NCBI RefSeq assembly: GCF_002020355.1
Contig: NZ_MPZV01000005.1
Coordinates: 124,001-188,000 of the forward strand
Direction of reading: 5' to 3'
DNA: 64,000 bases
Source of the DNA: Thioclava sediminum
Lineage (GTDB): Bacteria > Pseudomonadota > Alphaproteobacteria > Rhodobacterales > Rhodobacteraceae
Shown: piece by piece, positions 1 to 64,000 of the stretch
How the letters are laid out: the number at the start of each line of letters is the position of its first letter
Numbering within the stretch: position 1 is the first letter of the stretch
Notes under the pieces: generated by a model
What the model was told of the DNA's origin: nothing
The model's input: the letters and a program-made list of their open reading frames with translations, nothing else
Database searches by the model: none
Translations under genes and position numbers: made by a program

Positions 1-2
1 CG

Positions 3-626
3 CGTGGCGAGTTCGGGCCCGAATGTGAGGCCTGCCAAGAGGCCCGCGATCGTGAAGACGCGCGAGCCAGGGGCTGGGATCTGGTCGGCGCTGACCCGAA
101 AGGCAAGGCCAATTACCGGATTTACCGCCACGCTGATGGCTGCGGCGCGCTGTCCCGGATCACACGCGGCAATATCGTCACTGGGCGTTTCACCTGTCCT
201 GGCTGCGGAGAGGGATGGTCGACCGAGCCGAGCTATCTCTACGCGATGCGCTTCGAGCTGCAGCCTGGCAAGCACGCCGTCAAGCTGGGCTACTCGCGCA
301 TTCCGGAGTCGCGGTTGAACTATCAACTGCACCGCGACCCGGAGTTGCCGCGCGAGCTGCTTTGCAAGGTGCCGATGCGCACGGGGCGCCACGCGCAGCG
401 AATTGAGAAACGCGCCCACAAATGGCTCGCCACGCAGCACCCCGGCATGGAGCTGCCGCATTCGGATTTTGCCGCATATCTCCGGGTCAAATCCGAGCTT
501 TATCGCGCCGAGCTCGAACCGGTGATCCTGCGCCTGCTCGATCGGATCGCGCGGAAGGAAGCGCGTGCCGCCGCCAAGAGCTTCGCTCGGCAACGGTCGC
601 GTTCGAAGCGCATGCGCGACTCCTGA
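3..626 (+). CDS. GIY-YIG/T5orf172-like protein with zinc-ribbon cysteines, 5' partial
   Basis: The frame is open from the first bases of the window, so the start lies upstream and 207 residues are visible. The first 70 visible residues hold two CxxC pairs (about 8-11 and 65-68) that could form a zinc ribbon. Next comes SYLYAMRF at about 77-84 and HAVKLGYS at about 91-98, which resemble the two short motifs of the T5orf172 branch of GIY-YIG nucleases. The C-terminus is basic (KSFARQRSRSKRMR). Nuclease activity is inferred from this motif spacing only. It sits on an integrative element, where such proteins are common cargo. A shorter ATG start at 246 would cut away the zinc ribbon and half of the motif, so it is unlikely. 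Confidence 0.6.
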   Translation, partial: RGEFGPECEACQEARDREDARARGWDLVGADPKGKANYRIYRHADGCGALSRITRGNIVTGRFTCPGCGEGWSTEPSYLYAMRFELQPGKHAVKLGYSRIPESRLNYQLHRDPELPRELLCKVPMRTGRHAQRIEKRAHKWLATQHPGMELPHSDFAAYLRVKSELYRAELEPVILRLLDRIARKEARAAAKSFARQRSRSKRMRDS

Positions 627-707
627 CTTGTCTCTGCGCCCCCTCCCGCCGCCGGGCGGGAGAGGGCTGTGTCTTCTTCCTTACCGAGCTCCACCGAGGA
701 TCCGTTC

Positions 708-2795
708 ATGCCCCACTCCCTTCCCACCACTTCTTCCCCCTTAAAAGAACTCTTCAACTCCGACCGAAAGGTCGCTTTCGCGGAGAAATTTCTCCGCCAC
801 CTAATGGAGCCCTGCGAGCCTCCATCGGCCTCCGATCCAGAGGAGCTCGACGACGAGCAGGCGGAGATGTCCGCCTTCTCGATCGAGACCCTCGCTTTCG
901 CGCTTCGTTTTGCGCATCTCCTTGGAGATGAGGCCGCCGCTCGGCGGATGCACGAAGACGGCAGCTGCACGCTGGTTCAAGTGCGCCCCGGACGCGATCT
1001 CGTGCTGGCGATGGCCGATCTGCCGCGCCTCCTCCCTCGGTTGAGCAAATTCCTCGGATTGCGCCGCAGGGAAGGCGTCAGACTTGTTGCGCGTGTTGAC
1101 GCCTCGTCGCGCGGTGCGTCCGCCTCCGAACGCGCGCGCCAACACCAACGCTTCCGGCAAACGCAAGACGAAGCCATCAGTTTCGGCGATCCGCTTCTGG
1201 CCGTCGCAGCCGACCCTGCTGCTTTTACGAGCGTGGCCCGGACCATCTGTCCGGCCCCCCTTAAATTGCCGCCCGTCTCGTGCGCTCTGATCCTCGAGCT
1301 CCTGCGCATCACGCATCCCGAAACCGAAGAGAGGTCTTGGTGGGCGCTTCACGACGCTCTGCCCTCCGACGATGCACTTCGCCGTCTCGATGGCCCGTTG
1401 CTAACGCCGGCTTTCAAGGCAGCAACGGCAGCCGAAGTTGCCCAAAGGCTGATGAATTACTCTGCAGCGTGTGCACCGAAACAAGTCCGCGCGCTCGATC
1501 GCGTGCAGGGTCTTGGGCCGATCCGTCCGCAGCTCGATCGCCTACTTGCAGGCTTTAGCAACTGGCAATCTGGCGAGGCCGACTGGTCAGCACTCAACAC
1601 GAGTGCGCTGGTCTCGGGGCCAACCGGCTGCGGCAAAACAATGCTAGCGCGGGCAGTCGCCGAAGAGCTCGGCGTTCCGCTGGTGGCCACGAGCTATGCT
1701 GAGTGCCAAAAGGCCGGACACCTCGGACAGATGCTCGCAGCTCTTGACGAAGTCGTCTTGGAAGCGATCTCGAAGGCGCCGTGCGTGCTCTTCATCGACG
1801 AAATGGACAGTTTCACGAGCCGCGGCACCAACCACCAAAACAGCGAATATCAACGACAGGTGGTCAATGCCATGTTGCTTCAACTCACGCGGCTGGCCGA
1901 GACGTCGGGCGTGATGGTGCTTGCAGCAACGAACCATCCAGACGTTATCGATCCGGCGCTGCGGCGCGCAGGGCGGCTCGATCTGCACCTGAGGATGCGC
2001 TACCCGGATCGAGCCGGTATCTCGGCGATCTTGCGCGATACGCTTGGCGCACCGGATCTCAATGTGACGCAAGGCGCGGATCTCTTGCTGGGCTCTAGTG
2101 GTGCGACTGCTGCCAGCGTCGCGCGCTCCGCGCTTGGCATTGCTCGGCAACTCGGACGCGCAGTCACCTCTGACGACATTTGGCATGCCGCGCTGGAGGT
2201 CGCGCCGGTCGCCGCGACTGACCAACTCGAGCGGATCGCAATCCATGAAGCGGGCCATCTCCTTGCGGCGTTTAGCCTGTTGCCGACGCTTCCTACACGT
2301 GTCGTGATCGGGCCGTTCGGCGGATACATCGAAGGGGCCGATGCGCCATTGCTCACCGAGAACAACATTCGTGCCGCGATTACTGTTGGTCTCGCGGGGC
2401 GGGCTGCGGAACAGGTTATGCTAGGATCGGTTTCGAGCGGCGCCGGCGGGTCGGAACACTCCGATCTCGGCGTCGCCACCCGCCTCGCCCTCGATACCGT
2501 GACGAAAATGGGATTGCTTGGAGGAGAGCTATTCTGGGCACCAGTTAAGAGTGATCAACTCGTGTCTCTGCCTGAGCAACTGCGCGCTCACGTCGTCGGA
2601 ATTCTCGATGAGGCACATCGCGCCGCGACAAATCTGATCGCGGAAAATACGCAGTCGCTCGAATTCCTCAAAAATACGCTGCTCGAACACCGGGAGCTCG
2701 AGGCAGACCGCTTGCAAGATCTCGCATCACGAGTGTTTCCGCATTCCACCCGACTGGGAAGGAAAATTCTGGACACCCATCTCAAACCCAAATGA
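708..2795 (+). CDS. Soluble FtsH-like AAA ATPase with M41 peptidase domain
   Basis: The protein has 695 residues from the ATG at 708, which has GAGGA seven bases upstream; an in-frame GTG at 669 has no comparable site. Residues 1-290 match nothing I recognise. An AAA module follows, with Walker A GPTGCGKT at 304-311, Walker B LFIDE at about 361-365, and an ATNHPDVIDPALRRAGR segment holding the arginine fingers. The C-terminal third carries HEAGH at 513-517, the M41 zinc motif, and a later SEHSDLGVATRLAL segment where FtsH has its third zinc ligand. Unlike FtsH there is no N-terminal membrane segment, so it should be cytoplasmic. It is probably an ATP-dependent protease carried by the element; its target is unknown. 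Confidence 0.8.
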   Translation: MPHSLPTTSSPLKELFNSDRKVAFAEKFLRHLMEPCEPPSASDPEELDDEQAEMSAFSIETLAFALRFAHLLGDEAAARRMHEDGSCTLVQVRPGRDLVLAMADLPRLLPRLSKFLGLRRREGVRLVARVDASSRGASASERARQHQRFRQTQDEAISFGDPLLAVAADPAAFTSVARTICPAPLKLPPVSCALILELLRITHPETEERSWWALHDALPSDDALRRLDGPLLTPAFKAATAAEVAQRLMNYSAACAPKQVRALDRVQGLGPIRPQLDRLLAGFSNWQSGEADWSALNTSALVSGPTGCGKTMLARAVAEELGVPLVATSYAECQKAGHLGQMLAALDEVVLEAISKAPCVLFIDEMDSFTSRGTNHQNSEYQRQVVNAMLLQLTRLAETSGVMVLAATNHPDVIDPALRRAGRLDLHLRMRYPDRAGISAILRDTLGAPDLNVTQGADLLLGSSGATAASVARSALGIARQLGRAVTSDDIWHAALEVAPVAATDQLERIAIHEAGHLLAAFSLLPTLPTRVVIGPFGGYIEGADAPLLTENNIRAAITVGLAGRAAEQVMLGSVSSGAGGSEHSDLGVATRLALDTVTKMGLLGGELFWAPVKSDQLVSLPEQLRAHVVGILDEAHRAATNLIAENTQSLEFLKNTLLEHRELEADRLQDLASRVFPHSTRLGRKILDTHLKPK

Positions 2796-3033
2796 TGGAA
2801 TTCGCGATGTTGCGCGGAATTGCTCGACGCATGATGTTCGTAGATGCGAAAAAATCGCAACTATCCTGAGTTATCAACATCTTCGAACGATGCTGGCGAG
2901 CAAATACGCGGTTTAGGCCAGAGACATAGCTTAGAATTGATGCATCAGCGGTCCCCGTGAGCTTGCGGGGATGCAACCGAGCGATGCGGCTATGGCAAGG
3001 CAAGACAAAGATAGAAACTGGGTCCGCTTCTCT

Positions 3034-3055
3034 CCCCGACATTTCGGGGGGTGGA
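3034..3055 (+). promoter_or_regulatory. Hairpin covering the ribosome site of the HTH gene
   Basis: CCCCGA (3034-3039) and TCGGGG (3044-3049) form a perfect six-base stem with a four-base loop. The G-rich ribosome-binding site directly before the ATG at 3056 lies in the right arm and just after it. Folding would hide the site and lower translation. The structure is seen in the sequence; the control role is inferred. Confidence 0.35.
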
Positions 3056-3355
3056 ATGGATGATATTCCGAGACTCTTAACCCCGAGAGAGGCAGCGGAC
3101 CGGCTGCGCGTTTCCACAAAAACGCTGCGGCGCCTCCGCGCGTCTGGCCTGCCGTTCATCACCCTCACAAGTGGATCAATCCGCTACGACGCACGCGATC
3201 TCGCCGACTTTGTCGGACGGAACACGAAAAGGATCGAACCGAAATGCCCTATCGACCCAAAGGTTCGCGCAACTGGCACTACGACTTCCAAATCAGGGGT
3301 CGTCGATTTCATGGATCTTGCGGGACCGACGACTTCGAGGAAGCGAAGGCAGTAG
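3056..3355 (+). CDS. Excisionase-like helix-turn-helix protein
   Basis: This small protein has 99 residues. Residues 7-55 (LTPREAADRLRVSTKTLRRLR, then an RYDARDLADFV segment) fit the HTH_17/MerR-like excisionase fold: helix-turn-helix, a short wing, and an arginine-tyrosine-aspartate stretch. The ATG at 3056 follows a run of G residues that serves as the ribosome site; an upstream in-frame start at 2957 adds 33 residues that do not look coding. The last 112 bases overlap the recombinase gene in another frame, which suggests coupled translation. The likely role is to steer the neighbouring recombinase towards excision or to repress it. Confidence 0.75.
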   Translation: MDDIPRLLTPREAADRLRVSTKTLRRLRASGLPFITLTSGSIRYDARDLADFVGRNTKRIEPKCPIDPKVRATGTTTSKSGVVDFMDLAGPTTSRKRRQ

Positions 3356-4329
3356 AGGCAGAAGCTCGGGTCGCCGCGCGAAACGCTCCCGAAATTACGC
3401 GAAACTTCACGCTGTCCGAAGCACTCGGAACCTACTTCGCGGATGTCAGCCAAGACCAGCCAAGCGCTAGGACAACGAGAAGTCAGTTCAGATCGATCCT
3501 CACGGTCATAAAACCTGCGACACCTCTTTCCCAGTTGACTGATGCAGACCTTATGCGGCTCCGGTCCAGCCGGCGCTCAGAGGTATCAAACGCGACTGTA
3601 AACCGAACTTTCGCCTCGCTTGCTCGCGCCCTTCGGCATATGGAGAACAAGCACGGCGCCGCAGTTCCAAACCTCAATTTCAGCGCGACGAGGCTGCCCG
3701 AGCCGAAAGAACGCGTCAGGGAACTGACGATCGCCGAGCAGAAACGGCTGTTCGAACATCTTCGCCGCGACCTGCATCCGCTGGTCCAGTTCGCACTCAT
3801 GACGGGCGCGCGACAGGGATCAATCTGCCAACTGCGCTGGCGTGATATTGACGTCGATACCGGACGAATGAAGTTCAAGATGAAGACCGACACCGGCACA
3901 TCTGCAAAGTCGATGAATTTTCCGATGAGCCGGGAGATCAAGGCAATGCTCGCGACGCTTGAAAAATCTGACGATCCCGATCACGCCCCTTATGTCTTCA
4001 CATTTCGGGTCCATAATCGAAAGAGAGCGGCACGTCGGCGCATTCTCCAAAACTCGACCGCGTTCGAGCATTTCCGAAAAGCTGTGAACGCAGCCGACAT
4101 TGAAGACTTTCACTTCCATGATCTGCGCCACACCTTTGCGACACGGATGCTTCGGGAGACGAAAAACATCAAGATGGTATCCCGTCTCTTGGGTCACTCA
4201 GAGATCACGACGACAAGCCGTTATGCACACGTCTTGGACGAAGATCTGGCAGATGCGATCGATGGGTTTTCAGCGTTGTCCAACAACGCCTCCCGAAAAC
4301 CCTCCCGAAGCGCCAAGAAACGCCCTTGA
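3244..4329 (+). CDS. Tyrosine recombinase (phage-type integrase)
   Basis: The protein has 361 residues. An N-terminal arm-binding and SAM-like core-binding region (about 1-155) precedes the catalytic domain. The catalytic residues are visible: Arg190 in TGARQGS, His292 and Arg295 in HDLRHTF, His318 in LLGHSE and the nucleophile Tyr327 in SRYAHV. A lysine near 222 (TSAKSMNFP) can fill the beta-hairpin role. It starts inside the HTH gene and ends 27 bases before the tRNA-Gly fragment. It should catalyse site-specific integration and excision at the tRNA-Gly(CCC) gene. Confidence 0.92.
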   Translation: MPYRPKGSRNWHYDFQIRGRRFHGSCGTDDFEEAKAVEAEARVAARNAPEITRNFTLSEALGTYFADVSQDQPSARTTRSQFRSILTVIKPATPLSQLTDADLMRLRSSRRSEVSNATVNRTFASLARALRHMENKHGAAVPNLNFSATRLPEPKERVRELTIAEQKRLFEHLRRDLHPLVQFALMTGARQGSICQLRWRDIDVDTGRMKFKMKTDTGTSAKSMNFPMSREIKAMLATLEKSDDPDHAPYVFTFRVHNRKRAARRRILQNSTAFEHFRKAVNAADIEDFHFHDLRHTFATRMLRETKNIKMVSRLLGHSEITTTSRYAHVLDEDLADAIDGFSALSNNASRKPSRSAKKRP

Positions 4330-4354
4330 AAAACAATCACTTGCACGCATTCCT

Positions 4355-4404
4355 GTCAGCTTCCCAAGCTGAACGCGCGGGTTCGATTCCCGCTACCCGC
4401 TCCA
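4355..4404 (+). other. Attachment site: 3' fragment of tRNA-Gly(CCC)
   Basis: The bases reproduce the 3' half of a glycine tRNA: an anticodon stem-loop with CCC anticodon (stem CAGCT/AGCTG, 4357-4371), a T-arm containing GTTCGATTC (about 4380-4388), an acceptor 3' strand and CCA (4402-4404). The 5' half (acceptor 5' strand, D-arm) is absent; the upstream bases belong to the recombinase tail and spacer. This is the pattern of the att duplicate left by integration into a tRNA gene. Confidence 0.8.
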
Positions 4405-4595
4405 GCTTACTCGAAATCGTAAGAGACTGATTTCTGGTGAAAATCACACCAGAGACTGAGCATGCCGCCATTTCACTGCGAAACGGAAAAACGGACAGTA
4501 CGCGGGAGAATGGAGGATCAGCGGCAAGCCGAGTTCGGCGTCTCCCTGCTCCCGTCTCCAAGACACTTGGGGACATTTCACCGAGTCGCCGTCAC

Positions 4596-6497
4596 TCAGA
4601 GGTCGGGCATGCCCTTCACGCGGCCAAACCGCTTCTGCGCGGCGATCCGGAACGGGGCGTTGGCCGCACCGAACCCCTCGTAGCCGCCCCGCCTTTCGAG
4701 GATTTCGAAGAACATGCCCCCTGCGAAGGGCCGCGAGTAAAGCTGAAGAAAGGCGCCATGCGCATCCTCGTCATAGAGGATGTTCGACGCGCGCAGCCGC
4801 TCCAGAAATTCCGGCGACAGGTCGAAGCGCGCTTCGAGATCCGCATAGTAGTTGGCCGGCATCGGCAGCGGGTCGAAGCCCAGATCGGCCAGCGCGGCGG
4901 CGGTCTTGAGCATATCGTCGGTTCTCAGAGCCACATGCTGCACCGAAGCGCCGAAGCCATGCGTCAGGAAATCGCCCGCGAGGGTGCGATGGGTCTCGGC
5001 TCCGTTGAGCGTAACCTTCAGACCCTTTCCATCGGGGCGCGCGCGCGATGCGATGGCTTGGCTGCGAACGAGACCGTCCGGGTCGATCACGTCGACCATC
5101 GGGGCTTTCTGCATGTCGAACAGCGTCGTGTAGAACAGCGCCCAACTGAGCATTTCGTCATATTCCATCGTCTGCGCCACATGGTCGATGGAGGTCAGGC
5201 CAGCGTCGCGGTTCGACATGTCTTCTGCGGGCTCGAACTCGACGTCCCAGACTTCGCTGAGACCGCTCGAGGCATCCACGAAATGCAGCACCGAGCCCCC
5301 AAGCCCACGGATCGCCGGGATGTCCAGTTCCCCCGGCCCGACGGGCTGCGAAAAGGTCTTGGCGCCGAGCGCTCGCGCACGCGTGACCGTCGAGGCCGCA
5401 TCCGCGACCTTGAGGCCGATGTCGCAAACATTGGTGCCGCGCGCGGTCCAAGTGGACGCTGCGAAGCCCGTTGTCTCGGCATTGATAAGAATGCGGATAT
5501 CGCCCTGACGCCAGACTTCCAGCATCTTGTTGCGATGCCGCCCCGACATGCGGAAGCCGAGAGTCGTGAGCAACGTCTTCAGCGCCTCCGCCTCCGTGCC
5601 CTGCGCCGCGAACTCGATGAACTCGACCCCGTCCACGGCGACGCGCGCCGGAATCTCGCTGATCTTGTCTTCCAGCCCGGGCTCGGTGCGCCGGACGTCA
5701 TCCATCAGCGCCACCAGTGAGCGATAGCCGTCGCGTGCGATGGTCCGTGTCGGGCCGCCGCGGAACTGGTCGTTGAAAATCTCGAGGCTTGCCGGTCCGT
5801 CATAGCCGGTGGCCATCACGGCGCGCATGAAGCCGGTGACATCCAGATCGCCCTCGCCCGGCATGTTGCGGAAGTGGCGCGACCAATAGAGCAGGTCCAT
5901 ATCGATCGCCGGAGCATCGGCAAGCTGGACGTAGAAAATCTTGTCGCCCGGGATCCGCCGTATCGTATCCGGCTCGATCTTGCGGGCGAGCGAATGGAAG
6001 CTGTCGAGGATCAGGCCGACATTGGGATGGTCCGCCCGGCGCACCACTTCCCACGCGTCGCGGTGGTCCCAGACATGGCGCCCCCACGCGAGCGCCTCGA
6101 AGCCGACGCGAATGTCGTAGCCTGCGGCAAGCTCGCCCAAGGCGGCGAAATCGCCAGCCATGCGATCTATCCCGCCAAGCGCCTCGGGATGAACCGAGGA
6201 ACAGACCAGCATGTCGCGGGTGCCGAGCTCGCGCATGAGCTCGAACTTGTGCTCGGCGCGTTTCAGGGCTCGATGGCGCAGTGGAGCCGGGAGCCCTTCG
6301 AAATCGCGGAAGGGCTGGAAGAGGAAGATTTCCAGCCCGTGATCGCGGACCATCTGGCCGACTTCGCGCGGCCCGCCGTCATGGGCGATGAAATCCTGCT
6401 CGAATATCTCGATCCCGTCGAATCCCGCTGCAGCAATCGCCTCCAGCTTTTCCTGCAACGTTCCCGAAATCGAGACAGTGGCGATAGCGGTTTTCAT
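4596..6497 (-). CDS. quiC: 3-Dehydroshikimate dehydratase, TIM-barrel plus HPPD-like fusion
   Basis: The protein has 633 residues and starts at the ATG at 6497, with AGGAGG close upstream. Residues 1 to about 280 form a sugar-phosphate isomerase/epimerase-type TIM barrel (FDGIEIFEQDF, GFEALAWGRHVWDHRDAW, LILDSFH). The remainder is a pair of VOC/4-hydroxyphenylpyruvate-dioxygenase-like domains with IDHVAQTM, VQHVALRTDD and MFFEILERR, which place the metal-binding His, His and Glu. This is the QuiC architecture, which dehydrates 3-dehydroshikimate to protocatechuate. The next genes in the operon are shikimate/quinate dehydrogenase and dehydroquinase, which supports the call. Confidence 0.88.
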   Translation of the reverse strand: MKTAIATVSISGTLQEKLEAIAAAGFDGIEIFEQDFIAHDGGPREVGQMVRDHGLEIFLFQPFRDFEGLPAPLRHRALKRAEHKFELMRELGTRDMLVCSSVHPEALGGIDRMAGDFAALGELAAGYDIRVGFEALAWGRHVWDHRDAWEVVRRADHPNVGLILDSFHSLARKIEPDTIRRIPGDKIFYVQLADAPAIDMDLLYWSRHFRNMPGEGDLDVTGFMRAVMATGYDGPASLEIFNDQFRGGPTRTIARDGYRSLVALMDDVRRTEPGLEDKISEIPARVAVDGVEFIEFAAQGTEAEALKTLLTTLGFRMSGRHRNKMLEVWRQGDIRILINAETTGFAASTWTARGTNVCDIGLKVADAASTVTRARALGAKTFSQPVGPGELDIPAIRGLGGSVLHFVDASSGLSEVWDVEFEPAEDMSNRDAGLTSIDHVAQTMEYDEMLSWALFYTTLFDMQKAPMVDVIDPDGLVRSQAIASRARPDGKGLKVTLNGAETHRTLAGDFLTHGFGASVQHVALRTDDMLKTAAALADLGFDPLPMPANYYADLEARFDLSPEFLERLRASNILYDEDAHGAFLQLYSRPFAGGMFFEILERRGGYEGFGAANAPFRIAAQKRFGRVKGMPDL

Positions 6498-6510
6498 GGG
6501 AGGCCTCCTT

Positions 6511-7392
6511 TCAGGATGTGGCCGGGTCGGTTTTCGCGAGATCGCTGCGCAAGCGGGCGACGTCGAGCGGCAGACCCGTGAAGAGCTTCCAGGCATCGAC
6601 GCCCTGCCAGATGAACAGCTCGTAACCCGAGATGACCCGCAGGCCCGCCGCCTGTGCAGTGGTGAGGAACTCGGTCTCGACCGGCGTGTAGACGGCGTCG
6701 AAGGCCCATGCGCCGGTGATTGCGGATGCCTCAAGTGGCGAGCCCGGATGGCCGGTCATGCCGACCGGGGTTGCGTTGATGAGCCCTTCGGTGCCTTCGG
6801 ACATCTCGGCGGCGTCCCGCCCCACGGTGACGCGAAGTCCCGGTTTCGCCGCTTCCAGTTCCGACGCGAGAACCTCGGCCTTCTCGATGTCGTGGTCGGC
6901 AAGGCGGATCTCGGCGGCATCGAGCGCAACCAGCGCGAAGGCGATGGCCCGACCGACGCCACCGGTGCCGATAAGCAGGGTGGTTCCGGGCGGCGTGGAG
7001 CCGCGTGCGGCGCGATAGGCGGAGATGAAGCCGGAATGATCGGTGTTGTGGCCCTCCGCTCCGGTGGGTTCGAAGAGGACGGTATTCACGGCACCCAGTC
7101 GCCGGACCATCGGGTCGGAGATGCGGACCAGCGCCGCCACCTTCTCCTTGTAGGGATAGGTGATGTTGAGCCCCCGATAACCCTGTGCGACGCAGTTGGC
7201 GAGGATCGTCGCGTGATCCTGACCAAGCTCGCGCGGCACGAGCCGGTCATAGGTCACCTTGCGCCCGTTCTGCAGCCCGGCCAGCCGGTGCAGGCGCGGG
7301 GCCTGCGAGACGGCGATATTGTCGCCGATCAGACCCAGCCGGATGACCGCGTCGTCCGACGCTGTCTCAGAAGGGCTTACCGGGGCAGGCAT
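6511..7392 (-). CDS. aroE: Shikimate/quinate dehydrogenase, catabolic NAD type
   Basis: The protein has 293 residues. The catalytic lysine Lys82 (NITYPYKEKV), Asp118 (HNTDHSGF) and the Rossmann motif GTGGVG (142-147) are present. The second beta strand ends in LADHD rather than the Asn-Arg-Thr of NADP-type AroE, so NAD is the more likely cofactor. The substrate-carboxylate motif is SQAPRLH: the first serine (Ser29) is kept but the second is Ala31, unlike biosynthetic enzymes. Its start overlaps the aroQ stop by one base. Together with quiC and aroQ it probably oxidises quinate or shikimate for use as carbon source rather than serving biosynthesis. Confidence 0.85.
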   Translation of the reverse strand: MPAPVSPSETASDDAVIRLGLIGDNIAVSQAPRLHRLAGLQNGRKVTYDRLVPRELGQDHATILANCVAQGYRGLNITYPYKEKVAALVRISDPMVRRLGAVNTVLFEPTGAEGHNTDHSGFISAYRAARGSTPPGTTLLIGTGGVGRAIAFALVALDAAEIRLADHDIEKAEVLASELEAAKPGLRVTVGRDAAEMSEGTEGLINATPVGMTGHPGSPLEASAITGAWAFDAVYTPVETEFLTTAQAAGLRVISGYELFIWQGVDAWKLFTGLPLDVARLRSDLAKTDPATS

Positions 7393-7847
7393 TACTTGGC
7401 GCCTTTCACGAGTTGGGCGATCCGGGTGATCGCGAAGCCGTAGCCCGCGATGCCGAAGCCCTCGATCTTCGCCGTCGCCGCTTTCGAGACGTAGGACGGG
7501 TGGCGGAATTCGTCGCGCCGGAACAGGGCCGAGACGTGAACCTCGAAGATAGGCCCGTCGAAGATCAGCAGGGAATCGAGGATCGCGATGGAGGTCGAGG
7601 TGAAGCCTGCCGGGTTGATCAGAATGGCGCAGGCGTTGGTGCGGGCCCATTGGATCCAGTCGACGATTTCGCCCTCGTGGTTGGATTGGCGGAAGTCGAT
7701 TTCCATCCCCGCCGCGGCCGCTGCGTTGCGGCTCAACCGCTCCGCATCTTCGAGCGTGTCGTGCCCGTAGATCTCGGGTTGGCGCGTGCCGAGCAGGTTC
7801 AGGTTGGGGCCATTGATGACCAGGATCGGAAGGTCTTTCTGGGCCAT
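7392..7847 (-). CDS. aroQ: Type II 3-dehydroquinate dehydratase
   Basis: The protein has 151 residues, the normal type II length. Motifs in order: NGPNLNLLG (12-20), Tyr27 in PEIYG, QSNHEGE (54-60), INPAGFTSTS (77-86) and FEVHVS (101-106, with the catalytic-site His104). It interconverts 3-dehydroquinate and 3-dehydroshikimate, and in this operon supplies QuiC. It starts 25 bases after the TRAP large-permease stop and is translationally coupled to the downstream dehydrogenase. The loop INPAGFTSTS differs slightly from the usual INPGAYTHTS form. Confidence 0.93.
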   Translation of the reverse strand: MAQKDLPILVINGPNLNLLGTRQPEIYGHDTLEDAERLSRNAAAAAGMEIDFRQSNHEGEIVDWIQWARTNACAILINPAGFTSTSIAILDSLLIFDGPIFEVHVSALFRRDEFRHPSYVSKAATAKIEGFGIAGYGFAITRIAQLVKGAK

Positions 7848-7872
7848 GTGAGGTCTCCTGATTTGCGGCCTG

Positions 7873-9168
7873 TCAGCCGCCGTAACCGTAAAGCCGGGGC
7901 AGCCACAGCACGGTGCCCGGCACGAAAGTGATGATCGCGAGTCCGACGATCATGATGATGAGGAAGGGGACGAGATGCCGGATCGTCTGGCCGATCGGGG
8001 ATTTGGTGATCCCGCTGACGACGAAAAGCAGCAACCCGTAGGGTGGCGTCGCGAGCCCGATCATCGTGTTGACCACGACGACCACTCCGAAATGCACCGG
8101 GTCCACGCCGAGCGACACCGCGGTGGGCAGCAGGATCGGCACGATCACCAGGAGGATCGCATTGGCTTCCAGCAGGCATCCGAGAACCAGCAGGAGCACG
8201 TTGACCAGAAGCAGGAAGGTGACGCGGTCGAGCTGCATGTCACCCAATGCGCCGCGGATCTCGTTCGGGATCTGCTCGACCGTGACCACGTAGTTGAAAG
8301 CCAGCGCCCCGGCGATCAGGATGCCCACGCTCGCCGTGGATCGCGCGGATTGGCACACGGTCTCATAGGCTGCGCGCAGGCTGACGGAGCGGTAGAGGAA
8401 GGTCGAGATCAGGAAGGCATAGAGCGCGGCGAGCGCGGCCGCCTCGGTGGGCGTGGTGATGCCGCCATAGATGCCGACCAGAAGGATCACCGGCATCAGC
8501 AGGGCGGGGACGGCGCGCAGCGTGATGCGGGGCATCTCGCGCACAGGCACGGGCACTTCCACCGGGAAGCCGTGACGTCGAGCCTGGATCGCGTTCATCA
8601 CCATCAGCAGAAGCGCGAGGATCAGACCGGGCCCCACGCCGCCGAGAAAGAGGTAGCCGATCGAGGTGTCGGAGACGAGCGCATAGAGCACCATCGGGAT
8701 CGAGGGCGGAATGATCGGGCCGATAATCGCGGCGGCGGCGGTGATCGCTCCGGCATAGGCCGGGGGATATTTCCCGTCCTTGGTCATCAGTTGGATGATG
8801 ATTTTGCCGATCCCGACCGCGTCGGCGATAGCCGAGCCCGACATGCCCGAGAAGATCAGCGACGACACGACGTTCACATGGCCCAGCCCGCCCCGGAAGC
8901 GCCCCACCAGCGCGCGGCAGAAATCCAGCAGCCGGTCGGAGAGCGAGCCGATATTCATCAGGTCGGCCGCGAAGATGAAGAGCGGGATCGCCAGCAGGAC
9001 ATAGGAGCCGTAGAGCCCGCGCAAAACCTGCTCGGCGGCGATGCTCATGTCTTGCTGTTCGAGCAGAAGATAGAGGATCGAGGCCCCCAGCATGGCATGC
9101 CCGATCGGCAGGCCGACGATGGCGGTGGCGACGATGGCCGCCACGGCGAGGGTGAATTCCCAGCTCAT
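7873..9168 (-). CDS. TRAP transporter large permease (DctM family)
   Basis: The protein has 431 residues and about a dozen hydrophobic segments, including LPIGHAMLGASILYLLL near the start and the PIIPPSIPMVLY motif typical of DctM/ion-transporter proteins. It forms the sodium-driven membrane channel of a TRAP uptake system together with the small permease, whose stop codon overlaps its start (ATGA). The location next to aroQ, aroE and quiC suggests quinate, shikimate or a related hydroxy acid as substrate. Confidence 0.93.
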   Translation of the reverse strand: MSWEFTLAVAAIVATAIVGLPIGHAMLGASILYLLLEQQDMSIAAEQVLRGLYGSYVLLAIPLFIFAADLMNIGSLSDRLLDFCRALVGRFRGGLGHVNVVSSLIFSGMSGSAIADAVGIGKIIIQLMTKDGKYPPAYAGAITAAAAIIGPIIPPSIPMVLYALVSDTSIGYLFLGGVGPGLILALLLMVMNAIQARRHGFPVEVPVPVREMPRITLRAVPALLMPVILLVGIYGGITTPTEAAALAALYAFLISTFLYRSVSLRAAYETVCQSARSTASVGILIAGALAFNYVVTVEQIPNEIRGALGDMQLDRVTFLLLVNVLLLVLGCLLEANAILLVIVPILLPTAVSLGVDPVHFGVVVVVNTMIGLATPPYGLLLFVVSGITKSPIGQTIRHLVPFLIIMIVGLAIITFVPGTVLWLPRLYGYGG

Positions 9169-9698
9169 TCGGAGAAATCCTTGCGCGCGACATGCGTCAG
9201 GTCGGGATTGTCATCTTCGGGGCCCTGACCGCGCAGTTCTTTGATCAGGATCCAGCCATAGCGCAGGATCGTGACCGCCGTGAAAATTGCAAAAACGGAG
9301 AAGACGTAGCTGAAGGGGATCTTCATGTAGGCCGTCTTCTCGATCTTCATGAAGGAGATGTAGCTGAGGACATCCGGCAGTGAGGCCGCATAAATCCCGA
9401 CGATGAAGAGCGAGAACAGGATGCGGAACACGCGGCGCACCTTGGGCCGGACCGCGCCGTAGATGATGTCGAAGCGGATCTCGTCTTCTTCGCGCGCTGA
9501 GACGGATTGCCCCCACAGCACGACCCAGAGCCACGCGATGACGCAGAGCTCGACCGTCCAGCCGACGGGGTGGTTCAGGACATAGCGCATGAAGACCTGA
9601 ACGATGAAGGCCAGGAACATGGCGGCCAGAAGCAGCGCCGGAACGGCGTCGGCCAGACGGCGCGCTACGTTCCGCCAGCGGCGGCTCGTGTTTTGCAT
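9165..9698 (-). CDS. TRAP transporter small permease (DctQ family)
   Basis: The protein has 177 residues with four predicted membrane helices (ALLLAAMFLAFIVQVFMRY, ELCVIAWLWVVLWGQSV, ILFSLFIVGIYAASL, YVFSVFAIFTAVTILRYGW). That number and the short length fit DctQ. I chose the ATG at 9698 because AAAGG precedes it; a GTG at 9731 lies in the intergenic hairpin region. It bridges the periplasmic receptor and the large permease. Confidence 0.9.
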   Translation of the reverse strand: MQNTSRRWRNVARRLADAVPALLLAAMFLAFIVQVFMRYVLNHPVGWTVELCVIAWLWVVLWGQSVSAREEDEIRFDIIYGAVRPKVRRVFRILFSLFIVGIYAASLPDVLSYISFMKIEKTAYMKIPFSYVFSVFAIFTAVTILRYGWILIKELRGQGPEDDNPDLTHVARKDFSE

Positions 9699-9721
9699 CG
9701 GTTTGCCTTTCGAGGGGCGAA

Positions 9722-9736
9722 GGGCCGACACGGCCC
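9722..9736 (-). other. Short hairpin between TRAP receptor and small permease genes
   Basis: GGGCCG and CGGCCC form a six-base stem with a three-base loop between the receptor stop at 9760 and the small-permease start at 9698. There is no T-run. It may stabilise the receptor message or reduce read-through; this is inference. Confidence 0.3.
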
Positions 9737-9759
9737 CCCGCCCTCAGTGTGTCCGGGGG

Positions 9760-10752
9760 TCAGGCCTGGATCGCGTTGATCTGTTCGAGCATCCCCTCGG
9801 GCCAGCTCTTGGCGAAGTCGCTGGCGAGATACTTCTTCTGGGCGTAGTCCCGGAAAGCGGCGCGGTCGGGTTCGTAGACCTCGAGGCCCTGTTCCTTGAA
9901 GAAGTCCACCAGTTCCTGCTCGCGCTTGAGGTGCTCCTCGGTGCTGGCGGCGATTTCCTTGTCCACGGAGTCCTTCAGCAACTTCTGCTGATCGGCGCTC
10001 ATATCGTCCCAGACCTTCTTGGAGATACCAAGCACGTCGAAACCGACGAGGTGGCTGGTCAGGGCAATCTGGCTCGTGACCTCATAGAACTTCATGTTGT
10101 AGTCGTTCGGCAGCGGGTTGTCCTGACCGTCGATCGCCCCAGTCTGGAGCGCGGTGTAGACCTCGGAATAGGCCAGCGGCGTCGGGCTGGCGCCGATCGC
10201 CTCGCCAAGGAACTGCCACGCGTCGCCGCCCGGCATGCGCAGGGTCATCCCCTTCAGATCCTCGGGCGTGTTGATCTTCTTCTCGGGCTTCAGATTGACC
10301 TGACGCGCGCCGAAATAGACCGGCGCGAGGACATGGAGCCCGGCCTGCGCGGCGAGATCGTTCAGCTGCTTGCCCACGTCGCTGTCGAACACGGCTTTCA
10401 TATGGGCCGCATCGCGCAGCACATAGGCGGCGGTCAGGATCGACCATTCCGGCACCTGATCGGCCAGCTTCTGCGGCGCGACGAGGCCCATTTCCAGCGT
10501 TCCGCGCTGGATCGAGGTCAGTTCGCCCCCTTGGGGAACAAGCGTCGACTGGTTGTAGACCTGCAGGTCGAAATCCTTGGCGACATCCTCGGAAATGCGG
10601 GCGAAGGCCTTGGCGCGAATGTCGTTATTCGACACCACCGAAGACAGGCGGAGCCGTTTGCGATCTTGAGCGAATGCAGTGCCTGCCATCAGGGTCGCGG
10701 CTGCACCAGCGGCCCCTGTCGCCAGCACGCTGCGGCGAGTCAATTTGGTCAT
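9760..10752 (-). CDS. TRAP transporter periplasmic substrate-binding protein (DctP family)
   Basis: The protein has 330 residues. It starts with TKLTRRSVLATGAAGAAATL, a twin-arginine signal, and ends its leader near FAQDRK, so export by the Tat route is likely. The mature part has DctP-type signatures such as GARQVNLKPEKKINTPEDLKG and the substrate-carboxylate arginine in LRMPGG, followed by GAIDGQDNPLPN. The ATG at 10752 has GGGAGG before it; an upstream in-frame start at 10791 would bury the signal. It is the first gene of the transporter-quiC operon and downstream of a promoter candidate at 10823-10858. Confidence 0.92.
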   Translation of the reverse strand: MTKLTRRSVLATGAAGAAATLMAGTAFAQDRKRLRLSSVVSNNDIRAKAFARISEDVAKDFDLQVYNQSTLVPQGGELTSIQRGTLEMGLVAPQKLADQVPEWSILTAAYVLRDAAHMKAVFDSDVGKQLNDLAAQAGLHVLAPVYFGARQVNLKPEKKINTPEDLKGMTLRMPGGDAWQFLGEAIGASPTPLAYSEVYTALQTGAIDGQDNPLPNDYNMKFYEVTSQIALTSHLVGFDVLGISKKVWDDMSADQQKLLKDSVDKEIAASTEEHLKREQELVDFFKEQGLEVYEPDRAAFRDYAQKKYLASDFAKSWPEGMLEQINAIQA

Positions 10753-10822
10753 AGTTCCTCCCTTTCGCCGCATCGAGAGCGGCTCATTCAATTCGGCATC
10801 TCAAATTTCATATGTCAACTTT

Positions 10823-10858
10823 AAAAATATCATACATTTTTATTTTTGACGTACAAAA
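10823..10858 (-). promoter_or_regulatory. Candidate promoter/operator of the TRAP-quiC operon
   Basis: On the minus strand TTGTAC and TATGAT are separated by 16 bases, a fair sigma-70 promoter. The -10 box lies inside an A/T-rich imperfect dyad (10823-10841, AAAAAT ... ATTTTT arms around GTATGAT). The GntR/FCD gene next door is the obvious candidate to bind here. The AT-rich tract stands out in otherwise GC-rich DNA. Confidence 0.35.
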
Positions 10859-10863
10859 TCACG

Positions 10864-10887
10864 AGCGGGTGTTCTTCTCCACCCGCT
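10864..10887 (-). terminator. Terminator-like hairpin after the GntR/FCD gene
   Basis: AGCGGGTG and CACCCGCT form a perfect eight-base stem with an eight-base loop, followed on the minus strand by TCGTGATTTT. It lies 33 bases past the regulator stop codon, so it would end that transcript just before the promoter candidate of the transporter operon. Confidence 0.5.
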
Positions 10888-10919
10888 TGCCGACTGTCAG
10901 ACGCCGTCGTTCAAAGAGT

Positions 10920-11606
10920 TCAGGGAACGCGACCGGTCGCCAGAATGTGGTCGACGCCGCTTTCGACATGGGAGATCAGCAACTCTACGGCCGCATCCGC
11001 ATCGCGGGCCAAGGTCAGGTCGCGCAGGCGAATGTGATCTTCCTTGGCCTTCTCGCCGCGGAATTCCAGAATGATCATGTGATAGCGCATGAAGCGATCG
11101 AAGACCGAAGAATGCGTGCGCATCAGGTTCGGCCTGTCGCACGCCGCGATCATCGCGAAGTGGAAATCCCAGTCGTGACGCACCCAAGGTTGCACCGGGC
11201 CGTCGCCGCCCGCGATCAGCTCGCGCTCGATCGTCTCCAGTTTGTAATGCGACGAGACGACCCCCGCCTCCCACTCGATATCGCCATTCGCGATGGACTG
11301 GCGCAGAGCGTGGGTCTCGAGCAGCAGACGCAGGTCGGCCAGATCCCGCAGGTCGGCCTTGCTGATCGGCGCCACCTCGAAGCCGCGTTGTCCTTCAGCG
11401 GTGACGAGCCCCTCATTCGTCAGGCTGCTGAGCAGTTCGCGCAGCGTCGTCACGCTGATATCGTATTTCTTGCGCAGCAGATCGAGCTTCAGCTTCTGCC
11501 CGGGTTTGAACCGCCCATGCACGATGTCGCCACGCAGGCGTCGGTGGGTGATGTCACCGACAGTCTCCCCGGGATGTCCACTGATATCGAACTTATGTAT
11601 CTTCAC
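10920..11606 (-). CDS. GntR-family regulator, FCD subfamily
   Basis: The protein has 228 residues. The N-terminal winged helix (about 18-80) contains RRLRGDIVHGRFKPGQKL and ISVTTLRELLSSLTNEGLV, the GntR signature. The rest is an all-helical FCD ligand domain with the metal-type residues DWDFHFAMIAA and a C-terminal HVESGVDH. The start is GTG at 11606; no strong ribosome site is visible. It is placed between the TRAP/quiC operon and the dioxygenase operon and transcribed in the same direction, so it may control either or both, with a pathway acid as ligand. Confidence 0.88.
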   Translation of the reverse strand: MKIHKFDISGHPGETVGDITHRRLRGDIVHGRFKPGQKLKLDLLRKKYDISVTTLRELLSSLTNEGLVTAEGQRGFEVAPISKADLRDLADLRLLLETHALRQSIANGDIEWEAGVVSSHYKLETIERELIAGGDGPVQPWVRHDWDFHFAMIAACDRPNLMRTHSSVFDRFMRYHMIILEFRGEKAKEDHIRLRDLTLARDADAAVELLISHVESGVDHILATGRVP

Positions 11607-11792
11607 GTCGCGCGTCGATCTATTGCCATTGCCTTCCGCTTATCGCCTTGCGCGAGGCATCATCCAAGCAATTTATCCGAATTCAGGCGCAATCCGCTGA
11701 ACGTGCGACAACCTTTGATACCGAAAAACCACCGGCGACGGCGCAGCCTCATGCAAGCTGCCGAAGGGTTTACGAGCTGAGCAGACACGTCC

Positions 11793-12845
11793 CTACTGCA
11801 CTAGCCCTCGGTAATGCGCCACCAGTTCGTCCGAGTTCGCGGGGCTGAGAACACGTTTGCCCGCCTCGATCTCCTTGGCCATCTCGACGACCTTGCGGTT
11901 CATCGGCGCGGCTTTCCCCTTGGCTTCGAGAATATCGACAACGAGCCCGTTCACCTCGTCGACCTCGGCCCGCCTGCCCTTGCGCCAGTCCTGCAGCGAG
12001 GTCGTCAGCGTGTCTTCGCGCGAGAAAGTGCGCAGCACCTCGTCGAAGATCTCGTCGACAAAGCGTTCTGGGTGGTTGCTCATGACCGGCGGCATCCCGA
12101 TGATCGGCATGACCGTGGCGCCGTCGGCCAGCGCCGCGTCCATCGCCTCGTAGCCTGCCTTGCGCATTACCTCGAGAAACTCGGGCTGGCGCGCGGCATC
12201 GTTGAGTGCCGTGTCGATGATCGCCGAGGGGATCAGCTCCGCCGCATTCACCACGAGCTTCATCCATTTGGCGGAGTGGATATCCTCCACGACTTCGACG
12301 GTGCCGGAATGGCGCAGGATATTGGCGACCTCCTCCACGCGCGGCTGCTGCTCGGGGTCGAGCGCGCCCAGCGCGAACCAGCTTTCATCGGTGTCGTTCT
12401 GGCGCGTGGTGATGCCGGGTTCCCACATGTTCGAGGCGATCTCGATCACCGCGCCGATCGTGCGATGCTTGCCGACGATCTCTGCGATCGCCTCTTGGGT
12501 CATACCGTTCTGCAGCCCCACGACGAAGCCGTGCTCCGCCAGAACCGGCTTGATCATCTCCGCCGCCCAGCGCGTGTCGTAGGCCTTCACCACCATGAAG
12601 ACGAGATCGAAAGGTTCCTTAATTTCGGCGATCTCGCACAGGTGCAGCGCCTTGACCGGCGTGTGCAGCTGGCGGGTCGGCATATTGACCGTCAGGCCGT
12701 TCGCCCGCATCGCTTCGACATGCGCGGGCCATTGGTCGATGAAGGTGACGTCCAGACCTGCGAGCGTGAAATCCGCCGCGATGGAGGCACCCTGCGCACC
12801 GGTTCCGATGAAGGCGATGCGGGGAAATGGGGTATGCTTGGTCAT
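11793..12845 (-). CDS. Ketopantoate reductase-like (PanE/ApbA family) dehydrogenase
   Basis: The protein has 350 residues with an N-terminal Rossmann motif GTGAQG, then FDLVFMVVKAYDT and GLQNGM, which are PanE/ApbA family signatures, and a C-terminal helical domain with the catalytic-type lysine in SAKWMKLVVNAAE. I chose the ATG at 12845 (GAGGAGA upstream); an ATG at 12872 would overlap the SDR stop by four bases and add nine residues. In this operon it more likely reduces or oxidises a pathway keto/hydroxy acid than makes pantoate. The actual substrate is unknown. Confidence 0.75.
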   Translation of the reverse strand: MTKHTPFPRIAFIGTGAQGASIAADFTLAGLDVTFIDQWPAHVEAMRANGLTVNMPTRQLHTPVKALHLCEIAEIKEPFDLVFMVVKAYDTRWAAEMIKPVLAEHGFVVGLQNGMTQEAIAEIVGKHRTIGAVIEIASNMWEPGITTRQNDTDESWFALGALDPEQQPRVEEVANILRHSGTVEVVEDIHSAKWMKLVVNAAELIPSAIIDTALNDAARQPEFLEVMRKAGYEAMDAALADGATVMPIIGMPPVMSNHPERFVDEIFDEVLRTFSREDTLTTSLQDWRKGRRAEVDEVNGLVVDILEAKGKAAPMNRKVVEMAKEIEAGKRVLSPANSDELVAHYRGLVQ

Positions 12846-12868
12846 GGGTCGTGTCTCCTCGGTTGCGG

Positions 12869-13657
12869 TCATTGCATGATCATCCCGCCGTCGATCTGCA
12901 GGCATTGGCCGGTCATGTAATCGGAGTCCGGCGAGAGCAGGAACGCGACCGTTCCGGCCACGTCTGCCGGCGTCGATGTGCGGCCGAGCGGGATCCCGGC
13001 GGCGAAGTTGCGCAGCGCCTCGCCCGGCTCGGAGGAGACGCCCATTTCCATCAAGTCCTTGTCGAGCACCGTCCAGAGATCCGTCTCCACCACTCCGGGA
13101 GCGAAGGCATTGGCGGTGATTCCGTGCGGCGCGAGCGTGCGGGCCGCGGCCTGCGTCAGGCTGATGACGGCGGCTTTGCTTGCGCAATATGGGGCGAAAT
13201 CACCGAAGCCGGCGCGACCGGCCATCGAGGCGGTATTGATGATCTTGCCTTTCCGCTTGGCCGCGATCATCGCCTTCGCCGCTTCCTGGATGCCGATCAT
13301 CACGCCCATGCCGTTGACCGTCATGACCTGCGTCCAGTTCTCCTCGGTCGTCTCGAGGAACGGCTGCGGGCGGTTGAAGCCTGCGTTGTTGACGATGGCA
13401 TGAAGAAAGCCGAACTCCGCCTCGCAGGCGGCGATCGCGGCCCGGGTCGCCGCCCGGTCGGTGACGTCGGTCTTGCAGAAAATCGCTCGACCGCCCTCTG
13501 CGGTGAGGGCCTTAGCCGCCCCCTCGCCTGCCACGTCGTCGAGATCGGCGATCACCACGCCATATCCAGCCGCCGCCGCGCGCCGGGCGATTTCGAAGCC
13601 GATGCCCCGCGCGGCCCCCGTGACGACGACGCCTCCCATCTCGTCTTTGTCCGACAT
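12869..13657 (-). CDS. Short-chain dehydrogenase/reductase
   Basis: The protein has 262 residues with all classical SDR motifs: TGAARGIG near the start, NNAG, the catalytic serine in INTASMAG, YCASK for Tyr and Lys, and a C-terminal DGGM. IADLDD after the second strand favours NAD over NADP. A ribosome site GGGAGG precedes the ATG. It lies 14 bases after the dioxygenase gene and is coupled to the PanE-like gene, so it belongs to the same catabolic operon. The substrate is probably a ring or side-chain alcohol; it cannot be named from sequence. Confidence 0.85.
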   Translation of the reverse strand: MSDKDEMGGVVVTGAARGIGFEIARRAAAAGYGVVIADLDDVAGEGAAKALTAEGGRAIFCKTDVTDRAATRAAIAACEAEFGFLHAIVNNAGFNRPQPFLETTEENWTQVMTVNGMGVMIGIQEAAKAMIAAKRKGKIINTASMAGRAGFGDFAPYCASKAAVISLTQAAARTLAPHGITANAFAPGVVETDLWTVLDKDLMEMGVSSEPGEALRNFAAGIPLGRTSTPADVAGTVAFLLSPDSDYMTGQCLQIDGGMIMQ

Positions 13658-13671
13658 GATAGCCTCCCCGC

Positions 13672-14538
13672 TCACTCGGTCCGATGCAGCACGAAGTCGT
13701 AATTGGACTCCCACAGCGTCTCGCCGTTCTCGACCGGGGTGAACTCGGCGATCAGGGATTCCTTGACGCCGAACACCGCATCCGAGGTCAGGTATTTGTC
13801 GCCCGCCACGAAGGTATGGGTCGTCACCGGGTCGAAACCCTCGGCGCTCACGATGAAATGCATATGCGCGGGGCGATACGGGTGACGCCCGAGCTTGCCC
13901 AGCATCTTGCCCACCGGACCGTCGTCGGGGATCGGGTAGGAGACCGGCTTGATCCCCTCGAACCAGTAGCGCCCGTCCGGCCCCGTGGTGAACACGCCGC
14001 GATTGTTGTTGCACGGCTGAATGTCGGGCTGCTGAACGTCGTAGAAGCCGTCCTCGCTGTCCGACCAGACATCGATCCGCGCGCCTTCGACCGGATTGCC
14101 GTCGAGATCGGTGACGGTGCCATAGAAGCGGCAGGTCTCGCGCCCGCCCGCTTGTGTGATGTTCGCGCCCATCTCGTATTCCGGCACGCCATCGACATGG
14201 AACGGCCCGAGCACCGTGTTCTCGGTCGCCCCGGTCGGGCGGCGGTTGTTGATCGCATCGACCAGCATCGAGACGCCCAGCACGTCGGAAAGCAAGATGA
14301 ACTCCTGCCGGTTCTCGTCGCAGATCTGGCCGGTCTTGGTGAGGAAATCGATCGCGATATCCCACTCGGCTTGGGTTAGCTCGACGTCCTTCACGAAAGC
14401 ATGCAGGTGACGGACGAGGCTCGCCATCACGGTCTGGAGGCGCGCATCGGTGCTCTCCGAAACCCGGGCGTTGACGGTTTCGACCGAGGCGTCCTCGGTG
14501 AAATAGGCGATCTTCGGCTCTTGGGTCATGTCATTCAT
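13672..14538 (-). CDS. Intradiol ring-cleavage dioxygenase, probably hydroxyquinol 1,2-dioxygenase
   Basis: The protein has 288 residues. The ferric-iron ligands fit the family: Tyr166 (GFYDVQ), Tyr201 (SYPIPDDG), His225 and His227 (RPAHMHF), with Arg222 nearby. The N-terminal helical dimerisation region and NTVLGPFHVDGVPE (107-119) are typical of the catechol/hydroxyquinol 1,2 group, not of protocatechuate 3,4-dioxygenase. Maleylacetate reductase is the next gene upstream, which points to hydroxyquinol (1,2,4-trihydroxybenzene) cleaved to maleylacetate. An alternative ATG at 14529 has a better-spaced AGGA. Catechol as substrate cannot be excluded. Confidence 0.85.
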   Translation of the reverse strand: MNDMTQEPKIAYFTEDASVETVNARVSESTDARLQTVMASLVRHLHAFVKDVELTQAEWDIAIDFLTKTGQICDENRQEFILLSDVLGVSMLVDAINNRRPTGATENTVLGPFHVDGVPEYEMGANITQAGGRETCRFYGTVTDLDGNPVEGARIDVWSDSEDGFYDVQQPDIQPCNNNRGVFTTGPDGRYWFEGIKPVSYPIPDDGPVGKMLGKLGRHPYRPAHMHFIVSAEGFDPVTTHTFVAGDKYLTSDAVFGVKESLIAEFTPVENGETLWESNYDFVLHRTE

Positions 14539-14543
14539 TCCTA

Positions 14544-15608
14544 TCAGGTCGTGATGGGCCGCTGACCGGCATGGGCGCGGGTCAGCAGGTCGAGAATGCC
14601 GTCGCGCGTGATTTCGCGCGGGTTTTTGTAGGGGTTCTGGACGGCCATATCGGCGGCGCGCGCCAGATCGCTTTCCTTCAGGCCAAAGTCGGCCAGCGCG
14701 AGCGGGGCCCCGAGGGAGCGCGCGAAGTCGTAGAGTCCGCCACCCAGGTCGCCGTCGAACAGCTCGGTCGCGCGCGCCAGTTCGGCAGATGCCGCCCCGG
14801 CGTTATAGGCGGCGGTATGCGGCAACAGGATCGCGTGGGTCTCCGCATGGGGCATGTCGAACCCGCCACCGAGCGTGTGGCAAAGCTTGTGATGCAGCGA
14901 CATGGCGACCGCGCCCAGCACGGTGCCGCAGAGCCACGACCCGTAGAGCGCATCGGCGCGGGCTTCGCGATCCTCCGGCGTCTCGACGATCCGCGGCAGC
15001 GCCGATTTCAGCGCACGCACACCTTCGACCGCCATCAGCGAGGTGACGGGGTTCGCGTCGGGCGCGTAGAGCGCCTCGACCGCATGAGCCATTGCATTGA
15101 GGCCGCTCGCAACGCTCATCGCGACCGGCAGGCCCAGCGTCAAATCGGGATCGTAGATCACGGTTTCCGGGCGGATCTTGGGATCACGGACGGTCGTCTT
15201 CTGCCCGTTCTCGGTCTGCCCGAGAATATCGGTCACCTCGGAACCGGCATAGGTCGTCGCGATCACCACCTGCGGGGCGTCGTTGCGCCAGGCGATGGCC
15301 TTGCCCAGACCGATGGTCGAACCGCCGCCAAGCGCCACGACGCAATCGGCCTTGGTCTCGTTATAGACTTCGAGCGCGGCCTCGGTCACGGCGACCGGCG
15401 TGTGCATCGCAGCGTCGGTGAACGTTCCGGCCGCCATTTCCCCGAGCTTGTTCGCAAGCGCCTCGGCATCGGATTTCTGGAACGGCGTCGATAGGATCAG
15501 TGCACGGGCGCAGCCCAGTCTCTCCACCTCCTCGGCGACGTTCGCCAAGGTCTCGGAGCCAAAGACGATGCGCCCCGGAGTGGATGTGTAGATGAACGCT
15601 TCAGGCAT
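14544..15608 (-). CDS. Maleylacetate reductase
   Basis: The protein has 354 residues of the iron-type alcohol dehydrogenase fold, at the usual maleylacetate reductase length. GGGSTIGLGKAIA (about 94-106) binds the dinucleotide, and the C-terminal HHKLCHTLGGGFDMPHAETH holds the histidines of the active site. It reduces maleylacetate to 3-oxoadipate. The start has GGGAGG upstream and the stop is five bases from the dioxygenase start, so the two steps of hydroxyquinol degradation are encoded together. Confidence 0.9.
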   Translation of the reverse strand: MPEAFIYTSTPGRIVFGSETLANVAEEVERLGCARALILSTPFQKSDAEALANKLGEMAAGTFTDAAMHTPVAVTEAALEVYNETKADCVVALGGGSTIGLGKAIAWRNDAPQVVIATTYAGSEVTDILGQTENGQKTTVRDPKIRPETVIYDPDLTLGLPVAMSVASGLNAMAHAVEALYAPDANPVTSLMAVEGVRALKSALPRIVETPEDREARADALYGSWLCGTVLGAVAMSLHHKLCHTLGGGFDMPHAETHAILLPHTAAYNAGAASAELARATELFDGDLGGGLYDFARSLGAPLALADFGLKESDLARAADMAVQNPYKNPREITRDGILDLLTRAHAGQRPITT

Positions 15609-15668
15609 GGTTCCTCCCTGCGCCTCGCACAGACGAGGCGTTGAATTGAGCCAGCGTGGGCCACGAGG

Positions 15669-18200
15669 TTACTCCTCGCGGCGCCGACGCGCGGTCGTGT
15701 AGATGAGCGCCGCCACGAGGATCAGCACCCCCTGGAAGCCGTATTGGTAGGCCTGCGACAGACCGAGGAAGGACACGGCGTTGAGCACTTCGGTCAGAAG
15801 CACCGCGCCCAGCAGCGAGCCGATGAAGGTGCCGCGCCCGCCGAGAAGGCTGGTGCCGCCCAGCACGACCGCGGTGATGCTGCCCAGCGTGTAGTTCACG
15901 CCTTGCGCCGGATCGCCGACGCCGATCTGCGCCATCAGCATGATCGCACCAAGTGCGGTCAGCAGCGACACGGCGATATAGCCGAGCACGAAGGTCCGAT
16001 CCGTGCGTATCCCGATCCGCCGCGCGGATTCCTCATGCGAGCCGACAGCGCGAAGCTGCCACCCCGCCCGCTTGCGACGCAGGCCCAGCTCCATCGCGAT
16101 GGCGATCGCAATCATCACGACGAAGGCGACCGGCACGGGGCCGAAGCTGCGGGTGAGCGTGTCGATCACGTCGAAGGAGATGTAGCCGCCCGGACCTTCG
16201 CGCAGCACGAAGCTCATGCCCTGCAAACCGATGAACATCGCCAAAGTGGCTGCGATAGGCGTGAAATTGGCGAAGCGGATCAGCACGCCGTTGATCAAGC
16301 CGACGACGATCGCCGCGCCGAACATCAGCGCGAAACCGAGCGCCATCGTCGTGGCCGGGCTGCCATCGTTGATAAAGAAGGACCCGATCACGACGAGGAA
16401 ACCGGCGAGCGGCCCGACCGACAGGTCGATCCCGCCCATCAGCAAGGCGATGGTCTGCCCCAGGGCGATGAAGCCAAGCGCGGTGGCGAGGATCAGGATA
16501 TTCGAGACGTTGAAGGACGACAGGTAATTCTCGTTCTGCGCGCTTACGAACAGCGCGAGCAACACAGTCACCAGCGCAAGCGGCACGATCGTCGCGTTAT
16601 CGGTCTGCACGAAATGGCGCAGCTTCGCGCCGAAGCCCTCTTTCGCGCTCCGTTCCTCGGCCACGTGATGCGCATGCGTATCTGCCTCGACCGCAGCCCC
16701 CACGATACGGGCCTCGGTGATGTCGTCTCCGCGCAGGGTCTCGACGATGCGGCCCCGCGACATGACCAGAACGATGTCGCACAGCCCTTCCAGTTCCGCC
16801 GCATCCGAGGAGTTGACGATCACCGGGGTGCCCGCATCGGAGACTTCGCGCAGGATCCGGTAGATCTCGAAGCGCGCGCCGACATCGACGCCCTGCGTGG
16901 GTTCGTCGGCCACGATGAAGCCCGGCTCCGACAGAAGCGCGCGGGACATCACGATCTTCTGTTGATTGCCGCCCGAAAGCTGGGACACCTTCGCCTCGAC
17001 GCCCGCGGCCTTCACCGCCAACGACGAGAACACCTCCTGCACCTTCTGCATTTCCTTGCCGCGATCCAGCACGCCGCTCGAGGCATATTTGTCGAGCGAG
17101 GCGAAGGTCGCGTTTTCCCGGATCGTTAGATCCGCGGCGAGGCCTTCGGTATGGCGATCCGACGGCATGAAGGCCGCCGCGTGTTTCAGCTCTTTCGGCG
17201 AGAGGGTGCGACCATAGAGCTTGATCGCGCCGCGATAGGGCTGAAGGCCGACCAAGGCGCGCATCAGATCGGACTGGCCGTTACCCTCGACACCGGCGAC
17301 GCCAATGATCTGGCCGCGTCCGAAGGCGAAGGCCACATCCGAGAATTTGCGACCGCTGAGGCCTTCGACCTCGAAATTGATCGGGGGATTGGCCTCGGCG
17401 CATTTCGGCGGGAAGGCAGAGGCAAGACGGCGCCCGACGATCAGGTCCAGAAGCTGCGAATTGCTGATCTCGCTCGCCGGCGCGCTGCCCCGGTGGCGGC
17501 CATCGCGCAACACGGTCACGCGGTCCGCGATCTGACGCAACTCGGCGAGACGGTGGGTGATGTAGATGACGGCGGTGCCGGAGGCTTTCAGCGCCCGCAC
17601 CTTCGCGAAAAGCATATCCGTCGCGTCCTGATCAAGCGCGGCCGTCGGTTCATCCAGAATAAGCACACGGGGCTGGACGGCGAGCGCCTTAGCCAATTCC
17701 AGCAGGTGTTTCTGCGCGATGGTCAGGGTATCGACACGCGCGTTCAGCGGCACCTCGAGGCCGACCTCTTCCAGCAGACGCTGGCCGACGCGGTCCTTGC
17801 GGTCGCCCTGGAAGACAGAGGCAGGCAGCGAGACCTGCAGGTTCTCGAGCACCGTCATGTCGGGCAGGATCGCCGGGTGCTGATAGGAGATCGCGACGCC
17901 AAGCGCCGACGAGCTTTCCGGCGAGAGCGGCATCACGTCCCGCCCATCGAATTCGATCCGGCCGGTGCTGGGCTGCAGAACGCCGGTGATCAGGTTCATC
18001 AGGGTCGATTTCCCGGCCCCGTTCTCACCCAGGATCGCGTGCACTTCGCCCGCGTGAATGTCGACGCTCACGTCGCTCAGGGCGCGGACCGCCCCGAAGG
18101 ATTTCGACACGCCGCGCAAGCGGATCACGGGGGTGCCCGTTGACGTTTCGCGGAGCCCGTCCGCCTTCTCCATCGGTTCGATTTCAGCCAATGCTATCAT
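15669..18200 (-). CDS. CUT2 sugar ABC transporter: ATPase fused to permease
   Basis: The protein has 843 residues. The N-terminal half is RbsA-like with two ATPase domains: first Walker A GENGAGKST (58-66) and Walker B LILDEP (180-185) with a weak signature (TIAQKHLLELA); second with degenerate Walker A GVEGNGQSD (303-311), signature LSGGNQQKI (408-416) and ADEPTQGVD (431-439). From about 530 onwards it is an RbsC-like permease with eight or more membrane helices (GGIDLSVGPLAGF, LGGTSLLGGRGT). Most CUT2 systems keep these as separate proteins. With the separate permease and binding protein upstream it forms a complete importer. Confidence 0.88.
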   Translation of the reverse strand: MIALAEIEPMEKADGLRETSTGTPVIRLRGVSKSFGAVRALSDVSVDIHAGEVHAILGENGAGKSTLMNLITGVLQPSTGRIEFDGRDVMPLSPESSSALGVAISYQHPAILPDMTVLENLQVSLPASVFQGDRKDRVGQRLLEEVGLEVPLNARVDTLTIAQKHLLELAKALAVQPRVLILDEPTAALDQDATDMLFAKVRALKASGTAVIYITHRLAELRQIADRVTVLRDGRHRGSAPASEISNSQLLDLIVGRRLASAFPPKCAEANPPINFEVEGLSGRKFSDVAFAFGRGQIIGVAGVEGNGQSDLMRALVGLQPYRGAIKLYGRTLSPKELKHAAAFMPSDRHTEGLAADLTIRENATFASLDKYASSGVLDRGKEMQKVQEVFSSLAVKAAGVEAKVSQLSGGNQQKIVMSRALLSEPGFIVADEPTQGVDVGARFEIYRILREVSDAGTPVIVNSSDAAELEGLCDIVLVMSRGRIVETLRGDDITEARIVGAAVEADTHAHHVAEERSAKEGFGAKLRHFVQTDNATIVPLALVTVLLALFVSAQNENYLSSFNVSNILILATALGFIALGQTIALLMGGIDLSVGPLAGFLVVIGSFFINDGSPATTMALGFALMFGAAIVVGLINGVLIRFANFTPIAATLAMFIGLQGMSFVLREGPGGYISFDVIDTLTRSFGPVPVAFVVMIAIAIAMELGLRRKRAGWQLRAVGSHEESARRIGIRTDRTFVLGYIAVSLLTALGAIMLMAQIGVGDPAQGVNYTLGSITAVVLGGTSLLGGRGTFIGSLLGAVLLTEVLNAVSFLGLSQAYQYGFQGVLILVAALIYTTARRRREE

Positions 18201-18238
18201 CCGTTTAGTTCCGCCGATCTGAGGGGTTGGCGCGGGTA

Positions 18239-18266
18239 TCTCCGGGCGGATCGCGCCGCCCGGAGA
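18239..18266 (-). other. Perfect hairpin between binding-protein and ATPase-permease genes
   Basis: Eleven-base arms (TCTCCGGGCGG and its complement, 18239-18249 and 18256-18266) enclose a six-base loop in the 75-base gap downstream of the binding-protein gene. There is no T-run, so an mRNA-stabilising or partial-stop role is more likely than full termination. Confidence 0.45.
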
Positions 18267-18275
18267 CAGGGGAGG

Positions 18276-19343
18276 TTACTGGCCGACGGCCTTCGCCTGC
18301 TCGTCACCCGAAAGCTGAGCAGAGAGATAGATCGCGCCGGGCAGATCCGAGCGACACTGGACGGGGTTGGGATCCCCATCGGTCGAGTCCTCGAAGTTCG
18401 GAGCCTTGAAGATTTCTTCCGACGGCGGGGTGCCACCGGTCGCTTCTGCGATCGCCCATTGCACGGCGAGACGAACGTTGTCGTTGCCGGTCGCGACCGT
18501 GAAGAGCTTGAAATCAGGGTTGTCCGCGTGGGTCTTCTCCCAGAAGCAGCCGAGCGAGTTGCCGTCGGACGTCGCGAGCGCCGGGATCGAGCGGTCGAAA
18601 TTCGCGAACACCGGCAGAGCGCCCACGAGCGACGGACCGAAGTCGGACACGATGACGTCGATATTGTCATGCTGCGCGATGGCGGCCGACAGCACCTGCT
18701 GCGTCAGGGACGGATCCCAGTTGGTGACCGCGAAGGGGTCCGGGTTCAGGAACTTGTAGCTGTCGTCGAGGATGTTCTTCATCCCCTTGAGCTCGTCCAG
18801 ACCCTGGCTGTTGCCCGCCGGGCCCGACAGGAACAGGATGTTCGCGCCGTCCGGGAAGTTCTCCTTGATCCACTTGCCCCAGCTTTCGCCATCATAGACG
18901 AAGTCGGCACCGACGAAGCGGGTGTAGTTCTTGCCAGCCTCACCGCCAACATTCACGCGGTAGGGCACGACGACCGCGCCGGAGCGATAGGCTTTGGTCA
19001 ACGCGGGCAGGATTGCCGGGCCGGCATCGCCGAAGACGACCATCGCGTCGACACCGCGCGCCGCCATCGAGTTGATGTCGGAGATCGCCTTCTGCGTGTC
19101 GCCCTGACCGTCGGCATAGTAGTAGTCGGTGATGCTCGGACACTTCGCGGCTTCCTCCTTGCCCGAAGCGGTCGTCACCAGACGCCAGCTATTGCCCCCG
19201 AAACCGTCGAGCAGCGCCAGCGAGGCTTTGTTCGGGCCGCACCAGGAGGGTGCGTCCTCTGCGCTGGCCGCCGAGGCCGAAAGGGCAATTCCAAGCCCCA
19301 GCGCCATATAGGCAGCGCATCCTTTCAGGTTAGACAGTTTCAT
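18276..19343 (-). CDS. Periplasmic sugar-type substrate-binding protein (RbsB-like)
   Basis: The protein has 355 residues. The leader LKGCAAYMALGLGIALSASAASAED is a Sec signal with an ASA-type cleavage site. The mature part has the two-lobed PBP type 1 pattern (SISDINSMAARGVDAMVVFGDAG-like helix-strand pairs, GPAGNSQGLDELKG, DVIVSDFG). An AGGAGGAG stretch precedes the ATG. Its start overlaps the end of the permease gene by 14 bases. The substrate cannot be read from sequence; neighbouring dehydrogenases suggest a polyol, cyclitol or phenolic glycoside. Confidence 0.85.
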   Translation of the reverse strand: MKLSNLKGCAAYMALGLGIALSASAASAEDAPSWCGPNKASLALLDGFGGNSWRLVTTASGKEEAAKCPSITDYYYADGQGDTQKAISDINSMAARGVDAMVVFGDAGPAILPALTKAYRSGAVVVPYRVNVGGEAGKNYTRFVGADFVYDGESWGKWIKENFPDGANILFLSGPAGNSQGLDELKGMKNILDDSYKFLNPDPFAVTNWDPSLTQQVLSAAIAQHDNIDVIVSDFGPSLVGALPVFANFDRSIPALATSDGNSLGCFWEKTHADNPDFKLFTVATGNDNVRLAVQWAIAEATGGTPPSEEIFKAPNFEDSTDGDPNPVQCRSDLPGAIYLSAQLSGDEQAKAVGQ

Positions 19344-20358
19344 GGTTCTCCTCCTCTGTAGAACTTGTCTGTTCTTTCTTGAAACGGGTCGTCCATTCGA
19401 TCGAGTAGACCCCGATGCCGAATACAAGAGCGAGCGCCTGCACGATGGTCTGCGCCGAGTAAGGCACACCGATCGACAGAGCGAACTGGCTGAGCTGATT
19501 GAGAAAGAAGGCGGCGATCACGACCGAGATCGGAAAGCCGCGCCCTCCCAGAAGCGATGTCCCTGCCAGCACCACGACGGCGACCGAGGGCAGAAGCAGG
19601 CTGTTGCCCTGAAATGCCGTGGGTTCGCGGGTGATCCCTGCGATCAGGATGCCCGCGGTGCAGTAAAGGATCTGCGCCGCCACATAGGCCATCGCCTGAT
19701 AGGGTTTGACGCTCAGCCCCGCCGCGCGGGCCGCCTTGGGATTGGCCCCGATCGCCTCGAAGCGACGGCCAACCACCGTCTTTTTCAGGCCGAAGGACAC
19801 GAGGGCCAGAATGGCGAGTGCGAACAGCACCGAATGGGGAATACCCAGGGTCTGACCGCCCGCGATATGGGCCAGCAAGTTCGTCGTGATCCGCGGCACG
19901 CCGCCCGAGATCGCGAAGACAGCCGAGAACAGAAGCGCGTTCATTCCGATGGTCGCGACGATCGCGTTCAGGCGGAAATAAGCGACCATGATGCCATTGA
20001 GCACCCCCGCGGCGAGCGCGAAACCGACCGCGATAATAAGTGCAGGCAGAAGTCCCGCATCCTGGCCATTGGGCATGTGGGTCGCGATCACCACCGCGAG
20101 CGATACCGAGCCCGGCACCGACAGATCGAAGCCGCCCTGCTGCACCACCAGCATCTGGCCGAGCCCGACGATGCCAAGCACCGCCGCGAAAGGCAGGCTG
20201 CCCATCAGCGACCCGGCGGTGACCGCCGAGGGTGCGAAGATGATGCAAAGGAGGATGAGCGCCAGCGTCGAGGCGACGATGGTCACGAAGCCCTTCGACA
20301 GGGACATCGAAGAAAGTCCCATCGAACCTCCGAAGCTATGCGGCGTCGTCTCAGCCAT
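19330..20358 (-). CDS. CUT2 sugar ABC transporter permease (RbsC-like)
   Basis: The protein has 342 residues with about ten hydrophobic segments and the RbsC signatures GGFDLSVPGSVSLA, GRRFEAIGANPKAARAAG and LAGTSLLGGRG. It should pair with the permease half of the fused ATPase-permease as a heterodimer. The ATG has GGAGGAGG upstream. Gene order on the minus strand is permease, binding protein, fused ATPase-permease, all within one probable transcript that begins at the oxidoreductase genes. Confidence 0.9.
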   Translation of the reverse strand: MAETTPHSFGGSMGLSSMSLSKGFVTIVASTLALILLCIIFAPSAVTAGSLMGSLPFAAVLGIVGLGQMLVVQQGGFDLSVPGSVSLAVVIATHMPNGQDAGLLPALIIAVGFALAAGVLNGIMVAYFRLNAIVATIGMNALLFSAVFAISGGVPRITTNLLAHIAGGQTLGIPHSVLFALAILALVSFGLKKTVVGRRFEAIGANPKAARAAGLSVKPYQAMAYVAAQILYCTAGILIAGITREPTAFQGNSLLLPSVAVVVLAGTSLLGGRGFPISVVIAAFFLNQLSQFALSIGVPYSAQTIVQALALVFGIGVYSIEWTTRFKKEQTSSTEEENHETV

Positions 20359-20386
20359 GTTTTCTCCTCCTCCCTCGCGTCGCGTC

Positions 20387-21367
20387 TCAGCTGATTTCCA
20401 AGGTGACCTTGACCGCCTTGTCGGGCGACTTGCCCAGATCCAGCGCGGTCATCGCGTCATCAATCTTGTAGCTGTGGGTCTGGATCGGCGAGAGATCGAG
20501 CCCGGTGCGTTCCAGGAACCGGATCGCCGCCGGCCAGACGCCGGGCGAGCCGATGCAGCCTTTCACGTTGAGGTTCTTGATCTGGATCTTGCCCAGCTCG
20601 ACCGGGAATTTCTGGCCGATATTGATGCCGACCATCGAGACATCCCCGTCGTCGCGGGCATAGTCGAAGACATTGGCCAGCGAGGCCGGATGGCCCGCGC
20701 ATTCGACCACCAGATCGGCGCCGCCCTTGGTCATCTCCTGCACCGCTTCGATCGGATCGCCGTCGGTCGGATCGATCGTGCCGTCCGCACCGAGCTTCAT
20801 CGCGATCTCGCGGCGCAGCGGCACCGGGTCGACCACGATCACGCGGGCGCCCATGCCGATCGCGGCAGCAGCCGAGACGAGGCCGATCGTGCCGCCGCCC
20901 GAGACGACGACCGTATCCGCCGCGCAGACGCCACCATGGCGCAGCACCGCGTAATAACCGCAGGTGAAGGGTTCGATCAGCGCGCCTTTCGCGTCGTCCA
21001 CCGCATCGGGCAGCTTGTGCAGCCATTCGGGACGTGCCGCGAAGAATTCGCGATCCGCACCGTCCATCGAGAAGCCGAAGTGGTGGATACGCTCGGGCGT
21101 GTTGATCACGCATTCGCCGACCACACGATCGCCGGGCTTGAGCCCGTCGACATTCTTCCCGACCTCGACGACTTCGCCGACCCATTCGTGGCCCGGAACG
21201 ACCGGATAGGAAATCGGGATGATGTATTGACCGGCCAGCAGCTCGTAATCCGAGTGGCAAATCCCGACGCGGCGCGACTGGATTAGCACCTCGTTGTCCG
21301 TGATGCCGGGCGTCTGCACCTGCGTCACGATGGGCTTGTTCGGTTCGTCGAAGATCAGGGCTTTCAT
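20387..21367 (-). CDS. Zinc-type medium-chain alcohol dehydrogenase
   Basis: The protein has 326 residues. Catalytic zinc ligands are visible in GICHSD (Cys37) and GHEW, and the Rossmann site is SGGGTIGLV with VVDP at the end of the second strand, favouring NAD. The four-cysteine lobe of the structural zinc is missing (VINTPERIHHFGF stands there), so it is a single-zinc enzyme, as in several sorbitol/polyol dehydrogenases. It is one base away from the Gfo/Idh/MocA gene, which suggests paired oxidations of one substrate. Confidence 0.82.
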   Translation of the reverse strand: MKALIFDEPNKPIVTQVQTPGITDNEVLIQSRRVGICHSDYELLAGQYIIPISYPVVPGHEWVGEVVEVGKNVDGLKPGDRVVGECVINTPERIHHFGFSMDGADREFFAARPEWLHKLPDAVDDAKGALIEPFTCGYYAVLRHGGVCAADTVVVSGGGTIGLVSAAAAIGMGARVIVVDPVPLRREIAMKLGADGTIDPTDGDPIEAVQEMTKGGADLVVECAGHPASLANVFDYARDDGDVSMVGINIGQKFPVELGKIQIKNLNVKGCIGSPGVWPAAIRFLERTGLDLSPIQTHSYKIDDAMTALDLGKSPDKAVKVTLEIS

Positions 21368-21368
21368 G

Positions 21369-22403
21369 TCAGGCTCCAACTTTCGCTGCGGCGGGTTGCG
21401 CCACGCGTTCGATTTGACCGCTGCGGGAGGAGGCGAAGACCGCCTCGAGCAGCGCGATATTGTCGACCAGATGATCGGCGGTGATCGGGTAGGTTTCCTG
21501 TCCGCGCACGGCGCGGGCGAAACTCACCAGGTTGTCCTTCACGGGCTCGGCCTTGCCGATCTCGACGGTCTCGATCGGCCCGCCAGCCATAGCCGAGGTG
21601 ACGATCCAGCCATCCGGCGCCTCGACATGCGCCTTGTCGCGGATGTCGATCCAGCCTTTCGAGCCATAGACCGTGAAGCGGGACATGAACGGGTTCGACA
21701 GAGAAGCCGACACGTAGGAGGTCCCTCCCCCGGCGAATTTCACATAGGCCGCGACCGTGTCGCCCTGCGGCAGTTCCGAAGACAGCTGCTCGCAGATGCA
21801 CAGCACGCTTTCCGCGCGGCCCAGAAGGCGGACCGACAGATCGAGCAGGTGAATGCCCGTCGCGGTCATGCCGCCTGCGGGTGCTTCGCTCGCCTGAACG
21901 CGCCAGTTGCTCGGGTCCATGCCGACGAACTTGTCGTGGCTGAAATTGGCCTCGATCTGCTGGATACGGCCCAGCTCTCCTGCATCGGCCTTCGCCAGCA
22001 TCTCGGCGATCGGCGGCTCCCAGCGGCGCTCGTGGCCCATGCCGAGAACCAACCCGGCCTCGGCGCAAAGCGCGACCGAACGGGCGGCTTCTTCGGCGGT
22101 GAGTGCGAGCGGCTTTTCGCAGAAGACATGTTTGCCTGCCGCGACCGCCTTGGCGATCTGATCCGTGTGCAGAGAGTGCGGCGTCGCCAGCACGACAGCC
22201 TCGACCTCGGGATCGTTCAGCGCATCGGCGTAATCCGCGCTGAGAGTCACGCCTTTCTCGGCGCAGAGATCGCGCACCCCGTCCATGTTCGGCTCCACCG
22301 CGCGGACGACCGTGATGTCGTCGGGGGCGCTCGACAGAACGGCGAGCATCTTCTGCCCCCACCAACCCATGCCCACAAGGGCGATTTTTACCGGCCCCGA
22401 CAT
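21369..22403 (-). CDS. Gfo/Idh/MocA-family oxidoreductase
   Basis: The protein has 344 residues. The N-terminal Rossmann domain has VGMGWWGQKM and the family EKP motif in HVFCEKPLAL; the C-terminal domain has the GGMTATGIHLLDL segment where the catalytic Asp/His lie. Such enzymes oxidise sugar, inositol or glycoside hydroxyls with NAD(P). The start overlaps the YciI-like gene by one base. Cyclitol or glycoside oxidation is a reasonable guess given the neighbours. Confidence 0.85.
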   Translation of the reverse strand: MSGPVKIALVGMGWWGQKMLAVLSSAPDDITVVRAVEPNMDGVRDLCAEKGVTLSADYADALNDPEVEAVVLATPHSLHTDQIAKAVAAGKHVFCEKPLALTAEEAARSVALCAEAGLVLGMGHERRWEPPIAEMLAKADAGELGRIQQIEANFSHDKFVGMDPSNWRVQASEAPAGGMTATGIHLLDLSVRLLGRAESVLCICEQLSSELPQGDTVAAYVKFAGGGTSYVSASLSNPFMSRFTVYGSKGWIDIRDKAHVEAPDGWIVTSAMAGGPIETVEIGKAEPVKDNLVSFARAVRGQETYPITADHLVDNIALLEAVFASSRSGQIERVAQPAAAKVGA

Positions 22404-22687
22404 CAGCGGTTATCCACGCGCTTGGAGAACGGACGGATCGAGACGGACTTCCACAGACCGACCTTCGCGAAGGGGTCGTTGCGGTTGAACTCTTCGACCT
22501 CGGCGAGGCTGTCGGCCTCCAGGACGAAGCAGCTGCCGATCATGGTCTCTTCGTCGTCGCCCAGAAGCGGGCCCGAAATCACCGTTTTCACCGGTGCCTG
22601 GGCCAGATAGGCCTTGTGGTCCTCGTAATTGGCCAGCCGCTTATCGACGGCGCCGTCATGGTCGAGGCAATGGATTACGTAATGCAT
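22403..22687 (-). CDS. YciI-like dimeric alpha-beta barrel protein
   Basis: The protein has 94 residues. MHYVIHCLDHDGAVDKRLANYEDHKAYL and the later FVLEADSLAEVEEFNRNDPFAKVGLW match the YciI/ferredoxin-fold family, including the buried His and Asp pair near the N-terminus. Members are small enzymes such as chloromuconolactone dehalogenase. In this operon it could be an isomerase, lyase or dehydratase for a ring intermediate. The exact reaction is unknown. Confidence 0.8.
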   Translation of the reverse strand: MHYVIHCLDHDGAVDKRLANYEDHKAYLAQAPVKTVISGPLLGDDEETMIGSCFVLEADSLAEVEEFNRNDPFAKVGLWKSVSIRPFSKRVDNR

Positions 22688-22697
22688 CTCAGTCTCC

Positions 22698-23771
22698 TCA
22701 CTTCGCCGGGATGATCTTGCGTTCGCGCAGCTCTTCGAAGACGTCGAAGAAGCTGTCGGGCGTGCTCTGATAGGCGTCGAAGCCCAGCTTCCGGCTGTTG
22801 GTCATATCGGTGAAGCATTCCAGCTCGCGGCCGAGATCGGCGTCGCTGTGCCACCACGAGGCGAGCTTGGTCACAGGGATGTCCTGCAGCCCATATTGAG
22901 CCACCATCTCCGACCAGATTGCGGGCGCATCCGCCATCTGCTCTTCGAGCGGCGTCGTGTGACCGGGGTATTCCGCGACCTCGAGGCCGAAATACTCGGC
23001 GATCCGCGCCCAGAGCCACGTCCAGCGGAAGACATCGCCATTTGCGGTGTTGAAGGGTGTGTTCGCAGCTTCCGGCGTCGTCGCGGCCCAGTAGAACTGT
23101 TTGGCGAGGATGCGCGCATCGGTCACATCGGTGACCGCGTTATATTGCTCGGGCGAACCGGGATAGAGGAACGGCTTGCCGGTGTGCTTGCAGATCGAGG
23201 CATAGACCGCGAGCGTCACTGCCATGTTCATGTAGTTGCCGACGGTAAAGCCGATCATCGTGTGCGGGCGGTGCACCGACCAGGTGAAGCCGTATTTCTC
23301 GGCCATCTCCAGCAGCACATCTTCCTGCGCGTAGTAGAAGTTCGGCCCCGGCAGACGCGGGCTCGACTCGAGGAAAGGCGTGTAGGGCGTGACCTTGGCG
23401 TAGTCGTCGAACGAACCGAGGTAATGCTTGAGGCCCGTCACCAGCGCGCCGTGCTTGATCGGCGCGCCTGCGATGCCCTCGAAGAGGTTGCGCACCATCA
23501 TCCCGTTCACGCGGACGTTCTCTTCCTCGTTGGCCTGACGCGACCAGGTGCAATAGAACACATGCGTCACGTCCTTGGCCGCAGCCAGCGCGGCCTTGCT
23601 GGCTTCCGCATCGGTCAGGTCTGCGGCAATGTGCCGGTCGGACCACTCGAGATCGACATCGCTGCGCGACACCGTCACAACCGTCCAGCCGTGAGATTTC
23701 AATTCGCGCGCGGTGTAGCTGCCCGAGAGGCCGGTCGCCCCGACAATCAACGCAATATTCTGTTCAGCCAT
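22698..23771 (-). CDS. PRISE-type enone reductase (progesterone 5-beta-reductase/iridoid synthase-like SDR)
   Basis: The protein has 357 residues, an extended SDR. VGATGLSGSYTARELKSHGW is the nucleotide site, and VTVSRSD with an arginine after the second strand suggests NADPH. VTGLKHYLG and NFYYAQEDVL carry the family Lys and Tyr, as in plant progesterone 5-beta-reductases and their bacterial relatives. These reduce activated carbon-carbon double bonds. Placement among dehydrogenases suggests reduction of an enone intermediate. Confidence 0.8.
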   Translation of the reverse strand: MAEQNIALIVGATGLSGSYTARELKSHGWTVVTVSRSDVDLEWSDRHIAADLTDAEASKAALAAAKDVTHVFYCTWSRQANEEENVRVNGMMVRNLFEGIAGAPIKHGALVTGLKHYLGSFDDYAKVTPYTPFLESSPRLPGPNFYYAQEDVLLEMAEKYGFTWSVHRPHTMIGFTVGNYMNMAVTLAVYASICKHTGKPFLYPGSPEQYNAVTDVTDARILAKQFYWAATTPEAANTPFNTANGDVFRWTWLWARIAEYFGLEVAEYPGHTTPLEEQMADAPAIWSEMVAQYGLQDIPVTKLASWWHSDADLGRELECFTDMTNSRKLGFDAYQSTPDSFFDVFEELRERKIIPAK

Positions 23772-23804
23772 GGGTCTTCGCCCCTTTCTTGCAGTTCCGT
23801 TTCG

Positions 23805-24872
23805 TCAGGTGGTGACGAGAATTTTCAGATGTTCCCCGGCAGGATCGAGAAGCGCCTCGAAGCCCTTGTCGACGACATCTTCCGCCGCGATCCGCGAGGT
23901 GATGACTTTCTCGATCGGGAAATTGCCCGAGGCGACCATGCGGCCGATCCGGGGCCAGATTTGCGTCGGGTAGCACCAGGTCGCTTCGACCGAGATGTCC
24001 TTGAGCGCCCAGAGCATCGCATCGATGCTGGCGGGTTTCATGTGCAGCCCCACCTGCACGACCTTGCCCTGGCGGCGCACCGCTTCGGCGCAGGCGTTGA
24101 GCGAGGCTTCGAGCCCGACACATTCAAGCGCGACATCGACGCCGACGCCCTCTTCGGTCAGATCGCCGACGACGGTCGGCAGCTCGCCGCTGCGCGGGTC
24201 GACGACATGCGCATAGGGCGCGATTTCCGAGATGATCCGGCGACGGTTCGGGTTCGGCTCCGACACGATGATCGTGCTCGCACCCGCCGCCCGGGCCGAC
24301 AGCACCGTCAGCGCACCGATCGGACCGGCACCCGAGACAAGAACGGTCGAGCCCGCCTCGACGCCGCCGCGATCCACGCCGTAAAGCGCAACCGCAGCCG
24401 GCTCGATCATCGCGGCCTGGTCATCCGTCAGCCCCTCGGGCACGGATTGCGCGTTGTAATCCTTGATGACGGCTTTCTCGCCCATGCCGCCCCAGGCCCA
24501 GCTCAGGCCGATGCAGCCCAGTTGCGGCGAGAGGTGATAGAGGCCGCGCTTGCCATAGTAGTCATTGCGCGGCGCCACGAGAGGCTGAACCGAAATGCGC
24601 TCGCCGACCGAGACATTGCTGACCTCGTCGCCCACTGCGAGAACCTTGGCGGAGAATTCATGGCCAAGAATCTGCGGGTTGGACGCGCCAGTATAGATAT
24701 GCGGTTCGGACGGGGTGACGATCGGCCCCGCGATATATTCGTGAAGATCGGTGCCGCAGATGCCGGTCACGATCGGCGCGACCAGAACGTCATCCGGCGC
24801 CAGTTTGCTCGACGGTTCTTCGACATCCTCGACGCGGATGTCCTTCGCTCCGTGAAAACGAACAGCTTTCAA
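23805..24872 (-). CDS. Zinc-type dehydrogenase, 2,3-butanediol/sorbitol dehydrogenase-like
   Basis: The protein has 355 residues and starts with TTG: GGGAGG stands seven bases upstream, and the resulting MKAVRFHGAKDIRVEDV is a textbook family N-terminus. GICGTDLHEY, LGHEF and the Rossmann motif SGAGPIGAL are present. The second-strand end reads VSEPN with following arginines. It is the first gene of the minus-strand operon, divergent from the hydroxyisobutyrate-dehydrogenase-like gene. The substrate is a secondary alcohol, not identifiable further. Confidence 0.85.
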   Translation of the reverse strand: MKAVRFHGAKDIRVEDVEEPSSKLAPDDVLVAPIVTGICGTDLHEYIAGPIVTPSEPHIYTGASNPQILGHEFSAKVLAVGDEVSNVSVGERISVQPLVAPRNDYYGKRGLYHLSPQLGCIGLSWAWGGMGEKAVIKDYNAQSVPEGLTDDQAAMIEPAAVALYGVDRGGVEAGSTVLVSGAGPIGALTVLSARAAGASTIIVSEPNPNRRRIISEIAPYAHVVDPRSGELPTVVGDLTEEGVGVDVALECVGLEASLNACAEAVRRQGKVVQVGLHMKPASIDAMLWALKDISVEATWCYPTQIWPRIGRMVASGNFPIEKVITSRIAAEDVVDKGFEALLDPAGEHLKILVTT

Positions 24873-25004
24873 AGCTTTTCCTCCCTTTCCAAGTCTCGCG
24901 ATCCTCTGGGTCTGCCGGGATCACCCCGACATCGAGATCGCCATTTGGCTGCGACGATTCGTAACAAACCAATCCGGCCATCACTGCAGAAAAATTTCCG
25001 CTTC

Positions 25005-25019
25005 GGATAAATTACATCC
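25005..25019. promoter_or_regulatory. Dyad in the divergent promoter region 24873-25076
   Basis: GGAT and ATCC arms flank an AT-rich centre in the 204-base gap between two divergent operons. It is the only clear dyad I noticed in that gap and is a candidate operator for the winged-helix fusion regulator encoded at 25994. Short arms make chance occurrence possible. Confidence 0.25.
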
Positions 25020-25076
25020 ATCACCACCGTTTTGGCGACGTAATGTCGGCCCAACACATAAGTGGGAGATATAAGC

Positions 25077-25997
25077 ATGAGCCAGACCCAGGTGGCAGAC
25101 ACTGATCAGATCGATACGCAGCAGACGCTTGGCTGGATCGGCGTGGGCAAAATGGGCGGCCCCATGGCGCGCAACCTCGTAGCGAGTGGCGCGAAACTTC
25201 TTGTCTCCGATCCGGCGAAGGACAGTCGCGATCGGCTGACCGCATTGGGCGCATCCGAGGCCGCGTCGATCTCGGACTTTGCTAATGCGGGTATCGTCTT
25301 CTCGACGCTGCCGAACGATCAGGCTTTGCTGGATGTCGTCGGCAATGGCGAAGACGCAGGCCTCGCAACCACCTTGCCCGCGGGCGCGACGCTGGTCGAG
25401 ATGAGCACAGTCTCCCCCGAATGCTCCGAAAGCGTTGCGAAGGTTCTCGCAGCCAAGAAAATCAACTATGTCAGAGCGCCGCTTTCCGGCAGCACAGACA
25501 TGGCGGCGAGTGCCGCGCTCACCGTGCTCGCCTCGGGCGACCGCGAGGGCTGGGACGAAGCGCTCCCCTACATCCGCAAACTCTCTGCACGGCAATTTTT
25601 CCTCGGAAATGGCGAAGAAGCGCGCTACATGAAGCTCGTTTTGAACACTCTGGTCGGCGCCTCTTCCGCGGTGCTCTCCGAAGCCTTGGCCATAGGCGCC
25701 AGCGGCGGCCTGACCCGAGCCGATATGATGGATGTAATTTGCGAAAGCGCAGTGGCCTCGCCGCTGTTCAAATATAAGCAGAAGCCGGTCGTCGAAGATG
25801 ACTTCACGCCCGCTTTCACAGTGTCTCAGATGATCAAGGACTTCACGCTCATCAGCGAAGCCGCCCGACGCAACAGCGTGCCGCTGATGACAACCGGCCT
25901 GATCCTCGAGCTTTATAGAAGCGCCTCGAACGCGGGTATGCAGGACGAAGATTTCTTCGCATTGGTGAAATGGCAGGAAAAGTTGTCGACAAGATGA
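25077..25997 (+). CDS. 3-Hydroxyisobutyrate dehydrogenase-like oxidoreductase
   Basis: The protein has 306 residues from the ATG at 25077 (GGGAG upstream; an in-frame GTG at 25062 is possible). The Rossmann motif is WIGVGKMGGPMARNL, the usual DVSGS-type substrate loop is APLSGSTDMAASA, and the catalytic lysine sits in YMKLVLNTLVG. These define the beta-hydroxyacid dehydrogenase family. Its 3' end overlaps the start of the fusion regulator gene, so the two are co-expressed. The substrate may be a tartronate-semialdehyde-like or ring-derived hydroxy acid. Confidence 0.85.
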   Translation: MSQTQVADTDQIDTQQTLGWIGVGKMGGPMARNLVASGAKLLVSDPAKDSRDRLTALGASEAASISDFANAGIVFSTLPNDQALLDVVGNGEDAGLATTLPAGATLVEMSTVSPECSESVAKVLAAKKINYVRAPLSGSTDMAASAALTVLASGDREGWDEALPYIRKLSARQFFLGNGEEARYMKLVLNTLVGASSAVLSEALAIGASGGLTRADMMDVICESAVASPLFKYKQKPVVEDDFTPAFTVSQMIKDFTLISEAARRNSVPLMTTGLILELYRSASNAGMQDEDFFALVKWQEKLSTR

Positions 25998-27736
25998 AAT
26001 TGGCGGAGCAGCATTCGGAGGCTATGCAACCTCAGGATGCTGAACTCACAAGTCACGAGTTGTCCCGGATCGTCGATTTCCTCCGGCAGCTTCGTGCGCC
26101 TTTCGACGCGAACATGCCCGGTGGCAAACCGGACGTGTATTTCAACATCACACTCGAACTGGTCGATGCGCATCTGCGCGTGAACCCGATAGACAAGTCG
26201 GGCCTGATCAGCCTCGCCGATGTGCCCTACAGCACCGGCAACCGGATGATCCTGAAGATGATTGAGGACGGCCTGATCCGGCAGGTGCCGCGCGGCAACG
26301 GCCTGAAGACGCATTTCCTCGAACCCTCCGACACCCTGCTCAACACCTTCATGGACTACGCGAGCTACGTGAAGGGGCACCTGGCGAAGACCTTCGGTTT
26401 GCGGCGCGGGATGGAGACCAGCGAATACTATTTCGGCGGCAGCTATTTCGCCTCGCAGATCATCTCCCCCGTACGCGGGGAGGACATCTCCTCGATCAAC
26501 CTTGGCGATATCAAGTTCCTGCTGAACGACGACAACTACTTCATCGCGATGCGCAATATGTGGTCCGACTTCCGCAACGATTTCGGCAAGCGCAGCAGCT
26601 TCGATCTTCAGCGTCTGCCAGACCTTTATGCCAACACGCGGCGCACCCTTTCGGAAATGTCGCCGTGCTATGACGTCGTCGCGATGAACATGCCGTGGCT
26701 CGGGGAATTCGCGGAGCGTGGGGAGCTCGCCCCGCTGGACGATCTGATCTCGGATGCCGCGATCAACGCGCTGGATTTCCATCCTTCGGTCTGGGGGACC
26801 GGCAACTGGAAAGGGACGCAATACGGCATCCCGCTCTATTGCACGATCGAGATTCTCGCGGCCCGCAAGGATTTGTTCGAGAGCCGCGGCCTCGCCTATC
26901 CAAAGACCTTCGACGAGACGATCGCCGCCGCGCGGGAATTCCATAACCCGCAGGACGACTTCTACGGCATCGCGTGGAACGGTCAGCGCGGCATGCCCAT
27001 CGCGAACTCCTTCATGTTCTTCCTCGCGGCCTGCCGGACTACCGTCATCGACATGCCGCTGCGCAATCAGGAGAGCTGGAGCTTCGACACGTTCGAGAAG
27101 CTGAAGCTTCAGATCGACACCGAAGACGCGCTCGAAGTGATCGAATACATGAAGCAGCTCGTCGAGGTGTCGCCCCCCGACATCGCGACGATGGATTGGG
27201 AACGGCGGATCCACTACTTCATGTCGGGTCAGACCGCGCTTGCCTATTGCTGGACGATGCGCGCGGCGCGCTTCGAGCATGAGCTGAGCTCTCGGGTGGC
27301 ACGACGTGTCGCCTACCTGCCCCCACCGTCGCGCCGGATGCGTCGCGTGTCGGCCCCGATCGGCGGCTTCCTTCTGACGATCCCCGCCTATGTGGAGCCC
27401 GCGCGGCAGAAGCAGATCATCGATGCAATCGCATGGATGGTCTCGCCCGAGGCGATGAAAGAGCACGTAAAGAACGGCTTCCCCGTGGCTCCGCGCTTCT
27501 CGGTCTGCGCCGACCCGGAGGCGCTGGCCTCCTCGCCCATCGTCAGCATGGTCGACCGGATGGCGCGCAAGAACGAGCTGGTGACCTGGGCGCGCCCGCC
27601 GGTGCCGGAATTCAACCTGATCGAACGCACGCTCGGGGAAGAAATCCACGACATCGTCTTCAACGGAAAATCGCCCCAACGCGGCCTGAGAGACGCGGAG
27701 AACCGAATTCTCGACGCCGTCCGATCCGCGGGCTGA
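25994..27736 (+). CDS. Winged-helix domain fused to a MalE-like solute-binding domain
   Basis: The protein has 580 residues from the ATG at 25994, which overlaps the previous stop as ATGA; another ATG at 25970 is possible. Residues 45-135 form a winged helix of MarR-like type (LADVPYSTGNRMILKMIEDGLIRQV, then a beta wing). From about 170 to 560 the sequence is a type 1 extracellular solute-binding protein (YDVVAMNMPWLGEFAERGEL, YGIPLYCTIEILAARKDLFE, MSGQTALAYCW, GGFLLTIPAY). There is no signal peptide or membrane helix, so it should stay in the cytoplasm. I infer a transcription factor sensing a sugar-like inducer of the divergent ABC/oxidoreductase operon. Confidence 0.75.
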   Translation: MKLAEQHSEAMQPQDAELTSHELSRIVDFLRQLRAPFDANMPGGKPDVYFNITLELVDAHLRVNPIDKSGLISLADVPYSTGNRMILKMIEDGLIRQVPRGNGLKTHFLEPSDTLLNTFMDYASYVKGHLAKTFGLRRGMETSEYYFGGSYFASQIISPVRGEDISSINLGDIKFLLNDDNYFIAMRNMWSDFRNDFGKRSSFDLQRLPDLYANTRRTLSEMSPCYDVVAMNMPWLGEFAERGELAPLDDLISDAAINALDFHPSVWGTGNWKGTQYGIPLYCTIEILAARKDLFESRGLAYPKTFDETIAAAREFHNPQDDFYGIAWNGQRGMPIANSFMFFLAACRTTVIDMPLRNQESWSFDTFEKLKLQIDTEDALEVIEYMKQLVEVSPPDIATMDWERRIHYFMSGQTALAYCWTMRAARFEHELSSRVARRVAYLPPPSRRMRRVSAPIGGFLLTIPAYVEPARQKQIIDAIAWMVSPEAMKEHVKNGFPVAPRFSVCADPEALASSPIVSMVDRMARKNELVTWARPPVPEFNLIERTLGEEIHDIVFNGKSPQRGLRDAENRILDAVRSAG

Positions 27737-28213
27737 GACTGCTTCCCGCTGGCTGACCCCTCGCGCTCGGGAGTAACGCTTGGCTGACCAGCCCCGGGTC
27801 ATCCAACCGGCCGAGACGGGCGCCCGGGTAGCGTTCATGCCGAGGGTTGCAGGTTGAAGCAATCGCCCAACATGCGGCATCGAGACGGCTATCCTGATGC
27901 TCTTCCCGGAATTTCTGACGGTGCTCCTCTCCCTCGTGGAGCGCGAGCGTGCGCTTCGTCACGTCGATTATTGGGTTTCTACCTCGACCTAGCTGACTGC
28001 AGCGAAGAAAGCGCGGGACCACGTGCTCGATCTGCATATGGCTATTCTCGACGAACGTTGTGGATCTAATTATTGGATGGCAGGTCGATACGTCATCCAC
28101 TTCGGGATGCCCCAAAGCCCCTAGACGAACCCTCCGTGGGTAAGTGACGGGGCACAGTGGGATGCGCGCGCCATGCCGCATGAGCGGACGGATCGGCCCG
28201 CTTCGGGATATCA
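27737..28213. other. Gene-poor region between converging genes
   Basis: No ORF in this 477-base stretch has a recognisable domain, a good ribosome site and coding-like composition together. It separates the catabolic supercluster from the phosphate symporter. It may hold decayed sequence, but no insertion-sequence ends or target duplications were found. Confidence 0.5.
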
Positions 28214-29833
28214 TCAAGCGAGTTCGGCAGCAGGCGGCGGCGCGGCCTCGGGGGCTGAGACGGCCTCATGGCCCAGATTGCTCTGAACCTCGCGCTCATA
28301 TTCCCCGACGCGTTGGACGTTGTGCATGATCCGCGTGAACCAGCGCATCGCGTCGGTCGCCTGAAACGTCTCCTGCATCGTATAGAGCCCGACATGCTCG
28401 CCAAGCAGAAGCCCGCGCCGGTGCCGCGCGAAGCGATGGGCCACCGGCGCGGCCATCAGCGCCATGCGCGCCCCGATCTGCGGCAGATCGAGCGGACGCT
28501 CGGGCGACAGGCAGGCGGCGAACCATTGCGCGGGCCGCGGCGTGATCTTGCCGCGCAGCAGGATCGCGATGTAGCCGCGATGTTCGGCCTGCTCCACCAG
28601 CCGCATCAGATGGTCGGCCTGATGCATCAGCGCGGCGAAGGCGGCGGCCTCGGTGGGTTTGTCGCGCGGGACCGAAATCTGCGCCATGTAATCCTTCAGC
28701 TCATCGAGCGCGATCCCGACCCGCGGGCCCAGTGCCGACATCCGCCGCAGATCACGCGCCGGGCCGATGGCCAGAGAATAGGCCGCGAAGACCTCGCGCG
28801 CGGCCCAGATCACCATCGCATGGGCCGATTGCATCGCCGCGCCCTCGTCGCTCAGCAGGTGGCGGTCGAGTTCGGGCGGTGCGCGCCCGCCCAGATCGGG
28901 GCGCAGCTTCGCGACGAGCGTGGCGAATTGGCGCGTGACGGGCAGAAAGACCAGCGTCCCCAGCAGGTTGAAGCCGGTGTGAAACAGCACCAGCGCGGTA
29001 TCCACCCCGGTGCGCGCGGCCAGCGCCTCCAGCGGGCCCGCGATCAGCTGTAGCAGCGGGAAGGCGATCACCATCGTCCCGCAATTGAACAGCAGGTTCG
29101 CGATTGCGGTCTGCTGCATCGCCCGCGATCCCCCGAAAGCGGCGATCAGCGCAGTGAAGGTGGTGCCGAGGTTCATCCCGATCACCGCCGCCGCCGCCTG
29201 AATGAGCGGCAGCGCGCCATTGCTGACCAGCACCAGCACCACCGCAATCGCCGCCGAGGAGGATTGCATCACCACCGTGACCGCCAGCCCCAGCGCCGCC
29301 ATCGCGAGCAAGCCGCCCACCCCGGTTCCGGGGATGCGCTCCACCGTGATCCAGTCCGCAGCCCCCGACATGCCCTGCTGCATCATGTCGAGCCCGATGA
29401 AGAGCAGGCAGAAGCCCGCAAGCACGCGCCCGATGCGCGCCGCGCGACCATGCGAGAGAAACAGCGTCAGGCTCGCGAAGAACAAAAGCCCCATCGCGAC
29501 CGCGCCGAGCTTCAGCTTGAAGCCCACCAGCGACACGATCCAGCCGGTGACGGTGGTGCCGATATTGGCGCCATAGATCACGCCGAGCGCCTGTGTGAAG
29601 CTCAAAAGCCCCGCGCCGACGAAGCCGACCGTCATCACCGTGGTCGCCGAAGACGACTGGATCACTGCCGTCGTGACCAAGCCGCTCGCCACGCCCTTGA
29701 GCGGCGTGGTGGTGAACCGTGCCAGCAGGCGGCGCAGGTTCGCGCCAGCCGCTTCGCGCAGCGCCTCGGTCATTATCTTCATGCCGAGCAGGAACAACCC
29801 GATTCCGCCCAGTGCCGACAGTGTCTCGGACAT
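28214..29833 (-). CDS. Na/phosphate cotransporter family protein (NptA/PhoU-like)
   Basis: The protein has 539 residues. The membrane part carries two inverted repeats with the QSSSA motif (AVIQSSSATTV and VVMQSSSAAIA) and GANIGTT/GMNLGTT partners, the hallmark of the Na/Pi-II family. From about residue 340 the protein is soluble and helical, PhoU-like. It should import inorganic phosphate with sodium in the inner membrane. The ATG at 29833 has GGGTGG upstream, and an earlier in-frame ATG at 29884 adds unlikely residues. Confidence 0.9.
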   Translation of the reverse strand: MSETLSALGGIGLFLLGMKIMTEALREAAGANLRRLLARFTTTPLKGVASGLVTTAVIQSSSATTVMTVGFVGAGLLSFTQALGVIYGANIGTTVTGWIVSLVGFKLKLGAVAMGLLFFASLTLFLSHGRAARIGRVLAGFCLLFIGLDMMQQGMSGAADWITVERIPGTGVGGLLAMAALGLAVTVVMQSSSAAIAVVLVLVSNGALPLIQAAAAVIGMNLGTTFTALIAAFGGSRAMQQTAIANLLFNCGTMVIAFPLLQLIAGPLEALAARTGVDTALVLFHTGFNLLGTLVFLPVTRQFATLVAKLRPDLGGRAPPELDRHLLSDEGAAMQSAHAMVIWAAREVFAAYSLAIGPARDLRRMSALGPRVGIALDELKDYMAQISVPRDKPTEAAAFAALMHQADHLMRLVEQAEHRGYIAILLRGKITPRPAQWFAACLSPERPLDLPQIGARMALMAAPVAHRFARHRRGLLLGEHVGLYTMQETFQATDAMRWFTRIMHNVQRVGEYEREVQSNLGHEAVSAPEAAPPPAAELA

Positions 29834-29984
29834 GGCTTTCCACCCTTTGCCGTCGAGAATGCGACCGCGCGAAACGGAATTCAAGCGCTGGCAAGAGCGC
29901 CGCGCAAAGCTCTGTTTTACCGGATGAATCCGGTTCTGACTGACCTGTGCAAGTTGCCCTCCGGGTCGTTTTAGGGCCGCGGCC

Positions 29985-30821
29985 TTAACCGCGGGCGATA
30001 AATTCGAAGGAGAACTTCATTCCCGGCTTCGGAGGCGGCGGGAACGGCGCGGCCCGGCGGACATGGTCGAGCGCCGCCGCGTCGAGGCCCGAGGAGCCGG
30101 AGCCGCGCAGGATGCGCACCGTACTCAGCCGCCCGTTTGCTGAGATCACGAAGCCGACCACCGCGCGCCCCCGGCCCTGCCCGCGTCGCTTCGGCGTGGA
30201 CTGGATCTTGCGGATCACCGAGGCCGCGTATTGTCGGGGCGATTGGCCGGACCGGGCGGCGCTCGGGGCCTTGGCGGGCTGGCCTTTATCGGCGGTGTTG
30301 CGCGCCTTGGTCGCGCCTTGCGAGGAGCCGCGTCGGGCATCGCGGGCGGCATTTCCCGCGTTGCTTGGGGGTGTGGGCCTCGCTTCGCTTTGGGCCTGTT
30401 TGCTGGGCTTGGCGACCTGCTGCGGCGCGGGGCGTTCGGGGCGTGCCTCGGGGCGCTGGCTTTGCTGCGGGGCGAGCGTGCTCTGGGCGCGCAGAGTCTC
30501 GGGCGTAGGGGTGACGGCGGCGAGGCGGTCTGGCGCTGTGGGCGCGGACGGGCGTGCCGCATCTGGTGTGGCGGGCGTCACCGGCTGTACGGGGCGCGAG
30601 ACCTCTCGGGCAATCGGTTCGGCGCGCTCCGGCGTAACAGGCGTGGCGCGTCCTGCCGCGAGATCGGCGAAATCATTGCCCAGAAGCGGGGCCTCCTGCG
30701 CGGCCTGCCCGCCTGCGGGCGGCAGCTCCGGCGCGGCGACAGGCGTCTGCGCCAGTCCCAGCGCATGCAGCCCGGCGGAAATCGCAAGCGCCGCGCAGGC
30801 GATGAGCGCGCCCCGGTTCAT
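29985..30821 (-). CDS. tonB: TonB energy-transducing protein
   Basis: The protein has 278 residues: an N-terminal membrane anchor (ALIACAALAISAGLHALGLA), a long proline/alanine-rich spacer (about 30-200) to span the periplasm, and a C-terminal TonB domain (RQYAASVIRKIQSTPKRR, GRAVVGFVISANGRLSTVRI, DAAALDHVRRAAPFPPPP). It starts inside the stop of the second exbD (ATGA). It transmits proton-motive energy to the heme receptor encoded at the head of the same operon. Confidence 0.92.
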   Translation of the reverse strand: MNRGALIACAALAISAGLHALGLAQTPVAAPELPPAGGQAAQEAPLLGNDFADLAAGRATPVTPERAEPIAREVSRPVQPVTPATPDAARPSAPTAPDRLAAVTPTPETLRAQSTLAPQQSQRPEARPERPAPQQVAKPSKQAQSEARPTPPSNAGNAARDARRGSSQGATKARNTADKGQPAKAPSAARSGQSPRQYAASVIRKIQSTPKRRGQGRGRAVVGFVISANGRLSTVRILRGSGSSGLDAAALDHVRRAAPFPPPPKPGMKFSFEFIARG

Positions 30822-31204
30822 GGTGCCTCTCCCCGTTCCGCCACGAGGCGGATGCCCTGCGCCCCCGCCGCGCTGAGATCGCGGGCCAGCGCCACGAGCG
30901 CGGGCGCGGGCGCCGCGCGATCGGGCAGGATACGGGCCACGCCGCCTGCCTCGGGCGGAAGCTGCGCGATGAAGGCGGACGCATCCGCGACGCCCTCGGG
31001 CCAGAGAATATCGCCCTGCGCGCTCAGCGCCACCCGGCCCGGCTCTGGTGCGCGAGCGCCTTCCGGCAATGCGACCAGTTGCAGATCGGCGGGCGGGCGC
31101 GCGGCCAGCGTGCCGGCGACGAGGAAGAAGGCCAGCAGCAGGAAGACGACGTTGATCAGGGTCAGGATCGGCTCGCTCCGCCGGCGGGTGAAACGCGCGC
31201 TCAT
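30818..31204 (-). CDS. exbD: ExbD-like protein lacking the conserved membrane aspartate
   Basis: The protein has 128 residues with one N-terminal membrane helix and a small periplasmic domain, as in ExbD/TolR. In normal ExbD the helix begins with an LIDV motif whose Asp carries protons. Here the motif is LINV with Asn18. The neighbouring exbD keeps the Asp. It overlaps both neighbours by four bases. Possibly it forms mixed dimers with the active ExbD or has lost the proton role. Confidence 0.85.
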   Translation of the reverse strand: MSARFTRRRSEPILTLINVVFLLLAFFLVAGTLAARPPADLQLVALPEGARAPEPGRVALSAQGDILWPEGVADASAFIAQLPPEAGGVARILPDRAAPAPALVALARDLSAAGAQGIRLVAERGEAP

Positions 31205-31575
31205 CCCAGCACCTCCGCCTGCAGCCCCGGCACCGCGCGCAGCCGCACCAACAGATCGGCCAGCCGCTGGCTCGACGTGTCAGGCTCGAGGCTGACCAGC
31301 AGGCGCGGCGGGGGCTGTCCGAAATCGTCCCGCAAGGCCGCCTCCAGCGCGTCCAACTCCACCGCTTCGCCGTTCAGGCTGAGCCGCTCTGGTCCGAGCT
31401 GCAGGAAGGCCAGCTTGCTCTCGGGCGCAGCCGCGCCCCCTGCCCCGCGCGCCGCGATCGGCAATTCGGTCATGCGCGAAAAGCTCGAGGCCAGCATGAA
31501 GAACATCAGCAGCAGGAAGATCACGTCGATCAGCGAGGTCATCGACAGGCTGCGGCGGCGAAGCGGCTTGCGCAT
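31201..31575 (-). CDS. exbD: ExbD biopolymer transport protein
   Basis: The protein has 124 residues. RRRSLSMTSLIDVIFLLLMFFML is the membrane segment with the proton-carrying Asp17, followed by a periplasmic ExbD/TolR domain. With ExbB it forms the inner-membrane motor that energises TonB. It starts one base after the exbB stop and overlaps the second exbD by four bases. Confidence 0.93.
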   Translation of the reverse strand: MRKPLRRRSLSMTSLIDVIFLLLMFFMLASSFSRMTELPIAARGAGGAAAPESKLAFLQLGPERLSLNGEAVELDALEAALRDDFGQPPPRLLVSLEPDTSSQRLADLLVRLRAVPGLQAEVLG

Positions 31576-31576
31576 G

Positions 31577-32257
31577 TCATTCCCCGGCGGTTTGCACGGC
31601 GCGATTGCGTTCGGCCCGGGCACGTGCGCCCTCGGGCAGCGCCGGGCCGCAGAGCGCCTCGATCATCAGCGCCGCCGTTTGGCTTTCGCGGGCGATGCGG
31701 CTCTCGACGAAGGACAGAAACAGCGAGACCGGCATCGCGATCCCGAGGCCGAGCGCGGTGGTCAGAAGCGCCACCCAGATTCCGCCCGCAAGCTGCGCCG
31801 GATCGACCGAAGCACCTGCGCTCTGCAAGGTCTGGAAGGCTTCGATCATGCCCAGAACCGTGCCGAACAGGCCCAGAAGCGGCGCGGTCTGCGCGATGGC
31901 GTCCAGCAGCCGCATCCCGGCTTCGCTGCGCGCGGCTTGGATTTCGGTCTCGGTCTGCAGACGCGAGCGCAGAGCCTGCGGCTCGGGGGCCGCCATCGCG
32001 CGGCGGGTCAGCTCGGCCAGCGGACCGCGGGCGGACGCGAGGCTCTGGCGCGCCGCCCCGCGCTGGCCCGCCTGCCACAGATCGAGCGCAGCCGCCAACC
32101 GCGCGTGAGCACCGATCCGCAGGTTTGCGAGATGCCAGAGCTTCCACAGCACCGCCGCCCCGGCGATCACAGAGACACATAGCAGCAGCGCCACGACCCA
32201 GCCGCCGAGCGCGACGAAATCGCTCAAACCCTGTTGGATTGCCGCAAGAGAGATCAT
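31577..32257 (-). CDS. exbB: ExbB/TolQ-type proton channel protein
   Basis: The protein has 226 residues with three membrane helices: one at 15-40 (GGWVVALLLCVSVIAGAAVLW), and two in the MotA/TolQ/ExbB domain (LLDAIAQTAPLLGLFGTVLGMIEAF and GIWVALLTTALGLGIAMPVSLFL). The TAPLLGLFGTV and TTALGL motifs are diagnostic. It starts at the stop of the unknown gene (ATGA), so it is translated together with it. Confidence 0.93.
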   Translation of the reverse strand: MISLAAIQQGLSDFVALGGWVVALLLCVSVIAGAAVLWKLWHLANLRIGAHARLAAALDLWQAGQRGAARQSLASARGPLAELTRRAMAAPEPQALRSRLQTETEIQAARSEAGMRLLDAIAQTAPLLGLFGTVLGMIEAFQTLQSAGASVDPAQLAGGIWVALLTTALGLGIAMPVSLFLSFVESRIARESQTAALMIEALCGPALPEGARARAERNRAVQTAGE

Positions 32258-32667
32258 CCCGTCACCTCCGTTCCGTCGACGCGCGAGCCGGTTTCCAGAG
32301 CGCTCGCGCAGGCCGCTTCGTCCGCGCCCTCGCAGCTCTCGACGCCATTGATCAGGATCTGGCCAAGCGCCTCGCAGCGCATCCCCGCCAGATCGAATTG
32401 CCGCACGCGGGGCTTGCCCGCGGGCAGGTCGCGGAAATCGAGGAGCAACAACCGCTCGACCGCGCCCGCGCGGGTAAAGACCACCGCTTCCACCACCAGC
32501 GCATCGAGATCGCTCCCCAGCCCGTTCTCGGCCAGAAAACTCAACCGGCAAGCGTCCTCGGCCTCGGTTGCCCCGGCCAGCGTCAAGCTGAGCCGGGGCG
32601 CGCCCTGCGCGGAGATGCCATTAGGGAGGCACGCGCAAAGCAGTGTCAGAAACGCCGCCCTCACCAT
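32254..32667 (-). CDS. Unknown periplasmic protein of the heme/TonB operon
   Basis: The protein has 137 residues with a Sec signal (AAFLTLLCACLPNGISAQG). The mature part is mostly beta strand, with four cysteines in two likely disulfides (DACRLSF, MRCEALG, ESCEGADEAACA). No family is recognised. It overlaps the receptor gene by seven bases and exbB by four bases, so it is firmly part of this operon and probably acts in the periplasm in TonB-dependent heme uptake. Confidence 0.75.
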   Translation of the reverse strand: MVRAAFLTLLCACLPNGISAQGAPRLSLTLAGATEAEDACRLSFLAENGLGSDLDALVVEAVVFTRAGAVERLLLLDFRDLPAGKPRVRQFDLAGMRCEALGQILINGVESCEGADEAACASALETGSRVDGTEVTG

Positions 32668-34760
32668 GTGAAGGCCTTGGCGACAGAGAGTTTCACGTTC
32701 CGGCCCGGCGCGTTGTCGAGCGAGAGGTTGTTGCGATACTCGCGGTCGAAGACGTTCTCGACCGTCAGGTTCACCTCGATCCCGGCGAGCCGTTCAGGTT
32801 TCCAGCTGACGAAGAGATCATGCGTGGCGTAGCCCGGCGCGGAGGTAGAGGCGGACGCCGTCTCGATCCCGCTGAAGCCCTGCACGCGCCAGCCTGTGCG
32901 CACGCCCTGATCGGGGAATTTCGCCCCCAACGTCAGCGCGATATTCTCGGCGGGCGTGTCGGTGAGGGTCTGGCCCGTCGCCTCGTCTTTCGACTTCACC
33001 TTGGAATAGGCGAGCTGCCCGAACCAGCGATCGGCCTCGTAAGACGCCTCGATCTCGCCGCCCCAGATTTTCGCGGAATCGACGTTGCGGAAATAGGGCA
33101 CGCCGACCGAGCCGGAGGGGTTGGCCGCGATCAGATCGGTCAGATCGTTGTGGAACAGCGTGGCTTTCGCGGAAAGGCTGTCGCCTTCCGAGAGCAGGCC
33201 CGAGGTCTGATAGGTCACGCCCAGCTCGACCGTGGTGGCTTTCTCCTTGTCGAGATTGAGGCTGGCGGTGCGGCCCGCCGCCCCGATCCCGTCGGTCTGA
33301 TAGAGCTCGTCCAGCGTCGGCATCCGCTCGGTCCGCGCGAGCGAGCCGAAGACGCCCCAAGTGTCGTTGAACTGATAAAGCGCCGCGATCTTAGGCGAGA
33401 TCGCCGTGCCGTCCTGATCGGTGCCGCCTTGGGCCGCCGCCGCCGCATCGGGCGAGAGCCACGCCCGGTCCACGCGCAGGCCCGGCGTGATCGTCAGCTT
33501 GTCGTTCCAGACGAATTCGCCCTGCACATAGAGGCCCAGCTTGTCCTCAGTGCCGCCGGGGTGGAAGGCAGGCTCGCCCACCGAGGAATTCGCGTAGCGG
33601 TTCTGATGCGAGAGCTGCGTGCCGAAGGTGAGGTAATTCTCCCACGCGCCGCGCGACATCTCGACGGTGTTCTCGAGCTTGAGCGCGGTGGTCTCGTAGC
33701 TCGCCGTATTGGGGCAGAGCACCGAGAAACGGCCCGCCGAACACATCATCCCGAGCGAGAAATTGTCCCGCTCCGTCGAGGTTTTCGAGTAGCTCAGCTG
33801 CGCTTCGAGATCGAGCCACGGGTTGCCCACACCTTCATTGGCGTAGGTCAGGCTGAGCGTGTCGTCGATCGCATGCAGATCCGAGGTGCCGAAAGCCGAG
33901 GCCAGCGCCCCGCCGGTCTGCGCGACGGCCGCATCCTTCAGGTCGCTATCGGTGCGCGAGGCGGAAAACGTCAGGCGCTGATCGCGGTTCTCGCCAAAAT
34001 AGTAGTTCGATTTCAGCAGCGCCGACCAGCGATCGCCTGCGGTGGCCGGGATCGTCTCGCCTGCGCCGTCTTCCATGTCGTCGGACGTGCCCTGCGAATA
34101 GCTGAACAACATATCCGCATCCTCGCCCAGCTTCTGGGCATAGGTCAGCGTGCCGATCTTGCCGTCGCCATTGCTGTCATACGCGCCCTTGAGCCGGACC
34201 GCGCCGGTCTGCCCCTCGGGGATGAAATCGGTGGCGTCCTTGGTGGTGAAATTCACCACGCCGCCGATCGCGCCCGAGCCATACATCGTGGACGAAGCCG
34301 GACCGCGCAGCACTTCGACGCGCTTGTAAAGCTCGGGATCGCCGAAGAAGGAGCCGGTGCGATACTGCTCGAAGAACTTCACCGCGCCGTCGACGGTGAT
34401 GATGATGCGGTTCTGGCTGCCGGTCTGCTCGGCATTGCCGATACCGCGGATGTTGAAGGCCTGCCCCAGCATCCGCGCCGAGGCGCCCGCCGCCTGAACG
34501 CCCGGCACGTCAGCAAACAGGTCGCCCATCGTGCGGGGCTGTTCCTTGTCGAGGTCCTGCTGGTCGATCACCGTCACCGCTTGGGGCGTGTCGATCGCTA
34601 CTTTCGGCGTACCCCAGCCATAGATCAGGCGGCCCAGCATCGTGTAGCCGTCATCGGACCCGCTTTCCTGTGCGAGTGCCGGACCTGCGGCGGCGATCAG
34701 CGCGAGGCTGGTAACTGTCGTGAAAAGCCGCATCCGCGCGGCGCGAGGCGTCGTAGCCAT
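32661..34760 (-). CDS. TonB-dependent heme receptor
   Basis: The protein has 699 residues from the ATG at 34760 (AAGGGG upstream; an in-frame ATG at 34784 has no site). A Sec signal ends near ALAQES. The plug domain follows (QAVTVIDQQDL, GVQAAGASARMLGQAFNIRGIG, VEVLRGPASSTMYGSGAIGGVVNF), then a 22-strand barrel ending in the terminal aromatic residue Trp. Neighbouring hmuSTUV genes indicate heme or hemoprotein as ligand, although I do not see a certain FRAP/NPNL heme motif. Confidence 0.88.
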   Translation of the reverse strand: MATTPRAARMRLFTTVTSLALIAAAGPALAQESGSDDGYTMLGRLIYGWGTPKVAIDTPQAVTVIDQQDLDKEQPRTMGDLFADVPGVQAAGASARMLGQAFNIRGIGNAEQTGSQNRIIITVDGAVKFFEQYRTGSFFGDPELYKRVEVLRGPASSTMYGSGAIGGVVNFTTKDATDFIPEGQTGAVRLKGAYDSNGDGKIGTLTYAQKLGEDADMLFSYSQGTSDDMEDGAGETIPATAGDRWSALLKSNYYFGENRDQRLTFSASRTDSDLKDAAVAQTGGALASAFGTSDLHAIDDTLSLTYANEGVGNPWLDLEAQLSYSKTSTERDNFSLGMMCSAGRFSVLCPNTASYETTALKLENTVEMSRGAWENYLTFGTQLSHQNRYANSSVGEPAFHPGGTEDKLGLYVQGEFVWNDKLTITPGLRVDRAWLSPDAAAAAQGGTDQDGTAISPKIAALYQFNDTWGVFGSLARTERMPTLDELYQTDGIGAAGRTASLNLDKEKATTVELGVTYQTSGLLSEGDSLSAKATLFHNDLTDLIAANPSGSVGVPYFRNVDSAKIWGGEIEASYEADRWFGQLAYSKVKSKDEATGQTLTDTPAENIALTLGAKFPDQGVRTGWRVQGFSGIETASASTSAPGYATHDLFVSWKPERLAGIEVNLTVENVFDREYRNNLSLDNAPGRNVKLSVAKAFTW

Positions 34761-34863
34761 GGTTGTCCCCTTCGTGGTCTGCATGGGGCTGGCGTGACGC
34801 TGGCAGCGCAGAAACTGTCTTGATTTCGATGATTTGACCAGCTAGAGAATCCGACAAAACTAG

Positions 34864-34890
34864 TCAAGTATATTCCTGAGATATATTTGA
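34864..34890. promoter_or_regulatory. Dyad in the divergent receptor/hmuS promoter region
   Basis: Ten-base arms TCAAGTATAT and ATATATTTGA match as an inverted repeat at nine of ten positions, with a seven-base centre. It is AT-rich in a GC-rich genome and lies between the divergent receptor and hmuS starts. It is a good candidate operator for an iron- or heme-responsive regulator. It does not match the classical Fur or Irr consensus well, so the protein is not named. Confidence 0.5.
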
Positions 34891-34968
34891 TCCCATCCGC
34901 GCCCAGCCCGAGGCCCCGCCCTCTCGCCAGATTCGCGCCCTTTGCGAAAACGACGAGAGGACTCCCCC

Positions 34969-36012
34969 ATGCCCGCAGACGGCACCCTGCCCCAACAGCT
35001 TTCCCCCGAAGGTATCCGCGCGCTGCGCGCTGAACGCCCCGATATGCGCGCGCGCGATTTCGCCTCGCAGCATGGCATCGCGGAAGCCGAACTGGTCGCC
35101 GCCCAGATCGGCGCCACCGCCACCGCGATCGAAGCCCATCCCGATGCGATCATGCCGCGCCTGACCGCGCTTGGAGACGTGATGGCGCTGACCCGCAACG
35201 AGAGCTGCGTGATCGAGCGGCGCGGCACTTACGAAGAGTATCACTCGGGCGCGCATGCACAGATGATGCTCGGCAAGGAGATCGACCTACGTCTCTTCGC
35301 GCAGCACTGGGCCTTTGCTTTCGCGCTGGAGGATGGCGAAAAACGCTCGATCCAGGTGTTCGACCGGGCGGGCGATGCGATCCACAAGGTGCATCTGAAA
35401 CCCGAGAGCGACGTGACGGCCTTCCACGCGCTGGTCGCGGCGCTGCGCCTGCCCGAACAGTCGGATCAGCTCGACCTTGCGCCCCGCACCAAGGTCGAGG
35501 CCGCGAAATCGCTGCCCGAGAAGACCGAAACCCTGCGCGCGGAATGGGACAAGCTGACCGACACGCATCAGTTCCTGCGGCTGGTCTCGAAACTGAAGAT
35601 GAACCGGCTTGGCGCCTACCGGATCGCGGGCACGCCCTATGCCACAGAGATGGCCCCCGATGCGGTCGAGGCGCTGCTGACCCGCTGCGCAACTGATCAG
35701 ACGCCGCTGATGATCTTCGTCGGCAATGCGGGCTGCATCGAGATCCACGGCGGCACGATCGAGACGGTGAAGCCGATGGGCCCGTGGATCAACGTGCTCG
35801 ACCCGCGCTTCAACCTGCATCTGCGCGGCGATCACATCGCCGAGGTTTGGCTGGTCGACAAGCCGACGAAGAACGGCCCCGCGCTCAGTCTCGAAGCCTT
35901 CGACAAGCACGGCGCGCTGATCACGCAGATCTTCGCCTCGCGCAAGGATGGCGGCGTCGAGGCGTTCAACGCGACGATCCGCGCATTGCCGCGTCTGGAG
36001 GGTCAGGCATGA
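34969..36012 (+). CDS. hmuS: Hemin-degrading/heme-trafficking factor HmuS
   Basis: The protein has 347 residues, the usual HemS/HmuS length, built of two related halves (about 20-170 and 190-340). ALTRNESCVIERRGTYEE in the first half and VGNAGCIEIHGGTIETVKPMGPWINVLDPRFNLHLR in the second are family signatures. It accepts imported heme in the cytoplasm and delivers or degrades it for iron. The ATG at 34969 has GAGAGGA upstream. Its stop overlaps hmuT by four bases. Confidence 0.92.
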   Translation: MPADGTLPQQLSPEGIRALRAERPDMRARDFASQHGIAEAELVAAQIGATATAIEAHPDAIMPRLTALGDVMALTRNESCVIERRGTYEEYHSGAHAQMMLGKEIDLRLFAQHWAFAFALEDGEKRSIQVFDRAGDAIHKVHLKPESDVTAFHALVAALRLPEQSDQLDLAPRTKVEAAKSLPEKTETLRAEWDKLTDTHQFLRLVSKLKMNRLGAYRIAGTPYATEMAPDAVEALLTRCATDQTPLMIFVGNAGCIEIHGGTIETVKPMGPWINVLDPRFNLHLRGDHIAEVWLVDKPTKNGPALSLEAFDKHGALITQIFASRKDGGVEAFNATIRALPRLEGQA

Positions 36013-36848
36013 AGCGCCTTGCCCTGATCGCCGCCCTCCTCACTGCAGGCCCCGCACTGGCCGAGCCCGCCCGCGTGATCTCGCTCGGCGGGGCGGTGAC
36101 AGAGATCGTCGTGGCGCTTGGCGCACAAGATCGGCTCGTCGCGCGCGACACCACCTCGCAATATCCCGAGCGCATCACCGAGCTGCCCGATGTGGGCTAT
36201 GTCCGCGCGCTCTCGGCGGAAGGTGTGCTGGCGCTCGCTCCCGACCTGATCCTCGCCGAAGCCACGGCAGGCCCGCCCGAGGCGGTGGAGACGCTGAAGG
36301 CGGCGGGCGTCGATTTCGTCGCGCTGCCGGGCAATCCGAGCGTGCAGGGCGTGCGCGAGAAGATCGCGGTCGTGGGCGCCGCGCTTGACCGCGAAGAGGC
36401 AGCCGAACGGCTCACCGCCAGTTTCGACGCCGAGATGGACACGGTGCGCAAATCGGCGGGCGCTGTCGCCACGCCCAAGCGGGTGCTCTTCGTGCTGTCT
36501 CTGCAGAATGGCCGCGTGATGGCGGGGGGCGAAGACTCCTCGGCGGAGGCGATCATCGAGCTTGCGGGCGGGGTGAATGCCGCGACGAGCTTCGCCGGAT
36601 ACAAGCCCGTCACCGACGAGGCGATCCTCGCCGCCGATCCGGATGTGATCCTGACGATGGATCGCGAGGGCGAGATGGCGGTGACAAAGCGCGACATCCT
36701 CGCCCATCCCGCGCTGGGGCAGACCCGCGCAGCCAGAGACGGCGCGCTGGTCGCGATGGACGGGATGCTGCTTCTGGGCTTCGGGCCGCGCACGCCGCAG
36801 GCCGCGCAAGCTCTGCATGCAGCGCTTTATCCCGAGGCCGAGGGCTGA
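36009..36848 (+). CDS. hmuT: Hemin ABC transporter substrate-binding protein HmuT
   Basis: The protein has 279 residues with a Sec signal (KRLALIAALLTAGPALAEPA). It is a cluster A (class III) binding protein with two lobes joined by a long helix. GYVRALSAEGVLALAPDLI contains the heme-ligand-type tyrosine conserved in HmuT. It passes heme from the periplasm to HmuUV. It is translationally coupled to hmuS. Confidence 0.92.
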   Translation: MKRLALIAALLTAGPALAEPARVISLGGAVTEIVVALGAQDRLVARDTTSQYPERITELPDVGYVRALSAEGVLALAPDLILAEATAGPPEAVETLKAAGVDFVALPGNPSVQGVREKIAVVGAALDREEAAERLTASFDAEMDTVRKSAGAVATPKRVLFVLSLQNGRVMAGGEDSSAEAIIELAGGVNAATSFAGYKPVTDEAILAADPDVILTMDREGEMAVTKRDILAHPALGQTRAARDGALVAMDGMLLLGFGPRTPQAAQALHAALYPEAEG

Positions 36849-36852
36849 GGCG

Positions 36853-37914
36853 ATGGCGATGACCTCCCTCGCCCTGCCCGACGCCATGCGCCGACCCTGC
36901 CCGCCGCTGCGGCTCGGGCTGATCGCGCTGCTGGTGATCGCGGCGGCCCTGTCGCTCGGGACCGGGGCTGCGGGGGTCTCGCTGCCGCAGGTGCTGGGCC
37001 AATGGCTGACCGGCGAAGAAATCTCGACCCGCGACCGCGTCGTGCTGCTCGATATCCGGCTGCCGCGGCTGGTCATGGGGTTGATGGTCGGGGCGGCGCT
37101 CGCGGTGGCGGGCGCGGTGATGCAGGGGCTGTTTCGCAACCCGCTCGCCGATCCCGGTATCATCGGCGTCGGCGCAGGTGCGGGCCTCGGCGCCGTCGCG
37201 ATGATCGTGCTGAGCGGATTTCTCCCCGCCGCCATCGCCGCCTTTTTCGGCACATGGCTGGTGCCGGTCGCGGCCTTCGGCGGGGCGTGGACGGCCACGC
37301 TCCTGCTCTATCGGGTTGCGAGCCGGGGCGGCCAAGTCTCCATCGCGACGCTGCTTCTGGCGGGGATCGCGCTGGCCGCGCTGGCGGGCGCGCTGACCGG
37401 CATTCTGACCTACCTCGCCGATGACACGCAGCTGCGCGACCTGACCTTCTGGGGCATGGGCTCGCTGGCAGGCGCGAGCGACATGAAGCTGCTGGTCGGC
37501 GGGCTGCTGATCGGGCCTGCGCTGATCCTGATCCCGCGGCTTGCGCGCGGACTGAACGCGCTGGCACTGGGCGAGGCGACGGCGGCGCATATGGGCCACG
37601 ATATCGAGCGGCTCAAGCATCGCGCGGTGATCGGCGTCGCGGCGCTGGCGGGGGCGGCGGTCGCGATGGTGGGGGGGATCGGCTTCGTGGGCATCGTGGT
37701 GCCGCATCTGCTGCGCATCGCGGGCGGGCCGGATCACAAGACGCTGCTGGTGGATGCCGCCCTCCTCGGCGCGGCGCTTCTGGTGCTGGCCGATCTGATC
37801 GCGCGGCTGGTGGTCGCGCCTGCGGAACTGCCCATCGGGATCGTCACCGCCATTCTGGGCGCGCCGATCTTCTTGTGGATCCTGATCCGCCGTCAGGGAT
37901 TGGGAGGGGTCTGA
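36853..37914 (+). CDS. hmuU: Hemin ABC transporter permease HmuU
   Basis: The protein has 353 residues of the FecCD family with about ten membrane helices. DIRLPRLVMGLMVGAALAVAGAVMQGLFRNPLADPGIIG and GFVGIVVPHLLR are diagnostic. The ATG at 36853 was chosen; GAGG lies just upstream, and an ATG at 36859 is an alternative. The gene follows hmuT by four bases. Confidence 0.93.
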   Translation: MAMTSLALPDAMRRPCPPLRLGLIALLVIAAALSLGTGAAGVSLPQVLGQWLTGEEISTRDRVVLLDIRLPRLVMGLMVGAALAVAGAVMQGLFRNPLADPGIIGVGAGAGLGAVAMIVLSGFLPAAIAAFFGTWLVPVAAFGGAWTATLLLYRVASRGGQVSIATLLLAGIALAALAGALTGILTYLADDTQLRDLTFWGMGSLAGASDMKLLVGGLLIGPALILIPRLARGLNALALGEATAAHMGHDIERLKHRAVIGVAALAGAAVAMVGGIGFVGIVVPHLLRIAGGPDHKTLLVDAALLGAALLVLADLIARLVVAPAELPIGIVTAILGAPIFLWILIRRQGLGGV

Positions 37915-37916
37915 CT

Positions 37917-38696
37917 ATGCTGGAGATTTCCGACCTGTATGTCGCGCGGGGGCGTAGCGACGTGTTGCAGGGCCTCTCGCTGACCGCCAAACCGGGCGCG
38001 GTGACGGTGATCCTCGGCCCGAATGGCTCGGGCAAGTCGACGTTGGTGCAAGCGGCCTCGGGGGCGCTGCCCTATCGCGGGCGGATCACTCTGCAAGGCC
38101 ATGAGATCGCGCAGACGCCCGCCTGGCGTCTGGCCGCGCTGCGCGCCGTGCTGGAGCAATCGAACAGCGTCGCCTTTCCTTTCACCGTGGCCGAGGTCGT
38201 GGGGATGGGGCTGCATGCCGGGATCGAGGCGGGTCACCCCGAAATCGTGTCCGCCGCTTTGGCCGAGGTCGGGCTGAGCGATCTGGCCCATCGCCCGATC
38301 CAGTCGCTTTCGGGCGGCCAGCAGGCCCGCGCCCATCTGGCGCGGGTGCGGGCGCAGGTCTGGCAGCCGGTCAGCCATGCGGGGCCGCGCTGGCTTCTGG
38401 TCGACGAGCCGGTCGCGAGCCTCGATATCGCGCATCAGCTCGAGGTGATGGCGATCCTGCGGCGCTTCGCCGATGCGGGCGGCGGCGTGGTCGCGGTGAT
38501 GCATGACCTCAACCTCTCGGCGCAGCTCGCCGACGAGATGGTGCTGATGCGCGAAGGCCGGATCGAGGCGCATGGGTCGCCCGAGGCGGTGATGCGCGGG
38601 CCGGTCCTCAGTCGCACCTATGGATGCGAGTTGCAGGTCGGCGCGGCGGCCTCGGACGGTCTTTGGGTTCTGCCGCAATTCGCGCGACCGGCCTGA
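37917..38696 (+). CDS. hmuV: Hemin ABC transporter ATPase HmuV
   Basis: The protein has 259 residues. Walker A is GPNGSGKST, the signature is LSGGQQARAHLARV, Walker B is WLLVDEPVASLD, and the H-loop is VMHDLN. The ATG at 37917 has GGGAGGGG upstream and lies two bases after the hmuU stop. It powers heme import by HmuTU. Confidence 0.95.
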   Translation: MLEISDLYVARGRSDVLQGLSLTAKPGAVTVILGPNGSGKSTLVQAASGALPYRGRITLQGHEIAQTPAWRLAALRAVLEQSNSVAFPFTVAEVVGMGLHAGIEAGHPEIVSAALAEVGLSDLAHRPIQSLSGGQQARAHLARVRAQVWQPVSHAGPRWLLVDEPVASLDIAHQLEVMAILRRFADAGGGVVAVMHDLNLSAQLADEMVLMREGRIEAHGSPEAVMRGPVLSRTYGCELQVGAAASDGLWVLPQFARPA

Positions 38697-38817
38697 GCCC
38701 GCGCACCGTCCTTTCACAGGTTTCGCACAGAAGTCTGAGTGTTCGCATCGCCACAAGCGCGCTATGCTCGCGGCAGTGCCGCACTTCTCGCGGCGCCGGA
38801 ACAGGCAGGACCGTCGC

Positions 38818-39153
38818 ATGACCCAATCCTTGAACCGCCTCGTCGAGCGGCAAATCCAGAAGGCCCTCGCGGAGGGACAGTTGAGCGGGCTTTCCGGCGA
38901 GGGCAAACCGCTCCCGGATCGCTCGGGCGAGGCGTTCACCGATATGGCGACGGCCGTGGCGTCGCGCATCATGGCCGAAGCCGGCGCGCTGCCCGAGGAG
39001 TTCAAGCTCAAGAAGCTGCTGGAGGCCGCCAAAGAGAGCTACCGGGAGGCCGAGGGCGACGATGCCAAGCGCGTCGCGATGGCGCTGATCGCCGATCTGG
39101 AGCAGCGCTATAACATCGCGGTAGAGGCGCGGCGGCGCTTCATGGCCCCTTAG
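38818..39153 (+). CDS. DUF1992 (DnaJ homologue subfamily C28-type) protein
   Basis: The protein has 111 residues. LVERQIQKALAEGQLSGLSGEGKPLP is the diagnostic DUF1992 segment near the N-terminus, followed by charged helices (LPEEFKLKKLLEAAKESYRE). The function of this widespread domain is not known. AGGA precedes the ATG. It stands alone between the heme operon and a CPBP protease. Confidence 0.85.
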   Translation: MTQSLNRLVERQIQKALAEGQLSGLSGEGKPLPDRSGEAFTDMATAVASRIMAEAGALPEEFKLKKLLEAAKESYREAEGDDAKRVAMALIADLEQRYNIAVEARRRFMAP

Positions 39154-39262
39154 CCTGTCGTGGGCGTCCGAGGATCGACCCGGTTGACCCAGAACAAGGA
39201 AACCCGCGCGAAAAGCGGCGACGGTGACGCGTTTCCTGACGTCACGCTCCAAGGCCAACCCA

Positions 39263-40096
39263 ATGTCTGTCGCGCGCGAATACCGTACCCCGAAATCCAC
39301 GGCGCGCGCCCTGCTTGCCTTTCTCGCGCTGACCTTCGCGATCACCTGGGGCGTGATCGGCAGCTACATCTTCTGGCCTGACGCCATGGCCGCGCGGTTC
39401 GGCCAGGTCAGCGGCGCGCATCCGCTCTTCTTTCTGGCCACCTGGGCCCCGGCCATCGCGGCTTTCACGGTGGTTGAAACCACCGCGGGACTAGGCGGCT
39501 TGCGCCGGTTCCTGTCGCGCCTTCTGATCTGGCGCTGCCCCGCGCCGTGGTGGGGCTTCATCCTGCTCGTGATCCCGCTCGTCTTCATGGCGGGCTCGCT
39601 GATCAAGGGCGGCCCCCTGCTTGCGCCGATGCCACCCGAGGGCGTGGGCGCGATGGTCAGCGTGATGTTCATGATGCTACTTCTCGGCCCGATCGAAGAG
39701 TTCGGCTGGCGCGGCGTCGCGCAACCGCTGTTGCAGCGCCATGTCGCCCCGTTCTGGGCGGGCGTGCTAATCGGCGCGATCTGGGGCGTCTGGCACCTGC
39801 CCGCCTTCTACCTCGCCGGGGTGGTCTTCGCGCAATGGAGCTTCCTGCCCTTCTTCATCGGCAACATCACCCTCGCGGTTCTGGTCACGCCGATCTTCAA
39901 CGCGACGCGCGGCAGCCTGCTGTTGCCGATGCTGTTCCACTGGCAGCTCATCAATCCGTTCTGGCCGGATGCGCAGCCTTGGGACACGTGGATTCTGGTG
40001 GGCGTCGCCGCGATCGTCGTCTGGTGGAAGCGCGACATGATGTTCACGCGCGAAGGCGCCGTGACCGAAGTGATCCCCGGTGAAGCGCGGTTATGA
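39263..40096 (+). CDS. CPBP-family intramembrane metalloprotease
   Basis: The protein has 277 residues with about eight membrane helices. The CPBP (CaaX protease/bacteriocin-processing) motifs are present: EEFGWRG for the two glutamates, HLPAF with the conserved His, and FHW further on. An upstream in-frame start at 39224 is less likely because its residues look non-coding. The peptide substrate is unknown. Confidence 0.85.
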   Translation: MSVAREYRTPKSTARALLAFLALTFAITWGVIGSYIFWPDAMAARFGQVSGAHPLFFLATWAPAIAAFTVVETTAGLGGLRRFLSRLLIWRCPAPWWGFILLVIPLVFMAGSLIKGGPLLAPMPPEGVGAMVSVMFMMLLLGPIEEFGWRGVAQPLLQRHVAPFWAGVLIGAIWGVWHLPAFYLAGVVFAQWSFLPFFIGNITLAVLVTPIFNATRGSLLLPMLFHWQLINPFWPDAQPWDTWILVGVAAIVVWWKRDMMFTREGAVTEVIPGEARL

Positions 40097-40113
40097 GGCA
40101 CGGGTAGGCGCCG

Positions 40114-40941
40114 TCACCTGGGAAAGCGGATGTCGGTGACATCGGCGATGTAAAACGGGAAATAGGCCTCACTCTCGAAGTTGTTCCCCGCCTTCACATG
40201 GGTCGGCAAGCGGAAGCCCTCGACCTCGCGAAACTCCGAGAGAAAGCCGCCGAAGGGCTGAAGCTGGTGGCGCTTTTGCGGGTTCGCATTGCTCCAACGC
40301 TGGAAGCTGACCTGCTCAGGGCGGCCATCCGCGGCGACGGTGAGATCGACCGCCTGCTCCAGCCCGTTATGGCGCATCGTCATCCGGGCGATGTTCGTCG
40401 AGATCGGCTCCCACGTCACATTCGGGCCCGGCAGCACGGCGGCGGGCGTCCAGAACACCGCCTCGGCCACGTAGCGCCCGAAGGCGGAGCGTTTGTGATC
40501 CGCGCTGCCGCCGAACCGGGCCACGGGGGCGAGCCCCGCGATCCAGAACCGGGTCCATTTGGCGCTGTCGGAGCCGCTGAGACGCATCCCGCCGGACTCG
40601 CCCGACATCGCCCAGACGAAGCCGTGCGGCGCGGCGAGCACCTGCGTGGCGCGCATCGGCATGTAGCCGGGGGCGGATTTGTCACCCATGCCGAACTGCC
40701 CCTGCATCTTCAGCCGGGCGACGGTGTAGAGCGGCGTTCCTTCCGCGATGGCGAAGGTGAAAAACCGGCGCGCGGGCTCGGGAAGATCGGCGACCATATC
40801 GGCGGAGAAGCGCGGCGGATCGGTGGGCTGAAATGCACTCAGGCGCGCCATCTCGGCCCGATCTGCCCGCAGGTCGAGACGTCGCCTTGCGAACAGACCG
40901 AAAAGCCCGATGGCGACAATGGCCAGAACCCAAAGAGCCAT
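40114..40941 (-). CDS. DUF6544-like single-pass membrane protein
   Basis: The protein has 275 residues. I start it at the ATG at 40941 because GGGAGAG stands eight bases upstream; ATG at 40962 and earlier starts lack a site. An N-terminal membrane helix (ALWVLAIVAIGLFGLFA) is followed by a soluble domain with AEGTPLYTVARLKMQGQFG, a hallmark of this uncharacterised family, and a beta-rich C-terminal part. The function is unknown. Confidence 0.75.
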   Translation of the reverse strand: MALWVLAIVAIGLFGLFARRRLDLRADRAEMARLSAFQPTDPPRFSADMVADLPEPARRFFTFAIAEGTPLYTVARLKMQGQFGMGDKSAPGYMPMRATQVLAAPHGFVWAMSGESGGMRLSGSDSAKWTRFWIAGLAPVARFGGSADHKRSAFGRYVAEAVFWTPAAVLPGPNVTWEPISTNIARMTMRHNGLEQAVDLTVAADGRPEQVSFQRWSNANPQKRHQLQPFGGFLSEFREVEGFRLPTHVKAGNNFESEAYFPFYIADVTDIRFPR

Positions 40942-41292
40942 GCAGCGTCTCTCCCTTTCCATGTCCGATCCGCGAGGCGCCAATTGCGCGCCGTCCCGAA
41001 CTTGAGGATAGCACACTAGCGCGGTGCGCTTCGATCCGTTCGGCAGCCCCGCCTCCCGAGAACGGACCGCCACCACGCGGATCACACAGTCGCAGTCACG
41101 CGCCAGTGAAATTGCAGTTCCGGCCCCCTGCCCCTATCGTGCCGCGGCAAGCGGTGCGCGGGCGCGCAGGACTGGCCCCATGGGAAATCCCCGACTGGCC
41201 CTGTCGCACCGGCAGACCACGAAGACAGACTGGCCGCGACCGCCGTGCCGAGATGCGCGGCCCGACAGGCAGCAAGACAGGAAGGCCCCTTT

Positions 41293-42045
41293 ATGACTAA
41301 AACCGCCCTCATCACCGGAGCCACCGCAGGGTTCGGCGACGCCATCGCCCGCCGTTTCGCCCATGAGGGCTGGAAGGTCATCGTGACCGGGCGCCGTCAG
41401 GAACGGCTCGACGCGCTGGTCGAGGCGCTCGGCGGACCGGAGGTCGCGCATCCGCTGTGCTTCGACATCCGCGACGAGGCGGCGACGCGTGCAGCGCTCG
41501 ACAGCCTGCCCGAAGGCTTCGCGCAGATCGACGCGCTGATCAACAATGCGGGCCTCGCGCGCGGCACCGCGCCTGCGCAGGACTGCGATCTGGATGACTG
41601 GCGCGCGATGATCGACACCAATATCACCGGGCTCGCAGTGATGACGCGGCTCACGCTGGATCGGCTGATTGCGCGCCGGGGGTTGATCGTGAACCTCGCC
41701 TCGATCGCGGCGAACTGGCCCTATCCGGGCGGCAATGTCTATGGCGGCACGAAAGCCTTCGTGCAGCAGTTCTCGCTCGGGCTGCGCTCGGACCTGTCGG
41801 GCACCGGCGTGCGCGTGACCTCGATCGAGCCGGGCCTGTCGGAGAGCGAATTCACCCTCGTGCGCACCGGGGGCGACAAGGCGGCCTATGACAAGCTCTA
41901 TGCAGGGGCCGATCCGCTGCAGCCCGAGGATATCGCCGAGAGCATCTACTGGGTGGCCGCCCTGCCCGCACATGTGAATATCAATTCGATCGAGATCATG
42001 CCGGTGAGCCAGAGCTGGGCGCCGTTCCAGATCCACCGCGACTGA
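41293..42045 (+). CDS. YdfG-like NADP-dependent SDR (3-hydroxy acid dehydrogenase)
   Basis: The protein has 250 residues with TGATAGFG, VTGRRQERL (the arginine pair favours NADP), NNAGLARG, a catalytic serine in NLASIA and YGGTK. The C-terminal MPVSQSWAPFQIHRD is characteristic of the YdfG group, which oxidises L-allo-threonine, serine or 3-hydroxyisobutyrate-like acids and reduces malonic semialdehyde. GGAAGG precedes the ATG. Confidence 0.85.
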   Translation: MTKTALITGATAGFGDAIARRFAHEGWKVIVTGRRQERLDALVEALGGPEVAHPLCFDIRDEAATRAALDSLPEGFAQIDALINNAGLARGTAPAQDCDLDDWRAMIDTNITGLAVMTRLTLDRLIARRGLIVNLASIAANWPYPGGNVYGGTKAFVQQFSLGLRSDLSGTGVRVTSIEPGLSESEFTLVRTGGDKAAYDKLYAGADPLQPEDIAESIYWVAALPAHVNINSIEIMPVSQSWAPFQIHRD

Positions 42046-42061
42046 AGTTACGCGGGGCCGA

Positions 42062-42805
42062 TCACAGATAGACCGAGAGGCCCCGCCACCCTGCCAGCAC
42101 CGCCGAGATCGCCATCACCCCGATCGCGATCTTGCGGTATTGCGCATGATCGAGCCGCGCGAAGGCCGCCGTGCCCGCCCAGGTGCCCAGCGCCATCGGC
42201 GGCACGGAAATCGCGGTCAGCCAGAGCACCTCCCCGTCAATCGCACCTGCGAGCCACAGCCCCGGCACCGCGATCACCGAAGCCACGAAGAAGAACAGCA
42301 GCAACGAGGCCCGCGTCTGTGCAGGCGGCGTGCCTGCGCCGAGGTAATAGACCACAGCCGGAGGTCCGGGCATCGCGGCCAGACCTGAGAACGCGCCCGA
42401 GGCCACACCCGCCAGCAGCGCCAGCCCCGAATGCGGCTGCGGCGCCGCGGGCTTGTAGCGCAGCAGCATCGCGAGCCCTCCCAGCACCAGCACCGCAATC
42501 GCCATCCGTGCGGCATCGGGGCTGAGCGCACTGAGCGCCCAGATCCCCAGCGGCGTGCCGATCAGCGACCCGGCACAGAGCCGCAGCAGCGAGGGCCGAT
42601 GGACGGCCCCGCGCAGCTTGACCAGATCGTGCAGCCCCACGACCACCTGCAACAGAACCGCCATCGCGACCGCCTCCAGAGGCGGGATGAACAGCGACAG
42701 GATAGGCACAGCAGCAATCGCGAAGCCGAATCCCGCCATGCCGCGCAGCACCGCCGCATAGGCCACGGCGAGGATCACATAGAGGGTCGTGGCGTCGAAC
42801 ATCAT
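42062..42805 (-). CDS. TauE/SafE-family anion exporter
   Basis: The protein has 247 residues with about eight membrane helices in two related halves and the family segments GFGFAIAAVPILSLF and GSLIGTPLGIW. It lies directly beside tauR and the taurine genes, so sulfite or sulfoacetate export is a sensible role. Other TauE/SafE proteins carry unrelated anions. Two adjacent ATG codons allow a start at 42805 or 42802. Confidence 0.85.
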   Translation of the reverse strand: MMFDATTLYVILAVAYAAVLRGMAGFGFAIAAVPILSLFIPPLEAVAMAVLLQVVVGLHDLVKLRGAVHRPSLLRLCAGSLIGTPLGIWALSALSPDAARMAIAVLVLGGLAMLLRYKPAAPQPHSGLALLAGVASGAFSGLAAMPGPPAVVYYLGAGTPPAQTRASLLLFFFVASVIAVPGLWLAGAIDGEVLWLTAISVPPMALGTWAGTAAFARLDHAQYRKIAIGVMAISAVLAGWRGLSVYL

Positions 42806-42832
42806 CGGCTCCGTCAGGGTCTTTCTCTCGCC

Positions 42833-44338
42833 CTAGCTCGCCGCCTGCGCGCCCGATTGGTCCAGAGCGGCATTTTCGTTGGGGCCAGAGACGCCCTCTT
42901 GCGCCAGCCGCGCCGCGATCTCGCCCAAGAGACGCATCCCCGGCACGATGGCTTCGGTCTCGATCAGCGACAGGCCAAGCCGGATGAAGCGCCCCGCCTG
43001 TTCAGGGGCCACGAAAGGATCACCGTTTTCCAGCAAGATGCCTTCCGCCCCCGCCGCCGCGATCAATTCGCGCCCGTCGACACCTTCGGGCAGCTCCAGC
43101 CAGACCGACGAGCCGCCATGACACGGATCGGGCGCACGGAAACCGGGCAGCAGATCGGGCAGATGCTCCATCACGCGATACCAGCGGTCGGCATGGGCCG
43201 CGCGCAGCTTGCGCAGCAGCGACAGGTAATGCCCCTCGGCCAGAAAAATCGCGGCCGTGCGCTGGTTGTTGAGCGGGACCGAGCGATGCACCAGCCGCCG
43301 CAGCCAGCGCGCCTCTTTCACCAGCGGCTCGGGGGCCACCAGAAAGCCCAGGCGCACCCCCGGCGCGAGCGTCTTCGAAAGCGTGCCGAGATAGATCACC
43401 CGCCCGTCCCGGTCGCGCGATTTCAGCGCCGGTTCGCGGGCGAAGGCGACCTCGCCCTCATAGTCGTCCTCGATGATCAGGAAATCGTCCTGCGAGGCCC
43501 GCGCGAGGATCTCGTCGCGGCGCGGCCCCGGCATCATCACCATCGAGGGGCAATGCGCGCCCGGTGTCAGCAGCGCCAGATCGAGCCCCTGCCCCGAGGC
43601 GATCCGCGCACCTTTCTCGTCGATCGGCAGCGGCACGCTCTGCGCGCCGGACATCTCGAAGATGAAGCGCGAATCCGGGTAGCCCGGCATCTCGCAGCCC
43701 ACGCGCTTGCCCGCCCCCGCCAGAAGCTGCGCGAGCAGGTAGAACCCCTCCTGCGCGCCGAGCGTGATCAGGATCTCCTCGGGCCGCGCATAGATGCCGC
43801 GCTCGGGCAGGATGCGGGTGCGGATCTGTTCGATCAGCATCGGATCGTCATCGACCGCGCGATCCGCCGCCCACCAGTCGAGCGAGGCCCGCCCCAATGT
43901 ATCGCGCGAAGAATTGCGCCACGCGTTGAGCGGGAACAGCCGCGGATCGACCTGCCCGAAGATGAACGGATAGGGATAGTCCTGCCAGTTCAGCGGCTTG
44001 CGGATATGGTTGAGCTGCGACGGGGTCACCCCGATGCGCGCTTTCCAATCGACCACGGAGGCGCCCGCGACGCTCTGGCCCTTCCCCTGTCCGCGAGTGG
44101 CGACGAACAGCCCGCGGCGCGGCTGCGCCTCGAGATAGCCGCGCGCGACCAGCTCGTCATAAACGGCGGTGGCGGTGTTGCGCGCGATACCCAGCTTCTC
44201 GGCCAGCGCGCGCGAGGACAGCACCTTCTGCCCCGGCGCCATCTTGCCCGCATGAATCGCCGCGATCAGCGCCTGACGCAGCTGGCTTTGCAGCGGCTCG
44301 GGGCTGTTGCGGTCGATGGAGACGGGCAAGCGATCCAT
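42833..44338 (-). CDS. tauR: MocR-type regulator of taurine genes (TauR)
   Basis: The protein has 501 residues. The N-terminal GntR winged helix (about 12-80: RQALIAAIHAGKMAPGQKVLSSRALAEKLGIARNT...) is joined to a class I aminotransferase-like domain with IIEDDYEGE for the PLP-ring aspartate and a pyridoxal lysine in LSKTLAPGVRLG. This is the MocR/GabR plan. It is divergent from the taurine:pyruvate aminotransferase gene, exactly as TauR of Rhodobacter capsulatus. Sites at 44375-44534 could be its targets. The ATG at 44338 has AAGGAG upstream. Confidence 0.85.
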   Translation of the reverse strand: MDRLPVSIDRNSPEPLQSQLRQALIAAIHAGKMAPGQKVLSSRALAEKLGIARNTATAVYDELVARGYLEAQPRRGLFVATRGQGKGQSVAGASVVDWKARIGVTPSQLNHIRKPLNWQDYPYPFIFGQVDPRLFPLNAWRNSSRDTLGRASLDWWAADRAVDDDPMLIEQIRTRILPERGIYARPEEILITLGAQEGFYLLAQLLAGAGKRVGCEMPGYPDSRFIFEMSGAQSVPLPIDEKGARIASGQGLDLALLTPGAHCPSMVMMPGPRRDEILARASQDDFLIIEDDYEGEVAFAREPALKSRDRDGRVIYLGTLSKTLAPGVRLGFLVAPEPLVKEARWLRRLVHRSVPLNNQRTAAIFLAEGHYLSLLRKLRAAHADRWYRVMEHLPDLLPGFRAPDPCHGGSSVWLELPEGVDGRELIAAAGAEGILLENGDPFVAPEQAGRFIRLGLSLIETEAIVPGMRLLGEIAARLAQEGVSGPNENAALDQSGAQAAS

Positions 44339-44374
44339 GATCTGGCTCCTTGAATTTGCCCTCGCATCTGCGCT

Positions 44375-44534
44375 CTGGCCCCATGGAAGAGCAAGGTCGA
44401 GCGGGCCAGATGCCGCCCGATCTTCGGCAATCGCCCAATTTCCGGTCATTTGCCCAGCTCAGGGCTTAAAACCTCTGCCCGAAATACATCGATGCCGAAA
44501 TCTGGCCCCATCGGAATTGGCGCCCTGGCCCTCA
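44375..44534. promoter_or_regulatory. CTGGCCC repeats between tauR and tpa
   Basis: CTGGCCCCAT occurs at 44375-44384 and 44502-44511, CTGGCCCTCA at 44525-44534, and the inverted form GGGCCAG at 44403-44409. The pair at 44502 and 44525 is a direct repeat with a 23-base step, about two helical turns. MocR regulators commonly bind such direct repeats with a CTGG core. They lie upstream of both tauR and tpa. Confidence 0.5.
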
Positions 44535-44592
44535 CATGCTGCGCTGCCGCAATGCTTGACTGGCGCCGAACCCAAAGGAAAGGGAAACCCCG

Positions 44593-45966
44593 ATGGACGG
44601 TCAGTTCAACGATATCAGCGCCACGGTCGAAGCCGACCGCGCCCATGTCTGGCACCACCTGTTCCAGCACGCAGCCCTGGACCACCGCGATCCGCGCATT
44701 CTTGTCGAGGGCAAGGGCATGACGGTCTGGGACCAGAATGGTCGCGACTATCTCGATGCGGTCTCGGGCGGCGTGTGGACGGTCAATGTCGGCTATGGCC
44801 GCGAGAGCATCGCCAATGCCGTGCGCGATCAGCTTCTGAAGATGAACTACTTCGCGGGCTCGGCGGGCACGATCCCGGCGGCGCAATTCGCCGCCCGTCT
44901 GGTCGAGAAGACGCCGGGCCTGAGCCGCGTCTTCTTCGCGAACTCGGGCTCCGAGGCGAATGAGAAGGCCTTCAAGATGGTGCGCCAGATCGCCCATAAG
45001 CATCATGGCGGCAAGAAGTGGAAGATCCTCTACCGCGAGCGCGACTACCATGGCACCTCGCTGGGCGCGATGGCGGCCTGCGGTCAGGAACAGCGCCGCG
45101 ACCAGTATGGCCCCTTCCCCGACGGGTTCGTCGCCGTGCCGCATTGCCTCGAATATCGCGCGCAATGGGATGACGAAGATTACGGCCTGCGCGCCGCGAA
45201 CGCGATCGAAGAGGTCATCCTGCGCGAAGGCCCCGACACCGTGGGCGCGATCTGCCTCGAGCCGATCACCGCAGGCGGCGGCGTCATCACCCCGCCCGCG
45301 GGCTATTGGGAGCGCGTGCAGGAAATCTGCACCAAATACGACATCCTGATCCATATGGACGAGGTCGTCTGCGGCATGGGCCGCACCGGCGAGTGGTTCG
45401 GCTACCAGCATTACGGCATCAAGCCCGATTTCGTGACCACCGCGAAGGGTCTGGCTTCGGGCTATGCCGCGATTTCGTGCCTGATCACCACCGAGGAGGT
45501 GTTCGAGAAATTCCGCTCCGATCCCGACGATCCGATGAGCTATTTCCGCGATATCTCCACCTTCGGCGGCTGCACAGCAGGCCCGGCGGCGGCGCTGGAG
45601 AACATGCGCATCATCGAGGACGAGAACCTGCTCGCGAACACCAACGCGATGGGCGACCTGCTGATGGACCGCCTGATGGAGCTGAAGGACAAGCACGCCG
45701 TCGTGGGCGATGTGCGCGGCAAGGGCCTGTTCTGCGGGCTGGAACTGGTCGCGGATCGCGCCACGAAAGAGCCGCTCGACGAGAAGCTCGTCGAAGGTGT
45801 GGTCGGTGCCTGCGACGCGGAAGGCGTGATCATCGGCAAGACCTCGCGCTCGTTCAAAGGCTTCAACAACACGCTGTGTCTGAGCCCCGCGCTGATTGTC
45901 GGCCCGTCCGAGATCACCCGGATCACCGAGACGATCGACCGCGCGCTGGCCAAGCTCAGCGCCTGA
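44593..45966 (+). CDS. tpa: Taurine:pyruvate aminotransferase
   Basis: The protein has 457 residues of the class III aminotransferase family. The phosphate-binding NSGSEANEKAFK (118-129), Asp256 in HMDEVVCGMGRTG and the pyridoxal lysine Lys285 in TTAKGLASG are visible. It converts taurine and pyruvate to sulfoacetaldehyde and alanine. The assignment rests on the adjacent tauR and tauABC; beta-alanine or other omega-amines are possible alternatives. AAAGGAAAGGG precedes the ATG. Confidence 0.85.
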   Translation: MDGQFNDISATVEADRAHVWHHLFQHAALDHRDPRILVEGKGMTVWDQNGRDYLDAVSGGVWTVNVGYGRESIANAVRDQLLKMNYFAGSAGTIPAAQFAARLVEKTPGLSRVFFANSGSEANEKAFKMVRQIAHKHHGGKKWKILYRERDYHGTSLGAMAACGQEQRRDQYGPFPDGFVAVPHCLEYRAQWDDEDYGLRAANAIEEVILREGPDTVGAICLEPITAGGGVITPPAGYWERVQEICTKYDILIHMDEVVCGMGRTGEWFGYQHYGIKPDFVTTAKGLASGYAAISCLITTEEVFEKFRSDPDDPMSYFRDISTFGGCTAGPAAALENMRIIEDENLLANTNAMGDLLMDRLMELKDKHAVVGDVRGKGLFCGLELVADRATKEPLDEKLVEGVVGACDAEGVIIGKTSRSFKGFNNTLCLSPALIVGPSEITRITETIDRALAKLSA

Positions 45967-45980
45967 CACGGATCAACACT

Positions 45981-46006
45981 GGCCCGGGCGGGCAACCGCC
46001 CCGGCC
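45981..46006 (+). other. GC-rich hairpin between tpa and tauA
   Basis: GGCCCGGGCGG and CCGCCCCGGCC form eleven-base arms with one C-C mismatch around a four-base loop, 15 bases after the tpa stop. There is no T-run, so it may only reduce read-through or protect the message end. Confidence 0.35.
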
Positions 46007-46059
46007 CCTCCCCGAAAGAGGCCGCAAACGGCCCGCTCAACCAACAGACGAGGATAGAC

Positions 46060-47058
46060 ATGTTCAAGAAAACCGCCCGTTACGCGACGCTCGCGCTGAT
46101 CGGCCTGCTGCCGATGGCCACGGCGGCCTCGGCCGAAACGCTGATCATCGGCAATTTCGGGACGCCGATCCCGATGATGACCAAGGTGAAGACCGAGGAC
46201 TATGCAAAGGCGATGGGCTACGATGTCGAGTGGCGCAAATTCGCCTCGGGCACCGACGTGATCGCCGCGATGGCCTCGGGCGACGTTAAGCTCGCAGCGC
46301 TCGGCTCCTCGCCCTTCGCCATCGCGGCCAGCCAAGGCGTTCCGATCAAGCTGTTCATGATCGGCGACGTGATCGGTCAGGCCGAGAGCCTGATCGCGCA
46401 TGACGGCTCGGGGATTTCGTCGCTGGCCGACCTCAAGGGCAAGCGCGTGGCCGTGCCGGTCGGCTCGACCGCGCATTTCTCGCTCACCGGCGCGCTCAAG
46501 CATGAGGGCATCTCGGAAAGCGACCTGACCATCCTGTCGATGTCGCCCGATCAGATCGCCGCCGCGTGGGAGCAGAACGCCATCGACGCCGCATGGATCT
46601 GGGACCCGGTGCAGTCGCAGCTGCTGAAATCGGGCACCCGCATTATGGGCGCGGACGAGACCGCGAAATGGGGCTACCCGACCTTTGACGGCTGGGTCGT
46701 CAACAGCCAGTGGGCCGAGGAAAACCCGGAAGCCGTCGCAGGCTTCGTGAAGGTCACTGCAGCTGCCGACGCAGCCTATATCGACAACAAGGACGCCTGG
46801 ACCGCCGACAGCGACGAGGTGAAAGAGATCGCCACGAATACCGGTGCGGACGCAGCACAGGTTCCGGGCATTCTCGGTGGCTACACCTTCCTCAAGCCCG
46901 CCGATCAGGTCGGCTCCGACTGGCTGGGTGGTGCGATGGCGCCTGCGATCAAATCGACCGCCGAATTCCTGAAGGAAGCGGGCCGGATCGACTCGGTGGC
47001 CGATGACTACTCGCAGTTCATCACGCTCAAGCCGCTGCAAGACGCAATGGGCGAATAA
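46060..47058 (+). CDS. tauA: Taurine ABC transporter substrate-binding protein
   Basis: The protein has 332 residues. The Sec signal is visible in ARYATLALIGLLPMATAASAET. The mature part is an SsuA/TauA-type binding protein (VEWRKFASGTDVIAAMASGDVKLAALGSSPFAIAASQG, GISSLADLKGKRVAVPVGST, AWEQNAIDAAWIWDPVQ). It binds taurine in the periplasm and hands it to TauBC. GAGGATAG precedes the ATG. Confidence 0.92.
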   Translation: MFKKTARYATLALIGLLPMATAASAETLIIGNFGTPIPMMTKVKTEDYAKAMGYDVEWRKFASGTDVIAAMASGDVKLAALGSSPFAIAASQGVPIKLFMIGDVIGQAESLIAHDGSGISSLADLKGKRVAVPVGSTAHFSLTGALKHEGISESDLTILSMSPDQIAAAWEQNAIDAAWIWDPVQSQLLKSGTRIMGADETAKWGYPTFDGWVVNSQWAEENPEAVAGFVKVTAAADAAYIDNKDAWTADSDEVKEIATNTGADAAQVPGILGGYTFLKPADQVGSDWLGGAMAPAIKSTAEFLKEAGRIDSVADDYSQFITLKPLQDAMGE

Positions 47059-47071
47059 AGACACGCCCCAG

Positions 47072-47100
47072 CGCCCGGCCAGAGATCTGGCCGGGCGTTT
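47072..47100 (+). terminator. Terminator-like hairpin between tauA and tauB
   Basis: CGCCCGGCCAGA and TCTGGCCGGGCG form a perfect twelve-base stem (47072-47083, 47086-47097) with almost no loop, followed by TTT. It sits 13 bases after the tauA stop. It likely stops part of the transcripts, so that more binding protein than TauBC is made. Confidence 0.65.
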
Positions 47101-47136
47101 CCCATTCCCCAGCTCCGCCCCGGAAAGGAAGCCCAG

Positions 47137-47922
47137 ATGCTTGAAATCCGCCGCGCCTCCGTACTCTACCCCGCCCGTGACAAATCCGAGCCGGTCGAAG
47201 CCCTTCGCAATGTCGAGCTGACCATCGAGCCGGGCGAATTCGTGGTCGCCCTCGGCGCCTCGGGTTGCGGGAAATCGACCCTCCTGAACCTGATCGCGGG
47301 GTTCCTCGCGCCGAGTTCGGGCCAGATCAAACTCGACGGCGCCCCCGTGACCGGCCCCGGCCAGGACCGCGCCGTGGTGTTCCAGAAACACGCGCTGATG
47401 CCGTGGATGAACGTGCTCGACAACCTCGCCTTCGGGCTGAAGCTGCAGGGCGTCGCCAAGGCCGAACGCTACAAGGTCGCCCGCGAATTCCTGACCGTGC
47501 TGGGCCTCGAGGGGTTCGAGGACAGCCCCGTCTACATGCTCTCGGGCGGGATGCAGCAACGCGTGGGCATCGGCCGGGCGCTCACTGCCGATCCGCGCAT
47601 CCTGCTGATGGACGAACCGCTCGGCGCGCTCGATGCGCTGACCCGCGAACGCGCGCAGGAACTGATCCTGAAAATCTGGGAAGCGCAGGGCAAATCGGTC
47701 TTCCTGATCACCCACTCGGTCGAGGAAGCGCTCTTCATGGGCTCCAAGCTGATCGTGATGTCGCCTCGTCCGGGCCGGATCACGCATCGCTTCGACCTGC
47801 CCTTCTCGCGCCGTTTCCTCGCAGGCGAAAGCGCCCGCGACGTGAAGGCATCCCCCGAATTCATCGCGATGCGCGAGACCATTCTCGGCATCATCTTCGC
47901 AGACGAGGAGAAGGCCGCATGA
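47137..47922 (+). CDS. tauB: Taurine ABC transporter ATPase
   Basis: The protein has 261 residues. Walker A is GASGCGKST, the Q-loop is VFQKHALMPWMN, the signature is LSGGMQQRVGIGRAL, Walker B is ILLMDEPLGALD, and the H-loop is LITHSVEEA. These are the features of the nitrate/taurine ATPase family. AAGGAAG precedes the ATG and its stop overlaps tauC by four bases. Confidence 0.93.
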   Translation: MLEIRRASVLYPARDKSEPVEALRNVELTIEPGEFVVALGASGCGKSTLLNLIAGFLAPSSGQIKLDGAPVTGPGQDRAVVFQKHALMPWMNVLDNLAFGLKLQGVAKAERYKVAREFLTVLGLEGFEDSPVYMLSGGMQQRVGIGRALTADPRILLMDEPLGALDALTRERAQELILKIWEAQGKSVFLITHSVEEALFMGSKLIVMSPRPGRITHRFDLPFSRRFLAGESARDVKASPEFIAMRETILGIIFADEEKAA

Positions 47923-48785
47923 CCATGGATATCCAAGATGACAGCCGCCCCGCCCCGATGATCAAACGCATTTTCCGCCAAGCCCCCACCAAACCCGGCC
48001 AGACCTATGGCGTGCCGGGCGAAGGCAACACGATCAAGATCTCGGTCGTGGCCGTTCTGATGGTGCTGGGCCTGTGGCAGATCGTGACCGCCTCCGGCCT
48101 GATCGCGCCGCTGTTCCTGCCCTCACCCGTGGCGGTCGTGCAGAAGCTCTTCGGACTGATCTCGACCGGCTTCACCGGCGTGCCGCTCTGGGAGCATATC
48201 CTCGTCTCCGCAGGCCGTGTCTTCGCCGCCTTCGCGCTGGCCTGCATCATCGGAATTCCGCTGGGTCTGGCGATGGGGATGAGCCCGGTGATGCGCGGGC
48301 TGTTCGATCCCTTCCTCGAGTTCTACCGTCCGATCCCGCCGCTGGCCTATCTGCCGCTGATGATCATCTGGTTCGGCATCGGCGAGACGTCGAAAGTGTT
48401 GCTGATCTTCCTGTCGGTGCTGGCCCCGATGGCGCTTGGGGCGCGTGCAGGCGTCCGCTCGGTCGCGATCGAGCAGATCCATGCCGCCTATTCGCTGGGG
48501 GCGAGCCGCGCGCAGGTGCTGCGCGAAGTGGTGCTGCCCTCGGCGCTGCCGGAAATCCTGACCGCGATGCGGATCGGCGTGGGCTTCGGTTGGACGACGC
48601 TGGTCGCCGCCGAGATGGTCGCGGCGACGATGGGGCTGGGCTACATGGTCCTCTCGGCCAGCCAGTTCCTGCAAACCTCGACCGTGCTGGTGGGTATCTT
48701 CCTTATCGGCGGCATCGCGTGGTGTTTCGATCTGGCGATGCGCTGGGTGGAGAAGAAGGTCGTGCCGTGGAAGGGCCGGATGTAA
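47919..48785 (+). CDS. tauC: Taurine ABC transporter permease
   Basis: The protein has 288 residues with six membrane helices and the BPD inner-membrane EAA-like loop (EQIHAAYSLGASRAQVLREVVLPSALPEILTAMRIG). FYRPIPPLAYLPLMIIWFGIGE is typical of SsuC/TauC. The gene ends at a strong terminator. Start at the ATGA overlap with tauB. Confidence 0.93.
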   Translation: MTMDIQDDSRPAPMIKRIFRQAPTKPGQTYGVPGEGNTIKISVVAVLMVLGLWQIVTASGLIAPLFLPSPVAVVQKLFGLISTGFTGVPLWEHILVSAGRVFAAFALACIIGIPLGLAMGMSPVMRGLFDPFLEFYRPIPPLAYLPLMIIWFGIGETSKVLLIFLSVLAPMALGARAGVRSVAIEQIHAAYSLGASRAQVLREVVLPSALPEILTAMRIGVGFGWTTLVAAEMVAATMGLGYMVLSASQFLQTSTVLVGIFLIGGIAWCFDLAMRWVEKKVVPWKGRM

Positions 48786-48799
48786 GCCCGCAACGCGAG

Positions 48800-48828
48800 A
48801 GGCCGGGCATGATCCGCCCGGCCTTTGT
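48800..48828 (+). terminator. Terminator of the tau operon
   Basis: AGGCCGGGC and GCCCGGCCT form a perfect nine-base stem with a seven-base loop, ending in TTTG. It lies 14 bases after tauC. Confidence 0.75.
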
Positions 48829-48891
48829 CCAAGGCGGCGGTCACGTGCTGAAAGGTGCGCGCCGCCGTTGTCATTTATGCATTTCGGAAGA

Positions 48892-50016
48892 TCACTTCGG
48901 CAGCAGCTGATAGAGCGCACCCTCGCCCGCATCCTCGATGATCCAGACCTCGCCCTTGGGCCCCACGGCCACGTCGCGCACCCGCATCTGCAAATCCCAG
49001 CGCGCGATCTGATCCGAGCCGTCGCCCGCGATCAGCGCGAGCCCGTTGCCCGCAAGCCCGCCGATCAGCATATCGCCCTGCCAGTCGGGAAAGTCGCGCC
49101 CCTCATAGACCGCGAGCCCCGCCGGCGCGATCACCGGCGTCCACCAAAGCTTCGGCGCAGCGAAGTCGGGCCGCGTGTCGTGATCGGGGATCGGCTGACC
49201 GGAATAGTGCCGCCCGTTCGAGACCGCGTTCCAGCCGTAATTCTTGCCCTTCTCGATCAGGTTCAGCTCGTCGCCGCCGCGCGGCCCCATCTCATGCTCC
49301 CAGAGCTTGCCGTCGGGCGTGAAGGCGAGGCCGTATTGGTTGCGGTGCCCCTCGGTCCAGGTCTCGGCGCGCACCCCACCCGCCCCTTCATGGGGATTGC
49401 CGGGCGCGGGCTGGCCGTCGCGGGTCAGGCGCAGGATCTTGCCGCGCGGATTGTCGGGGTCCTGCGCGGTGTCGGGCTGCATCCGGTCGCCCACGGTGAG
49501 GTAGAGCATCCCGTCGGGGCCGAACGCCACGATCCCACCGGGCTGGCCACGCCCGCCCGGCGTCTGCTGCCATATCGTCTTCAGCTGCGTGAGCTTGCTG
49601 CCGTCCAGCACGCCCCGCGCCAGATGCAGCGCGTTATCCGGCGCGACATAAGTGATATAGACCTCGCGCGTGTCCGAGAAATCGGGCGGGACAGCGACGT
49701 CGAGCAGCCCGTTCTGACCGCTATATTGCACCTCCGGCAGCCCGCTGATCGCCTGCGCGCCGCCGCCCGTGACATGCCACATCTTGCCCGCCTTGCCGGT
49801 CACCAGAACCGAACTGTCGGGCAAGGGCGCGATGGCCCAGGGGTTTTCCAGCTGCGCGATCGGCTTGAGCACGAAAGGCAGATCGCGGCTCGCGGGTTTC
49901 TCGCCCACGTTCTGCGCGGCGGCAGGGGTGACGAGTGGCGCGAGGCCGAGGCTCGAGAGAACGGGGATCGTCAGGGCGAGCGCCAGAGCAGCGCGCAGAC
50001 TTGGAAACGGGTTCAT
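48892..50016 (-). CDS. PQQ-dependent aldose sugar dehydrogenase (YliI-like)
   Basis: The protein has 374 residues with a Sec signal (ALALTIPVLSSLGLAPLVTPAAAQN). It is a six-bladed propeller of the soluble glucose dehydrogenase type: LENPWAIAPLPDSSVLVTGKAG, GLLDVAVPPDF, the GHRNQYGLAF and HEMGPRGGDELNLI segments that hold PQQ and calcium, and NYGWNAVSNG. It oxidises aldose sugars in the periplasm if PQQ is available; no PQQ biosynthesis genes are in the window. GGAGG precedes the ATG. Confidence 0.88.
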   Translation of the reverse strand: MNPFPSLRAALALALTIPVLSSLGLAPLVTPAAAQNVGEKPASRDLPFVLKPIAQLENPWAIAPLPDSSVLVTGKAGKMWHVTGGGAQAISGLPEVQYSGQNGLLDVAVPPDFSDTREVYITYVAPDNALHLARGVLDGSKLTQLKTIWQQTPGGRGQPGGIVAFGPDGMLYLTVGDRMQPDTAQDPDNPRGKILRLTRDGQPAPGNPHEGAGGVRAETWTEGHRNQYGLAFTPDGKLWEHEMGPRGGDELNLIEKGKNYGWNAVSNGRHYSGQPIPDHDTRPDFAAPKLWWTPVIAPAGLAVYEGRDFPDWQGDMLIGGLAGNGLALIAGDGSDQIARWDLQMRVRDVAVGPKGEVWIIEDAGEGALYQLLPK

Positions 50017-50101
50017 GAAGCACCTCCTCCCCTAGAGATGGGGCGGGGGCGCGCGAGTGGAAGGGGTCTAAGGGGCGCTGCCCCTCTGCCTGCGGCATTC
50101 A

Positions 50102-50170
50102 CCCCGGGATATTTCAAAAGAGCGAAGACATGTAAAAAGGCGTCTTCGCTCTTGCGCAAATATCCCGGGG
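50102..50170. repeat. Long inverted repeat ending in GGGATATTT/AAATATCCC
   Basis: Outer arms of 13 bases (CCCCGGGATATTT, 50102-50114, and its complement, 50158-50170) enclose inner arms of 12 bases (AAGAGCGAAGAC, 50118-50129, and its complement, 50142-50153). Both pairs are perfect. It lies between the starts and ends of oppositely placed genes, outside coding DNA. A second copy of the same plan is at 58821-58897. It could act as a two-way terminator or be a REP-like repeat. Confidence 0.7.
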
Positions 50171-50185
50171 GACGCGCGTTAGCGC

Positions 50186-50252
50186 GGGGGGCAGAGCCCC
50201 CAATTCCTTAAGATAAGATTTGTCGCCCTCCGGAGACGGGGGCAGAGCCCCC
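50186..50252. repeat. Two copies of the GGGGGCAGAGCCCCC hairpin
   Basis: The 15-base palindromic unit occurs at 50187-50201 and 50238-50252. Each can form a six-base stem with a three-base loop. A related form (AGGGGCGCTGCCCCT) stands at 50070-50084. This looks like a small repetitive family clustered beside the long inverted repeat. Confidence 0.6.
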
Positions 50253-50257
50253 TACCG

Positions 50258-50878
50258 TCACTTGAAGTTGCGGCTGTCCTTCAGCTGATCCCAGGCCCAG
50301 ACGACCTCTTGCAGCATCTCTTCCTGAGAGCGGTCGCCGCCGTTCATATCCGGGTGCAGCACCTTGATCAGCGCCTTGTAGCACTTGCGGACCTCGGCCT
50401 TGGTCATCGAGTCCTTCGCCTCGAGAATATCGAGCGCGCGACGTTCGGTCGGCGGCAGCTTGCGGCCCATCGTCCGGCCGGGGTTCTTCGTGGCGTTGTC
50501 GCCGAGGATCTCATGCGGGTCCGAGATCCCGTGACGCGCCCAGCCGGCCTCTTCCTTGGCCTTGCTGAAGGGCTTGGTCGGCCGCTCCCAGACGGTCGCA
50601 TTGTCGAGGAAGGCCTGGAATTCCTCCTCGGACTGACCCTGGAAATAGTTCCAGTTCAGATTGTACTCGCGGACGTGGTCCTTGCAGAACCAGTAGTAGT
50701 CATCGAGGATTTTCGGGCTTTTCGGCGCGCGGTACTTGCCCGGCTCGTTGCAGCCTTCCTTGTCGCAGATCCGGGTCGAGGTCTCGAACGCCCCCGACAT
50801 GCCGCGCCTGCCACGCGAGCGGCGCTTCTTGTCCGCCGCGGCCGAAATGTTGAAGCCGAAAGGATCGCTGTTGCTCAT
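50258..50878 (-). CDS. J-domain protein
   Basis: The protein has 206 residues. A cysteine-containing N-terminal part (RICDKEGCNEPGKYRAPKS ... WFCKDHVREYN) could bind zinc. The C-terminal J domain has KCYKALIKVLHPDMNGG, with the HPD motif that stimulates DnaK. It is typical of a DnaJ-like family common in Rhodobacterales. The role is probably in DnaK-assisted protein handling. Confidence 0.85.
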   Translation of the reverse strand: MSNSDPFGFNISAAADKKRRSRGRRGMSGAFETSTRICDKEGCNEPGKYRAPKSPKILDDYYWFCKDHVREYNLNWNYFQGQSEEEFQAFLDNATVWERPTKPFSKAKEEAGWARHGISDPHEILGDNATKNPGRTMGRKLPPTERRALDILEAKDSMTKAEVRKCYKALIKVLHPDMNGGDRSQEEMLQEVVWAWDQLKDSRNFK

Positions 50879-51156
50879 GCTTGCCTCTTGCCTGCTGCCC
50901 GAATGCCACTTCGGGGCGGCGTTTGAGGCCTGCCTCCGAGTCGGGTCACGCAGTCTACTGGAAATGACAGATGTTGAAAGGGGGTCGGGCGGAAATGGGG
51001 CCGCTAATTGCGCGGATCAAGGGGCGGACCGGGTCGCCCCGACGGCAACGCAACCGGCACGCCGAGATGCGGCGCGCGGCATGTCTTGCAGCTGGAAGCT
51101 CAGGACGGACGGCACCCACTTTCGGAACGCCGCCGTGGCAACGCCCCTGCCCCGCG

Positions 51157-51555
51157 TCAGTCTTCGTCTTTGGCAGCCCCGTCGCGGTTGGCGCGCAGTT
51201 TCGGCGCGCGGCCCTCGGGCGCATCGGCGAGAAGCGCGCGGCGCTTGGCCTCGGGCGCATCCTCGTCATTGGCCGCATCCTCGGGATCGGGATGCGCACC
51301 GACCGCACGCGCCGGATCGGCGCTGGTGGGACGGCGGAAGACGAGCAGGTTGTGATAAACCGTCGATTTGCCGGTGAGGCCGGTACGCTCTTCCGCGGGC
51401 AGGGTCTCTGCGCGCAGGTATTCCCAGCCGCGCGTGGCCATCTCGTTCATCACGCCCGAGAGCGCATGGGCGAAGCGGTCCGCGCCGGATTTCAGGCCGC
51501 GCTCCTTGTCGCCGCGCGCAGGCGCCGGGATGACCTTGTATTCGTAATGCTGCAT
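51157..51555 (-). CDS. DUF4177 protein
   Basis: The protein has 132 residues. MQHYEYKVIPAPARGDK and NEMATRGWEYLRAETLP are hallmarks of the DUF4177 fold (small beta-alpha domain). The last 50 residues are charged and low in complexity. The ATG at 51555 has GAGGTG six bases upstream. The function is unknown. Confidence 0.78.
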   Translation of the reverse strand: MQHYEYKVIPAPARGDKERGLKSGADRFAHALSGVMNEMATRGWEYLRAETLPAEERTGLTGKSTVYHNLLVFRRPTSADPARAVGAHPDPEDAANDEDAPEAKRRALLADAPEGRAPKLRANRDGAAKDED

Positions 51556-51709
51556 GATGCACCTCAAGCTTTCGCGTCTTTCTAGCGAAAGGCGGGAAAG
51601 GGTCAACTCAAAGGACCGCACGGCGGCGGGAACGGGCCGATCCAACGTTGACACGAGACACCTTTCATCCCTAGGGTCCCGAATTATTTTTTTCCTTAAA
51701 AGCATAGAG

Positions 51710-52516
51710 ATGCAGCCTCGTTTTTTCTTTCGCCGCCTTGGCGCTTTCCTGATCGACATGATCTTAGTGATGCTTCTTCTACTTGTGATCAGCATCCCGC
51801 TACGTTGGACGGGGCTGTGGAGCGCCCCCTTTGGCGTCAAGATTTCCAGCTGTCAAACCCTTCCCGATCCGGCTCCTCCGCAACTTACAGAGGCCTATGC
51901 TAAAGCCGGGCGCGAACTGCCGACGATCCCCGCCCCTGTCCGCGCGGCCCTCGACGGGCACGATATCGCCGGGTTCAGCCTGTGTCGCATCAGTTCATTC
52001 GGTCTGAATGCAATGAATTCGATAACCCTGGTCTATGACGTGACGCGCAAGGGCAACATGACGCAAAGAAAACGGCTCACGGTTGCGCTTGACGACAGTG
52101 CCACGCGGATCGTGACAGTCTGGCCGGTCTCGCCGCTGATCCTCGCGCTCTATATCGGTTTGCTGGGCTACAGGCATCAGCGCGGCAAGCGCAGCCCGGG
52201 CGAGGCGGCGCTGGGATTGCGGCTGCATGGTCCGGGGCGGCGGTTCTATCTGCGAGAGGCGCTCAAACTCGCGCCCTTCGTGATCGGAGCCGTGGTGGAG
52301 TTGCTGCTCCTGCCCCTGCAAACAGCCAATCTCGCGGGAACGGTTGCAGTCATGGACCGCGTTGCCGCAGCCATAGCCGGGTCTTTCGCCCCGTTCCTCA
52401 TCATTCCGCTGGCGCTCATCCTCGCGATGGGCTGGTGGTATGACTGGTTCTGGCTGCGCTGGCGCGGGCGCGCACGCTATGACCGGATTTGCGATATGGA
52501 GATGCGCCGGGCCTGA
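51710..52516 (+). CDS. RDD-family membrane protein
   Basis: The protein has 268 residues. FFFRRLGAFLIDMILVMLLLLVISIPLRW has the RDD Arg and Asp near the first helix; two to three more helices follow, with the last at about 220-245. A soluble region (about 40-130) is inserted after the first helix. The start at 51710 has only a weak ribosome site, and an upstream in-frame start at 51554 is unlikely. The function is unknown. Confidence 0.75.
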   Translation: MQPRFFFRRLGAFLIDMILVMLLLLVISIPLRWTGLWSAPFGVKISSCQTLPDPAPPQLTEAYAKAGRELPTIPAPVRAALDGHDIAGFSLCRISSFGLNAMNSITLVYDVTRKGNMTQRKRLTVALDDSATRIVTVWPVSPLILALYIGLLGYRHQRGKRSPGEAALGLRLHGPGRRFYLREALKLAPFVIGAVVELLLLPLQTANLAGTVAVMDRVAAAIAGSFAPFLIIPLALILAMGWWYDWFWLRWRGRARYDRICDMEMRRA

Positions 52517-52600
52517 TCGTTGTCACTGGGACAATCGCACCTCTTGCACGCCTGCGCGCGATGGTTCACAAATCGACCCAACCACGAAAGGACGTCCGCG

Positions 52601-53572
52601 ATGCTCGACCAGACCGCCAAGCCCACTGAAGAAATCGACCTGCGCGAGGTGTTCGGCCTCGATTCCGACATGAAGGTCAAAGGGTTTGCAGAGCGCACCG
52701 ACCGCGTGCCGGAGATCGACTCCACCTACAAATTCGACCCCGACACCACGATGGCGATCCTCGCGGGCTTTGCCTACAATCGCCGCGTGATGATCCAGGG
52801 CTATCACGGCACCGGCAAATCGACCCATATCGAGCAAGTCGCCGCCCGCCTGAACTGGCCCTGTGTGCGCGTCAATCTCGACAGCCACGTCAGCCGGATC
52901 GACCTGATCGGCAAGGATGCGATCAAGCTGGTCGATGGCAAGCAGGTCACCGTGTTCCACGAGGGCATCCTGCCCTGGGCGCTGCGCAACCCGACCGCCA
53001 TCGTTTTCGACGAATACGATGCGGGCCGCGCCGACGTGATGTTCGTGATCCAGCGTGTGCTGGAGGCCGACGGCAAACTGACGCTGCTCGACCAGAACGA
53101 AGTCATCACGCCGAACCCCTATTTCCGCCTGTTCGCGACCTCGAACACGGTGGGTCTGGGCGACACGACGGGCCTCTACCACGGCACCCAGCAGATCAAC
53201 CAAGGTCAGATGGACCGCTGGTCGCTGGTCTCGACGCTGAACTATCTCAGCCATGACGCCGAGGTCGCGATCGTTCTGTCGAAGAACCCGCAATACAATA
53301 CCGAGGCCGGGCGCAAGACGATCAGCCAGATGGTGACCGTTGCCGATCTCAGCCGGACCGCCTTCATGAATGGCGATCTTTCGACGGTGATGTCGCCGCG
53401 CACGGTGATCGCCTGGGCGCAAAACGCGCGCATCTTCGGCAATATCGGCTATGCGTTCCGCCTGAGCTTCCTCAACAAATGCGACGAGCTGGAGCGCCAG
53501 ACCGTGGCCGAGTTCTACCAGCGCCTCTTCGACGAGGAACTGCCGGAATCGGCGGCGGCTATCGCCTCGTGA
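52601..53572 (+). CDS. cobS: Cobaltochelatase ATPase subunit CobS
   Basis: The protein has 323 residues, the normal CobS length. The AAA+ (MoxR-like) domain has Walker [10 protein letters not shown] (67-75), Walker B AIVFDEYD (133-140) and an [10 protein letters not shown] sensor segment. With CobT and CobN it inserts cobalt into hydrogenobyrinate a,c-diamide in aerobic cobalamin synthesis. CobN is not in the window. AAAGGA precedes the ATG. Confidence 0.93.
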
Positions 53573-54156
53573 TCCCGCGCCTCGCGATCCGGGGCGTGCT
53601 CCTCGCGGCGTTGCTGCCCTTCGCGGCGGCAGCTCAGGAGGCGCCCAAGGATGGCGAGATTTTCGCGGCCCTCACCGGCGACTGGAACGGCGACGGCACG
53701 CAGGATGCGGCGATGCTGGTGCAGAACGGCGCGGATGCGGCCGATCTGGTGATCTATCTTGGTGACCCGACCTTCGGGCTGAAACGCGAGATGACGATCG
53801 AACGGGTGGTCTTTTCGGGCCAGATGGGCGGGCAGACGCCCTCGCTCGAGCCGCTTTCCGACAGCGCGTTCAAGCTGCATTCCGAACAGATCGGGATCGG
53901 GCGCACCCCTTGGGAAAGCGCCTATTCCATCGCGTGGCGCAATGGCGGCTTCGTCGTCTCGGGCTACAGCTACCGCTATTACGACCGGATCGATCCCGAG
54001 GATACCGGCACCTGCGACGTGAACCTGCTCAATGGCGATTACATCATGACGCGGCGCGGCCAGACCGCGAAGGGCTCGCAGGATCGCCGGGCCTTCCCGC
54101 TGAGCACGTTGCACGCGGACTGGATGCCGATGATCTGCACAGGGCTGTTTCAGTAA
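53569..54156 (+). CDS. Small secreted protein with calcium-loop-like motif
   Basis: The protein has 195 residues and starts with GTG at 53569, sharing four bases with the cobS stop. Residues 1-22 are a Sec signal ([16 protein letters not shown]). [17 protein letters not shown] is an EF-hand/FG-GAP-like DxNxDG loop that often binds calcium. The rest is beta-rich ([17 protein letters not shown]). It is coupled to cobS, but no role in cobalamin synthesis is known. Confidence 0.7.
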
Positions 54157-54180
54157 TCGCAGCCCCCTCGAGGCGCGCAT

Positions 54181-54206
54181 AAAAACGCCCGGCGCGGGGG
54201 CCGGGC
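54181..54206 (-). terminator. Terminator of the FMN reductase gene
   Basis: GCCCGGC and GCCGGGC form a seven-base stem. On the minus strand the hairpin ends in GTTTTTA, a good T-run. It lies 45 bases after the stop of the FMN reductase gene on that strand. Confidence 0.65.
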
Positions 54207-54248
54207 AAACTCGTTACTCTACTACTACGTGTGGCAGATCCGTTTAGA

Positions 54249-54848
54249 TCACGCGGCCTGACGATTTTCTGTCTCGCCCTTGGCCAGCTTCGCCGCCTGA
54301 CCCCAGAACGCCATATCGTCGAGCAGCGTCTTCGCCGGACCGTCCAGATGGTCGCCCAGTTCCGCGATCGGCGTGCCTTGCGCGGCCTTCACGAAATCCG
54401 CACCGCCGATGCTGACTGCGCCTGCGACGGGGACCATGCCGAAGTTGATCGCGACGAGCCGCAGATGCTCGACCGCGCGGGCAGCGCCCACGCCACCATA
54501 GCCCACGGTGCCCAGCGGCTTGCGACGCCAGCCCTCAAACGCATAGTCGAAGGCGTTCTTGATCGTGGCCGGGATCGAGTGGTTGTACTCCGCCGTCACC
54601 ACGATGAACCCGTCGAATTCCTTGAGCTTCTCACCCCAGGCCTGCGCCTTCTCGCTGGTCACGGGCTTCGCTGCAGGCGGAGCCACCTCGTCGAAGAAGG
54701 GCAGCGCGGCTTCGCGCAGATCCAGAACCTCGTAGCGCATGTCGTCGCGCGCATCGATCTTGGTCTCGAACCATTCGAGTGCGCGGTCAGCGAAGCGCCC
54801 TTCGCGCGTCGTGCCGACGATCAGGCCGATGTTCAAAGTCTCGCTCAT
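54249..54848 (-). CDS. NADPH-dependent FMN reductase family protein
   Basis: The protein has 199 residues. IGLIVGTTREGRFADRALEWF is the FMN-phosphate site, AEYNHSIPATIKNAFDY is the family ExNxSxPxxxKNxxD-like loop, and GYGGVGAARAVEHLRLV the next flavin contact. It reduces FMN or quinones in the cytoplasm. It is on the opposite strand between cobS and cobT. AAAGGAG precedes the ATG. Confidence 0.9.
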   Translation of the reverse strand: MSETLNIGLIVGTTREGRFADRALEWFETKIDARDDMRYEVLDLREAALPFFDEVAPPAAKPVTSEKAQAWGEKLKEFDGFIVVTAEYNHSIPATIKNAFDYAFEGWRRKPLGTVGYGGVGAARAVEHLRLVAINFGMVPVAGAVSIGGADFVKAAQGTPIAELGDHLDGPAKTLLDDMAFWGQAAKLAKGETENRQAA

Positions 54849-55114
54849 GTCGAACTCCTTTCGGGTATGTCGCACGGGGCCTTCGATTGGGGAAGTCAGG
54901 CCACAGGGGGAGGCGTGCGTCTCGTGTTCAACTCTACGTAAGCCCTGTTTGAGCCCATCCAACCCGCCCGCTATGTGCACAGGTGAACGGATGCCGCGCG
55001 CCAGCAGCGGGAACTTTCCCAGCCCCCCGCCCGCGCAAACCAGGCCGATCTGCCGCGCGCGTCTCGCGCGATCGGCTCTTGCGGGCGGACGCGCGCGATG
55101 CTTTATCTGAGGCT

Positions 55115-56992
55115 ATGAGCAAGCCTTCCGACAACCCCGCGGATCCCTTCAAAAAGGCGCTGGCCGAGGCCACCAAGACGATGGCCGACGCGCCCGATAT
55201 GACGGTGAGCTATTCGGTCGACCCTTCGGGTATGACCGCCGACACGATGCGCCTGCCGCAGGTTTCGCGCCGGATGACGCGCGACGAGGTTCTGCTGGCG
55301 CGCGGCACGGCCGATGCGATGGCGATGCGCCGCCGCCACCACGATGCCGCGATCGACAGCCGCTATGCGCCCTCGGGCGATCTTGCGAGCGCGATCTACG
55401 AGGCGATGGAGACCGCGCGCTGCGAAGCCTTGGGCGCGCGCGACATGCCGGGCACGCTGTCGAATATCGACGCCAAGATCGCCCATGAGGCCGAGCGCAA
55501 GGGCTATGCCCAGATCCGCGCCCCCGAAGAAGCGCCGCTCTCGGTCGCCGCGGGCTATTTCGTGCGCGAACTGGCGACGGGCCGGAAACTGCCGCCCGGC
55601 GCGGATAACGTGCTCGACCTGTGGCGCCCCTTCATCGAGCAATCGGCGGGCGACGATCTGGAGAACGTCAACCACGTCCTCGCCGATCAGGCCGCCTTCG
55701 CGCGCCTCACCCGCAAGGTGATCGCCGATCTCGGCTATGCCGATCAACTGGGCGACGATCCCGACGAGGATATGGGCGACGAGGCCGAGGACGAGCAGGA
55801 AGAAAACGCCGACGAGGAACAGGGCGAAAATCAGGCCCGCGACGAGCAGGAGGACGACGAGGCCGAGGCTACGCCGGAATCCAGCCAGGAAGCGCAGGAC
55901 GACCAGACCCAGACCTCCGTCAGCTCCGACGATCTCGCCGATCAGGAAATGAGCGACGAGATGGACATGCCGCAGGCCGATGCGCCGCTGGAGCCGCCGC
56001 CGCCCCCGCCGCATTCGCAGGCGGATCCTAATTACGCCGTCTACACGACCGAATTCGACGAGGAGATCGCCGCCGAGGACTTGGCCGAACCGGCCGAGCT
56101 GGAGCGTCTGCGCCTCTATCTCGATCAGCAGCTCGATCCGCTGAAAGGCGCGGTCTCACGGCTCGCCAACAAACTGCAACGCCGCCTGCAGGCGCAGCAG
56201 AACCGGTCTTGGGAATTCGACCGCGAGGAAGGAATGCTCGATGCGGGCCGCCTCGCCCGCGTTGTCGCGAACCCCACGACGCCGCTCAGCTTCAAGGTCG
56301 AGAAGGATACCGAGTTCCGCGACACCGTGGTGACGCTGCTCCTGGACAATTCCGGCTCGATGCGGGGCCGCCCGATCTCGATCGCGGCGATCTGCGCCGA
56401 CGTGCTCGCCCGCACGCTGGAGCGCTGCGACGTGAAGGTCGAGATCCTCGGCTTCACCACCCGCGCCTGGAAAGGCGGGCAATCGCGCGAGAAATGGCTC
56501 GCCGATGGCCGCCCGCAAAGCCCCGGTCGCCTCAACGATCTGCGCCACATCATCTACAAGCGGGCCGACGCTCCGATGCGCCGGACGCGGGCCAATCTGG
56601 GCCTGATGATGAAGGAAGGTCTGCTGAAGGAGAACATCGACGGCGAGGCGCTGGAATGGGCGCATCGCCGGATGCTCGCCCGCTCGGAGCAGCGCAAGAT
56701 CCTGATGGTGATCTCTGACGGCGCGCCGGTGGACGACTCGACGCTGTCGGTGAACCCGGCGATCTATCTGGAAAAACACCTGCGCGACGTGATCGCGATG
56801 GTGGAACGGCGCCGCGCGGTGGAGCTGATCGCCATCGGCATCGGCCATGACGTGACGCGCTATTACCAGCACGCGGTGACGATCACCGATGTGGAGCAAC
56901 TGGCGGGCGCCATGACCGAACAGCTCGCCTCCCTCTTCGACAGCGATCCGCGGGCCCGCGCCCGCTTCCTCGGGATCAAGAAGGCTATCTGA
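55115..56992 (+). CDS. cobT: Cobaltochelatase subunit CobT
   Basis: The protein has 625 residues. A helical N-terminal domain (about 1-215) is followed by a very acidic linker (about 216-310) and a C-terminal von Willebrand factor A domain with the MIDAS motif DNSGS (411-415). This is the CobT plan; with CobS it forms the ATP-driven chaperone of CobN. It stops in a TGATG overlap with the aminopeptidase gene. Confidence 0.93.
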
Positions 56993-58791
56993 TGTTTCAG
57001 GATTTCTCGGTGCAATCGCGCCCCGAACTGGGCCCGCCCCGGCTGGCGGCGCTGCGCGAAGCCATGTCCGCAGCCGGGCTCGACGGCTTCATCATTCCCC
57101 GCGCCGATGCGCATCAGGGCGAGTATGTCGCGCCCTGCGATGCGCGTCTGGGCTGGCTGACCGGCTTCACCGGATCGGCAGGCTTCTGCATCGCCCTGCC
57201 CGAGATCGCGGGCGTCTTCGTCGATGGCCGCTACCGGGTGCAAGTGCGCGCCGAGGTCTCGCTCGACCACTTCACCCCGGTGAACTGGCCCGAGGTGAAA
57301 CCGGCCGACTGGCTCAAGGATCACGCACACGCAGGCGCCAAGATCGGCTTCGATCCGTGGCTGCATACCAAATCCGAGATCGCGAAAATCCGCGAGGGGC
57401 TGGAAGGCACCGGCATCGCGCTGATCGAGAGCGAGAACCTCGTGGACCGCGTCTGGAACGACCGCCCTGCCCCGCCCGCCGAACCGGCCCGCATTCACCC
57501 GCCGGAATTCGCAGGCGAGACCGCCGCAGAGAAACGCGCCCGTCTGGCCGAGGGCTTGCGCGACGACGATATCGCGGCCGCCGTCCTCACCCTGCCGGAT
57601 TCGATCTGCTGGCTGCTGAACATTCGCGGCTCCGACATTCCCCGCAACCCGGTGGTGCAATCCTTCGCGGTGCTCTTCGACGATGGCGCGGTGAAGCTCT
57701 TTGCCGATGACGCGAAATTCGACGCCGAGTTGCGCGCCCATCTGGGCGACGGGGTTTCGATCCTGCCGCCCGACAGCCTGACCGCCGCGCTGGAGGCGAT
57801 CGAAGGCCCGGTGCTGGTCGACCCCGACAGCGCGCCGCTCGCCGTCTCGCTGCTGCTGGCCGATCACGACACCAAGATCCATGAGGCGCGCGATCCCTGC
57901 ATCCTGCCGAAAGCGCGCAAGAACGCCGCCGAAGTTGCGGGCATGGAGGCGGCGCATCTGCGCGACGCCACGGCGATGGTCGAGTTCCTCAGCTGGCTCG
58001 ACACGGAATCCCCGAAAGGTAAGCTGACCGAGATCGAAGTCGTCACCGCGCTCGAAGGCTTCCGCCGCGACACCAACGCGCTGATCGACATCTCCTTCGA
58101 GACGATCTGCGGCGCGGGTGGCAATGGCGCGATCGTCCATTACCGCGTGAACGAGGACACCAATCGCCCCGTGAAACCGGGTGAATTGCTGCTGGTGGAT
58201 TCGGGCGGCCAATATGTCGACGGCACCACCGACATCACCCGCACCGTGGCCGTTGGCGACGTGCCACAAGACGCCAAACGCCCCTTCACCCGCGTACTGC
58301 AAGGCATGATCGCGCTATCGCGCACGCGCTTCCCGCGCAGCGTGGCAGGCGCCCATCTCGATGCGCTCGCCCGTGCGCCGCTTTGGGCCGAGGGCTGGGA
58401 TTACGATCACGGCACCGGCCATGGCGTCGGCGCTGCGCTCTGCGTGCACGAAGGCCCCGCGCGGATTTCTCGGGTGTCGACCCTGTCGCTCGAACCCGGA
58501 ATGATCCTGTCGAACGAGCCGGGCTATTACCGCGAGGGCGCATTCGGCATCCGGATCGAGAACCTGATCCTCACCGAAGAGGCCGAGGCTAAGGGCGACA
58601 ATCGCGACCAACTGTCCTTCTCGACGCTGACCTGGGTGCCGATCGACCGCCGCCTGATCGATGTCGAGCTGCTTGGTCCCGAAGAGCGCGACTGGCTCGA
58701 CGCCTATCACGCCGAGGTGCTGGAGCGGATCGCGCCGAAGGTCAGCGAGCGCGCCAAGGCCTGGCTGCAAACCGCCTGCGCGCCGATCTGA
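56992..58791 (+). CDS. Aminopeptidase P family (M24B) protein
   Basis: The protein has 599 residues, the three-domain XPNPEP1-like length: two creatinase-like N-domains (about 1-310) and a pita-bread catalytic domain. The metal ligands are visible in LLVDSGGQY, GTTDITRT, GTGHGVG, SNEPGYY and RIENL. It removes N-terminal residues before proline. Its start overlaps the cobT stop by one base, but no functional link to cobalamin is evident. Confidence 0.92.
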   Translation: MFQDFSVQSRPELGPPRLAALREAMSAAGLDGFIIPRADAHQGEYVAPCDARLGWLTGFTGSAGFCIALPEIAGVFVDGRYRVQVRAEVSLDHFTPVNWPEVKPADWLKDHAHAGAKIGFDPWLHTKSEIAKIREGLEGTGIALIESENLVDRVWNDRPAPPAEPARIHPPEFAGETAAEKRARLAEGLRDDDIAAAVLTLPDSICWLLNIRGSDIPRNPVVQSFAVLFDDGAVKLFADDAKFDAELRAHLGDGVSILPPDSLTAALEAIEGPVLVDPDSAPLAVSLLLADHDTKIHEARDPCILPKARKNAAEVAGMEAAHLRDATAMVEFLSWLDTESPKGKLTEIEVVTALEGFRRDTNALIDISFETICGAGGNGAIVHYRVNEDTNRPVKPGELLLVDSGGQYVDGTTDITRTVAVGDVPQDAKRPFTRVLQGMIALSRTRFPRSVAGAHLDALARAPLWAEGWDYDHGTGHGVGAALCVHEGPARISRVSTLSLEPGMILSNEPGYYREGAFGIRIENLILTEEAEAKGDNRDQLSFSTLTWVPIDRRLIDVELLGPEERDWLDAYHAEVLERIAPKVSERAKAWLQTACAPI

Positions 58792-58820
58792 GACTGCGCG
58801 CGCCGAAAGCCGTCGGATGC

Positions 58821-58897
58821 CTCCGGCGGGGATATTTAGGGCAATTGGAAGGGAAGCCTGCGCTCTGCTTCCAACTGCTCCAAATATCCCCCGCGGA
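58821..58897. repeat. Second copy of the GGGATATTT/AAATATCCC inverted repeat
   Basis: Outer arms CTCCGGCGGGGATATTT and AAATATCCCCCGCGGAG pair with a few mismatches; inner arms GCAATTGGAAG and CTTCCAACTGC pair at ten of eleven positions. The layout matches the element at 50102-50170, although the inner sequence differs. It lies between the converging aminopeptidase and ackA genes, where it could serve both as terminator. Confidence 0.65.
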
Positions 58898-58927
58898 GCG
58901 TCCAGCAGGACCCGCAAGCGCCATCGC

Positions 58928-60100
58928 TTACAGGTCGAGCACGGCCTTCGCCGCCCGCGCGATGACGATTTCCTCATTGGTCGGGATCACGAGCACCCGA
59001 ACCGCGCCCGACCCGATCTCGCGCGCATTCTCGGCATTGGCGCCGACGTCGATCGCGACCCCGAGGAAGCCCAGACCGTCGCAGGCCTGCGCACGCACGC
59101 GGGCCGAGTTCTCTCCGATCCCGCCGGTAAAGACGATCCCGTCCAAGCCGCCCATCGCCGCCGCCATCGCGCCGATCTGACGTTTGATGCGGAAGCAGAA
59201 ATAGTCGATCGCCTCTTTCGCCTTGGGGTCGCTTGATCCCTCCAGCGTGCGCATATCGTTGGAGATGCCGGACATGCCCAGAAGCCCGGATTCCTTGTAG
59301 AGCAGCGTCGAGATCTCGGACGCGCTCATCCCCTCCTGATCCATCATGTAGAGCAGGATGCCGGGGTCGAGCTCGCCCGGACGCGTGCCCATCGGCAGCC
59401 CTTCGAGCGCGGAGAACCCCATCGTCGAGGTGACCGACTGGCCGTTCTCGATCGCGCACATCGACGCGCCCGAGCCCAAGTGCGCCACGATCATCCGCCC
59501 CTTGTGCAAGTCGGGCTCGGTGCGGGTCAGCTCGCCATTGATGAAATCATAGCTCAGCCCGTGAAAGCCGTAGCGGCGCACGCCTTTCTCGTAATAGCGG
59601 CGCGGCAGCGCAAAGGTGTCGCTGACGAAGGGATGGCCGCGATGAAAGGCGGTGTCGTAGCAGGCGACCTGCGGCGTGCCGGGGAAGGTATCGACCGCCG
59701 CACGCACGCCTGCGAGGTTATGCGGCTGGTGCAGCGGCGCGAAGGGGGCGAGCTTGGCCAGCTCCTTCATCAGCGGTTCGGACAGGGGCTCGGGGGCCGC
59801 ATGGTCGATCCCGCCATGCACAATCCGGTGGCCGACCGCGATCACTTCCAGCCCCGGAAAGGCCGCCTGAAACGCCGCGAGCGCGGTGTGCAGCGCCGCC
59901 GCATTGGTCGCGAAATCGTCCGGGGCGGAGGCGGGCAGCGGTAGCGGCGCGCCATCGGGGCCGCTGAGTTTCATCGCCGCCTCGCGCCGTCCGATCCGGT
60001 CGACATGGCCGAGCGCGAGCGTGTCGATATCTTCCGAAAACAGCCCCAGTTTCAGCGAGGACGAGCCGGAGTTCAGTGTCAGGATCGCGCGGGTGCTCAT
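58928..60100 (-). CDS. ackA: Acetate kinase
   Basis: The protein has 390 residues. The signatures NSGSSSLK (10-17), VGHRIVHGG, YGFHGLSY, HLGSGAS and FTGGIGENS are all present. It interconverts acetyl phosphate and acetate with ADP/ATP. The start overlaps the stop of the MaoC-phosphotransacetylase gene (ATGA), so the pair supplies acetyl-CoA/acetate conversion. Confidence 0.96.
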   Translation of the reverse strand: MSTRAILTLNSGSSSLKLGLFSEDIDTLALGHVDRIGRREAAMKLSGPDGAPLPLPASAPDDFATNAAALHTALAAFQAAFPGLEVIAVGHRIVHGGIDHAAPEPLSEPLMKELAKLAPFAPLHQPHNLAGVRAAVDTFPGTPQVACYDTAFHRGHPFVSDTFALPRRYYEKGVRRYGFHGLSYDFINGELTRTEPDLHKGRMIVAHLGSGASMCAIENGQSVTSTMGFSALEGLPMGTRPGELDPGILLYMMDQEGMSASEISTLLYKESGLLGMSGISNDMRTLEGSSDPKAKEAIDYFCFRIKRQIGAMAAAMGGLDGIVFTGGIGENSARVRAQACDGLGFLGVAIDVGANAENAREIGSGAVRVLVIPTNEEIVIARAAKAVLDL

Positions 60101-61485
60101 GCGCGATCCCCGCAGGTCCGGTGGTAGTGGATCGAGGCCACGGCGGCGGAGGCCAGCCGCGCCATACCGCTATCGGAGCGCGAGTTCAGGATCACCGGCA
60201 CTTTCGCGCCCAGCATCAGCCCCGCCCCTTCCGCATGGGAGATATAGGCGAGCTGCTTGGCCAGCATATTTGCGGAGTCGATCCCGGGTGCTACCAGCAC
60301 CTCGGCCCGGCCCGCCACGGCCGAGCGGATGCCCTTGGTACGCGCGGCGGCCAGATCGACGGCATTGTCCATCGCGAGCGGCCCATCGACCTCGCCCCCG
60401 GTGATCTGCCCGCGCTCGGCCATTTTCGACAGAAGCGCCGCATCCAGCGAGGACGGGATCGCGGGCGTCACGGTCTCGACCGCAGACAGCACGCCCACTT
60501 TCGGCACCTCGATCCCGATCGAGATCGCCACGTCGATCGCGTTTTGCACGATATGCACCTTGGTCTCGAGATCGGGCGCGATGTTGATCGCGGCATCGGT
60601 GACGATCAGAGGATGCACGACGCCGGGCACATCCATCACGAAGACATGGGTGAAGCGTTTGCCGACCCGCAGCCCCGTCGCCTTGTCGAGCATCGGCTTC
60701 AGCAGCGCATCGGTGTGCAGGTGGCCCTTCATCACTGCGCCGGCGCGCCCCTCATTGACCAGCTGCACCGCCATGCGGGCGGCATCGCGGGCAGTCTCGG
60801 CGGGCAGGATCTCGAACTTGGTCACGTCGCGGCCCAGCTCCTTCGCGACGGACATGATCTTTTCGGGATGGCCGATCAGCAGCGGCTCGATCAGGTGATG
60901 TTCGGCAGCGAGGAGCGCACCGTCGAGCGACACTGGCTCTTCGGGGCAGACGACCGCGGTGACCAGATCGGGCAGCGGCTCGGCCTTCTCCAGCAGCTTC
61001 TCGAAATGGCGGTGACGTTGCGAGATCAGGCCCGGCACTTCGAGCGCATCGAATTTCAGATGTTTCTGCGGGGCATGAACCTCGGCTTCGCCCTCGACGA
61101 TCAACGCGTCGTCGCCCACGCGGCGCACTTCCGTCTTCATCCGCAAGAGATCGCCGGGCAGCTTTTCGAGCACCTCGACGCGGGCGCAGAGCTCCTGCCC
61201 GGCGGCCGCGAGATCGTGGAAGCGCAGGCTTTGCGAGCGATAGAGCGTCCCCGGCCCCGGCAGCAGATTGCCCAGCACGGCGGTGATCAGCGAGGCCACG
61301 AACATCCCCGGCGCGTAGGCCTCCTTCTGGCCGTCGCCATCGCCGTCCTCCGCCTCAAGATGAACCGGGTTGTGATTGCCCGAAGCCGCCGCGAAGACGT
61401 AGAAATCATCGGCCGTGCACAGCCGCTTCAACTCCGCCGATTGACCGACCTCGATCTCGTCCCATTTCCGGCTCTCGAACATCAT
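60097..61485 (-). CDS. MaoC hydratase fused to phosphate acetyltransferase
   Basis: The protein has 462 residues. I chose the ATG at 61485, with AAGGAG upstream, over the one at 61503. The N-terminal 140 residues are a MaoC hot-dog domain (FAAASGNHNPVHLEAE). The C-terminal part is a phosphate acetyl/butyryltransferase (GRAGAVMKGHLHTDALLKP, VFVMDVPGVVHPLIVTDAAINI). This fusion is known in alphaproteobacteria. It is expected to convert acyl-CoA and phosphate to acyl phosphate for AckA; the hot-dog domain may handle enoyl- or hydroxyacyl-CoA. Confidence 0.9.
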   Translation of the reverse strand: MMFESRKWDEIEVGQSAELKRLCTADDFYVFAAASGNHNPVHLEAEDGDGDGQKEAYAPGMFVASLITAVLGNLLPGPGTLYRSQSLRFHDLAAAGQELCARVEVLEKLPGDLLRMKTEVRRVGDDALIVEGEAEVHAPQKHLKFDALEVPGLISQRHRHFEKLLEKAEPLPDLVTAVVCPEEPVSLDGALLAAEHHLIEPLLIGHPEKIMSVAKELGRDVTKFEILPAETARDAARMAVQLVNEGRAGAVMKGHLHTDALLKPMLDKATGLRVGKRFTHVFVMDVPGVVHPLIVTDAAINIAPDLETKVHIVQNAIDVAISIGIEVPKVGVLSAVETVTPAIPSSLDAALLSKMAERGQITGGEVDGPLAMDNAVDLAAARTKGIRSAVAGRAEVLVAPGIDSANMLAKQLAYISHAEGAGLMLGAKVPVILNSRSDSGMARLASAAVASIHYHRTCGDRA

Positions 61486-61662
61486 GGCGCGCTCCTTCTT
61501 CATTGCCTGCCGCGCAAGTCTGCCGGACCTGCGCGCTGCTAGCTAGGCAGAGATTCGCGACAAATCCTTGATCCGAGACAAAAACCGCCGACAAACCGCA
61601 GGAACCCTTTCACTCGCGCGCGGCTGAGCCTAAAGCTTGGGCAGCAAAAATGGGAGGCGTGC

Positions 61663-63039
61663 ATGGCATTGGCAGAGGCGCTGGCGGAACTCGAAACTTT
61701 GCTGGGCGACCGGCTCGACGCCTCGAAAGGCGCGCGCGACCAGCATGGCCGCAACGAGACATGGTTCGCTTTCGCACCGCCCGATGCGGTGGCCTATCCG
61801 ATCAGCGCCGAAGAGGTCAGCGCGATCGTGAAAATCTGCGCCGCCCATGACGTGCCGATCACGCCCTATGGCACGGGCACCTCGCTGGAGGGCCATGCCG
61901 TGCCGGTGCGCGGCGGGATCAGCCTCGATCTGATGAAGATGGACCGCGTGGTCGCCGTTCTGGCCGAGGACATGCAGGTGCGCGTCCAGCCCGGCGTGAC
62001 CCGCGAGGCGCTCAACGAAGACCTGCGCGCGACGGGGCTGTTCTTCCCGGTCGATCCGGGCGCGAATGCTTCGCTTGGCGGGATGGCGGCGACCCGGGCG
62101 AGCGGGACGACGACGGTGGGCTATGGCTCGATGCGCGACAATGTGGCGGCGCTGGAAGTGGTGCTGGCCGACGGTCGCATCATCCGCACCGGCAGCCGCG
62201 CGAAGAAATCCTCGGCAGGCTACGATCTGACCGCGCTGATGGTGGGCTCGGAAGGCACGCTCGGGATCATCACCGAGCTGACGCTGCGCCTGCATGGCCA
62301 GCCCGAGGCGATCTCGTCTGCGGTCTGTGCCTTCGACACGCTGGAAGCGGCGGTCGAGACGGTGCAGATGACGATCCAGATGGGCATCCCGACGGCGCGG
62401 ATCGAATTCGTCGACGACCTGACCGCGCAGATTTTCAACGAGGCGAACGGCACGCATTTCCCCGCCAAGCCGCATCTGATGATCGAGTTTCACGGCTCGG
62501 AAACCGGCGTGGCCGAGGCCTCGGAACGCTTCGGCGAAGTGGTGGCAGAGATGGGCGGGGCCGATTTCCAATGGGCCACCACCACCGAGGATCGCAACCG
62601 CCTGTGGAAGATGCGCCACGGCGCCTACCCCGCCACGATCGCGCATCGCCCCGGCTGCATGGGGCTGGTGACCGATATCTGCGTCCCGATCTCGCGACTG
62701 GCCGAGGCCGTGGCCGCGACCAAGCATGACATCCTCGAAGCCGGGCTGATCGGCCCCGTGGTGGGCCATGTCGGCGACGGGAATTTCCACTCGGTCCTGC
62801 TGCTCGATCCCGAGGATAAGGACGAGTTCAAACGCGCCAAGCAAGTGGCCGCGAAGATGGCCGAACGTGCGCTGGAGATGCAGGGCACCGTCACCGGCGA
62901 GCACGGTATCGGCATGGGCAAGATGGGCTATATGCGCGGCGAGCATGGCGCCGGCTGGGACGTGATGGGCCAGATCAAGCGCGCGCTCGACCCGCAGAAC
63001 ATTCTCAATCCCGGCAAACTGGTGGAGCAGGACGAATGA
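61663..63039 (+). CDS. FAD-binding oxidase, GlcD/D-lactate dehydrogenase type
   Basis: The protein has 458 residues. The PCMH FAD domain is at about 30-210 (PITPYGTGTSLEGHAVP, GVTREALNEDLRATGLFFPVDPG), and the FAD-oxidase C-terminal domain ends in HGIGMGKMGYM and DPQNILNPGKL. Members oxidise D-lactate, glycolate or D-2-hydroxyglutarate and pass electrons to cytochromes or quinones. D-lactate dehydrogenase (cytochrome) is the best single guess. GGGAGG precedes the ATG. Confidence 0.9.
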   Translation: MALAEALAELETLLGDRLDASKGARDQHGRNETWFAFAPPDAVAYPISAEEVSAIVKICAAHDVPITPYGTGTSLEGHAVPVRGGISLDLMKMDRVVAVLAEDMQVRVQPGVTREALNEDLRATGLFFPVDPGANASLGGMAATRASGTTTVGYGSMRDNVAALEVVLADGRIIRTGSRAKKSSAGYDLTALMVGSEGTLGIITELTLRLHGQPEAISSAVCAFDTLEAAVETVQMTIQMGIPTARIEFVDDLTAQIFNEANGTHFPAKPHLMIEFHGSETGVAEASERFGEVVAEMGGADFQWATTTEDRNRLWKMRHGAYPATIAHRPGCMGLVTDICVPISRLAEAVAATKHDILEAGLIGPVVGHVGDGNFHSVLLLDPEDKDEFKRAKQVAAKMAERALEMQGTVTGEHGIGMGKMGYMRGEHGAGWDVMGQIKRALDPQNILNPGKLVEQDE

Positions 63040-63428
63040 GCTTCGAAACCCCGGACGCGCTGCCGCGCGCCTTTGCGAAAGCCTGGGGCGCGCGCGATGC
63101 GCAGGCGCTTGCGGGCTTCTTCGCGGAAGATGCCGATTTCATCTCGCTCACCGGCGGGATCGCCTCGGGCCGCACCCAGATCGCGGAACTGTTCGCAGGC
63201 GAACTCGCCGGCGCCTTCTCGCGCGCGCGGCTGGTGACCGGCAAGGCCAAATCGCGCGCCGTCGGCGCCGAGGCCGCAGTCGTCCTCCAACGCTTCGTCC
63301 TGACCGGGATCATCACCGAAAACGGCGCGGATGCGGGGCGGATCGGCTGCACGCTGGCCGCAACGCTTGGGCTGACGCCAGCGGGCTGGGAAATCGTCGC
63401 CGCGCAATTCGTGGTGGAGGCGGGGTAA
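63036..63428 (+). CDS. SnoaL-like (NTF2 fold) protein
   Basis: The protein has 130 residues. ALPRAFAKAWGARDAQALAGFFAEDADFISLTGGIASGRTQIAELF is the N-terminal pattern of SgcJ/EcaC/SnoaL-like NTF2 proteins, with the remaining beta sheet following. The start overlaps the FAD oxidase stop (ATGA), so the two are co-translated. No catalytic role can be assigned. Confidence 0.82.
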   Translation: MSFETPDALPRAFAKAWGARDAQALAGFFAEDADFISLTGGIASGRTQIAELFAGELAGAFSRARLVTGKAKSRAVGAEAAVVLQRFVLTGIITENGADAGRIGCTLAATLGLTPAGWEIVAAQFVVEAG

Positions 63429-63472
63429 GACGCCGTATGGCGGCTCCCAGCCGCTTAACCTATGGTTGCGAC

Positions 63473-64000
63473 ATGGGAGAAATAAGACCAAGAATCGTCT
63501 TCGTTTGCAGCGACCGGCACCTCTCGCTGGGCAGCACCTTCATGCGCGCCCATCAGCTGATTGAACTGATTTCGCCCGAGCTTGGCGACGAGATCGATCT
63601 CTCCATTTCCCTCGCGCCACGCAAGTCGAAGCTTTGGGGCAAGATCGCGCGCCGTCTCTGGGCCGCACGCCAACCCGAAGACGCGATCTTCTTCGTCACG
63701 AAAAGCGCCCTGCCCGTGCTGCGCCCCGAGGTCGCCGCGATCTTGAAAAAACGCGGCGGGACAATTTGCGCCGACTATGTCGATGGCGATCTCGACCGGC
63801 TTTTGTCGCCCGCCGCCGATCTGCACATCGCAAGCGCGTACCAATCCGAGCGTCAGCTGGTCGACCTTATCGCTGAGCGGAACGCCGGCGGTCCCCGCTT
63901 TTCGTCCAAAGTCCACACAATCCTGCACGGCCCCGATATTCGCCTCGCCAATCAGGCTGTACGCGCGCAGCAGGACACATTCCGCATGGTCTATTTCGGC
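63473..64000 (+). CDS. Glycosyltransferase-like protein, 3' partial
   Basis: The frame is open from the ATG at 63473 to the window edge, giving 176 residues. The pattern of strand-helix repeats (RIVFVCSDRHLSLGSTFMRAHQL, GTICADYVDGDLDRLL, ADLHIASAYQSERQL, then HGPDIRLA) resembles the N-terminal domain of a GT-B glycosyltransferase and the start of its linker. No sugar motif is visible in the part seen. No strong ribosome site precedes the start, so it could lie a little elsewhere. Confidence 0.5.
   Translation, partial: MGEIRPRIVFVCSDRHLSLGSTFMRAHQLIELISPELGDEIDLSISLAPRKSKLWGKIARRLWAARQPEDAIFFVTKSALPVLRPEVAAILKKRGGTICADYVDGDLDRLLSPAADLHIASAYQSERQLVDLIAERNAGGPRFSSKVHTILHGPDIRLANQAVRAQQDTFRMVYFG

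Follow-up and report, generated by a model that had tools for sequence, protein, structure and literature searches.

The sensors of LacI-type regulators are of the RbsB type, and the Bacillus subtilis protein Btr joins a cytoplasmic, siderophore-binding binding-protein domain to an AraC head. MarR proteins are short and sense their ligand inside the same fold that carries the DNA-binding helices. The nearest described design to the one reported here is that of SgrR in Escherichia coli and DsvR in Vibrio cholerae, transcription factors linked to carbon metabolism in which, according to PMC13060122, an N-terminal helix-turn-helix is followed by an SBP_bac_5 domain. SgrR works with the small RNA SgrS, and PMC4021124 describes it as an activator of sgrS, setA, and alaC. 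In passages of PMC5882156 the term "solute-binding domain" does not appear.

We analyzed 64,000 nucleotides of a Thioclava sediminum contig (the window) that encode a fusion of a MarR-like winged helix and a MalE-type solute-binding domain (Table 1). We consider it very probable that this protein is a one-component regulator that captured a MalE-type sensor and controls a catabolic operon of the polyol or cyclitol type, including a ring-cleavage dioxygenase. Like SgrR and DsvR, it combines a DNA-binding head with a solute-binding domain, but its sensor belongs to SBP_bac_1 rather than SBP_bac_5: in Pfam the window protein matches only SBP_bac_1 and SBP_bac_8, with no match to SBP_bac_5, and SgrR_N is found neither in its N-terminal half, which has no Pfam match at E ≤ 1, nor among the 25 Pfam families listed, out of 34, for the 62 members of the family alignment. 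With LacI and GalR it shares the pairing of a DNA-binding head with a sugar-binding-protein fold, but here the head is a winged helix and the sensor is of the MalE type; a Pfam search at E ≤ 1 found no LacI head in the protein, no Peripla_BP_1 (whose Pfam title names LacI), and no Peripla_BP_3. The preliminary description of this DNA had called a MalE-type sensor inside a regulator an unusual design, and unusual it is, but with SgrR and DsvR as precedent it is not unheard of. The principle is thus already known, and what is new, as far as we found, is the combination together with its candidate operator and regulon: searches of the openly licensed literature found no account of an SBP_bac_1 sensor joined to a MarR-like head, of the candidate operator, or of the regulon. 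If our reading is correct, the RbsB type in LacI and SBP_bac_5 in SgrR are joined by another binding-protein fold that has come to serve a gene switch as its sensor.

TABLE 1 Features of the window discussed in the text, with positions counted along the whole stretch
Feature	Coordinates	Strand	Basis
Fusion gene, winged helix plus MalE-type (SBP_bac_1) domain, 588 aa	25970..27736	+	ORF, Pfam, AlphaFold2, Foldseek
MarR-like winged-helix domain, residues 25-150	26042..26419	+	Model, Foldseek, MarR_2 matches
MalE-type binding domain, about residues 180-588	26507..27733	+	Pfam SBP_bac_1/SBP_bac_8, Foldseek 5iai
NAD(P)-dependent dehydrogenase, hydroxyisobutyrate type, first in the unit of the fusion gene	25062..25997	+	Pfam NAD_binding_2, NAD_binding_11
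Conserved palindrome, probable operator, three departures from AATTTATCCG-N3-CGGATAAATT	24991..25013	.	Consensus of 23 near loci
Zn-dependent dehydrogenase that heads the divergent run	23805..24872	-	Pfam ADH_N, ADH_zinc_N
PRISE-type SDR	22698-23771	-	
YciI-like protein	22403-22687	-	Likeness to an L001 protein matching YCII
Gfo/Idh oxidoreductase	21369-22403	-	
Zn dehydrogenase (second)	20387-21379	-	
RbsC-type permease	19330-20358	-	Pfam BPD_transp_2
RbsB-type binding protein	18276-19469	-	
Rbs-type ABC ATPase-permease, one 843-aa frame	15669-18200	-	ABC_tran and BPD_transp_2 in one protein
Fe-type dehydrogenase	14544-15608	-	Rhizobium and Aminobacter relatives annotated as maleylacetate reductase
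Intradiol dioxygenase	13672-14538	-	
SDR and ketopantoate-reductase-like protein	Run end at about 11793	-	Sequence reading, likeness to annotated relatives
GntR-like regulator, outside the run at its distal end	10920-11606	-	Read from frames
TRAP-type transporter genes, outside the run at its distal end	9165-10791	-	Read from frames

The fusion gene and its two domains

The fusion gene occupies a single frame that is open and uninterrupted throughout. Translation could begin at 25970, 25994, or 26024, and the ATGs that are retained vary among relatives, with strong conservation setting in at about residue 30. The start at 25994 given in the preliminary description is the ninth codon of the ORF from 25970 and is still a possible start, though the frame opens earlier. 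Comparison with the 99% identical protein of Thioclava sp. JE_KL1 (L027) revealed 71 synonymous and 3 nonsynonymous codon differences among 588 codons. The fusion is one frame under purifying selection, and the open frame, the recurrence of the architecture in relatives, and the excess of synonymous changes all speak against a frameshift having joined two separate genes. The genome from which the window comes holds a single full-length copy, and the only other match there (E 2.9e-7, residues 234-494) lies inside a 460-aa frame.

The second half of the protein is a complete type 1 solute-binding domain, as had been described from the sequence alone. It is matched by Pfam SBP_bac_1 over residues 232-496 (E 9.3e-19, 69 bits against a cut-off of 26) and by SBP_bac_8 (E 2.7e-17), and a sequence comparison with solved structures placed the sugar-binding protein 5iai nearest (E 2.6e-33, residues 187-577). 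An AlphaFold2 model of the whole protein, built with 62 family sequences, reached a mean pLDDT of 80.9 and contains two well-predicted parts, the winged helix at about 28-143 and the binding domain, separated by a low-confidence linker, mostly residues 143-176. Foldseek searches with the second half returned type 1 sugar-binding proteins, with 5iai again the best (E 2.7e-27, TM-score 0.87 over the target). The molecule name of another sensor relative, 4rya, includes "Sorbitol."

Pfam (at E ≤ 1) and NCBIfam gave no match to the N-terminal half of the window protein, and that half was therefore assigned through family alignment, modeling, and fold search. Residues 25-150 modeled alone reached a mean pLDDT of 91.4, and the model has the element order of a winged helix (H4-24, H32-45, H52-59, H63-75, two strands, and H97-118). 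Its best Foldseek match was the MarR regulator 7kfs (E 2.6e-4), with 6 matches at E ≤ 0.001, and MarR-family proteins predominate among the 50 matches listed. The resemblance to MarR thus extends to a winged-helix head with flanking helices, to weak Pfam matches in the family, and to a partial superposition with TM-scores of only about 0.4-0.6 and rmsd values of 6-13 Å, figures which imply that the core agrees while the placement of the flanking helices does not; unlike a MarR protein, however, the 588-aa window protein carries a separate sensor of about 400 residues after the head. MarR_2 was matched at E ≤ 1 by 42 of the 62 family members (best 1.4e-5), the window protein not among them, and no MarR family model matched the window protein above its cut-off. 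R92 is present in every one of the 62 alignment rows. The preliminary description, which had proposed one gene joining a winged helix to a type 1 binding domain and had staked this on domain searches and structure prediction, is therefore upheld by the predicted folds of both halves, with the profiles silent on the first and its winged helix modeled at high confidence.

The protein has no hydrophobic leader, in agreement with the earlier statement that it lacks a signal peptide: within its first 60 residues the best 17-residue Kyte-Doolittle mean is 0.17, compared to 1.4-1.9 in seven exported binding proteins drawn from plasmid loci. Across the family the median is 0.85 and the maximum of 1.5 (L044) overlaps the exported range, so hydropathy alone is no proof for every member. 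The predicted structure and the missing leader together place a DNA-binding domain and a sensor domain in one cytoplasmic protein, in which the MalE-type domain, for want of a signal peptide, is predicted not to be exported.

These features bear directly on the public annotation, under which the protein would be the exported binding protein of an ABC transporter, oddly extended at its N terminus. The full binding-protein fold of the second half is compatible with such a role, and among the 33 listed plasmid records in which query coverage reaches at least 80%, 26 bear the label "extracellular solute-binding protein"; the absence of a leader, the well-predicted winged helix, and the fact that the adjoining Rbs-type transporter owns an RbsB-type binding protein nevertheless make export extremely improbable. 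No MalF/MalG-type partner permeases were found beside the fusion gene, where the adjoining permease is of the BPD_transp_2 (Rbs) type. A role as a transporter subunit was likewise set aside, since there is no leader and the local transporter is of a different type. Among the relatives, L008 does have a Ugp-type transporter upstream.

Distribution of the family

Two peptide patterns scanned over the genome contigs of 84,980 species recovered 358 relatives, and the analysis covered the 80 best of them. All but one of these 80 match from residue 54 or earlier through the C-terminal end; in the remaining one, L072, the match is restricted to residues 192-586. The family alignment consists of 61 of the 80 relatives and the window protein (62 sequences), the 19 exclusions being near-duplicates, L043 and L054 (in which a stop was met in a quick reading of the start), and L072, whose N-terminal half is unmatched. 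Plasmid records contributed 669 matches, 34 of them with coverage of 80% or more, and these 34 include at least one, H33 (23% identity over residues 112-588), that is possibly an ordinary binding protein.

A profile of the winged helix matched 62 of 292 genomes at the level of the order, and 54 of these genomes contained the 69 strong matches (E ≤ 1e-24). Of the strong matches, 68 lie in open frames of at least 582 aa and the last in a frame of 320, with the 10 weak matches falling in frames of 140-267. At the level of the class, 33 of 289 genomes matched, with 9 strong (E ≤ 1.6e-26, frames of 564-641) and 30 weak matches, and at the level of the phylum 41 of 397 genomes matched, with 9 strong matches, one of which is outside the class (G698). 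The fusion architecture recurs across the Alphaproteobacteria and is an established family. Annotated members mostly bear the names of secreted transport proteins, so that a regulator family appears to be hidden behind a wrong label.

Among the 30 weak matches from the class, 12 were read and 6 were domain-scanned, and all 6 of the latter are Response_reg proteins that end in a winged helix, with MarR_2/HTH_27 matches that pass the cut-off in L114 and fall short of it in the other five. These proteins (L106, L108, L109, L110, L114, and L116) are alphaproteobacterial response regulators whose C-terminal winged helix resembles that of the fusion. They use a homologous winged helix as their output, but at the opposite end of the protein and with a phosphorylation receiver domain as the input, and the head of the fusion is thus a domain that serves elsewhere as a regulatory output.

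Neighboring genes and the candidate pathway

The run that diverges from the dehydrogenase-regulator unit starts at 24872 and continues on the reverse strand to about 11793, and the preliminary description had correctly placed the fusion gene in a unit with a dehydrogenase gene and opposite an ABC transporter and oxidoreductase operon. Gene order beside the regulator is conserved in Loktanella and other Rhodobacterales, and in Rhizobium the dioxygenase and the reductase are located among the dehydrogenases. In a more distant clade, which includes Phaeobacter, Marinovum, and Pacificitalea, the same type of regulator diverges from an Rbs-type transporter that is accompanied by very different catabolic genes.

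The best NCBIfam models for the oxidoreductases of the run, all far below their cut-offs, were scyllo-inosose 3-dehydrogenase for one of the Zn dehydrogenases and, for the Gfo/Idh oxidoreductase, inositol 2-dehydrogenase; for the other Zn dehydrogenase threonine dehydrogenase ranked first and scyllo-inosose 3-dehydrogenase third, again far below cut-off. The gene content between 11793 and 24872 suggests degradation of a polyol or cyclitol via an aromatic intermediate. An attractive but unproved route is one in which a cyclitol is oxidized to an aromatic triol whose ring is then opened by the dioxygenase of the run, and no description of this pathway was found in the openly licensed literature. 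Given that sugars and polyols are the ligands of related sensor domains, and given the NCBIfam models of the dehydrogenases, the ligand would probably belong to the polyols, cyclitols, or sugars, and to judge from the neighborhood the inducer may be either the transported compound or a product. The sensor domain could therefore help to identify the compound that these operons degrade.

A palindrome upstream of the fusion gene

In 23 near loci, alignment of the intergenic region between the divergent units revealed a single conserved block, whose best form is AATTTATCCG-N3-CGGATAAATT with a core of TATCCR-N3-YGGATA. In the window this palindrome falls within 24873-25076, the segment for which the preliminary description had proposed DNA binding, and it offers a candidate site there. 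A promoter scan of 24800-25150 found no sigma-70-like site around it.

We defined an upstream stretch of 60-1400 bp before the fusion gene, which makes up about 7% of the locus sequence. In the 66 loci outside the consensus set, all best 23-bp sites fell within this stretch in 36, one of several tied best sites did so in 12 more, and neither was the case in 18; the 48 loci with a best site upstream, alone or tied, include more distant clades with other neighbors. For the core, a pattern selected after site inspection and counted over loci that share kinship and are not independent, the 90 loci contain 31 exact copies, where first-order simulations predict 0.0, and 85 copies when up to one mismatch is allowed, where they predict 3.0. 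Upstream stretches contain 65 of these 85 sites, distributed across 57 of the 90 loci, and the other 33 loci include close relatives in which the site is visible only by the longer consensus. No convincing site was found in L040-L042, L048, L063, L065, or L067. For a 19-bp form, likewise chosen after the sites had been inspected, all best sites lay within the upstream stretch in 63 of 88 loci. L010, an ordinary exported binding protein, was excluded from the motif counts, and L072 is included in the 90-locus core counts and the 89-locus GntR count given below but absent from the 88-locus and 66-locus counts.

Whole genomes of eight relatives contained an exact 17-bp form nine times, each time inside a fusion locus, compared to zero for a reversed-pattern control, with two genomes having none; these genomes were picked from fusion loci, mostly with good sites, and the result speaks to specificity rather than presence. 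In the genome of the window, exact copies of the 19-bp form occur once, at 24991-25013, and those of a 15-bp form twice, at that site and inside a mechanical frame. With one mismatch allowed, the 15-bp form occurs 86 times versus 92 for the reversed control and the 19-bp form 2 times versus 3, so for this genome weight can be given solely to the exact, conserved copy. Across changed neighborhoods the palindrome stays with the fusion gene.

Another regulator, such as the GntR-like protein encoded past the far end of the run, might own the palindrome while the fusion does something else, and similar GntR-like genes do occur in L004, L030, and L090. These are, however, only 3 of the 89 loci, a weak test given that most loci reach about 9 kb and the copy in the window is 14 kb away, and the palindrome is common to clades whose common element is the fusion gene, which makes this assignment very unlikely.

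We hypothesize that the fusion protein itself is the regulator, and that its MarR-like heads, probably dimeric, bind the palindrome separating the unit of dehydrogenase and regulator from the transporter-plus-dehydrogenase run. The MalE-type clamshell would close on a polyol-, cyclitol-, or sugar-like compound, either imported or made by the run, and its closure would alter DNA binding. By likeness to MarR, our first guess is that the ligand would relieve repression: the MarR family consists mostly of repressors, and sites between divergent units are common for repressors. Activation, with the ligand-bound protein recruiting polymerase as SgrR does, is a reading to which we give appreciable but lesser credence; SgrR, the nearest design, is an activator, and with no sigma-70-like site near the palindrome its position leaves the sign unsettled, but the head resembles MarR. 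The palindrome provides a concrete, testable regulon.

Among the 23 loci of the more distant set for which pair spacing was determined (L004-L007 and L074-L092), sites with at most two mismatches gave 27 spacings, of which 12 were 21 bp, 6 were 83-85 bp, and 5 were 103-106 bp, with 6, 22, 62, and 156 bp once each, though the pairs are not independent (104 = 21 + 83). The recurring values are near whole helical turns, which suggests that dimers may sit on one face of the DNA. We tentatively extend these findings to a broader proposal, about which we remain rather doubtful, of a widespread and, to the extent of our searches, undescribed alphaproteobacterial family with a cytosolic MalE-type sensor and, in one clade, helically phased operators (21, 83-85, and 103-106 bp), whose Thioclava-type clade would control an uncharacterized route from a cyclitol or polyol to an aromatic triol and on through the dioxygenase of the operon.

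The loci with paired palindromes upstream of the fusion gene are L006, L075-L078, L081-L083, L085-L087, and L091; the pairs are mostly exactly 21 bp apart, and some are accompanied by another site at a distance of about 83 bp. In several loci, sites also stand in front of catabolic genes that have been relocated: 63 bp (L058) and 83 bp (L066) before a ketopantoate-reductase-like gene, between a binding protein and a maleylacetate-reductase-like gene (L068), between the dehydrogenase and a YciI-like gene (L074 and L008), and 340 bp before a set of SDR-led genes (L039). Some sites in L003, L034, L035, L038, and L055 fall within frames or have no clear target, and the left-end sites of L053, L055, L058, and L066, which lie 3' of the last visible gene, were rejected as promoter sites and left uncounted. 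A permease frame starts about 0.5 kb beyond the distant site in L053 and about 0.35 kb beyond that in L047, an arrangement that is only suggestive.
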